This document shows, one piece after another, positions 1 to 33,160 of a stretch of DNA of 33,160 bases (position 1 is its first letter; every line of letters begins with the position of its first letter). Under the pieces are notes generated by a model that had not been told where the DNA came from, did not search any database, and worked only from the letters and a program-made list of their open reading frames with translations. Position numbers and translations under genes: made by a program. This DNA comes from Deltaproteobacteria bacterium (GTDB taxonomy: Bacteria; Desulfobacterota; Desulfobulbia; Desulfobulbales; SURF-16). Location of the stretch: positions 9,402 to 42,561 of the forward strand of contig JAOZOY010000020.1 in the NCBI GenBank assembly GCA_029933005.1, given 5' to 3'.

Positions 1-60
1 ATGAGCCATGAGCTATCAGCTATCAGCTATCAGCTATCAGCTATGACCCATGAGCCATCA
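1..60. repeat. Heptamer tandem repeat at the 3' end of murG
   Basis: A 7-bp unit AGCTATC is repeated about four times in perfect tandem (roughly 11-45), flanked by related units such as ATGAGCC. The stop codon and last few residues of murG (Met-Ala-His-Gly-Ser) are encoded by the right edge of this array. The left edge of the window cuts the region, so its full length is unknown. The sequence is seen directly; any function is unknown. Confidence 0.85.
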
Positions 61-1153
61 GCAATAAACACTCGTCAACGATCCTGTCGGTGGCGTCCGG
101 CCTGCCAATCCGCCTGGCCGCCTCCGCCATCCCCTTTCTTTTCTCTGAACTGGCAAGAAGCTCTTTTATTTCTTTTTTAAGCTGTTCCGCGCTCAGATCT
201 TTTTCAACCAGCATCCTGGCCGCGCCACCATTGACCAGCCGGCGACCATTTTTTTCCTGGTGATTATCCGCCGCATACGGATAAGGGATAAGAATCATGG
301 GTTTTCCAAGGACGGTCATTTCAGCCAGGCTGGTTGCTCCGGCCCGGGACACCACCAAATCCGCCTTGGCATATACCGCGACCATGTCCGTAAAAAAAGC
401 AGACACTTTACAGGAAATCCCATCTTTTTCATACCTCTTTCGCACCTGCTCTTCATCATGGCCGCCGGTCTGATGGATCACCCGAAAACCTTTCGGTAAA
501 TCCTCTTTCATAGCAACCAGGGCATCCGTTACAAGACTGTTTACCCTCCGTGCTCCAAGACTTCCCCCCAGAACAAGCAAAGTCAGGTTATCCGCATCCT
601 CCTTCTTCCTCAATTCAGCCAGCCGCAGCAGCTCCCCACGAACAGGATTCCCGGTCAGCACTCTTTTGCCAACCGGAAAATACCGTTCACTGCCCGGCAT
701 GGAAAGAAAAACACGATCAACAAATTTCCCCAGAGCACGGTTCGCCATGCCCGGAACTGAATTCTGCTCATGAATACAGGTAGCAATCCCCTTCAATTTT
801 GCCGCCAGTAACACAGGCCCAGTCACATACCCGCCCACACCGAGCACAAGCGCGGGCCTGAAACGCTTCATGATGCCCACAGCCTGCAGAAGACTGAAAG
901 GAAGCTGAACCAGAGCCTTAAGCCGGGCAAATCCCCCCTTACCCTTTAAGCCCAGGCAATTGATACTTGTCACCTCAAACCGCTGGTTTGCCAAAACCCT
1001 GGCATCAGTCTGTCGCCCCGTGCCGATAAAAAGCATCTTTGCTCCGGGAAAGCGCCGCAGAACCCCTTCCGCCACGGCAATGCCGGGGAACAGATGCCCT
1101 CCCGTGCCTCCGCCGCTGATAATCATACGAATCTGCTCTTTTTCCTCAGCCAT
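41..1153 (-). CDS. murG: MurG, UDP-GlcNAc:lipid I N-acetylglucosaminyltransferase
   Basis: MurG adds GlcNAc to lipid I to make lipid II at the inner face of the cytoplasmic membrane. The protein begins MAEEKEQIRMIISGGGTGGH, and GGGTGGHLFPG is the family's N-terminal acceptor/lipid-binding loop. GGSLGARRVN near the middle and SRAGATSLAE followed by the P-Y-A-D-N-H-Q segment are the C-terminal UDP-GlcNAc site. I chose this start, giving 370 aa, because its ATG overlaps by one base the stop of the upstream small gene (TAATG); a longer in-frame reading to 1237 would overlap that gene. In most dcw clusters ftsW lies directly upstream of murG, but not here. The last residues run into a heptamer repeat, so the extreme C-terminus is probably recent. 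Function is secure from motifs and context. Confidence 0.97.
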   Translation of the reverse strand: MAEEKEQIRMIISGGGTGGHLFPGIAVAEGVLRRFPGAKMLFIGTGRQTDARVLANQRFEVTSINCLGLKGKGGFARLKALVQLPFSLLQAVGIMKRFRPALVLGVGGYVTGPVLLAAKLKGIATCIHEQNSVPGMANRALGKFVDRVFLSMPGSERYFPVGKRVLTGNPVRGELLRLAELRKKEDADNLTLLVLGGSLGARRVNSLVTDALVAMKEDLPKGFRVIHQTGGHDEEQVRKRYEKDGISCKVSAFFTDMVAVYAKADLVVSRAGATSLAEMTVLGKPMILIPYPYAADNHQEKNGRRLVNGGAARMLVEKDLSAEQLKKEIKELLASSEKRKGMAEAARRIGRPDATDRIVDECLLLMAHGS

Positions 1154-1338
1154 TAAAGCACTGCTCTTCCCTGGCGCGTCCCCTTTCCTCCGCCCCCTCC
1201 AAAAGACTCGATTGCCGCCAAGGTCTTCCTGAAACACTCAGGACAATAACCGGAGGTGACAACCTGACCGATTATATTTTTTTTCATCCAACAATTTCCA
1301 ATCTTCACCTTGTGACAGCTACAGCAAACCGAGACCAT
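1153..1338 (-). CDS. Small Cys-rich (probable zinc-binding) protein in the ftsW position
   Basis: This is a 61-aa protein I do not recognise. It has C-C-x-x-C near the N-terminus, a further Cys in the middle and a C-P-E-C pair, which together could form a zinc knuckle; it ends in a Gly-rich basic tail. There is no signal peptide or membrane segment, so it is probably cytoplasmic. Three facts argue that it is real. A clear Shine-Dalgarno (AAAGGAG, about 8 nt before the ATG) decides this start. Its stop overlaps the murG start as TAATG. It fills exactly the gap between murD and murG. The arrangement implies translational coupling with murG. The place is normally held by ftsW, a roughly 370-aa polytopic protein, and this product cannot be a remnant of it. 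Zinc binding is inferred only from the cysteine spacing. Confidence 0.72.
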   Translation of the reverse strand: MVSVCCSCHKVKIGNCWMKKNIIGQVVTSGYCPECFRKTLAAIESFGGGGGKGTRQGRAVL

Positions 1339-1381
1339 TTTCAATCTTTCTCCTTTCTTTTCAGTACCAGCCCTCAACTTC

Positions 1382-2794
1382 TCAAGCAACTTGGCGCAAG
1401 GACGGCTGAGAAATCTTTTTTTTAAGCCTATAGACCTCTTCCTGAAAAACCATGCCTCGCTCTACATAACTCGCAAACTGATCAAAACTGGCGCAGGCCG
1501 GGGACAGTAATACCACGTCTCCGGCAACGGCGATCTCACCTGCTCTATGCACCGCTTGAGCCAGCGACTCCATTTTCTCCACCTCAACCAGACCGGCAAA
1601 GGATTCCGCCATTTTATCCCGAGCCTCACCAATCAACAGCATTATCTTGACATGGCGCTCTACCGCGCTCCGCAGTAGCCCGTAATCACCACCTTTATCC
1701 CGGCCGCCGGCAATAAGGATTACAGGCCGGATCATTGCTTTTAAGGCCGAATCAACCGCGCCGATATTTGTTGCCTTTGAATCGTCAAAATAGCTGACTC
1801 CGCCAATGTCCGCCACTAATGCAAGGCGGTGAGGCAAGGTTGAAAAATCAGCCAGACCCCGCTTGATTCCATGTTCCGAACATCCCATAAGGCGAGCGCC
1901 AAGGATGGCTGCCATGCTGTTTTCGTCATTGGGCGGGTTGAGCAGTGTTACGGGCAGCTCATGGACTTCTTCACTTCCATCCCCGCCCGACTTTACTGTA
2001 ACTCGGCCATTCCGGACGGTGGCATCATTGCCGTTCAGCGAATCGCGTCCAAAAAAGAACGATTGTCCAGCACCGGGCAAAAACAAGGCAAGATGTTTCA
2101 TGATTTCAAGATCATCATGATTGAGAATCATCTTATCGCCCCTTTCTTGACTGGCAAAAATTCGAAATTTCGAATCTCCATACGCGGCAAAGGAGTCATA
2201 GCGGTCCAGATGATCAGGGGTAATATTCAACAAAACTCCAACATCGGGCCGAAAATTCTCCGCCGTATCAAGCTGAAAACTGCTGACTTCCAAAACGACC
2301 ACGTCAGCGTCTTGTGAGGTAACAAGATAGTCGGCAAGGGGCGTGCCTATATTTCCACCGACAAAAACTTTTTTCCCATCTGCCTTCAACAGTTCTCCCA
2401 GCAGGGTGGTCACCGTGGTCTTGCCATTGGTGCCGGTAACGGCAACAACCGGCGTCCGGAGATAATCCTCGGCAAAGGCCAGCTCGCCGATCACGGGAAT
2501 TTTTTTTGCCTTGGCAGCCAGCAGAGCCTGAAGATCCAGGGGAACTCCGGGGCTGACAATTATCACATCAGCTGAAACAAACAGCTTGGCAGAATGACCG
2601 CCGAATTCGCTCCGGATATTTTTTGCCGTAAGCCAGGCAAGGATCTCCGGATTGATCGTCTCCCGGGCCGCGCCCTCGGAGACCATAACTTCAGCCCCCT
2701 GGCGCAGGAGAAAACGCGCCGCAGCCAAACCGGATTTTCCCAGTCCCATTACTACGACCCGGCCTGTTTCTATTTTTTCTCTTATCCAGCTCAT
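1382..2794 (-). CDS. murD: MurD, UDP-MurNAc-L-Ala:D-Glu ligase
   Basis: MurD adds D-glutamate to UDP-MurNAc-L-alanine in the cytoplasm, using ATP. The 470-aa protein has an N-terminal Rossmann-like domain (VVVMGLGKSGLAAARFL), the ATP-binding P-loop VTGTNGKTTVTTLL around residue 120, the Mur ligase LNITPDHLDRY motif, and a C-terminal ligase domain with DDSKATN and the GGRDKG segment typical of MurD. I chose the Met of MSWIREKIE as the start; the reading frame extends 16 residues upstream, but those codons lie in an intergenic inverted repeat and do not resemble MurD. No obvious Shine-Dalgarno is present. The conserved H-N-x-x-N motif before the central domain reads P-N-D-E-N here, a small departure from the family pattern. 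Confidence 0.96.
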   Translation of the reverse strand: MSWIREKIETGRVVVMGLGKSGLAAARFLLRQGAEVMVSEGAARETINPEILAWLTAKNIRSEFGGHSAKLFVSADVIIVSPGVPLDLQALLAAKAKKIPVIGELAFAEDYLRTPVVAVTGTNGKTTVTTLLGELLKADGKKVFVGGNIGTPLADYLVTSQDADVVVLEVSSFQLDTAENFRPDVGVLLNITPDHLDRYDSFAAYGDSKFRIFASQERGDKMILNHDDLEIMKHLALFLPGAGQSFFFGRDSLNGNDATVRNGRVTVKSGGDGSEEVHELPVTLLNPPNDENSMAAILGARLMGCSEHGIKRGLADFSTLPHRLALVADIGGVSYFDDSKATNIGAVDSALKAMIRPVILIAGGRDKGGDYGLLRSAVERHVKIMLLIGEARDKMAESFAGLVEVEKMESLAQAVHRAGEIAVAGDVVLLSPACASFDQFASYVERGMVFQEEVYRLKKKISQPSLRQVA

Positions 2795-2814
2795 TTTTTT
2801 AGAATGAAGAAGTA

Positions 2815-2888
2815 AGAAGTTAGAAGTGAAATGGAAAATCAAACAAAAAAACCATCCTCACCATTCTGGCTTCTCACTTCTGGCTTCT
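2815..2888. repeat. Imperfect inverted repeat between mraY and murD
   Basis: Arms of 15 nt (2815-2829 and 2874-2888) pair with two mismatches around an AT-rich loop. Each arm is built of AGAAGT-like units, and the right arm has a second TTCTGGC unit. The element fills almost the whole 97-bp gap between the genes. No T-run follows, so it is not a typical intrinsic terminator, and the operon probably continues through it. Confidence 0.7.
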
Positions 2889-2891
2889 GAT

Positions 2892-3971
2892 TTATCTCAA
2901 CTTCAAAGTAGCCAGGGCCGTCAAACCCAAAATAATGGAAACAATCCAAAAACGGACAACCACCTTGGGCTCCACCCAGCCCTTTTTCTCAAAATGATGG
3001 TGAAACGGCGCCATCAGAAAGATCCTTTTCCCTCCGGACAGCTTGAAATAAGCGACCTGCAGCATGACGGAAAGCGCTTCCATGACGAAAATACCCCCGA
3101 CAATAGCCAGCAAAAACTCCTGTTTAATAATAATGGCAACAAGCCCTAGAGCGCCTCCAAGGGCAAGAGAACCCACATCCCCCATGAAAACCTGTGCCGG
3201 GTAGGTATTAAACCAGAGAAAACCCAGACTGCTGCCGGCCAGTGCCCCGCAGAATATAGTCATTTCGCCGGCTCCGGGCACATAAGGGATCTGCAGATAG
3301 GCTGCCAGTCCGACATGTCCGGCCAGGTAGGAAAAAAGCAAATAAACACCACTAGTTACCACTGTGGGCCCAATAGCCAAACCGTCAAGACCATCCGTGA
3401 GGTTAACAGCATTGGAACAGCCGACAATCACAAAAATCGCAAACAAAATGTAAAAACCGCCCAGATCCGGCTGTATATCTTTAAAAAAAGGAAAACTCAG
3501 ATGGGTATCAAACTGCGAATGACGCAGAAGAAACCAGCTGCCCGCCAGGACGCCAATAGTCTGCAAAAAAAGTTTGCCCCGTCCACTTAGACCTTTACTG
3601 TTCTTTTTCTTAATTTTCCGGTAATCATCAATTCCGCCAATCACGCCAAACCAGAGTGTGACCCCCAAAATAATCCAAATATACTGATTAGTTAGATTTA
3701 CCCACAACAGCGAGGACACGGTCACAGCAAACAGAATAAGAAGCCCCCCCATTGTGGGAACCCCCTGTTTACTGAAATGTGTTTCCGGGCCGTCATCACG
3801 AATCACCTGGCCTACCTGGTGTTTCTGCATCAAACGGATAAATTTCGGCCCAAGACAGGTGACAATGAGAAATGCCGTCACAATCGCCCCGATACTACGA
3901 AAGGTAATATAGCGGAACACATTAAATCCGCTGAATACATCCTGTAAAGGGACTAGAAGGTGATAGAACAT
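2892..3971 (-). CDS. mraY: MraY, phospho-MurNAc-pentapeptide translocase
   Basis: MraY is an integral membrane enzyme that moves phospho-MurNAc-pentapeptide onto undecaprenyl phosphate to make lipid I. The 359-aa length and roughly ten hydrophobic segments fit the family. Diagnostic motifs are present in order: G-G-I-D-D-Y-R-K (cytoplasmic aspartates), NLTDGLDGLA, NTYPAQVFMGDVGSLALGG with the catalytic Asp, and the C-terminal MAPFHHHFEKKGW His motif. The start gives the expected MFYHLL N-terminus. A short 9-mer tandem repeat lies directly upstream, between mraY and murF. Function is secure. Confidence 0.98.
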   Translation of the reverse strand: MFYHLLVPLQDVFSGFNVFRYITFRSIGAIVTAFLIVTCLGPKFIRLMQKHQVGQVIRDDGPETHFSKQGVPTMGGLLILFAVTVSSLLWVNLTNQYIWIILGVTLWFGVIGGIDDYRKIKKKNSKGLSGRGKLFLQTIGVLAGSWFLLRHSQFDTHLSFPFFKDIQPDLGGFYILFAIFVIVGCSNAVNLTDGLDGLAIGPTVVTSGVYLLFSYLAGHVGLAAYLQIPYVPGAGEMTIFCGALAGSSLGFLWFNTYPAQVFMGDVGSLALGGALGLVAIIIKQEFLLAIVGGIFVMEALSVMLQVAYFKLSGGKRIFLMAPFHHHFEKKGWVEPKVVVRFWIVSIILGLTALATLKLR

Positions 3972-3976
3972 TTTTT

Positions 3977-4021
3977 GGTCTTGTTGGTCCTGTTGGTCTT
4001 GTTAGTTTTGTTGGTTCTGTT
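3977..4021. repeat. 9-bp tandem repeat across the murF stop / mraY start boundary
   Basis: Five copies of a 9-mer (consensus GGTCTTGTT on the plus strand) run in tandem with few mismatches. On the coding strand they supply the last residues of MurF (about N-Q-Q-N) and the whole spacer before mraY. Only the sequence pattern is known; 9-mers of this kind can change copy number without shifting frame. Confidence 0.85.
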
Positions 4022-5507
4022 CCTCGTCCCTCAGCCCGGAAATCACCTGTTCCATGGCCATGGAGCGGGAGCCTTTGACCAGCAGCCAGTCTCCGGGAAC
4101 CAATTCTCCGAGTTGAAGCAGATCATTCAACGCCTCGACCATTTCCTCCTTCGAGGCAAGATCCCTGATCTGCCGCCGTGACATGCCCGCATCCAGAGCG
4201 CCCTGGGCCACGATATGAGAAAACCTCCCTACTGTCAGCACATAGTCAAAATCGGCGCAAGCGACATTTTCACCCAGACGACGATGGGCGACCTTACTTT
4301 CTTCACCCAGTTCAAGCATGTCGCCAAGCACGGCCACCGACCTTGCCTGGCCTTTTAAGCCCTTCATAGCGGCAAAGGCTGCGGCCATGGAAGCGGGATT
4401 GGCATTATAGGCATCATTAACAATCTTCAATCCCCGGACGCTTTCAATCTGCAGCCGTTTTTCAGCGCAGGAAAATTTCCGCAGTCCCTGGATAATCTGA
4501 TCCATGTCAACACCCGTGGCATAAGCCATGGCTGCGGCGGCAAGCGAATTCATCACATTATGGGCGCCAAGGGCCCTGATTTGAATCCGTTCTTTCATGC
4601 CATTCAGATGCAGGGTAAAAACCATCCCATCTTCGCCACAATTACGAATATGAGTTGCCCGAATCATGGCTTTTGCATGGCGGCCAAAGGTGATCTTTTC
4701 CTGGCTATACTGACGGGACAGAGCCCTGACACGCAAATCATCAAAATTAACAACCAGCCTGGCCCAGGATTTACAGGCGGCGAACATCTCTCCTTTAGCC
4801 CTGGCAACACCTTCAATATCTTTTAATCCAGCCAGATGCGCATCATGCACATTGACAATACAACAGATATCCGGATCAGCTATTTCAGTAAGTCTGGCAA
4901 TTTCTCCGGGCCGATTCATGCCCATTTCAAGAACAGCGACATCATGACGATAATCAACCTGAAGCATGGTTATGGGCATACCAATTAAATTATTGAAGTT
5001 GCCACGGGTCTTGAGAACATGAAATTTTTCGGCAAAAATAGCGCCTGTCATCTCCTTGACCGTCGTTTTTCCCGTACTGCCGGTAATTGCCAGAACCCGC
5101 AGATCAGGCATCAAACGTCTCCGGTAAGCAGCAAGATCGCCAAGTGCCATTAGAGGATCATCAACCAACACGACAGGTACTGAAAACTCTGACTGCCCCG
5201 GTCTTGACACAATGAGTCCCGCGGCTCCTCTCTGAATCGCATCATCGACAAAATCATGTCCGTCAAAACGATTGCCGCTTAAAGCCAAAAAAAGATCACC
5301 GGGCTGGAGGGACCGGCTGTCGGTTGCGATGGAACGGAATCCGACTCCGGAAACCCCGGAAACCAGACGACCTCCAGTTGCCAGCAGAACCTGGCTCAAT
5401 GTCCAGACAGGATCCTGCACCGTGGAAAAACCATAACCAAAGTTCGTCGTCGTTCCGATCATTCCGATCCTCGGGCATCCACCCTCTTTACAGGTGTCAA
5501 GTTGCAT
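4002..5507 (-). CDS. murF: MurF, UDP-MurNAc-tripeptide:D-Ala-D-Ala ligase
   Basis: MurF attaches D-Ala-D-Ala to the UDP-MurNAc-tripeptide, the last cytoplasmic step of precursor synthesis. The 501-aa protein has an N-terminal substrate domain (ATDSRSLQPGDLFLALSG), the P-loop ITGSTGKTTVKEM near residue 140, the NFNNLIGMPITMLQ segment, E-M-G-M-N-R-P-G-E-I, and a C-terminal domain with NDAYNANPASMAAA and LGDMLELG, all typical of MurF. A good Shine-Dalgarno (GGAAGGAG, 5519-5527 on the complement) supports this start, which makes the N-terminus about 25 residues longer than usual. The extra part is encoded by low-complexity sequence near 5440-5480. The C-terminal EEQNQQN tail comes from a 9-mer repeat. 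Both ends therefore seem extended by short repeats. Confidence 0.96.
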   Translation of the reverse strand: MQLDTCKEGGCPRIGMIGTTTNFGYGFSTVQDPVWTLSQVLLATGGRLVSGVSGVGFRSIATDSRSLQPGDLFLALSGNRFDGHDFVDDAIQRGAAGLIVSRPGQSEFSVPVVLVDDPLMALGDLAAYRRRLMPDLRVLAITGSTGKTTVKEMTGAIFAEKFHVLKTRGNFNNLIGMPITMLQVDYRHDVAVLEMGMNRPGEIARLTEIADPDICCIVNVHDAHLAGLKDIEGVARAKGEMFAACKSWARLVVNFDDLRVRALSRQYSQEKITFGRHAKAMIRATHIRNCGEDGMVFTLHLNGMKERIQIRALGAHNVMNSLAAAAMAYATGVDMDQIIQGLRKFSCAEKRLQIESVRGLKIVNDAYNANPASMAAAFAAMKGLKGQARSVAVLGDMLELGEESKVAHRRLGENVACADFDYVLTVGRFSHIVAQGALDAGMSRRQIRDLASKEEMVEALNDLLQLGELVPGDWLLVKGSRSMAMEQVISGLRDEEQNQQN

Positions 5508-5551
5508 TTACCGATTTTCTCCTTCCTGTATACGAATTATCATCTTACCTT

Positions 5552-7129
5552 TCAGGCGGCACTGTCGAATAATCGGTTATTCAGTTGCTCTCTGGCCTGC
5601 TGCCTGTCATCAAAATACGTTCTGCCGGCAGAAGTAATCTGGTATTGTTCATGGCCCTTACCGCTGATTAACACAACATCTCCGGCCCGGCCATCGCGGA
5701 TTGCCACCATGATCGCCTCGTGCCTGGAGGCTATAATATCGTATCCACGTTCTTTCTTACTTCTCAGAAGACTTGCATGTTCCCGCTTGGGAAATGAAAT
5801 TTTCCACAGACCTTCTTCAATATCGGTTAAAATTTTGTCCGGATCCTCGCTGCGCGGGTTGTCCGAAGTTAACAAAACAACATCAGCCAAGCGTCCCGCT
5901 ATTTCCCCCATTTCCGGCCTTTTCCCCCGATCTCTGTCTCCGCCGCAACCAAAAACAACAATCAATCTACCGGATTGCAAATTCCGCAAGGTTGTCAGCA
6001 CATTTTCCAGGGCATCCGGAGTGTGGGCATAGTCCACAAAAACTGCAATATCTTGCAGAGGCAACGATCCTGACGGTTGGATTCGCTCCAGCCGTCCGGG
6101 AATAGCTCCGGCCCGGGAAAACGACTGGGCAATTGTCTTTGGCGAAAATCCCAGGGCAATCCCTACGCCTGAAACTCCAAGCAAATTTCGCAGATTAAAC
6201 TCGCCTACCAACTCCGATTGCAGCTGAAAATTTCCGGTTGGAGTCACCACCTCGCAGCCTGTTCCGGCAAGACTGAAATGAAAGTTTCGGCCATGAACCT
6301 GGCCGTTTTTTATACCACAGCTGATTATCAATTTTTCATTCCTGTCTTCCCGCAGCTCCCGCAGCAGCTTTTCTCCCCAGGCGCTACCTCCCTCTTCCAC
6401 TCCACCTGACAAGACGACAACAGCCCGACCCTTATCTTTCAGGTAAGTGAACAGCTCTTTCTTGGCGCTGTAATAATCGATCATGTTGCCATGGAAGTCA
6501 AGATGATCCCGGCTCAGGTTCGTAAACAGAGCCACGTCAAAAAGCAGACCATTGATCCTTTTTTGCTTCAGGGCATGGGAGGATACCTCCATTACCACAT
6601 GGGTGACTCCATGATCAGCCATCTCATGTAACAGTTTCTGCAGAGCCACCGGCTCGGGAGTGGTGTGAGTGGCTTCATACTCCACCTCGCCATAACGATA
6701 ATTCACCGTGCCGATGATACCAGACTCGCCTCCAGCTGTTTTGACCAGAGTTTCCAGCAGATACGTTGAAGTTGTCTTACCATTTGTTCCTGTGATGCCG
6801 ATCATCTGCATCCGACGAGCCGGATAATCGTAAAATGCGGCAGCCAGTTCTCCCAGGATCAGAGAGGAATCAGCAACTTCAATCACACAGACACGGCCGG
6901 CAAATGAGCAGGATAGTCCGCGCTGAACCACCACCGCCACGCAGCCTTTATCAACTGCGTCCTGAACAAATTCATGTCCGTCCACGGTCAGTCCGGCAAT
7001 GGCAACAAAAAGAGTACCTCCCCGGACCATGCGGGAATCCGCGGTCACCGCTGTAACCTTTATCCCTTCAATCTGATTACCAAAAGTCCGATACTCAATA
7101 TTGTTCAGGAGATTCGCTAACTCTTTCAT
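5552..7129 (-). CDS. murE: MurE, UDP-MurNAc-L-Ala-D-Glu:meso-DAP ligase
   Basis: MurE adds the third amino acid of the stem peptide in the cytoplasm. The 525-aa protein shows the N-terminal motif TADSRMVRGGTLFVAIAG, the P-loop GITGTNGKTTSTYLLE near residue 112, the HTTPEP substrate loop, N-L-S-R-D-H-L-D-F-H-G, VDYAHTPDALENVL, FGCGGDRDRGKRPEMG, and near the C-terminus D-N-P-R-S-E-D-P. The DNPR signature is the established mark of ligases that use meso-diaminopimelate, so the stem peptide should carry meso-DAP. No clear Shine-Dalgarno precedes this start, but the N-terminus fits the family. A 42-nt gap separates it from ftsI. Confidence 0.97.
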   Translation of the reverse strand: MKELANLLNNIEYRTFGNQIEGIKVTAVTADSRMVRGGTLFVAIAGLTVDGHEFVQDAVDKGCVAVVVQRGLSCSFAGRVCVIEVADSSLILGELAAAFYDYPARRMQMIGITGTNGKTTSTYLLETLVKTAGGESGIIGTVNYRYGEVEYEATHTTPEPVALQKLLHEMADHGVTHVVMEVSSHALKQKRINGLLFDVALFTNLSRDHLDFHGNMIDYYSAKKELFTYLKDKGRAVVVLSGGVEEGGSAWGEKLLRELREDRNEKLIISCGIKNGQVHGRNFHFSLAGTGCEVVTPTGNFQLQSELVGEFNLRNLLGVSGVGIALGFSPKTIAQSFSRAGAIPGRLERIQPSGSLPLQDIAVFVDYAHTPDALENVLTTLRNLQSGRLIVVFGCGGDRDRGKRPEMGEIAGRLADVVLLTSDNPRSEDPDKILTDIEEGLWKISFPKREHASLLRSKKERGYDIIASRHEAIMVAIRDGRAGDVVLISGKGHEQYQITSAGRTYFDDRQQAREQLNNRLFDSAA

Positions 7130-7171
7130 ACTTTTTTTCGTAACATTTTCCGCTTCTGTTGTGACTGACTG

Positions 7172-9157
7172 TCATAATTCCATTTCCAGAGTCAAAACGC
7201 ACTTCCTCCGGCTCAACGCCTTCCCGGGCTGCGGCTCCTGGCTGACGACATGTCCGGAGCCATTCACCCGAATCTGCAGATTATAAGGCTGCAGGACTTG
7301 CAAAGCCTTGCGAAGACTATAACCACGTAAATCCGGCATGCGTCTGCTCCGCGCATCCTCGTCCTGTCCGGACACCACCGTTGAATCCTGAAGCGCCAGC
7401 CATTTCCGATACAACTCCTCCTGGTTCAGGAAAGGAGGTTGATCATCAATTTCCGGGACTGCATGTGACATGACCAGGACTTGTCGGAGAAAATCGTCCA
7501 TGCTGCGACGCAGGGGAGAATAGCCATTCATATTAATATAGGCATCATCCAGAGCCAGAAAAAGAGTCAGGCGCGGATGAGATAATGGCGCCATTCCAAG
7601 AAGCGTGGCTTGTTTAATAAACCGATTTGCCTGTTCCGCTCCTTCCGCCTCTTCATCCTCCACTGCCGGCCTGTCCTCCATCTGTTCCGAAAGAGGAGGC
7701 ACCAGTAGAGACTCGGCAAAAAAAATTGTACTGCCCGGCGGGCTTCGATCCTCAAGAAAACGAATAAACTGCTTGCTCATCTCCCCTTTAAACTCGCCCA
7801 GGGATTCATTCGTCTCATGTTCCGCCTGTTCCAACCCTTCTTCGGTCACCAGGGACAGCAAAAGAGATGGATTAACCTGTTTTCCACCATTGACAAGAGA
7901 TGAAAAAACAGACAGTACGGAAAGACCGGTAGCCGCTTCGTTTTCCCCCAAGAAAACAGGGCCACCGAGACCTTCTTCCCCTTCTTCTTCACCTGAATCC
8001 ATTGTAAAAAGATTCAGGTATCGTCCCCCGACAAATCCCAGTTCTGCTGCAAAGCCTGCCAGTTCGTCAAGGGAGGCTTTGCCCTCTTTCAGTTCAGCAA
8101 GCTCAGGTGAAAGCAGAAATTTATCATCAACAAGCTGCCAGGGAAGAGGATTGCGCTCTTTCCGCCATTTTTTTTTCATGCGGGGAGACAGTGGTTTACC
8201 AGCAAAAACCTCGTCACCCTCTTCCTTTTTCACTCTGCCAAACCGCACAAATGTTGCCAGCTGGAAAAGGCGATTGAGTCCTCCGGGATAAATCGTCTGT
8301 GTCACCATTCGATTTTCAAGGGAATCCGCGCTGGACTGCCAAAACCGGTTCGGATCGAAGGCGGGCAGGTTGGCCAGGGCCAGAATCTCGCCATTTTCCA
8401 CATCCATAACAGCAGCCATCCCCTGCTTAGCCCCTGTTTCCCGCAGCAACTTCTCTATTTTTCCTTCCAACAGGTTCTGTATCCTGAGATCCAGGGAAAG
8501 GACAAGATGGGCGGACAGGCCGGAATCCGGTTTGGAGGCTGCCTCCTTGATGGACATACTGTTTCTTAACAGTGAATCGTAATATAACTCCATGCCGGCC
8601 AGGCCCTGTTCATCCTTGACAAAACCAAGAACATGAGCAGCACTGTTTCCATTGGGATAAAATCTTTCATTTTCCTTGACAAAATAGACACCCGGCAAAT
8701 TCATCCCGGCTATTTTTTCGACAAGTGAGGGGGCGACATGCCGACCAAGCCATATATAACTTCTTTCAGCCTTCAAGTCCGCATACAACTCATCTTCATC
8801 AAGATCTAGAACAGAAGACAGACGCTTTACACTTTCCCTGATATTTTCCAGTTCCAGCGGCCTGGCATAAATCGAGATCTGTTGAAAACTGACGGCCAGT
8901 GCCCGAAAATTCCTGTCATAAATATTTTTCCTCGCCTCAGAGGATTCAGACACGGGAGAAGAATTGCTTTTCTCCTTTTGCGTACCGTCGAAAACATGAC
9001 AAACTGGAGGCCATGTCTTCCACAAAATCAGCAACAGAAGGATCAACGCCGGAAACAAAATCAATAAGACTATTTTCCAATTTTTTTTCCTTTTTTCCTT
9101 TGCCTGATTCAGCTTGGCATAATAAGAACCTGGCCGCTGGTATCCATTTATTGCCAT
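7172..9157 (-). CDS. ftsI: FtsI/PBP3-like division protein lacking transpeptidase active-site motifs
   Basis: By position (ftsL-ftsI-murE) and architecture this is the septal class B penicillin-binding protein. It is 661 aa: a basic cytoplasmic N-terminus, one membrane segment (about residues 29-46), a PBP dimerisation domain starting at NIYDRNFRALA, a transpeptidase-like domain from about residue 240, and a C-terminal PASTA domain (RMPDLRGYSLRKAL to the end), as in deltaproteobacterial FtsI. The catalytic S-x-x-K is absent: where Y-x-P-G-S-T-F-K is expected the sequence reads YPGGLNRLFQ, so Ser is Gly (residue 293) and Lys is Arg (residue 296). The S-x-N motif aligns with S-P-E, and the K-T-G-T region (S-T-I-F-F-A-E) has no match. 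The frame is open and the flanking fold is kept, including GMAPLSHPRLTLFLALDD. This looks like a maintained pseudoenzyme and not a decaying gene. The protein should neither cross-link peptides nor bind beta-lactams. Confidence 0.9.
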   Translation of the reverse strand: MAINGYQRPGSYYAKLNQAKEKRKKNWKIVLLILFPALILLLLILWKTWPPVCHVFDGTQKEKSNSSPVSESSEARKNIYDRNFRALAVSFQQISIYARPLELENIRESVKRLSSVLDLDEDELYADLKAERSYIWLGRHVAPSLVEKIAGMNLPGVYFVKENERFYPNGNSAAHVLGFVKDEQGLAGMELYYDSLLRNSMSIKEAASKPDSGLSAHLVLSLDLRIQNLLEGKIEKLLRETGAKQGMAAVMDVENGEILALANLPAFDPNRFWQSSADSLENRMVTQTIYPGGLNRLFQLATFVRFGRVKKEEGDEVFAGKPLSPRMKKKWRKERNPLPWQLVDDKFLLSPELAELKEGKASLDELAGFAAELGFVGGRYLNLFTMDSGEEEGEEGLGGPVFLGENEAATGLSVLSVFSSLVNGGKQVNPSLLLSLVTEEGLEQAEHETNESLGEFKGEMSKQFIRFLEDRSPPGSTIFFAESLLVPPLSEQMEDRPAVEDEEAEGAEQANRFIKQATLLGMAPLSHPRLTLFLALDDAYINMNGYSPLRRSMDDFLRQVLVMSHAVPEIDDQPPFLNQEELYRKWLALQDSTVVSGQDEDARSRRMPDLRGYSLRKALQVLQPYNLQIRVNGSGHVVSQEPQPGKALSRRKCVLTLEMEL

Positions 9158-9182
9158 TTCAACTATTTTTCATCATTCAGCA

Positions 9183-9545
9183 TCAAAAATGAGGTCCGAT
9201 GAGCTGCCCTGCCGAAGGAGAATAAAGACCTGACTGCAGGGATGCTCTTACTTCAATACGCTCTCTGGCCATAAGCTCTTTTTTCCCCTGCACAAGTCCG
9301 CTGTTTTCATTCCGCGCCTGCGCCAGATGGACCTGCCTTGCGCCAAGATCCCGGAGTCCGTCACGAATCATGGAACCGAACCAGAGACTACCGAGCATGG
9401 CAAAAATAACGCCTCCGGCGGCAACAAAACCCACTCCTTTCCAGAACAAACCTCGTCCAGCCGAAACTCGATATTTTCTTGAACAAACATTCTGCCTTAC
9501 GCCTGCCGGACCCGCATATCGGGGTGAATAATTCCTGATCATCAT
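9183..9545 (-). CDS. ftsL: FtsL-like divisome protein
   Basis: FtsL is a small bitopic protein that links FtsQ/FtsB to FtsWI. This 120-aa product has a basic cytoplasmic N-terminus, one membrane segment (GVGFVAAGGVIFAMLGSLWF), then a predicted helix with heptad-like spacing (RDLGARQVHLAQARNENSGL). FtsL is poorly conserved, so the call rests mainly on topology and on the position between rsmH and ftsI. I set the start at the first ATG of an ATGATG pair because AGAGAGGA lies just upstream; a longer frame to 9578 would overlap rsmH. The last 20 residues are rich in Gly, Ser and Pro. Confidence 0.82.
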   Translation of the reverse strand: MMIRNYSPRYAGPAGVRQNVCSRKYRVSAGRGLFWKGVGFVAAGGVIFAMLGSLWFGSMIRDGLRDLGARQVHLAQARNENSGLVQGKKELMARERIEVRASLQSGLYSPSAGQLIGPHF

Positions 9546-9558
9546 TCCGTCCTCTCTT

Positions 9559-10443
9559 TTAGCTATGCCTGAAGGCAACTCTTAATCTGGCGCTCCGGGA
9601 TCTGGGATTGATGCGTATCTCATCAGCACCAGGAGTAACGACCTTTCTTGTCAAAACCTGTAAATTCGCATTATCCCGAAAAGCACGTTTGACAAGCCGA
9701 TCCTCAAGTGAATGAAAACTGATAATGCAGACCCTTCCCCGGGGCAGCAGAATATCCGCAACATCAGCCAGGATCTTTTCCAGATTCTCTAATTCCCTGT
9801 TTACAGCAATACGCAGGGCCTGAAAAACCCTGGTTGCGACATGAATCTTTTTAGGATGAAAACGCTTAGGAACTGCCCGGGCCACAAGATCTGCCAGTTG
9901 ATCAGTTGTGACGATTTTCCCCTGCCGCCGCTCTTGCACAACATAGGCGGCAATGCGCCTTGCCTGCCTTTCTCCACCGTAATAATAAAAAAGATCGGCC
10001 AACTCCGCTTCAGCCTCCCCATTAAGCAAATCCGCCGCCGTAATCCCGGCCCGGTCATCCATGCGCATATCCAGAAACCCTTTCTCCCTGAAACTGAATC
10101 CGCGCTCCGGCCTGTCAAGCTGCAAAGACGAGAGGCCAAGATCCAGGAGCAGCCCGTTCACCCCCTCGATGCCCTGTTCCCCCAGGACATCCTTTACCCG
10201 GACAAAATTACTCCGGACAAAAGTGACTCGTGAGCCAAAGGGGGCAAGGTTGACGCGGGCCAGCTCAATGGCATCCCTATCCCAGTCAAAGCCGATGACC
10301 CGGCCGGAGGGGCTGCTTTTTTTTAAAATTATGGCGGAATGCCCCCCCATTCCCAGATTTGCGTCAACATAGATCCCGCCATCAACCGGCACCAGCCAAT
10401 GAATGACTTCTTCCAGCAGAACAGGGAGATGAATCTCCTCCAT
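9559..10443 (-). CDS. rsmH: RsmH (MraW), 16S rRNA m4C1402 methyltransferase
   Basis: RsmH methylates N4 of C1402 in 16S rRNA with S-adenosylmethionine. The 294-aa protein starts MEEIHLPVLLEEVIHWL and shows the SAM-binding YVDANLGMGGHS, G-F-D-W-D-R-D-A, and the family signature LLLDLGLSSLQLDRPERGFS with L-D-M-R-M-D. Near the C-terminus ISFHSLEDRLVKRAF is diagnostic. The start is one of two adjacent ATGs (10446 or 10443); AGGAGG lies 6 nt before the second, so I prefer that one. A longer TTG-initiated frame would overlap the mraZ stop. Function is secure and the exact first codon is uncertain by a few residues. Confidence 0.97.
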   Translation of the reverse strand: MEEIHLPVLLEEVIHWLVPVDGGIYVDANLGMGGHSAIILKKSSPSGRVIGFDWDRDAIELARVNLAPFGSRVTFVRSNFVRVKDVLGEQGIEGVNGLLLDLGLSSLQLDRPERGFSFREKGFLDMRMDDRAGITAADLLNGEAEAELADLFYYYGGERQARRIAAYVVQERRQGKIVTTDQLADLVARAVPKRFHPKKIHVATRVFQALRIAVNRELENLEKILADVADILLPRGRVCIISFHSLEDRLVKRAFRDNANLQVLTRKVVTPGADEIRINPRSRSARLRVAFRHS

Positions 10444-10469
10444 CATCTCCCTCCTAGAGCCTATCTCTT

Positions 10470-10949
10470 TCAATACATACCGAGATCATTAAAAGTCTGA
10501 TCATAAACCGTGTAATCTTCAGCACTGGGTATACTTTCACTTTCCCACGTCTCCCAGTCCCAGATCTCAAAAAAATCCAGCATGCCGTTCATGACAACTT
10601 TTTTCTTGATATTAAGCTGAGTGCGCAGTTGAGCCGGCAAAAGAATACGGCCGTTTTTATCGATATGACCTTCATTAATTCCACCGATAAGATAACGAAC
10701 CATTCTGACAATGTGAGGCGGTTTATTTTCCATTTCCAAAAGCGCTGTTTCCCTTTTTTCCCACTCTTGGAAAGGGTAAACCCGGATACAATTATGCCAT
10801 GGCGGGGTGATCATCAGACGCTCGTCATAATGACGCAACAGGACATCGCGGAACCTGGCCGGCACATTCAGCCTGCCCTTGGCATCCAAGCTATGATCAG
10901 ACCGGCCCCGAAAACGACTTGCGGAAGACTTGACAGTTGACTGACTCAA
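10470..10949 (-). CDS. mraZ: MraZ, transcriptional regulator of the dcw operon
   Basis: MraZ is an AbrB-fold DNA-binding protein that represses its own operon in several bacteria. This protein of about 159 aa has the two repeated D-x-x-G-R domains: DAKGRLNVPARFRD in the N-terminal half and DKNGRILLPAQLR in the C-terminal half. It continues about 30 residues past the second domain, as in other long MraZ proteins. The usual start would be just before FRGRSDHSL, but no ATG is there. I suggest TTG at 10949 with GGGAG 8 nt upstream; GTG codons further up (to 10988) are alternatives but would lie inside the operator repeats. As first gene of the operon, just after a promoter with MraZ-type repeats, it is probably autoregulated. 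Confidence 0.95.
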   Translation of the reverse strand: MSQSTVKSSASRFRGRSDHSLDAKGRLNVPARFRDVLLRHYDERLMITPPWHNCIRVYPFQEWEKRETALLEMENKPPHIVRMVRYLIGGINEGHIDKNGRILLPAQLRTQLNIKKKVVMNGMLDFFEIWDWETWESESIPSAEDYTVYDQTFNDLGMY

Positions 10950-10953
10950 AACT

Positions 10954-10991
10954 ACACTCCCCGACACGTTATGACACTTTATAACCACTTT
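10954..10991 (-). promoter_or_regulatory. Probable MraZ operator (AAAGTG-type direct repeats)
   Basis: On the dcw coding strand four related units lie in direct repeat: AAAGTGG (10985-10991), AAAGTGT (10974-10980), AACGTGT (10964-10970) and GGAGTGT (10954-10960). Three spacings are 10 or 11 bp, one helical turn, so the units lie on one DNA face. Tandem GTG-containing boxes just upstream of mraZ are the known kind of MraZ target. Binding is inferred, not shown. Confidence 0.65.
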
Positions 10992-11007
10992 ACACCACCG
11001 TATATAT

Positions 11008-11037
11008 TTTATAGTGAAATTAAAGGTAAAGTGTCAA
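11008..11037 (-). promoter_or_regulatory. Sigma70-type promoter for the dcw operon
   Basis: On the minus strand a perfect -35 box TTGACA (complement of 11032-11037) is followed after 18 nt by TATAAA (complement of 11008-11013). Transcription would start near 11,000, placing the MraZ-type repeats at and just after the start site, which suits repression. Confidence 0.7.
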
Positions 11038-11093
11038 GTAAAAAACAAAATTTAAGCTATCTTGTTATTTTCATTAAAGATATAGGCATATCT

Positions 11094-11195
11094 TTTCAAA
11101 CTACACTCTATAGTGTGTGTAAAAAAAGTGACAGGTACCACATGTGGTGTTTAGATAAAAAAACCACAAAGAAAAAATATTTTTTTCTTTGTGGT
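11094..11195. other. Palindrome-rich AT segment with a perfect 15-bp hairpin
   Basis: This segment between the divergent dcw and secreted-protein operons holds three symmetric elements. ACACTCTATAGTGT lies near 11104-11117. ACCACATGTGGT (11137-11148) is a perfect 12-bp palindrome. A hairpin has perfect 15-nt arms (11163-11177 and 11181-11195) and a 3-nt loop. The hairpin stem ends in an A/T run on both strands and could act as a weak bidirectional terminator, but no gene runs into it from either side, which makes a regulatory role as likely. I see no convincing coding sequence in 11,040-11,480. Confidence 0.6.
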
Positions 11196-11240
11196 GCGAA
11201 GTGGGCAGACTAAAATCGCCTATTTCATACCAAATCAGTC

Positions 11241-11384
11241 GTAACCGTTCACCGGGGTCTACAAGATTACGAAAACCACGATCTGTAATCGTTTACCAGT
11301 GCCACAGATTCGGAGTCTCGTTCCTCGCTTACCAGTTCATTTGAGCTTTGGGGCGCTATATAGCAGGTAACGCTTACCTCCGGC
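11241..11384. repeat. Intergenic repeat, copy 1
   Basis: Three near-palindromic units of the form GTAA-N4-TTACC occur here: GTAACCGTTCACC at 11241, GTAATCGTTTACC at 11285 and GTAACGCTTACC at 11366. Between the second and third a pair of inverted elements reads AGTGCCACAGATTCG and CTTTGGGGCGCT. Parts resemble sequences near 22,698-22,839 (shared TCTGTAA-x-x-GTTT and AGTGCC-x-CA) and near 25,095-25,199 (shared GTAACC-x-x-TCAC-GGGGT), so I take it as one copy of a diverged dispersed element. It has no coding potential that I can see. Confidence 0.55.
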
Positions 11385-11479
11385 GAAAAACATGTCGGAA
11401 TGACGGTTTAGCAGGTGTGTCTGTAGAAAATGTCGCTGTAGTATTAAGTTGAATTCTCACGGTCGATCCTTTATATTTC

Positions 11480-11509
11480 TTGACAATCAGGCATGCTCAT
11501 TCACAATAA
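11480..11509 (+). promoter_or_regulatory. Candidate promoter for the secreted-protein operon
   Basis: A perfect TTGACA (11480-11485) is followed after 17-18 nt by an imperfect -10 (ACAATA or CAATAA). It is the only good -35 in the 100 bp before the first gene, and would leave a 5' leader of about 60 nt. The weak -10 keeps this tentative. Confidence 0.45.
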
Positions 11510-11576
11510 GAATATCTCGTCTTCTTTTTTTCTAACTACTTCACTCAACCTGTCATTCAACCAGGAGGTCTTTCCC

Positions 11577-12833
11577 ATGCACAGACTGCTTCCTTTCATC
11601 CTGATCTTTTTCATCTCTATTTCCAATGCCTGGGCTCAGGGCCAGGAAACCGGCAGTGCGAGCAAAAGTTTTTTCGATAAATTCATGGAAACAGCCGGGC
11701 AGGTATTTGAAGAACATGCCGGAGATGTCTTTGACGAATGGCTCGGCACCTACAAAGGAAAAATCACCTCTGTCCAGCTTGTCCAGCGCCGTGGCAATGC
11801 CCTGATTCTTGATGTCAGTTATGAGGACATCAAGCGCTCCGACGGTGTCTATATTGAAGGCGACGTCCTATCAGGCGGCATGCCGCTGAACGGTTTTACA
11901 AACGATCTCATTCCGATTTCAGGACGAAAGGGCGTGATGAGGCTGACAATTCAGCGCTCGTCTGCTGCCGGTCAGATGGATGAATGGGGCCTGATAGCGG
12001 ATCCCCAGGAGTTGGATGCACTTAATTCCGATCAGATACAGTTATCCTTGGTCAGGGAAACCAATAAAGACCGCCCCTTTGGCAGTCTGACATATAATCT
12101 CCAGAAAAAATGGACGGACAGCAGCGAACCCGAACTTCCTCCCAAGACCCAGGATCAGACTGATGTGGTGGAGCTTGCCGAAGGCGAAACCATGGAAGAA
12201 TCCGGCGGCAAGGCTTCCGGAGGAACAACCATGAAACCATTTATTCCCACAGGTATGGTTCTGGCTCCGATCAAAACGGCAACTCCCACTGTTAGAAATA
12301 CAATACCCACACGCACCATGGCGCATGTTTCAGCCGCCACAACCAGCTTTAATTTTTACAAAACAGCTGCCAATGCAGACTGGAAGGATTCCCGTCATGG
12401 AAAATTAACTTTTGGAGTAAAGCATCAAGTTTCCCAGGGATTTGTGAGAACAAGAGATAAAGGCTCTCTCAGTACGGGCAACTCTGTTATTGAGATGCTG
12501 GAAACTCAACCTCCAAAATCAGCCAATAGCTGGATTGAGGGACGTTTCCCGGCAATGACCCTTGGCAGCAACGTCCATTTCAAGGCAGTTGCAGGATTTC
12601 TGAAAGGCGCCACACAGTCGGACGGAGCGCATTTCAGAGTCATTGTCGATGACGGCTCCCGTAAAACCTCGCTTATCAAACGCAAAATACGGGTCAATCG
12701 CTATATCAACCTGGATGGAGACCTCTCCCGCTGGGCAGGGAAAAAAATCAATATTATCCTGCGGGTAGACAGCGGTTCCAACAGCATTCATGATTACGCG
12801 GTATGGGTAAAACCCCGTTTAACCACGAAATAA
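11577..12833 (+). CDS. Exported two-domain protein with a carbohydrate-binding-like C-terminal domain
   Basis: A 418-aa protein, first gene of the probable secreted-protein operon. The start is fixed by AGGAGG (11563-11568) 8 nt before the ATG; the product then begins with a Sec signal peptide ending at about A-W-A-Q. Residues 25-180 form a beta-rich domain with no match I recognise. Residues 180-260 are rich in Glu, Gly, Pro and Thr and look like a linker. The last 150 residues read like a jelly-roll module: VAGFLKGATQSDGAHFRVIVDD, LDGDLSRWAGKKINIILRVD and D-Y-A-V-W-V-K-P follow the pattern of NPCBM-type carbohydrate-binding domains (extended field G-x-x-F-x-V-x-V-D, then L-x-x-x-A-G-K-x-I, then a D-x-x-x-W end). 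It has no catalytic motif and no cysteine cluster. It may bind a glycan or another envelope polymer; that is inference. Confidence 0.85.
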   Translation: MHRLLPFILIFFISISNAWAQGQETGSASKSFFDKFMETAGQVFEEHAGDVFDEWLGTYKGKITSVQLVQRRGNALILDVSYEDIKRSDGVYIEGDVLSGGMPLNGFTNDLIPISGRKGVMRLTIQRSSAAGQMDEWGLIADPQELDALNSDQIQLSLVRETNKDRPFGSLTYNLQKKWTDSSEPELPPKTQDQTDVVELAEGETMEESGGKASGGTTMKPFIPTGMVLAPIKTATPTVRNTIPTRTMAHVSAATTSFNFYKTAANADWKDSRHGKLTFGVKHQVSQGFVRTRDKGSLSTGNSVIEMLETQPPKSANSWIEGRFPAMTLGSNVHFKAVAGFLKGATQSDGAHFRVIVDDGSRKTSLIKRKIRVNRYINLDGDLSRWAGKKINIILRVDSGSNSIHDYAVWVKPRLTTK

Positions 12834-12873
12834 ATTTCAACTCAGGTGGTTCTTTTTTTGCCGAGGTTTTTTT

Positions 12874-14382
12874 ATGACAATGCGTCTTTTTTTATTTTTT
12901 CTCCTCTTAGTGCTGTCCAGCCCTCCGGCCCAGGCGGGCCAATCCGTATTGATGGATAGCGCCGTGATGCAGCGAAAAATGTCTTCAACAATTTCAGCCC
13001 AGCAGGACAGGCCGTTAAAAATTGACAAGCCGCTCATCCTCAAACCGGCTATAATTCGCACCTTCATCCCCCTGCATAAAATCCAACCCGACAAACTGGT
13101 CAAACCCGAGGGGCCTGTCATCATGCCAAGCCTGGATCTGGGTGACTGCATCACCAACAGTGATCTGCTCGACGATCTGAGCCAGGCCTGCGGCTGGAAT
13201 CCTTACATGATTTTTCAAGACAAGGCCGCGGGGCACGTCTTCTACTACCTGCCCCGGGAATTTCTCCTGCTCCGGAGCGATAACGGCTATGGACTCAGCG
13301 TCCAGTACAACACCCGGGCCGAGCCCGGACAACCGTCCGTCATGCTCACCGCCGAACTCCAGGCGCCCCATCGCAGCGGAGACGTGCAGCTGCTCAAGGC
13401 CATCATGCGGGAAGCCCTCGACCTTAAATCAAGTGACCCCCTGGAGTTGAAATCTCTCAAGGGAATCGGCGCCAGGGCTGACATGGAAGCCCTGGGCGCC
13501 GGGCTTTCCCTGCCGGCCGATCGAATCCACCTCACGACCCCGGGCGATTTCAAGCAATCATTCCGCCTCACTCTCTCCCTGACCCAGGAAGAAGTGGAAG
13601 AAATTCTGGCCCAGATTGCCAGGGAAGGTCTGGCCGGCACTCTGTACGTCAAAATCGGCGATGACGCGGTTCCCGTACCCATCCGTATCCGCTATGAACA
13701 TTTCAGCGGCAAACAGGTCGATGGTTTTGACCAATGGCTCAAAAACAGACCAACGGAAAAAATCAAAAACCTCACTGACTTCCCATTACAACTCGAATCC
13801 ATTAATGGCTACAGGATCAAAGGCGGCCACTTGGAACGTGTGGCAAAACAGCTCAAACAGACCAAGCCGATTCCTCCCGGCGGCAGCCGCTCCTTTAAAT
13901 TACCTCCGATGAAGCGGATCCTGGGCAATAATGTCGTTGTGGCCTGGCTGGGAACCTCACTTGACTCGGGATGCGCCTCATGTCTGCAAAAAATTGATCA
14001 GCAGGTAAGAAAAGGCGTGGCCCTGGCCCAGGGCAGCCGGATCAAAATTGAGGCGATTCCCACCGTCTTTGCCGAATTCGGCATCTACAAAATTGTTGTT
14101 CGTATCCGCTCCCCCTTTTTTATAGCCGGTGGAAAAACCGTCCAGGAGCGGGAAATCGAACTTACTGAAGAAACCAACGAAAGTGAAGAACTGGCCCTGT
14201 TCATACCCGGCGACCGGGGCAGCGATGCTCTCCTCTACCGCTACCAGATGAAGCTTGTCATGGAGTCGGGCGAATCCGTTCAGGAGACCGGCTGGCATGA
14301 TGGCCGTCGGTTGAGCCAGTTTTTCGGCAGCTCTCATCTTGAGAACCTGCTGCCTGATCAGGATGAGAGATTCATTGAATGA
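12874..14382 (+). CDS. Exported protein, diverged member of the Y-Y-L-P paralogous family
   Basis: A 502-aa protein with a signal peptide (MTMRLFLFFLLLVL to A-Q-A-G). After about 90 residues rich in Lys, Pro and Ile comes H-V-F-Y-Y-L-P (about residue 121), matching N-V-Y-Y-Y-L-P in three later genes. Next comes a beta-rich stretch and a segment (KQSFRLTLSLTQEEVEEIL) in the place where the paralogues have the G-A-x-L-L-x-x-S element. Near residue 366 there is a C-A-S-C pair, which could be redox-active or disulphide-forming in the periplasm. The C-terminal 110 residues are again beta-rich. A GAGG about 7 nt before the ATG serves as ribosome binding site. The gene overlaps the next by 4 bp (ATGA), so the two are probably coupled. 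I do not recognise a named family. Confidence 0.85.
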   Translation: MTMRLFLFFLLLVLSSPPAQAGQSVLMDSAVMQRKMSSTISAQQDRPLKIDKPLILKPAIIRTFIPLHKIQPDKLVKPEGPVIMPSLDLGDCITNSDLLDDLSQACGWNPYMIFQDKAAGHVFYYLPREFLLLRSDNGYGLSVQYNTRAEPGQPSVMLTAELQAPHRSGDVQLLKAIMREALDLKSSDPLELKSLKGIGARADMEALGAGLSLPADRIHLTTPGDFKQSFRLTLSLTQEEVEEILAQIAREGLAGTLYVKIGDDAVPVPIRIRYEHFSGKQVDGFDQWLKNRPTEKIKNLTDFPLQLESINGYRIKGGHLERVAKQLKQTKPIPPGGSRSFKLPPMKRILGNNVVVAWLGTSLDSGCASCLQKIDQQVRKGVALAQGSRIKIEAIPTVFAEFGIYKIVVRIRSPFFIAGGKTVQEREIELTEETNESEELALFIPGDRGSDALLYRYQMKLVMESGESVQETGWHDGRRLSQFFGSSHLENLLPDQDERFIE

Positions 14383-15389
14383 AATGGCCACTTTTACTCT
14401 TTTTTGTCCTGCTGTACTGCACTGCCAATGCAGCGCCGAATCTTGACGTTTACCGGGATATCCAGGGTATTCTGGTCTACCAGGATCATCAGCAAAAAAA
14501 TATCTGGTATCTCACACCGGCAGCTCCACAAATTGCCCGGAGCGAAGACAACACCCCAGACTACGGACTGGATGTCTTTCGCTACCATGGCCGCAAGGGT
14601 ACCGGTGACCAGGGAGCTTTCCTGGTACGCGGTATCCTGAGCGTTGCCGTTGAGAGAAAACGTCCATCCGGCGTAACCATGGCAATCCGCAAGGTTTTAG
14701 GTAACTCGGGAATAAAAAATCCCCGCCTGCGCAGCATGCCTGTTTCCGGCGCGGAAATCAAACTGCTGTTTGCAGACCAGGGAGCGTCATGGCAGCAGAA
14801 AAGCCGCTGGACCGGACGCCAGATCCTGCTGCCGCTCCCGCCCGAAATGACTGAAGCCCTGTGGGATGGTGTGGAAAAAGGCCAGACCCTGATGAGCCTT
14901 GCCGTGGAGGAACAACTCAGCGGCAGACGCCTGATCGACAAGGAATGGCAGGACATGGAAGTATCCTCATCCTGGATTCTGCCCATTGAAATGGATATGG
15001 CGGCCCATCCGACCAAATTTCGTAAAACCGATCTTGGCGGCCGCATGTCCCACGGCTATACCGGCATTGATGTGTTCTGTTTTGATTTTATAGAAGAACT
15101 GGACCAGGATCTCTACGCCAAGAAGGTCCGGGTGGCCATTCCCACCACGGGCCGGGACCTGATTGAAGAAATCACCTTCAGGGATGACGGCCAATACCGA
15201 TTCCGCCTCGATTTCAAATATGCCAAGGGTATGGATTGGCCTTACCAGGTACAAATAGTTCGGATCATGCGGGACGGAAGGCGCGAGACCACCCCCTGGA
15301 TAAAAAAACAGGGAGAAAGCATGCTTGATATCACCGCCTACCGGGAACCGGAAGAAAGCAGTGAAGAGGACATCCCCATCAGCGAATAA
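14379..15389 (+). CDS. Exported protein, short member of the Y-Y-L-P paralogous family
   Basis: A 336-aa protein with a signal peptide cleaved at about A-N-A-A. The opening mature region, VYRDIQGILVYQDHQQKNIW then Y-L-T-P-A-A-P-Q-I-A, parallels the N-terminal module of the 940- and 588-aa proteins downstream (L-Q-D-A-R-D-A-N-V-Y-Y-Y-L-P-P-A-P-R-I). The centre has QILLPLPPEMTEALWDGVEK, where the paralogues have the T-x-x-G-A-x-L-L-W-E-S element. The C-terminal 150 residues lack the second module of the larger members and end in an acidic tail. The start overlaps the preceding stop as ATGA. No cysteine motif, lipobox or catalytic signature is visible. It may be the minimal family unit. Function unknown. 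Confidence 0.84.
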   Translation: MKWPLLLFFVLLYCTANAAPNLDVYRDIQGILVYQDHQQKNIWYLTPAAPQIARSEDNTPDYGLDVFRYHGRKGTGDQGAFLVRGILSVAVERKRPSGVTMAIRKVLGNSGIKNPRLRSMPVSGAEIKLLFADQGASWQQKSRWTGRQILLPLPPEMTEALWDGVEKGQTLMSLAVEEQLSGRRLIDKEWQDMEVSSSWILPIEMDMAAHPTKFRKTDLGGRMSHGYTGIDVFCFDFIEELDQDLYAKKVRVAIPTTGRDLIEEITFRDDGQYRFRLDFKYAKGMDWPYQVQIVRIMRDGRRETTPWIKKQGESMLDITAYREPEESSEEDIPISE

Positions 15390-15411
15390 ACCTCTTGCAG
15401 GAGAGAGACAC

Positions 15412-18234
15412 ATGAAAACCATCAAAAGACCTATTTTTTATTCTTTGTGGCTGGTGATTCTGGCCTGCCTTCTGCCCTCGCCGGCCCCGGCCCAGGAAAT
15501 TAACCTGGACAAAATGGAAAAATGTGGTGATCTCCTCTGTTATCAGTCCATGGATGATTCCAATGTCTACCACTACCTGCCCGATTGCCCCCGCCTGGCT
15601 TACAAAGACGGACGACCCCAATTTTCTTTTCTTAAATATGCCCGAATCCAGGAAACCGGCGAGGCCGGTACCGGTCGCGCCCAGGGCGGCGGCATTGTCC
15701 ACTTTCTGGTGACCTATGGCGCTGACAAAAGCCGGGTTCAGGCGGCTGAAGAAGATTTGCAGAAAAATTTTCCCGATGCCCGCATTGCAGGTCCAATCAT
15801 CTACCGTAAAGGAAGCTTTGCTCTTATCACCTCTTTTCAGGAAGGGAACAAAACCACCACCCGCACAGTTGCCGTGGGCAAGGCCCCTTTGATGGAAGGC
15901 CAGAAGGCCGCCGTTTCCATGGCCCTGACCAGGGAAGGGGCTGAGTTGCTCTGGGAAAACTTCAAAACGGCCACTCCGGATATCTCCCTGGTGTTTGATA
16001 TGCAGTTTGCCGGCGTGCGGGAACCTTACGAGGCCACCCTGGAAGCTGACTGGTCACGAATCTCCAAACATGATCAGGTCAAAGCCGGAATGAAATACGC
16101 CTGGTTTGGCGCCGATGTCGACCTGCTTTTCCAAGAACTGCGCCAGGACGGCGCCATCAAAATTACCACCAAGGGCAAAAACGCCAATATGGATAAAATT
16201 CTGGAAAGCGCCCACGCCAGGCTGCTCAAGGTCATCTTTGATCCGGCTCCCATTGATGAACTGACCAGGGCGGCAGCAGAAAAGGACAGTTACAGCAATC
16301 TCAACCAGGCAGTGAAGCTGCTCAAGAATGCCGCCACATCCAGACGCAGCAAAGGCAGGAGCAGTCGGCTGCCGGATGATCCGCCATTTCTACTTGCCGG
16401 ATTCGAGACAAACCCGGCTGCCAACAGCGATAAACTCATTAAAAAATTCTCCATCCTCGACTGGATCATCAGCACGGCAAATGCGGCTGACGACTCGCAG
16501 CAGACACAGGAAGCTGTAAAACTTTTCAAAAAAGCCAACAGCCTCCGGTCAGAAAAAAAATATGCTGAGGCACTTGCCTTATACGAAAAATCAAACTCAT
16601 TATACAAAGCTGCAAAAGGGCACGACAGTCTGGGATCAGTATTCAATATTGGTTTTTGCAATTACAGGCTCGAAAACTGGGATGCTGCCATCTCCCATTT
16701 TCAAAATTTCCTCAGCCTCATTCAGCAAGATCCTGGCCATGAGCAAAGAAAGGCCCAAGCATATGCTTTTATCGGCAGTTCCTTTCAGGCCCTTGGTAAA
16801 AATGATGACGCCCTTGCTTACCTGAAAAAGGCGGAAGAAGATACATCCGGAAAAAGTGCTGACGCGCTGAATATTGTGGCAGATACACATTACAACATGG
16901 GCTCTTATGCCGAATCCGCCTTTTATTTCAAAAAGGCTCTCTCTTCAGCCCAGGCAGGAAGCATTGCTGAGAGGTATGCCAGACGATGTGCTGCCGAGGC
17001 CTCGGCAAAGGCATACAGTCATGCCAGGAAACTCGACGAAAAGGCCAGGATCTCAAAGTATGCGGTGGAAGCGACCCAAGAGGCATTGAATGCCTACACC
17101 GCTTACCAGGACAACGTGGCGCCCACAGGTCAGCGGGAAAAAGAGGTGGAAAGCCGGGTGAAGTTTCTTGCTGACAAACTGGAACAGAAAGGCGTGGCTC
17201 AAAGCGTGGCACCAGGCAAGGAGTATAAAATTACCGGCAAGACACCTTCCAAGAAGGCTGCAACGGCAAAGCCGGGCATAGCCACACCCCCATCCGCCGC
17301 TTTGAAAAAATCAGGTACAAAATCAAAATATTCCAGGAAATCACCGTCTGCCAAAGGAAAAACCGCAGCTAAATCCAAAAAACAAAAACCAAAAAGAACC
17401 CATACCACCGCAAAACGCTCCGACGGCAAACCAGGCTTTTCCCTGGTGGCTTCATACCGCATGAAACGCATCAAGCGCAGCGGCAAATTCACTTACCACA
17501 TGAATCATTACCGTACTGAAAGCCAGGCCTTTGCCATGGCTGAAAATATCGGTGATCTTTTCAGCCGCTACGGCCATGATCCCAAGGTATTCCGCGCCGT
17601 AACCATCGATGATCCGGTCTTCAAGCAGCGTGAGATCCTGGTCACCCTGGATGGACAGGACACTAACACCTTTACCAGACACCTTAATTTTGTCACCGTA
17701 CAGATGGAAAAACGTCATCAATCCGGTGACCTGACCACGGACGAGGTGATCATCACTCCGGAAAAATTCAATGCCAGCGGCAATGCCTCTATCCTGAGCT
17801 ACGGCTGGAAGGGTGACGACGACCGAACCAGGTGGCTTGACTACCGGATACAGGTCCTCTGGTCGTTTCACGGTGGCGTAGAGATTCGGCAACCATGGGC
17901 AACACGCAGCAGTGCCATTCTGGCCCTGGAACCGCCCCACCGCTACCGCAGTATCACCATTGAAGGCGACGGAGAACGATTAAAGCGGCAGGGAGTCCGT
18001 CATGCGGTGGTCACCATCACAAGCCTGATTAACGGTCAACCGGTGAGCAACCAGGTGACAATCCGCAACAGGGGAGCTGCGCCGGCCATGATACTGGAGG
18101 CGCCTGAAAGCCGGGAGGGTCCTCCGAGCGAGATTCATATTACCTGGTATCTGACAGGCGGACGGAAAATAACGGCCCCGGTAAAGCTGCTGGAGGGAGA
18201 TATTTTCTACTGGGATGAGTTGCCGGCAGGATAA
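15412..18234 (+). CDS. Large exported protein: paralogous-family modules split by a TPR block and a Lys/Ser-rich linker
   Basis: A 940-aa protein, the largest of the operon. AGGAGAGAG (15399-15407) just before the ATG decides the start and reveals a signal peptide ending at P-A-P-A-Q. Module 1 (about 30-290) has N-V-Y-H-Y-L-P-D-C-P-R-L at residue 51, a G-G-G-I-V-H-F-L-V-T-Y-G element, then G-K-A-P-L-M-E-G-Q-K-A-A-V and R-E-G-A-E-L-L-W-E. Residues about 365-560 form a TPR block of four to five repeats (KYAEALALYEKSNSLY and similar). Residues about 595-675 are a strongly basic Lys/Ser/Thr linker. Module 2 (about 676-940) has MKRIKRSGKF, then D-D-P-V-F-K-Q-R-E-I-L-V-T-L-D-G at about 735, and ends W-Y-L-T-G-G. 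Modules 1 and 2 match the 588- and 663-aa proteins with other linkers. The TPR block suggests protein binding in the periplasm; the basic linker could contact anionic polymers. Both roles are inference. Confidence 0.87.
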   Translation: MKTIKRPIFYSLWLVILACLLPSPAPAQEINLDKMEKCGDLLCYQSMDDSNVYHYLPDCPRLAYKDGRPQFSFLKYARIQETGEAGTGRAQGGGIVHFLVTYGADKSRVQAAEEDLQKNFPDARIAGPIIYRKGSFALITSFQEGNKTTTRTVAVGKAPLMEGQKAAVSMALTREGAELLWENFKTATPDISLVFDMQFAGVREPYEATLEADWSRISKHDQVKAGMKYAWFGADVDLLFQELRQDGAIKITTKGKNANMDKILESAHARLLKVIFDPAPIDELTRAAAEKDSYSNLNQAVKLLKNAATSRRSKGRSSRLPDDPPFLLAGFETNPAANSDKLIKKFSILDWIISTANAADDSQQTQEAVKLFKKANSLRSEKKYAEALALYEKSNSLYKAAKGHDSLGSVFNIGFCNYRLENWDAAISHFQNFLSLIQQDPGHEQRKAQAYAFIGSSFQALGKNDDALAYLKKAEEDTSGKSADALNIVADTHYNMGSYAESAFYFKKALSSAQAGSIAERYARRCAAEASAKAYSHARKLDEKARISKYAVEATQEALNAYTAYQDNVAPTGQREKEVESRVKFLADKLEQKGVAQSVAPGKEYKITGKTPSKKAATAKPGIATPPSAALKKSGTKSKYSRKSPSAKGKTAAKSKKQKPKRTHTTAKRSDGKPGFSLVASYRMKRIKRSGKFTYHMNHYRTESQAFAMAENIGDLFSRYGHDPKVFRAVTIDDPVFKQREILVTLDGQDTNTFTRHLNFVTVQMEKRHQSGDLTTDEVIITPEKFNASGNASILSYGWKGDDDRTRWLDYRIQVLWSFHGGVEIRQPWATRSSAILALEPPHRYRSITIEGDGERLKRQGVRHAVVTITSLINGQPVSNQVTIRNRGAAPAMILEAPESREGPPSEIHITWYLTGGRKITAPVKLLEGDIFYWDELPAG

Positions 18235-18258
18235 TGTGATTCGGGAATACGAATTAGG

Positions 18259-18291
18259 GATTTCGGAATCCAAAATCCCCAATCCGAAATC
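18259..18291. repeat. Short inverted repeat in the intergenic spacer
   Basis: GATTTCGGA (18259-18267) and TCCGAAATC (18283-18291) pair perfectly around a loop containing CCAAAATCCCC. Related units (GATTCGGGA, GAATTAGGGA) lie just upstream, so the 71-bp spacer looks assembled from one short motif. No T-run follows; readthrough into the next gene is likely. Confidence 0.6.
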
Positions 18292-18305
18292 AAAAAGGTC
18301 ATATA

Positions 18306-20072
18306 ATGAAACAAAAATACTTTTACAAAATTGTCTCTCTGTTTACGCTCATACTGGTCTGCGGCCTGTCGTCAATGGCTTTGGCCCTGGTGAATTATGA
18401 AGCCGGCCAATTGGAGTTAAACGGTGTCCTCCTTCTGCAGGATGCACGGGATGCCAATGTCTATTATTACCTGCCTCCCGCTCCCCGGATCTCAACCCGC
18501 AAGGACGGCGGCCTGGAACTTTCCGTGGTCAAGTTTATCGATCCCCAGGGGGAAACAAGCGGCGGACTGCTTCACATGCTGATCACCTTCACCCTGCCGC
18601 CGGACGAGCTTGATGCCTTGCGTGAAGCCCTTAAAAAAGAAAAACCAGGAGCCAGACTGCAGGGGCCGGTTCCCCTGCGCCAGGAAGATGAAGGCAGCTT
18701 TACTATTATCTCTGGAACCTTGTCCGATAAAGGATTTACCCGCTCTCTTATCAGCAGCGGCCGCGCTCCGGTCACCCCCGGTTCAAAAGCCGCCGTAGCC
18801 GCCACCCTGACACCCCACGGGGCCACCCTGCTCTGGGAATCCATGAGCCGCCCCACCTCTGACGTGTCCGTGGCCCTGCGCACCTATTACGAGGCAACCC
18901 TGCCATCATTTCGCGCCCGTATCCACGCTGACGTGAGCACGGTTTACAGCCATTTTTCCAGCGTATTCAACAAACAGAAATCATACACCAAGCGTCAGGT
19001 GCGCGATGTTGTCGACGAACTGGTGCGCAGCGGCGATATCACGGTGGAGGTGCTGGACCGCCTGCCGGAAGACACGGCCAACCAGGCCATGCAGTCCCTG
19101 GTGGATATGGTCACCGGTAAACTCACCGAAATCATCTTTGACACAAAAACAGGCTTTACCGCCATTCCGGAAAAAGAAAAGGGTGTGGAAAAAGGACAAA
19201 TCAAAGGCCGGCAGAAAAAAGGCTGGCTGGCCCAGCTCTTTACCAGCACCGGCAACCAGAAGTACGTTACAGACAACCAGTACGTGATCAAGAAGCGCAA
19301 GGACATCAACCGGGCCGTCTTCAGCATCAACCTCACCCGCCGCTCTGTTATCAAGGTGCCGGTGGATACTGCCGGGAACATCTCCGGGCTCTATGAGGCC
19401 TTTAAGGATGATACGCAAATGTTTCGGGTAGTGAATCTGGCCGATCCCGCCTTCCAGAAACGGGATATCTATTTCCGTATAGATGGCGACTATAGCGGGG
19501 CCTTTGAAAGTATCATGAATTTTGCCGGTGTTTCCCTGCGTAAATCCTATTCCGACCATGCCGATGCCACCGGCGAGCTGATTTTCACCCGGGAAGACAT
19601 CCACGAAGGCACAATGAGCAAATCCTGGCGCTATGCCCGCCTTGGCCAGAAAAATGACAGCTGGCTTGATTATGACTACCGAATGACCTGGAGCATCAAA
19701 GGGCAGCACCAGATCAAACAGCCGAAAGAAGAGGAGGAGTGGCTGCACAGTAGTGATCCCATTATCACCCTGGCTCCGCCTTTGCATCGTCTGGACATGG
19801 AGATCGACGCCGACCGTTTCCTCTTTGAGGATGCGGCAATCCGCAGCGCCACCCTTGAAGTGCGCTACAAAGTGTTCGGTAAAACACAGACCGAACGGCT
19901 GTCAGTGATGCGCTCAACCGATGCGGAATCAGTCAGCAACGCCGTGCTGTTTCACGACCCGGACACCAGGGTTGAATACCGGGTCAACTGGTATCCGGCC
20001 CGGGACAAACCGATCAAGGGTGACTGGCAGCAACTGGATGAATCCTATCTGGTGTTGATGCCGCCAATGTAG
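18306..20072 (+). CDS. Exported protein, two-module member of the Y-Y-L-P paralogous family
   Basis: A 588-aa protein with a signal peptide (to about S-M-A-L-A). Module 1 has N-V-Y-Y-Y-L-P-P-A-P-R-I at residue 51, the same position as in the 940-aa protein, then G-G-L-L-H-M-L-I-T-F, G-R-A-P-V-T-P-G-S-K-A-A-V, and T-P-H-G-A-T-L-L-W-E-S-M-S-R-P-T-S-D-V-S. A basic stretch of about 50 residues (EKGQIKGRQKKGWLAQLF) separates it from module 2 (about 318-588), which has INLTRRSVIKVPV, then D-P-A-F-Q-K-R-D-I-Y-F-R-I-D-G near residue 384, followed by F-E-S-I-M-N-F-A-G-V and W-L-D-Y-D-Y-R-M-T-W-S. Compared with the 940-aa paralogue it lacks the TPR block, so it shows the basic two-module plan. No enzyme motif is visible. 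AAGGT lies before the ATG. Confidence 0.87.
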   Translation: MKQKYFYKIVSLFTLILVCGLSSMALALVNYEAGQLELNGVLLLQDARDANVYYYLPPAPRISTRKDGGLELSVVKFIDPQGETSGGLLHMLITFTLPPDELDALREALKKEKPGARLQGPVPLRQEDEGSFTIISGTLSDKGFTRSLISSGRAPVTPGSKAAVAATLTPHGATLLWESMSRPTSDVSVALRTYYEATLPSFRARIHADVSTVYSHFSSVFNKQKSYTKRQVRDVVDELVRSGDITVEVLDRLPEDTANQAMQSLVDMVTGKLTEIIFDTKTGFTAIPEKEKGVEKGQIKGRQKKGWLAQLFTSTGNQKYVTDNQYVIKKRKDINRAVFSINLTRRSVIKVPVDTAGNISGLYEAFKDDTQMFRVVNLADPAFQKRDIYFRIDGDYSGAFESIMNFAGVSLRKSYSDHADATGELIFTREDIHEGTMSKSWRYARLGQKNDSWLDYDYRMTWSIKGQHQIKQPKEEEEWLHSSDPIITLAPPLHRLDMEIDADRFLFEDAAIRSATLEVRYKVFGKTQTERLSVMRSTDAESVSNAVLFHDPDTRVEYRVNWYPARDKPIKGDWQQLDESYLVLMPPM

Positions 20073-20115
20073 TTAATGCAGTTTGACATTAACCTTTTCT
20101 GTAAAGAATTTAAAA

Positions 20116-20556
20116 ATGATTAACAAAACCAGTTTTCTCCTTTTGTTGTGCTTTACTTTTGCATCCGTCTCATTTGCCCAGGAAAAAGAGGAAGTCCTCA
20201 CCTTTGCCGATCACTTGGAAAAATGCACTCCTTTTAAAAGTAAATTTCTTCATCCTTTCAGCGGTCAAAAAATGCAACGAGAAATTGTCGGCATAACCGA
20301 TAACAAATGCCTTTACACAGAGGAGATGCCGAATAACGGCAAATTAACGTGCAGATACGAAATTGAGCAACTCCCTGTCATAGCAAAATACTACCGTGAT
20401 ATTGCACTGGCCAAGTCCCATTCAACTTCTGCAAAAATCACAACTCACGGCGACAAACAAGAGGTAAAAACAACATACACCATAAACGGCAAAGAGGTGA
20501 AGAACCCGATGCAGGAATGTATGCAAAACGGAACCTGCGGCATTTCCGGATATTAG
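20116..20556 (+). CDS. Small exported cysteine-containing protein
   Basis: A 146-aa protein with a signal peptide cut at about S-F-A-Q. The mature part has five cysteines: the first in H-L-E-K-C-T-P-F, one in D-N-K-C-L-Y, one in L-T-C-R-Y, then two near the end. Disulphide bonding in the periplasm is plausible. The pattern EKCTPFKSKFLHPFSG, then N-K-C-L-Y-x-E-E-M-P-N-x-G-K-L-T-C-R-Y, recalls small conserved hypothetical proteins I associate with gammaproteobacteria, from memory only. It is unrelated in sequence to the five paralogues around it. I use the ATG at 20116, because the upstream TTG would add residues before the signal peptide; the ribosome binding site is weak. A G/C hairpin follows the stop. 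Function unknown. Confidence 0.75.
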   Translation: MINKTSFLLLLCFTFASVSFAQEKEEVLTFADHLEKCTPFKSKFLHPFSGQKMQREIVGITDNKCLYTEEMPNNGKLTCRYEIEQLPVIAKYYRDIALAKSHSTSAKITTHGDKQEVKTTYTINGKEVKNPMQECMQNGTCGISGY

Positions 20557-20576
20557 ATGAGGGGCTGAAGGACAAA

Positions 20577-20617
20577 GGTTTAAAGGGACAAAGCCCCCCC
20601 CTTTGTCCCTTTGAACC
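20577..20617. repeat. Strong hairpin after the 146-aa gene
   Basis: Arms of 17 nt (20577-20593 and 20601-20617) pair with one mismatch around a loop of seven C residues. The stem is very stable, but no T-run follows on the plus strand, so it is not a canonical terminator. It could attenuate the message or protect its 3' end ahead of the 663-aa gene. Confidence 0.7.
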
Positions 20618-20696
20618 ATCAGCACAGCCGGCCAGCTTAATAGTCTTATATCATCGAATTGATCATTATGCACCTTGACATACAGGAGGAAAAAAT

Positions 20697-22688
20697 ATGA
20701 AAAAACAATGTGTGATTGCGGGGCTCATTCTCGCCTTTTCCGGCTTGCTCGGAACAACAGCATTGGCCAAACCACGGTCAAATTTTGGTATGGCTGAGCA
20801 GTTCAAGTATGAAAAACAGTTTAAACCACAGACACTTCGTTCCTCGCATACGATTCCGTCTTCGGCAGCAGTCAAGGAGATAGGAGGTATCAGCTATGGA
20901 CACCATGTTGATCTCAAACTCAAAGACGGAATAACGGTGCGTTGCTTTCCGGCAGCAACCAAAAATCCTGAAAAGACCTCCAAAAACTACTATTACCTGC
21001 CCACCAACCCCCATGTTGCCAGGGACCCGGATGGAACACCGAAATTTTCCATGCTGCGTTTTGTTACTGACAAAACTAAAGAGGCCGGAGGTGTTGAAGG
21101 CGGAATCCTTCATTTTCTGGTGGAATACGGCTTAAGCCCGCAACAGGAGAAAGAGGCAGCAAAACTGCTTGCCAGAAAGATAAAAGGAGCCAAGCTGAAA
21201 GGGGCTGTGCAGCTTGAGTCCGGGGGGGAAGGAAACAGTTTCCACGTCGTGTCCGCCACCCTGACCGATGAAGGGTTTACCTCCACCCTGGTCACCAGCG
21301 GCAAGGCCCCGGTCATGGAAGGACAGCGGGTGGCCGTGGCAGCCCGCCTCAGCGGATACGGCGCCACCCTGTTGGCCAAGAGCATGGAGCAGCCCACCAC
21401 TGACATCTCAGTTGTTTTTGACCTGAAATACCTTGTCAAGCTGCCGGCCTATGATGTAAAGGTAATCATCGACTACGATATGTATCACCAGATGGAAAAA
21501 GAATATTCCCATGGGCGGGAAAAGAAAACAACAAAGAAACGCTACTGGAACCCGAAATGGTACAATGTTTTAAATATCAGCACCAGCAAGTCTTCCACCC
21601 TGACAGAAGAGGAACAGCAGGAATCCATTGATTTTCTGGTGGAAAACGGCGCTGTCACCTTTGACTATGTGCAGCATGTGCCTGACGCGGACAAGGAGAT
21701 TGTCGAAAGCGGCCTGTACAAACTGGTGCTTGAATCTTTTTTTGACATGCAGAAACGCTTTGGCCAGCCCTCTCCGGATGAAGTGATTGGGGAAGAGGAA
21801 GAGGGTGAATCCGCCAAAGAGATTGAAGCGGCCCGCAGAGCAGAGGCCCGCAAGATGAAAAATTACAGCTACACGGTCTTTCAGCGTAAAACCATCAAAC
21901 GCTCCGGCAAGACAACCCTGCACCTGAAAAAATCAATCGCCCGCTATGAGCATTACACCATGACCGGCAATGTCGGCACCTGGTATGAACAGTTTAAAGA
22001 CGATCCCAGACTGGTGAGCGAGGTCAATCTTGACGACCCCTTTTATCAGCGACGCGAGATGCGTTTTGTCATCGATAACGAGGCTTATGATATCTTCAGC
22101 CAGATGGTCAACTACGCCACAGTGCAGGTCCGTGTGCCGCGCAAAGGCCGACGTCCCTTTATCGACGAACTGACCATTGATCGGAAATATCTGGAACAAA
22201 GCGGCCAGACCGCCACCCTGACCTATGCCCGCATGGGTGACGACGCCCAGACCTATGATTACGCGGTGCAGTGGAGTTTACGCGGCGGCTATCTCTACCC
22301 CAAAGAGCCGCGCTGGAAAAAAGGCGAACTCATGGCCGTGACCCTGGCCGCGCCGGTGACACCCATGACCATCGAATCCGAAGCAGACCTTGATGAACTC
22401 GAAGAGCTTGGCATTGCCAGGGTCTCCGTTGAACTCAAATATTCACGCTTCGGCAAGACTTACCTGGATCAGAAAGGCCTTTCCCTTTCCCCGGGCGTGG
22501 GCGAACCCGTGGTGAACAAGGTCATTTATCATGACGCGGAAAAAGATAAAATCGCCTACAGATTAATTTATCATCACAAAAAACTGGGCAAAATCAAGGA
22601 TGACAAATGGCAAACGGTGGAAGGGGCCTACATCTACTGCTCGCCGTCGGAAATGCTTTTAAATAAAGTGCGGGATCTTGTATTATAA
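20697..22688 (+). CDS. Exported protein, two-module family member with an acidic linker
   Basis: A 663-aa protein; ACAGGAGG about 8 nt before the ATG fixes the start. A signal peptide (to about T-A-L-A) is followed by some 60 extra residues, then module 1 with N-Y-Y-Y-L-P-T-N-P-H-V-A at residue 97, GGVEGGILHFLVEYGLSP, G-K-A-P-V-M-E-G-Q-R-V-A-V, and G-A-T-L-L-A-K-S-M-E-Q-P-T-T-D-I-S. The linker (about 354-385) is acidic (GEEEEGESAKEIEAARRAEA), unlike the basic linkers of the other two. Module 2 follows from about 388: QRKTIKRSGKTTLHLKK, then D-D-P-F-Y-Q-R-R-E-M-R-F-V-I-D-N at about 451 and VNYATVQVRV. Identity to the 588- and 940-aa proteins is evident by eye across both modules. Opposite linker charges within one family could let members associate; that is speculation. 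Confidence 0.87.
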   Translation: MKKQCVIAGLILAFSGLLGTTALAKPRSNFGMAEQFKYEKQFKPQTLRSSHTIPSSAAVKEIGGISYGHHVDLKLKDGITVRCFPAATKNPEKTSKNYYYLPTNPHVARDPDGTPKFSMLRFVTDKTKEAGGVEGGILHFLVEYGLSPQQEKEAAKLLARKIKGAKLKGAVQLESGGEGNSFHVVSATLTDEGFTSTLVTSGKAPVMEGQRVAVAARLSGYGATLLAKSMEQPTTDISVVFDLKYLVKLPAYDVKVIIDYDMYHQMEKEYSHGREKKTTKKRYWNPKWYNVLNISTSKSSTLTEEEQQESIDFLVENGAVTFDYVQHVPDADKEIVESGLYKLVLESFFDMQKRFGQPSPDEVIGEEEEGESAKEIEAARRAEARKMKNYSYTVFQRKTIKRSGKTTLHLKKSIARYEHYTMTGNVGTWYEQFKDDPRLVSEVNLDDPFYQRREMRFVIDNEAYDIFSQMVNYATVQVRVPRKGRRPFIDELTIDRKYLEQSGQTATLTYARMGDDAQTYDYAVQWSLRGGYLYPKEPRWKKGELMAVTLAAPVTPMTIESEADLDELEELGIARVSVELKYSRFGKTYLDQKGLSLSPGVGEPVVNKVIYHDAEKDKIAYRLIYHHKKLGKIKDDKWQTVEGAYIYCSPSEMLLNKVRDLVL

Positions 22689-22697
22689 AAAGTAACT

Positions 22698-22839
22698 ATT
22701 CGGCTTGTGTGAAAAAGTTTCGAAAAACTCGGTCTGTAAATGTTTGGATAGTGCCCCAAGTTCGTTCAAGTCGCCTTGCGAGCTATATTAGTCATATGTG
22801 AGTAAGACGAATCGGACGAAATTGGGGTGCTAGCCGAAT
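22698..22839. repeat. Intergenic repeat, copy 2 (long imperfect palindrome)
   Basis: ATTCGGCT (22698-22705) and AGCCGAAT (22832-22839) form the ends, and AGTGCCCCAA (22750-22759) pairs with TTGGGGTGCT (22822-22831) with a G-T step. Between lie further partly paired segments, so the whole could fold into one long, broken stem. It shares motif order with the element near 11,241-11,384. The 209-bp spacer (22689-22897) holds nothing else that I can identify. Confidence 0.6.
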
Positions 22840-22897
22840 ATTTACTATAAAAACCGAAAAAACCATACCATTTCAAGATATTACAAAAGGATTTGCT

Positions 22898-23746
22898 ATG
22901 AAAAATATCAAAACATTCACTGGATTTTTTCCCCTGCTGATTGCTCTTTCCTTCGCTGCCTTCTGCTCCACCGCACAGGCTCAATATAACAACCAGGATG
23001 AGCAACTCTACAATGACGAGAACCCTTACGAAACAGAGGACACTATTCCCGGAGAATATATCGCTCAACACCCGGACGACGCGCCGACCTTTACCGAGGA
23101 TGATTTCCAGCCGGACATCATTGATCCTGCGTATGAAGATGTGGATAACGAACTCCTGCAGGATCTAAAAGATGACATGGAGCTGCCGCCGCCTGTTGAC
23201 GAGTCACCAGAAGATGAAGAGCAGGATTCTCCCCTTATCGATGATACGCTGCCCCCACCAGACAGTGACAACCTGCCCCTTGAAAATCCCGGCTTCGATC
23301 TTCCGCCGGACATGGTGCTTGAAGACAGCGAGTCGAATAACTCCAATGAGGATAGCCCGACTTTTGATCTTCCTTCATCAGAAATCACTGACATGGTAAG
23401 AGGAACGCCATCCGAACTGAGCACTGAACTCTCCTCCTTACAGACACCCCCCGCCCAATGCGCCCAGGCAGCCGGCCATGTAATTATTTTACTGGAGAGC
23501 AAGGGAATTCATAGCGGAGTAACTTACTTACAGCCGGAGGCACGGGTGGACTTCCAAAATCAGTCCAATGTGACTCACAATGTCACTATTTGGCCGCAGG
23601 ATTTCTTCATGAGTAATAACTTTACCATAACCGGCCAGTCCATTGTGTCGAGGGTTGCTGGTTCCCCCGCCCAGGTTACAGTCGGCAGAATCGAGGTTAG
23701 CACCGGAAATATCCAGACAAAGCATTTTATGGTTATCTGCCCTTGA
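22898..23746 (+). CDS. Exported acidic protein with a cupredoxin-like C-terminal domain
   Basis: A 282-aa protein and the last gene before the terminator. The signal peptide ends at about T-A-Q-A-Q. Residues 30-175 are a long, very acidic, proline-rich low-complexity region (Asp/Glu runs, P-P-P-x-D repeats) that is probably disordered. The C-terminal 95 residues are hydrophobic and beta-rich: GVTYLQPEARVDFQNQSNVT, then H-N-V-T-I-W-P, ending F-M-V-I-C-P. A residue pattern of x-F-x-N-x-S-x-x-x-H-N-V is typical of plastocyanin-like (cupredoxin) domains, where this His binds copper. The Cys near the end could be a second ligand, but the usual following His and Met are missing, so copper binding is doubtful. 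An acidic tether carrying a small beta-domain suggests an adaptor or metal buffer. AAGGA precedes the ATG. No paralogy to the neighbouring family is visible. Confidence 0.82.
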   Translation: MKNIKTFTGFFPLLIALSFAAFCSTAQAQYNNQDEQLYNDENPYETEDTIPGEYIAQHPDDAPTFTEDDFQPDIIDPAYEDVDNELLQDLKDDMELPPPVDESPEDEEQDSPLIDDTLPPPDSDNLPLENPGFDLPPDMVLEDSESNNSNEDSPTFDLPSSEITDMVRGTPSELSTELSSLQTPPAQCAQAAGHVIILLESKGIHSGVTYLQPEARVDFQNQSNVTHNVTIWPQDFFMSNNFTITGQSIVSRVAGSPAQVTVGRIEVSTGNIQTKHFMVICP

Positions 23747-23777
23747 TTGCAGATAAAAGAACAATAAATAAAGGACT

Positions 23778-23817
23778 AAAAAAGAGGTTACGGATTAATT
23801 CCGTAGCCTCTTTTTTA
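23778..23817 (+). terminator. Rho-independent terminator ending the secreted-protein operon
   Basis: A stem of AAAGAGGTTACGGA against TCCGTAGCCTCTTT (one G-U pair) with loop TTAAT is preceded by an A-run and followed by a run of six T. It lies about 30 nt after the stop of the 282-aa gene. The A-run before the stem would let it act on the other strand too. Confidence 0.92.
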
Positions 23818-23819
23818 TT

Positions 23820-24070
23820 TTAGTTATTCTCTCTCGTAAATAACAAAAATTTTTAATCTGAAAATGTCCCTCTATTGCACCTTCATACCTACACGCTAAT
23901 GAATGATCTAAAAAACCAGGTACGAAAATAAAAAATCCCGCACACATTACTCAGCTTAATTGACGGGGCAGGAGGAGATTTATTGATTACTCTCTCGAAT
24001 CGAAGTAGATATCAGGCAACTACATACCAACTGTCAGCCTACAAAACTATCACGAACGAGTTAATAATTA
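23820..24070. other. Intergenic AT-rich region without a supported gene
   Basis: Between the terminator and the acyltransferase ATG I see no gene. A strong Shine-Dalgarno-like GGAGGAG (23971-23977) stands 5 nt before a TTG at 23983, but the frame it opens (75 codons) differs from that of the acyltransferase and encodes a polar, unremarkable peptide. It could be a leader peptide, or the trace of a frameshift that removed the N-terminus of the next gene. Confidence 0.4.
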
Positions 24071-25087
24071 ATGTTTGGCACATATCGAACCCTTCTAGCA
24101 CTTATGGTTGTTGCATTACATCTTGGTGGTATACCTATAATTGGAGCATACGCTGTATTCGGTTTTTATTCTCTCAGTGGATATTTGATGACTCTCATCA
24201 TGCAAACTAATTATGGCTACACCTTGTCGGGCGTATCTAAATACGCAGCAAATCGATTTTTAAGAATCTATCCAATTTATTGGGTTTCTATAGCTTTTTC
24301 CGCAGTATTAGTGCTCTATTTTGGAGAACAATTTTCTTCTGATTATCATAGTTCAATATATTTCCCTCAAAACATTTCTGAATTTCTTAAAAATTTATTT
24401 TTATTCTTCCCGTATCGGGAATCGCCTCGTTTAACTCCACCCGCTTGGGCGCTTACCGTCGAAATTTTCTTTTATATTTTAATAGGCCTCGGAATTTCAA
24501 GAAACAAAAAGATAGTTCTGTTCTGGCTTTTCGTCAGCGTAACATATCATTTAGCAGCAATACGTCTTGGATTTAGTTGGGAATCTAGATATTTTACATT
24601 TCTTGCCGCTTCATTACCTTTTGCTACCGGAGCGTTTATCTATCACTACAAAAACAAACTGCTGGAGTATGTTAGCCACGTGAAGGGAAAAGCTGGGGAA
24701 CTTTTACCATTTATAATTATTTTCTTTATATTACTAAACTGGTTGGTTGGCCATTTAACCGGAAAATCTGAAGGTTTATTTTTTTACAGTAATTACGTTT
24801 TATGTGCTCTTATGGTACTTGTTCTTTCAGAGCGAAAATCCTTACCGTATATATCCAAAAAATTTGATAAATGGATGGGGGATTTCAGCTATCCAATGTA
24901 CCTTATTCATTATCAAATCGGCATGATTGTTATTGTTCTTTTAGACATGATTGGCCTAACATACAAACGACCGGATATCATACTCATGCTCATCTCAATA
25001 CCTTTTGTATTCCTTTTATCCTATGTATTTACAGTGATAATTGAAAAACCAATTGAGTTAATACGCACAAAAGTAAGAAAAAGCTAA
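24071..25087 (+). CDS. Acyltransferase family 3 (OafA/YrhL-like) membrane protein
   Basis: A 338-aa polytopic membrane protein with about ten hydrophobic segments. Family 3 acyltransferases move acyl groups (often acetyl) onto sugars of O-antigen, exopolysaccharide or peptidoglycan across the inner membrane. Visible signatures: TLLALMVVALHLGG with the conserved His, F-G-F-Y-S-L-S-G-Y-L-M, N-R-F-L-R-I-Y-P-I-Y-W with the conserved Arg, P-P-A-W-A-L-T-V-E-I-F-F-Y, and the late F-S-Y-P-M-Y-L-I-H-Y-Q motif. The gene is clearly AT-richer than everything around it, which suggests horizontal acquisition; many such genes sit in polysaccharide islands, but none is seen here. The ATG has no good ribosome binding site, whereas a strong one lies 90 nt upstream in another frame. 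The substrate cannot be predicted. Confidence 0.9.
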   Translation: MFGTYRTLLALMVVALHLGGIPIIGAYAVFGFYSLSGYLMTLIMQTNYGYTLSGVSKYAANRFLRIYPIYWVSIAFSAVLVLYFGEQFSSDYHSSIYFPQNISEFLKNLFLFFPYRESPRLTPPAWALTVEIFFYILIGLGISRNKKIVLFWLFVSVTYHLAAIRLGFSWESRYFTFLAASLPFATGAFIYHYKNKLLEYVSHVKGKAGELLPFIIIFFILLNWLVGHLTGKSEGLFFYSNYVLCALMVLVLSERKSLPYISKKFDKWMGDFSYPMYLIHYQIGMIVIVLLDMIGLTYKRPDIILMLISIPFVFLLSYVFTVIIEKPIELIRTKVRKS

Positions 25088-25094
25088 CAATCTC

Positions 25095-25199
25095 GTAACC
25101 AATCACGGGGTAAAATCACCAAACTTTTGAATAACTCCTTATTTTGTACAAGTAGACTCCGAAATGGGACAAGATGGGGTGCTCCTGAACAGTTACGCC
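25095..25199. repeat. Intergenic repeat, copy 3 (partial, uncertain)
   Basis: GTAACCAATCACGGGGT at 25095 resembles the start of copy 1 (GTAACCGTTCACCGGGGT), and GATGGGGTGCT near 25174 resembles the right side of copy 2 (ATTGGGGTGCT). The middle does not align convincingly, so this may be a diverged or truncated copy. Confidence 0.4.
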
Positions 25200-25281
25200 A
25201 TCTTTACAAAAGATTTACAAAAATAGGGGTTACTCGACATAATTCCTTAACAATCACATCTTATCTTAACAGGTAACGATG

Positions 25282-25364
25282 CAATGCCATTAACTTAAGC
25301 TTTAAATCTCCCCCATTTTTCTAAGGGGGACTTTTTCGGAGAAGTCCTTAAATTAATGGCATTG
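25282..25364. mobile_element. MITE-like element with 18-bp terminal inverted repeats
   Basis: The 18-nt arms CAATGCCATTAACTTAAG (25282-25299) and CTTAAATTAATGGCATTG (25347-25364) match at 17 of 18 positions when inverted. Inside is a smaller CTCCCCCAT / AAGGGGGA hairpin. The whole 83 bp could fold into one stem-loop. It holds no gene and lies 35 bp before a coding sequence. I see no clear target-site duplication. A mobile, non-autonomous origin is inferred from the shape alone; a structured 5' element for the next gene is an alternative. Confidence 0.55.
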
Positions 25365-25399
25365 AAAAGAATAACTAAGGAATAAATAAGGAGTAAATT

Positions 25400-25828
25400 A
25401 TGAAGAGACTCAAAACAGCAGCCTTGTTGATCGGCTTTGCCCTGGTAACTTCACCGGCCTGGGCCACTGATTATGACAGTTACTCGATGGATGAGTTAAA
25501 TGAGATGCGCGGTAGCATGCAGAATGCCTCCGAGCAGGACCGCAATGCTTATCGCCATGAATGGCAGAACAGGATACGTGAATTGCCTCCTGAAGACCGT
25601 GATCAGTACCAAAATCGTTCCCGAAAACATTCCGAAGGAGCCACAGGTGATGGAACCGGCCGGGGGCAAGGGAAGCGGAAGAGACATGGTGAAGACCGGA
25701 AAGACGGCAATGCCTATGGCTATGGACACGGCAAATCCCAGGGATCAGCCGACAGTTATGGCAGCGGCATGGGCAAAGGATCTGGACATGGCAGAGGACA
25801 TGGCGGAGGTGGCGGCCGGGGCCACTAA
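25400..25828 (+). CDS. Small exported Gly/His-rich protein
   Basis: A 142-aa protein with AAGGAG about 8 nt before the ATG and a signal peptide cut at about S-P-A-W-A. The next 55 residues form a helical segment, YSMDELNEMRGSMQNASEQD followed by R-N-A-Y-R-H-E-W-Q-N-R, reminiscent of the M-S-x-E-E-L-x-x-x-R-G pattern in DUF1104-type periplasmic proteins. The remaining 70 residues are low-complexity, dominated by Gly, Lys, Arg, His and Ser (HGRGHGGGGGRGH at the end). The His/Gly tail could bind metal ions or an anionic surface; this is inference. The gene stands alone, converging on the LOG-family gene across a shared terminator. Confidence 0.8.
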   Translation: MKRLKTAALLIGFALVTSPAWATDYDSYSMDELNEMRGSMQNASEQDRNAYRHEWQNRIRELPPEDRDQYQNRSRKHSEGATGDGTGRGQGKRKRHGEDRKDGNAYGYGHGKSQGSADSYGSGMGKGSGHGRGHGGGGGRGH

Positions 25829-25856
25829 TTACTACTGCTTAAATAAAAATCTCTCA

Positions 25857-25893
25857 TCAAAGACAAAAAATTCACAATTTTTTTCGTGTCTTG
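25857..25893. terminator. Bidirectional terminator between convergent genes
   Basis: A TCAAAGAC-A-run and a T-run-GTGTCTTGA form an imperfect stem around TTCAC, with A and T runs on both flanks. It lies between convergent stops at 25828 (plus) and 25907 (minus), where a shared terminator is expected. Mismatches near the base of the stem lower confidence. Confidence 0.6.
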
Positions 25894-25906
25894 ATGTCTC
25901 TCATGG

Positions 25907-26587
25907 CTAAAGAACCACGGTACGCTTGATAAAATTAACAATCTCGTCAACCTCATCTAACTGGTTGATAATGAAAAGATCTTTTTCTTCAATCTTGCCG
26001 GTTTCAAGCATGGGACCCTTGATCCAGTCAATCAACCCCTTCCAGTAATCCGAGCCGACAAGGATGATCGGAAAACTTTTGATACGCCGGGTCTGAATCA
26101 GGGTTATCGCCTCAAAAAGTTCATCCATGGTGCCGAAACCGCCGGGCATGCAGATAAAAGCCATGGCATACTTGATGAGCATCACCTTGCGGACAAAGAA
26201 ATATTTAAACTGAAGAGGAAGATTGGCATAACGGTTCTGCCGCTGCTCAAAGGGAAGGTCGATATTAAGCCCGATGGAGGTGCCGCCGGCCTCCATCGCT
26301 CCCTTGTTGCCGGCCTCCATGGTTCCCGGCCCACCACCCGTGATCACGGCATAACCGGCTTCAGCCAGTCCCCTGGCAATTTCCTCGGCCTGCCTATAAA
26401 AAGGATTATCAGGCCCGATCCTGCCGGTGCCGAAAATTGAAACCGCCGGGTGCTTCACAACGGAAAGGGAGTCAAAACCATTGACAAACTCCGCCATGAT
26501 GCGGAACAGACGCCAGGAATCACCGACATTGAAGGTGTCCAGCCAATACTGCTGTTTTTCATCAACCTCATTTGAATTCAAACGCAT
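25907..26587 (-). CDS. LOG-family Rossmann protein (TIGR00730 type)
   Basis: A 226-aa protein of the lysine-decarboxylase-like / LOG family, known for cytokinin riboside 5'-monophosphate phosphoribohydrolase and related nucleotide hydrolase activity. It has the G-x-G-x-x-G nucleotide loop (AVITGGGPGTMEAGNKGA), the FVRKVMLIKYAMAF helix with the family Arg-Lys, and the hallmark P-G-G-F-G-T-M-D-E motif. About 40 residues precede the Rossmann core, as in the longer bacterial forms. I place the start at MRLNSNEV, 1 nt after the preceding stop codon; a longer frame would overlap that gene. It is the last gene of the selA operon, converging with a plus-strand gene. In bacteria the physiological substrate is usually unknown. 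Confidence 0.92.
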   Translation of the reverse strand: MRLNSNEVDEKQQYWLDTFNVGDSWRLFRIMAEFVNGFDSLSVVKHPAVSIFGTGRIGPDNPFYRQAEEIARGLAEAGYAVITGGGPGTMEAGNKGAMEAGGTSIGLNIDLPFEQRQNRYANLPLQFKYFFVRKVMLIKYAMAFICMPGGFGTMDELFEAITLIQTRRIKSFPIILVGSDYWKGLIDWIKGPMLETGKIEEKDLFIINQLDEVDEIVNFIKRTVVL

Positions 26588-26588
26588 T

Positions 26589-28733
26589 TCACTTCGTCTC
26601 CCCTGTTTTTCCCGACAACCGCTCAACCGAAGCCGCGGCATCCCGATGGGCGCCGTCCAGTTTCAATACTTTTTCATACATCTTCACGGCCTTTCGGCTT
26701 CCCAGCATTTCATGGGCGCGACCCAGATCAAACCAGAGTTCCGCTCTCTTTCCATCCACCCGCAAACCATGTTCAAAGGATCTGATGGCGGCAGCGCCAT
26801 CTTCCTGGCTCAACTCCACCCTGCCCAGACGGAACCAGTATTGCCAATGCGAACCGTCCAGACCGACAGCCTGTCGACAAAGGGACAGGGCGATTATATC
26901 TCCCTGTTTTTCAAGATCATATAATTCGCCAAGCAAGCTGAGCGATGCCGCATCCCTGGGATTATGACTGACGGCCCGCTGCAGATTTGCCATGGCCTCC
27001 TGATTTTGGCCCAGCCCCTCGTAAGCCTGGCCAAGATAACGATAGACCAGTCCAGGATTAAAATCCGTTTCAGCCGCCGCAATCTCCCTGCCCTTCAGCA
27101 AAACGTCAATGGCCTCTTCATATCTGCCGGCCAGGCAATACATCTTGCCAAGCTGAAGAAGCAGGCCAAAACTCTTGCCGTCAACCGCCAAAGCCTCTTC
27201 AAACCGGTTCAAAGCCGTCTCTGTTTCACCACGGGCCAGCAGGGCAAAACCAAGATTAAACAGGGCCATGAAATCACAACCGTCTATGGCAAGAACTTTC
27301 TCAAACAACGGGATAGCCAGATGGTAACGATTCATCTGGGCATAGCTCACGCCAAGACTGTTTAACAGATTCACATTCTCCGAATCAATGGAGAGCCCGC
27401 GCCGATACTCCTTGACAGCCCTGGCCAGATCTCCTTCATTATAAAAAACGTCTCCGCTGATATTGAGGCTGACCGCATCAAAAATCGTCAAACTGTCCGG
27501 GCTGTAAAAACCGGCATGGATCAGGGCCTTGCGCGCGTTTTCAACGATTTCATATTTTTTAAAATCATGGAACGGATAGGAGGCCAGTCCCAGGGAACAA
27601 CTCTTTTGCGCCGATTTCAATCTCTGTTGGAACCGATGACACCACTCCAAGGCGTTCTTCTCGTCCAGATCGGGCAGAAAGACACAGGCCTTGCCCGAAT
27701 CAAGGGGCAAAACAGTCACTTCGGGACCAGCAAGGCTCAAAATACGGCCGGAAAAATCATCCTCCTCTATCTTCTCATTTTGCTGAAGAAAAATGCAGGA
27801 AAAACGATCCCGGTTCCGACACAGTCTACGCAGACTTGCAGTCACGGCCGGTGGCAGCGAACAAAGCGGATGATCCTGCCGATCAGCCAGGGTTTCATAA
27901 GAACAGAGGCTGTAGGGTCCCCGTTTTCTGGCGGTTCCCAGTGCCTCCCAGGCCTGTTCCAGGGCTGAATTGCCGTTTGCACCATTTTTTTTGTTTCCAG
28001 TAAAGGAAAGTCCCACATGCACCCTGGCAATATTTTCCCGCTTGAGCCAGCGCAGCAGCATATCGGCCATCTTCAGAGAGGAATCAGCATCAATATCTTC
28101 CCAGAACAGACCGAACACACCACCGCCAAAATGACAGGGCGATGACAGATGTCCGACAAGGGTGTCAAGATAAGCGCCCGCCCTGGAGTTATACAGCGTG
28201 GCCTGTTCCGCATTTTTGGCCCCGGGATACATCTCCAGCAGCACCAGGCAGCCTGAAAGAGATGCACTTTTTTCTTCTGAATGACGTTTTCCAAGATGAC
28301 TACTGATTCTCTTGAGAAAACAATGCCCACTGAGCAGGCCGGTCATGGGATCGACGGCCCATTGCCGGATAAGCAAAATCTCCATTGAAACATGACGTGC
28401 CTGTTCATCAAGCCAGTCGTCACCATGTTTTGTCCAGTCCGAAACCCCCTCCAGAACAGCAACAGCCGGCAGCCTTTTATCACCATCCGTAAGGGGCAAG
28501 AACGCCTCATGGGCGGATTGATCATAGACAGCCGTTTGCCCTTCACTAACCTGGGCAATACCATTCAGCCAACGGGAAACCGGCACATCAGGCTCATCCT
28601 CGTCGGCTGCATAAAAAACATGGGCGGATTCACAGTCGACAAAGGATTGCACGACTTGAGAAAACTCCGGCGCCAGCAGGTCAAAATCATTTTTAGACAG
28701 CTCTTTTTTCCGCCAGTCAAATAAAAAACTCAT
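26589..28733 (-). CDS. TPR protein with two degenerate GGDEF-like domains
   Basis: A 714-aa cytoplasmic protein without signal peptide or membrane segment. Residues about 120-290 resemble a GGDEF (diguanylate cyclase) fold: D-P-M-T-G-L-L-S-G-H-C-F-L-K-R-I is the family's opening D-x-L-T-G-L-x-N-R-x-x-F, but the active-site loop reads F-G-G-G-V-F in place of G-G-D/E-E-F, so catalysis is unlikely. A second, more diverged copy (about 315-435) ends CSLGLASYPF, then A-R-K-A-L-I-H-A, again without the motif. From about 450 to the end there are seven or more TPR repeats (RYHLAIPLFEKVLAID, RYEEAIDVLLKG and others). It probably senses or scaffolds and does not synthesise c-di-GMP. It overlaps selA by 4 bp (ATGA) and is followed after 1 nt by the LOG gene, so the three are co-transcribed. 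Confidence 0.85.
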   Translation of the reverse strand: MSFLFDWRKKELSKNDFDLLAPEFSQVVQSFVDCESAHVFYAADEDEPDVPVSRWLNGIAQVSEGQTAVYDQSAHEAFLPLTDGDKRLPAVAVLEGVSDWTKHGDDWLDEQARHVSMEILLIRQWAVDPMTGLLSGHCFLKRISSHLGKRHSEEKSASLSGCLVLLEMYPGAKNAEQATLYNSRAGAYLDTLVGHLSSPCHFGGGVFGLFWEDIDADSSLKMADMLLRWLKRENIARVHVGLSFTGNKKNGANGNSALEQAWEALGTARKRGPYSLCSYETLADRQDHPLCSLPPAVTASLRRLCRNRDRFSCIFLQQNEKIEEDDFSGRILSLAGPEVTVLPLDSGKACVFLPDLDEKNALEWCHRFQQRLKSAQKSCSLGLASYPFHDFKKYEIVENARKALIHAGFYSPDSLTIFDAVSLNISGDVFYNEGDLARAVKEYRRGLSIDSENVNLLNSLGVSYAQMNRYHLAIPLFEKVLAIDGCDFMALFNLGFALLARGETETALNRFEEALAVDGKSFGLLLQLGKMYCLAGRYEEAIDVLLKGREIAAAETDFNPGLVYRYLGQAYEGLGQNQEAMANLQRAVSHNPRDAASLSLLGELYDLEKQGDIIALSLCRQAVGLDGSHWQYWFRLGRVELSQEDGAAAIRSFEHGLRVDGKRAELWFDLGRAHEMLGSRKAVKMYEKVLKLDGAHRDAAASVERLSGKTGETK

Positions 28734-30163
28734 GAAATTGCCACCTCAAATGCCTGCAGAAGGCAATGGGATAATTCCACCACATCATGATCCCCTACCG
28801 TGCGCATATCCAGCATGAAGCGATCCTCCTCGATACGGCCGATCACCGGCAGCGGCGCGCTGCGTAACCGTCTTTCCAGCTCATTGACCGAAAAATCCAA
28901 TGGTTTGAGAATAACCGCCCGGCTAGGTAGACCATGCTCAGGCATGGCACCACCGCCGACCCTTGATTCAATATTTAAAGTCGAGACCTCGCATTTTCCG
29001 CTTAACTCTTTTTTAATCCGTCTCAACAGCCGGGCACCGCGTCTTTTGATCACCTCGGGATCCATGGTCATCATAGCCAGGGTGGGAATTTTTTCCAGGG
29101 CCTGTTCCTCGTCAAAATAAAGATGCAAAATGGCTTCAAGCCCGGCCAGGGTGAATTTGTCAATGCGCAGGGCCCGGTTCAGAGGATTTTTCTTGATCCG
29201 GTCAATAATCTCCTTTTTCCCCAGGATCAAACCGGCCTGGGGGCCGCCGAGCAGCTTATCGCCACTGAAGGTCACCACATCGACTCCAGCCCGGACGACC
29301 TCGCCCACGGTGGGCTCTTTGGGCAGACCAAAAGGGGAAAGATCAATAAGGCAGCCACTGCCCAGATCCTCCATCACCAGCAGATCATGTTTTTGGGCCA
29401 GCTTGACCATTTCAGTCAGATCCACCTCCGAGGTAAAGCCGATCACCTTGAAATTACTGGTGTGCACCTTGAGCAGCATGGCGGTTTCTCCAGTGATGGC
29501 CTGCTCATAATCATGAAGATGGGTGCGATTGGTGGCGCCCACCTCAACCATACAGGCGCCGCTCTTGGCCATAACGGCCGGAATGCGAAATGATCCACCG
29601 ATTTCAACCAGCTGTCCCCTGGAGACCACCACCTCCCTGCCCTTGGCCAGGGTTTCCAGAACCAGCAGCACGGCAGCGGCGTTGTTGTTGACCACCAGGG
29701 CCGCCTCGGCGCCGGTCAAATCACAGAGCAAATTCTCCACCAGGCTGTAACGACTGCCCCGTCTGCCGCTGGCGAGATCAAACTCCAGGTTGGAGTAGCG
29801 GGCCCCGACCTTCATCAGGCTTTCTATGGCACCTTCCGGCAGAATCGAGCGGCCGAGATTGGTATGAACCACTACTCCGGTACCATTGATCACGGTACGA
29901 AAATTCGGCTGCAGACGATGGGCCAGACGCTCTGCAAACTTTGGCAGCAGACTTTCTTTTGCCAGGTCATCTTTTGCATAAGCTTTCCCGGAAAGAATCG
30001 CCTTTCTTTCATCATCAAGCAGTCGGCGGATCTCGATTTTTACCAGCCGTTGCGGCGCGTCAGCATCTTTGCCGATCCAGTCCAGAAATGCATCCACTTT
30101 CGGGATTGCCCGCAACAGATCCTTTACCGACTGGGAAGGAACTATTTTTTTTTCTCCGGCCAT
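28730..30163 (-). CDS. selA: SelA, L-seryl-tRNA(Sec) selenium transferase
   Basis: SelA is a PLP enzyme that turns seryl-tRNA(Sec) into selenocysteyl-tRNA(Sec) using selenophosphate. The 477-aa length and order are typical: N-terminal tRNA-binding helices (VKDLLRAIPKVDAFLDWIG), RTVINGTGVVVHTNLGRS, the LVVNNNAAAVLLVLETLAKG segment, VGATNRTHLHDYEQAI, and the PLP-lysine site F-S-G-D-K-L-L-G-G-P-Q-A-G. The N-G-T-G-V-x-x-H-T-N-L-G-R motif is diagnostic of true SelA. Its presence implies that the organism makes selenoproteins; selB, selC and selD are not in the window. No strong ribosome binding site is visible. It heads a three-gene operon, divergent from the helicase. Confidence 0.97.
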   Translation of the reverse strand: MAGEKKIVPSQSVKDLLRAIPKVDAFLDWIGKDADAPQRLVKIEIRRLLDDERKAILSGKAYAKDDLAKESLLPKFAERLAHRLQPNFRTVINGTGVVVHTNLGRSILPEGAIESLMKVGARYSNLEFDLASGRRGSRYSLVENLLCDLTGAEAALVVNNNAAAVLLVLETLAKGREVVVSRGQLVEIGGSFRIPAVMAKSGACMVEVGATNRTHLHDYEQAITGETAMLLKVHTSNFKVIGFTSEVDLTEMVKLAQKHDLLVMEDLGSGCLIDLSPFGLPKEPTVGEVVRAGVDVVTFSGDKLLGGPQAGLILGKKEIIDRIKKNPLNRALRIDKFTLAGLEAILHLYFDEEQALEKIPTLAMMTMDPEVIKRRGARLLRRIKKELSGKCEVSTLNIESRVGGGAMPEHGLPSRAVILKPLDFSVNELERRLRSAPLPVIGRIEEDRFMLDMRTVGDHDVVELSHCLLQAFEVAIS

Positions 30164-30275
30164 ATTTTTTTAAACCCTTTTTTTCTTTCAAGAATGTGTT
30201 TTTTTGAAATTGCAGATTATTTATGGTAATTAGTAATGATAACACAATTTTGCGGATAAGTTGGACAAAAAAATC

Positions 30276-31634
30276 ATGAAAACCCCACTAACCCTGACCA
30301 TGAGCAGGGATGCTTCACTTGCAGGCGCGCCAGCCAAGCTGATCGCTACAATCAAAAAACGGCTGACCTTGCCCAATCCCAAATACCAGGATGCGGTCAA
30401 ATACGGGCGCTGGGTCGGGAAAAACATGAAACGAAATCTCATCTTTTATGCCATACGGGACAAAAAACTCCACTTCCCCAGGGGCTTTGCCAACCAGGCT
30501 GTCAATCTGTGCGCAAAATACGGCGAAAAACCCGAGATCATTGACCGGAGACGACTGCTGGAAAAGGAAAACTTTCTTTTCAGCGGCAAACTGCGGCCCT
30601 ACCAGGAAAAGGCTGTTGTTGATATCACCAGACGCCAGTTCGGCGTGCTTGAGGCAGGCACCGGTTCCGGCAAAACAGTCATGGCCCTGGCCGTGGCAGC
30701 CAGACGCAGGCAGCCGACCCTGATTCTGGTCCACACTAAAGAGTTGCTCTATCAATGGGCCGACAAGATCCGGGAGTTTATGGAGATCGATGAACCAGGT
30801 CTTATCGGCGGCGGCCATTTCAACCTGCAGCCCATGACCATTGCCATCATCAATTCCGCAAAAAAACATCTTGACGAACTTCCGCATCATTTCGGCCAGA
30901 TCATTGTTGATGAATGCCACCGTTGTCCAAGCACGATGTTTACCGATGTGGTCAAAGAATTCGACTGTTATTATTCACTGGGACTGTCGGCCACCCCCTA
31001 CCGCAGGGACAATCTGACCAAGCTGATTTACTGGTATCTCGGTGACCCAGCCCATCGCGTCGACGCGCAGGATATCCAAAATACCGGGGCTGTTCTGCGG
31101 CCGGAAATCAGCCGGAGGGAAACCGGCTTTACTTACCAGTACCGGGACGATTATTCCACCATGCTCACCGCCCTCACCCGCGACGAGGCCAGAAACAGGC
31201 AGATCGCTGATGACATTGTCACTGAAGCAGGCCAAATCTCCGGCACAATCCTTGTTGTCAGCGATCGGGTCGCCCATTGCGAGACGCTTTGCGAAATGCT
31301 GGATGAACGTCAAATCAAGGCCGAGCTTCTGACCGGCAGAACCCCGGCCCCAGAGCGAAGCCGAATTGTCTCCGACGCTCAGGCCGGGCAACTGAATATT
31401 CTAATTTCAACCATCCAGTTAGTGGGCGAAGGGTTTGATTGTCATGGCCTGCACACCGTTTTTCTGACCACGCCTATTAAGTTTTCCGCCCGTCTCCTGC
31501 AGGTCATCGGCAGAATCATGCGGCCGGCGCCTGGTAAAAAGCCGAAAGTCATTGACTACGTGGACAGCCAGGTCGCTGTTCTTGCTAGAGCAGCCAGAGC
31601 AAGAGAAGAGACGTATGAAAGGTTGAGAGGATGA
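30276..31634 (+). CDS. Compact superfamily II DNA/RNA helicase
   Basis: A 452-aa helicase of the DEAD/DEAH-like (XPB/UvrB-type) superfamily. About 100 N-terminal residues of unknown role are followed by L-R-P-Y-Q-E-K-A-V (Q-motif region), Walker A E-A-G-T-G-S-G-K-T, motif Ia LVHTKELLYQW, motif II D-E-C-H-R, motif III L-S-A-T-P-Y-R, then a second RecA domain with L-V-V-S-D-R, LISTIQLVGEGFDC and motif VI QVIGRIMRP. D-E-C-H and the short length place it with phage- and restriction-like helicases and not with large repair enzymes. The N-terminus has no nuclease signature I recognise. I use ATG at 30276; a TTG 15 nt upstream is possible. The gene seems monocistronic: a dispersed repeat separates it from the next gene. 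Its nucleic acid target is not predictable. Confidence 0.92.
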   Translation: MKTPLTLTMSRDASLAGAPAKLIATIKKRLTLPNPKYQDAVKYGRWVGKNMKRNLIFYAIRDKKLHFPRGFANQAVNLCAKYGEKPEIIDRRRLLEKENFLFSGKLRPYQEKAVVDITRRQFGVLEAGTGSGKTVMALAVAARRRQPTLILVHTKELLYQWADKIREFMEIDEPGLIGGGHFNLQPMTIAIINSAKKHLDELPHHFGQIIVDECHRCPSTMFTDVVKEFDCYYSLGLSATPYRRDNLTKLIYWYLGDPAHRVDAQDIQNTGAVLRPEISRRETGFTYQYRDDYSTMLTALTRDEARNRQIADDIVTEAGQISGTILVVSDRVAHCETLCEMLDERQIKAELLTGRTPAPERSRIVSDAQAGQLNILISTIQLVGEGFDCHGLHTVFLTTPIKFSARLLQVIGRIMRPAPGKKPKVIDYVDSQVAVLARAARAREETYERLRG

Positions 31635-31679
31635 TCAATGTCAGTTATCATTACGGCATTTTAAAATTTGTTACGAACC

Positions 31680-31753
31680 GTAGGGGCACTCCTAGTGGGT
31701 ACCCTTTCCCCGCGTGGCAACAAAAAAAGGGCAACCACGAGGGTTGCCCCTAC
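31680..31753. repeat. Dispersed inverted repeat (GTAGGGGCA family)
   Basis: Arms 31680-31705 and 31728-31753 both begin or end with GTAGGGGCA / TGCCCCTAC and pair with five mismatches over 26 nt around an A-rich loop. Sequences of this form occur as dispersed palindromes in many bacterial genomes (from memory). It ends 2 nt before the ribosome binding site of the next gene, so if folded in the mRNA it would sit directly before it. Confidence 0.75.
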
Positions 31754-31766
31754 ATAGGAAATAAAA

Positions 31767-33160
31767 ATGATATCTTTGCTTGATTACGGCGCCGGCAATG
31801 TCAGAAGCGTGATTAATGCCATAGAAAAGCTGGGTGAAACCGTAAAAGTCGTCCAAAGCGGTGATGACATATTGGCCGCTGACAAACTGGTTTTCCCCGG
31901 TGTAGGAAATTTCGGTAATATGGTGACCATTCTCAAAGAAAAAAAATTCTTTGAGCCCCTGCGGCAATATCTTCTGGCGGACAAGCCTTTTCTGGGAATA
32001 TGCCTGGGGCTGCAGGCCCTGTTTGAGACAAGCGAAGAAGCGCCGGACGTGCAGGGCCTGGGCATCATTTCCGGCACTGTGAAACGTTTTGACGTAGACC
32101 TGGCCGTTCCCCAGATCGGCTGGAACGGCATCAAGGCCAGACAACCGTCACGAATTTTCAACTCCCTGTCCGGCGAGGAAAAATTCTACTTTGTTCATAC
32201 CTATCATGTGGCCCCGGATGATTCTTCCGTTATCCTGACCAGCACCGATTACGGCTACGAGTATTGCAGCAGCATCCAGAAGGGCAATCTCATCGCCACC
32301 CAGTTTCATCCGGAAAAAAGCGGCGTGCCCGGCCTGACCGTCCTGAAAAATTTCCTGGAACCGGACAGCCCGCAAGTCACCCTGAGCAGCCGATCAACAG
32401 AGACCATCCTGGCGAAACGCATCATCGCCTGCCTTGATGTAAGGACCAATGATAACGGCGATCTGGTCGTGACCAAAGGCGACCAGTATGATGTGCGGGA
32501 AAAGGGCGATGTACGCAACCTGGGAAAACCGGTCGAACTGGCGGAGAAATACTATCAACAGGGGGCCGATGAGATCACTTTTTTAAACATCACCGGTTTC
32601 CGCGACTTTCCCCTTGAGGATCTGCCAATGATCGAGGTTCTGCGCCGCACCTCGGAACACGTCTTTGTGCCCCTCACTATTGGCGGCGGCATCAGGGACT
32701 TTGTTGACAAAAACGGCAAGCACTATTCCGCCCTGGATGTGGCTTCCGCCTATTTCAGATCCGGCGCCGACAAAATCTCCATTGGCAGCGACGCTGTCCT
32801 CATTGTTGAGGAGATGTTAAAAACCGATACTTCCACCGGCATGAGTTCCATTGAGCAGATCTCCAGGGTCTATGGCAGCCAGGCCGTGGTCATCTCCGTC
32901 GATCCCCGCCGGGTCTATGTCTCCTCGCCGGATGAGGTGAAACATCATACCATTAAAACGGAAATTCCCGGCCCTAACGGTGAAAAATATTGCTGGTACC
33001 AATGTACCATCAAAGGCGGCAGGGAAGGACGCGATCTTGACGCCGTCACCCTGGCCCGTACCTGTGAACAACTGGGGGCCGGCGAGATCCTTCTGAACTG
33101 CATCGACAAAGACGGGACAAACTCAGGCTTTGACCTGGAACTGATTAACAGTATCAAAGG
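31767..33160 (+). CDS. hisHF: HisH-HisF fusion, bifunctional imidazole glycerol phosphate synthase (partial at the right edge)
   Basis: This enzyme of histidine biosynthesis turns PRFAR and glutamine into imidazole glycerol phosphate and AICAR. Bacteria usually make it as separate HisH and HisF subunits; here both are in one frame. Residues 1-205 are the glutaminase: M-I-S-L-L-D-Y-G-A-G-N-V-R-S, the G-I-C-L-G-L-Q nucleophile Cys, and Q-F-H-P-E-K-S with the catalytic His and Glu. A linker of only about 12 residues follows. Residues from about 215 are the (beta/alpha)8 cyclase: A-C-L-D-V-R-T-N-D-N-G with the catalytic Asp, K-G-D-Q-Y-D-V-R-E-K, VPLTIGGGIRDF, S-V-D-P-R-R-V-Y-V with the second Asp, and GPNGEKYCWYQCTIKGGRE. 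The cyclase has the insertions typical of yeast HIS7 and plant enzymes, not of bacterial HisF. The window ends after 464 codons, still in frame; about 20-90 residues are probably missing. AGGAA precedes the ATG. Confidence 0.95.
   Translation, partial: MISLLDYGAGNVRSVINAIEKLGETVKVVQSGDDILAADKLVFPGVGNFGNMVTILKEKKFFEPLRQYLLADKPFLGICLGLQALFETSEEAPDVQGLGIISGTVKRFDVDLAVPQIGWNGIKARQPSRIFNSLSGEEKFYFVHTYHVAPDDSSVILTSTDYGYEYCSSIQKGNLIATQFHPEKSGVPGLTVLKNFLEPDSPQVTLSSRSTETILAKRIIACLDVRTNDNGDLVVTKGDQYDVREKGDVRNLGKPVELAEKYYQQGADEITFLNITGFRDFPLEDLPMIEVLRRTSEHVFVPLTIGGGIRDFVDKNGKHYSALDVASAYFRSGADKISIGSDAVLIVEEMLKTDTSTGMSSIEQISRVYGSQAVVISVDPRRVYVSSPDEVKHHTIKTEIPGPNGEKYCWYQCTIKGGREGRDLDAVTLARTCEQLGAGEILLNCIDKDGTNSGFDLELINSIK

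Follow-up and report, generated by a model that had tools for sequence, protein, structure and literature searches.

The eight-gene locus

The region from 11577 to 23746 of the window (the whole stretch of 33,160 nucleotides that was analysed) holds eight consecutive open reading frames, g1 to g8, which lie, like every feature located below, on the plus strand. Each begins with a hydrophobic, signal-peptide-like N-terminal leader, and hydropathy analysis of the eight sequences revealed neither a lipobox nor a membrane segment after the leader. The intergenic gaps from g1 to g8 are 40, -4 (an ATGA overlap), 22, 71, 43, 140 and 209 bp. The best upstream promoter candidate in a consensus scan is a TTGACA-16-CACAAT site at 11480..11507 (10/12 matches), and a strong intrinsic terminator, an 18-bp stem followed by T's, is predicted at 23777..23817. 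A preliminary description of this DNA had proposed just such a series of exported plus-strand genes, tightly spaced with one ATGA overlap and bounded by a candidate promoter and a strong terminator, and the measurements bear this out except for the start of g6, which is better placed at 20116. Its proposal that all eight genes form a unit holds only for six of them, g1-g2-g3-g4-g5-g7 (here called “class A”), which are conserved together, while g6 and g8 fall outside the conserved set. The G+C content of the operon, 51% as against 50% in the neighbouring dcw genes, gives no signal of foreign composition.

The first core gene, g1 (418 aa, 11577..12833), encodes an exported protein that is unrelated in sequence to the paralogues described below and is present in 16/16 operon genomes. 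Its C-terminal region (12576..12824) is a putative glycan-binding beta-sandwich resembling NPCBM/NEW2 (PF08305): the C-terminal 83 aa align to the end of the Pfam model, covering no more than its final ~60%, and the score of 16.0 bits does not reach the gathering cut-off of 23.9. Among the orthologues of g1, 4/7 match NPCBM at E<=1 (best E 2e-4).

The two non-core genes also encode exported proteins. The Cys-containing g6 (146 aa, 20116..20556) is an accessory gene seen only in close relatives (G000, G006 and G078), where it sits between g5 and g7. The acidic orphan g8 (282 aa, 22898..23746), which is probably co-transcribed with the operon, has no homologue in 96 other genomes and was not found after g7 in G078.

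Modules shared by the paralogues

The paralogy within the operon, which had been described as that of a two-module family, is far above chance for g5/g7 (blastp E 3e-70 to 1e-69), g4/g5 (E 1e-29 to 2e-29), g4/g7 (E 3e-21) and g3/g4 (E 1e-5). An N-terminal module of ~240 aa is common to these four exported core proteins. It lies at 14442..15074 in g3 (336 aa, 14379..15389, in ATGA overlap with g2), where hhalign against the module profile gives 98.2% and E 2.8e-14; at 15502..16239 in g4 (940 aa, 15412..18234), with blastp similarity to g5 and an A1 profile E of 9e-98, g4 being a row of A1 by construction; at 18393..19115 in g5 (588 aa, 18306..20072), the most conserved core gene in the ortholog comparison, by blastp to its paralogues and by the A1 profile; and at 20970..21725 in g7 (663 aa, 20697..22688), with blastp similarity to g5 and an A1 profile E of 1e-82, g7 likewise being a row of A1.

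The C-terminal region consists of an Ig-like repeat of ~90 aa, located by an iterated HMM, whose reversed-sequence control produced 0 matches. Two copies are present in g4 (17632..17922, E 3e-22; 17944..18204, E 8.5e-22), in g5 (19467..19736, E 1e-23; 19791..20051, E 1e-29) and in g7 (22056..22328, E 2e-20; 22362..22634, E 6e-24), and a single copy in g3 (15099..15317, E 4.6e-15) and in g2 (14038..14298, E 5.7e-7). The exported core protein g2 (502 aa, 12874..14382), which has a conserved CxxC and orthologues in class A loci, is perhaps a short form of the N-module protein, with a possible truncated module at 13195..13413 (hhalign 64%, E 6.5e-5, 71 columns); its membership in the paralogue set leans more on the C-terminal repeat than on this match.

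Several details of the preliminary description change. The N-terminal module, which it had assigned to five proteins, is firm in four and weak in g2. Related motifs do occur in all five of the proteins said to share the signature N-V-Y-Y-Y-L-P, but the exact signature is found only in g5, the variants being NVYHYLP in g4, KNYYYLP in g7, IWYLTP in g3 and VFYYLP in g2. The C-terminal module that it had placed in the three largest proteins is shared as claimed, but it is really the tandem repeat, which also occurs once each in g3 and g2. It had overlooked a lineage-specific TPR insertion in g4 (16645..16950; Pfam TPR_12, E 2e-13, 50.7 bits, above the cut-off), which is missing from distant g4 orthologues; TPRs occur in some g4 orthologues and a Cys-rich insertion in others.

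Searches of Pfam, NCBIfam, PHROG, PADLOC and the PDB with sequences, alignments and predicted folds returned no family that covers the modules, the sole library matches in the operon being the TPR in g4 and the sub-threshold NPCBM in g1. Pfam and the other HMM libraries gave no enzyme family match in g1 to g8. The searches consisted of HMM libraries, the PDB and low-confidence models, which leaves room for an ordinary known family that has diverged too far for the libraries used; this is a doubtful explanation, and the alignment-based searches were also without a match. The evidence supports the view that an operon of six exported proteins with paralogous modules has not been described before. 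A phage origin was rejected, as IMG/VR scans and INPHARED tblastn were all empty.

The two single-chain AlphaFold models are of low confidence (pLDDT 63, pTM 0.39-0.44). In the g5 model the last 100 residues are strand-rich with pLDDT of about 75-89, and the second repeat reaches about 80-89, but there is no global fold match. The predicted all-beta, ~90-aa tandem repeats resemble Ig and FnIII extracellular repeat proteins, and Foldseek links the repeat region of the low-confidence model weakly with Ig, FnIII, pilin and BACUNI_00621 domains; unlike those proteins, the repeats of the operon have no sequence family match, and model confidence is too low to name the fold. A candidate Foldseek match to the uncharacterised protein A0A7S7YF07 of Medusavirus stheno (prob 1.00, E 7e-6, 17% identity over 271 columns) has a TM-score of only 0.20-0.26.

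These weak fold matches would suit a surface adhesin or matrix, in which the proteins would pass beyond the periplasm and form attachments between cells or to a substrate, with adhesive Ig-like repeats and g1, as would the NPCBM-like end of g1, which recurs in genome G783 behind cysteine-rich, extracellular-type repeats (CGDGVVDDG). Such a role is rather improbable, given that the conserved set comes without a sorting, anchor or secretion partner, and that, with its conserved length and its paralogues in tandem, it does not look like the usual variable adhesins. Nor is there a connection with Pel, a biofilm trait of the sulfate-reducing partners of ANME (PMC10553843): PelG is missing in 50/50 genomes, 16 of them carriers of the operon.

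Distribution and inheritance of the six-gene core

Class A occurs in 16 Desulfobacterota genomes belonging to 11 genera and 9 families. All six genes stand in order, in one orientation and on one contig in 10/16 (the window, G372, G485, G501, G481, G677, G606, G808, G834 and G812), and in the remaining 6/16 the set is in pieces, from broken contigs or decayed genes. Junctions between core genes are frequently of a few bases or overlapping across loci. Export signals are found on nearly every copy of the core proteins checked in the window and its orthologues, again with no lipobox and no transmembrane segment in the hydropathy of the N-termini. In a sample of 291 genomes, full-length g1 is present in 9/9 genomes with the exported operon versus 0/282 others, and when loci are compared in pairs, the identities of the six genes are correlated with one another (0.85-0.98). 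The scan for the gene set in other genomes that had been proposed earlier thus finds the core travelling in fixed order, and neither of the outcomes that would have counted against the original proposal, known families of unrelated function or homologues scattered singly, was encountered. It is well supported by these comparisons that the six genes are one unit, inherited and lost as a package. The correlated identities and the synteny are evidence of co-inheritance and not of binding.

Each of g3, g4, g5 and g7 forms one supported clade in the tree, which implies that the duplications are older than the spread of the operon. This long separate evolution of each paralogue, together with linkers and insertions that differ among orthologues, as the TPR and Cys-rich insertions of g4 do, could be expected if the proteins were independent exported binders or scavengers that act in parallel on related ligands and share one operon without forming a single complex. 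That account is somewhat unlikely: all six genes, the unrelated g1 included, are always kept together in order, whereas one would expect interchangeable proteins to undergo loss or amplification individually.

The identity of g5 across families is 61-89%. Its conservation exceeds that of MraY and SelA in G006, G078, G372 and G485, but in G481 and G501 the difference is not clear, and with this mixed pattern recent transfer and strong constraint are not separable.

Leaderless relatives and a possible envelope complex

Arrays of the same N-module without leaders (class B) are carried by plasmids of Paracoccus and Pararhizobium and by two Desulfobacterota, a branch that was not visible to the preliminary description. 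Arrays such as those of Paracoccus sp. SMMA_5_TC plasmid pNSM5TCa and of G576 share with the operon the N-module, the ~90-aa repeat and the tandem paralogues, but they have no signal peptides and no g1, are longer, vary in repeat number and adjoin NTPase or protease genes, while the arrays themselves carry no family name. One leaderless array (L031) lies directly downstream of STAND NTPase, EAD1-trypsin and EAD1-NTPase genes, another (L109) directly after an nSTAND1 NTPase (E 2e-95), and a leaderless protein (L062) ends in a fused trypsin domain; no NTPase or trypsin is found near the Pararhizobium array, and the link to NTPases and proteases comprises two adjoining loci and one trypsin fusion among four arrays. 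EAD1, trypsin and STAND NTPase are component types of NTP-dependent conflict systems (Kaur et al. 2020, PMC7159879).

This neighbourhood suggests an ancestral recognition role, but it may be irrelevant to the exported branch. It is also what would be expected if the operon took part in conflict or defence as an exported arm that senses or blocks an invader (a phage or a contact toxin) at the envelope, and the patchy spread of the operon (4/243 genomes of its order) and its decay (an IS in the G761 locus, remnants in G810) are in keeping with such a function. Defence is nevertheless quite unlikely, because Pfam and PADLOC searches find in the exported operon no STAND, MoxR or GTPase NTPase, no EAD-fused effector and no peptidase, the scan of g2, g4, g5 and g7 with PADLOC finds no anti-phage defence profile, and the sequences evolve slowly rather than diversifying.

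The explanation that is favoured, tentatively and with a likelihood just short of even, is that the six exported proteins constitute a self-contained accessory operon encoding one hetero-oligomeric complex, a recognition or attachment platform. The co-inheritance in fixed order, the paralogy, the export signals, the lack of an enzyme family and the STAND neighbours of the leaderless relatives all count towards the reading as a complex, and both this reading and that as a recognition platform are inferences. In the proposed arrangement, g1-g5 and g7 would assemble in the periplasm or at the cell surface; g3, g4, g5, g7 and probably a reduced g2, each an N-module with one or two Ig-like repeats behind it, would pack side by side via their N-modules; and the repeats would be presented for ligand binding together with g1, which may add a different, NPCBM-like, putatively sugar-binding end. 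No membrane anchor was found in the core protein sequences. The multi-subunit assembly originally proposed is retained as a plausible best guess.

A broader and unlikely possibility is that one novel, modular type of recognition complex operates in two compartments. Cytosolic arrays would feed the STAND NTPases and proteases of bacterial conflict systems, and a six-subunit exported form would carry out the same kind of recognition beyond the inner membrane, with no NTPase involved. What has been found is a set of six co-inherited exported genes, about 10 kb of coding sequence in 16 genomes from 9 families, with no family name in the libraries searched. If the reading as a complex is true, the operon would encode an envelope machine, not described before, in relatives of sulfate reducers, and the leaderless branch, in which these modules are linked with STAND NTPases, offers a route to its function.

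The operon and its conserved six-gene unit

The draft genome G000 (3.07 Mb, 96.5% complete; closest relative among the genomes compared, Desulfobulbaceae MAG AUK272) carries at G000:C92 eight plus-strand open reading frames (g1-g8, 11577-23746), flanked by mraZ (minus strand, start 10988) and an acyltransferase-3 gene (24071). Each begins with a hydrophobic leader, with no lipobox and no membrane helix after it; a promoter-like site and a Shine-Dalgarno-like AGGAGG lie upstream of g1, and a strong terminator lies downstream of g8. The preliminary description of these features holds in outline and is corrected in details, but its eight-gene unit gives way to a conserved set of six, g1-g2-g3-g4-g5-g7, which leaves g6 and g8 outside.

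The gap between mraZ and the operon is AT-rich (38% G+C) and contains a 15-bp inverted repeat with a T tract (11163-11195, minus strand), terminator-like on that strand. The acyltransferase-3 gene (24071-25087), at 35% G+C within surroundings of about 50%, is probably of foreign origin. Elsewhere in the window, the match of a selA-like gene (28730-30163) to its G501 orthologue contains one in-frame TGA, and in the dcw cluster murD directly adjoins murG, with no ftsW in between (1237-1382); the single FtsW/RodA/SpoVE-family gene of G000 is located on a different contig (G000:C109), and given its completeness the assembly may miss a second copy.

Of roughly 1,000 Desulfobacterota genomes searched, sampled from the window's order, from the phylum, from the order to which G372 belongs and from the class that includes G398, 16 proved to contain the exported set: G000, G001, G006, G078, G372, G485, G481, G501, G563, G606, G677, G761, G808, G812, G834 and G841. 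Ten of the 16 carry the six genes in this order on a single contig, and in the remainder the operon is broken by contig ends, as in G563, where it is spread over three contigs, or decayed. It is decaying in G761, where g3 and g5 are truncated and an IS-type DDE transposase gene (L103 13726-14946) separates g5 from g7; G810, beyond the 16, has fragments only. The gene g6 lies between g5 and g7 only in G000, G006 and G078, and g8 was found in no other genome among 97 scanned. All 16 operon genomes possess g1, which is absent from G398, G576, G847 and G810; in a 291-genome sample, full-length g1 occurs in exactly the nine genomes with the exported operon, and the sole further match, in G783, covers its C-terminal region only. 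The flanking genes vary among genera, and the six-gene set is therefore self-contained.

Shared modules of the encoded proteins

The paralogy of g4, g5 and g7 is clear, with E values as low as 1e-70, and their N-terminal module of about 240 residues (the N-module) is also present in g3 (98.2% probability), as had been proposed; g2, previously counted with them, perhaps holds a remnant of about 70 residues (64% probability). The shared C-terminal part was resolved by iterated domain search into an Ig-like repeat of about 90 residues, which is present twice in each of g4, g5 and g7, once each in g3 and g2, and one to five times in relatives without leaders. The reversed-sequence control gave no match, and among 265 neighbouring proteins only one non-family protein came near (E about 0.1), itself encoded in a leaderless array. 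A variable linker separates the N-module of g4 from its repeats: the window's relatives have TPR there, G481 and G501 a Cys-rich stretch. A CxxC is invariant in g2.

No relation was found between g1 and the other operon proteins. Its last 83 or so residues show a sub-threshold resemblance to NPCBM, and a G783 protein (L114 1723-3033) carries the g1 C-terminal region (model 206-419) behind CGDGVVDDG-type cysteine-rich repeats, which suggests a portable extracellular domain. Outside the operon, a gene at 25400-25828 encodes an exported Gly/His-rich protein of 142 residues with a weak likeness to Metal_resist, under the cut-off.

Structural models of low confidence were obtained for full-length g5 (pLDDT 63, pTM 0.39) and the N-module alone (pLDDT 63, pTM 0.44). 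Rich in strands and modelled at a local confidence of about 75-89, the C-terminal repeats have weak Ig/FnIII/pilin-type matches in the PDB, where the N-module has no match at E 0.001. A viral structure library yielded one match, to a protein of Medusavirus (prob 1.00, 17% identity, TM about 0.2-0.26), which is no more than a lead.

Evolution and the leaderless branch

In an N-module tree of 59 rows, g4, g5, g7 and g3 form one supported clade apiece, so that duplication preceded spread, and g4, g5 and g7 join in a fork (support 94/94). The pairwise identities of the six core genes correlate at 0.85-0.98 across loci. Occurrence is patchy (4/243 in the window's order), and the identity of g5 exceeds that of MraY in G006, G078, G372 and G485 (88/87/73/72% vs 78/70/60/57%), though not in G481 and G501. 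A history of horizontal transfer and loss is likely; strong constraint on the operon sequences may be an alternative to transfer, of which base composition gives no signal.

Plasmids from Paracoccus sp. SMMA_5_TC and from Pararhizobium qamdonense carry leaderless arrays of the same module and repeat, and so do the genomes G398 and G576. The Paracoccus operon (L031 4963-20654), which looks like an undescribed conflict system, comprises EAD1-trypsin, EAD1-NTPase-like and STAND NTPase genes, directly followed by four N-module paralogues and then a PLD-annotated gene. EAD1, trypsin and STAND NTPases are components of bacterial conflict systems (Kaur et al. 2020, PMC7159879). A second, independent pairing is found in G576 (L109 436-15659), whose array comes after the gene of an nSTAND1 NTPase (E 2e-95) that also has pentapeptide repeats, and one array protein of G398 has a C-terminal trypsin domain. 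The link between module and conflict genes is suggestive, because the loci are few and no NTPase or protease lies in the vicinity of the Pararhizobium array.

A putative envelope complex

The six exported genes are well supported as a unit. Since they are obligatorily co-inherited and overlapping or tightly spaced, and five of them probably share parts, they are best explained as encoding a hetero-oligomeric complex, in keeping with the assembly first proposed, which would reside in the envelope, in the periplasm or at the surface. Rival readings would make the proteins parallel binders, adhesins or an envelope defence arm. For the putative hetero-oligomeric complex, the most likely role would be binding or recognition, given the analogy to the leaderless branch and to the NPCBM-like and Ig-like parts. 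The function of the six-gene system could prove to be of a known kind; the N-module, the repeat and the operon are unnamed in every library searched.
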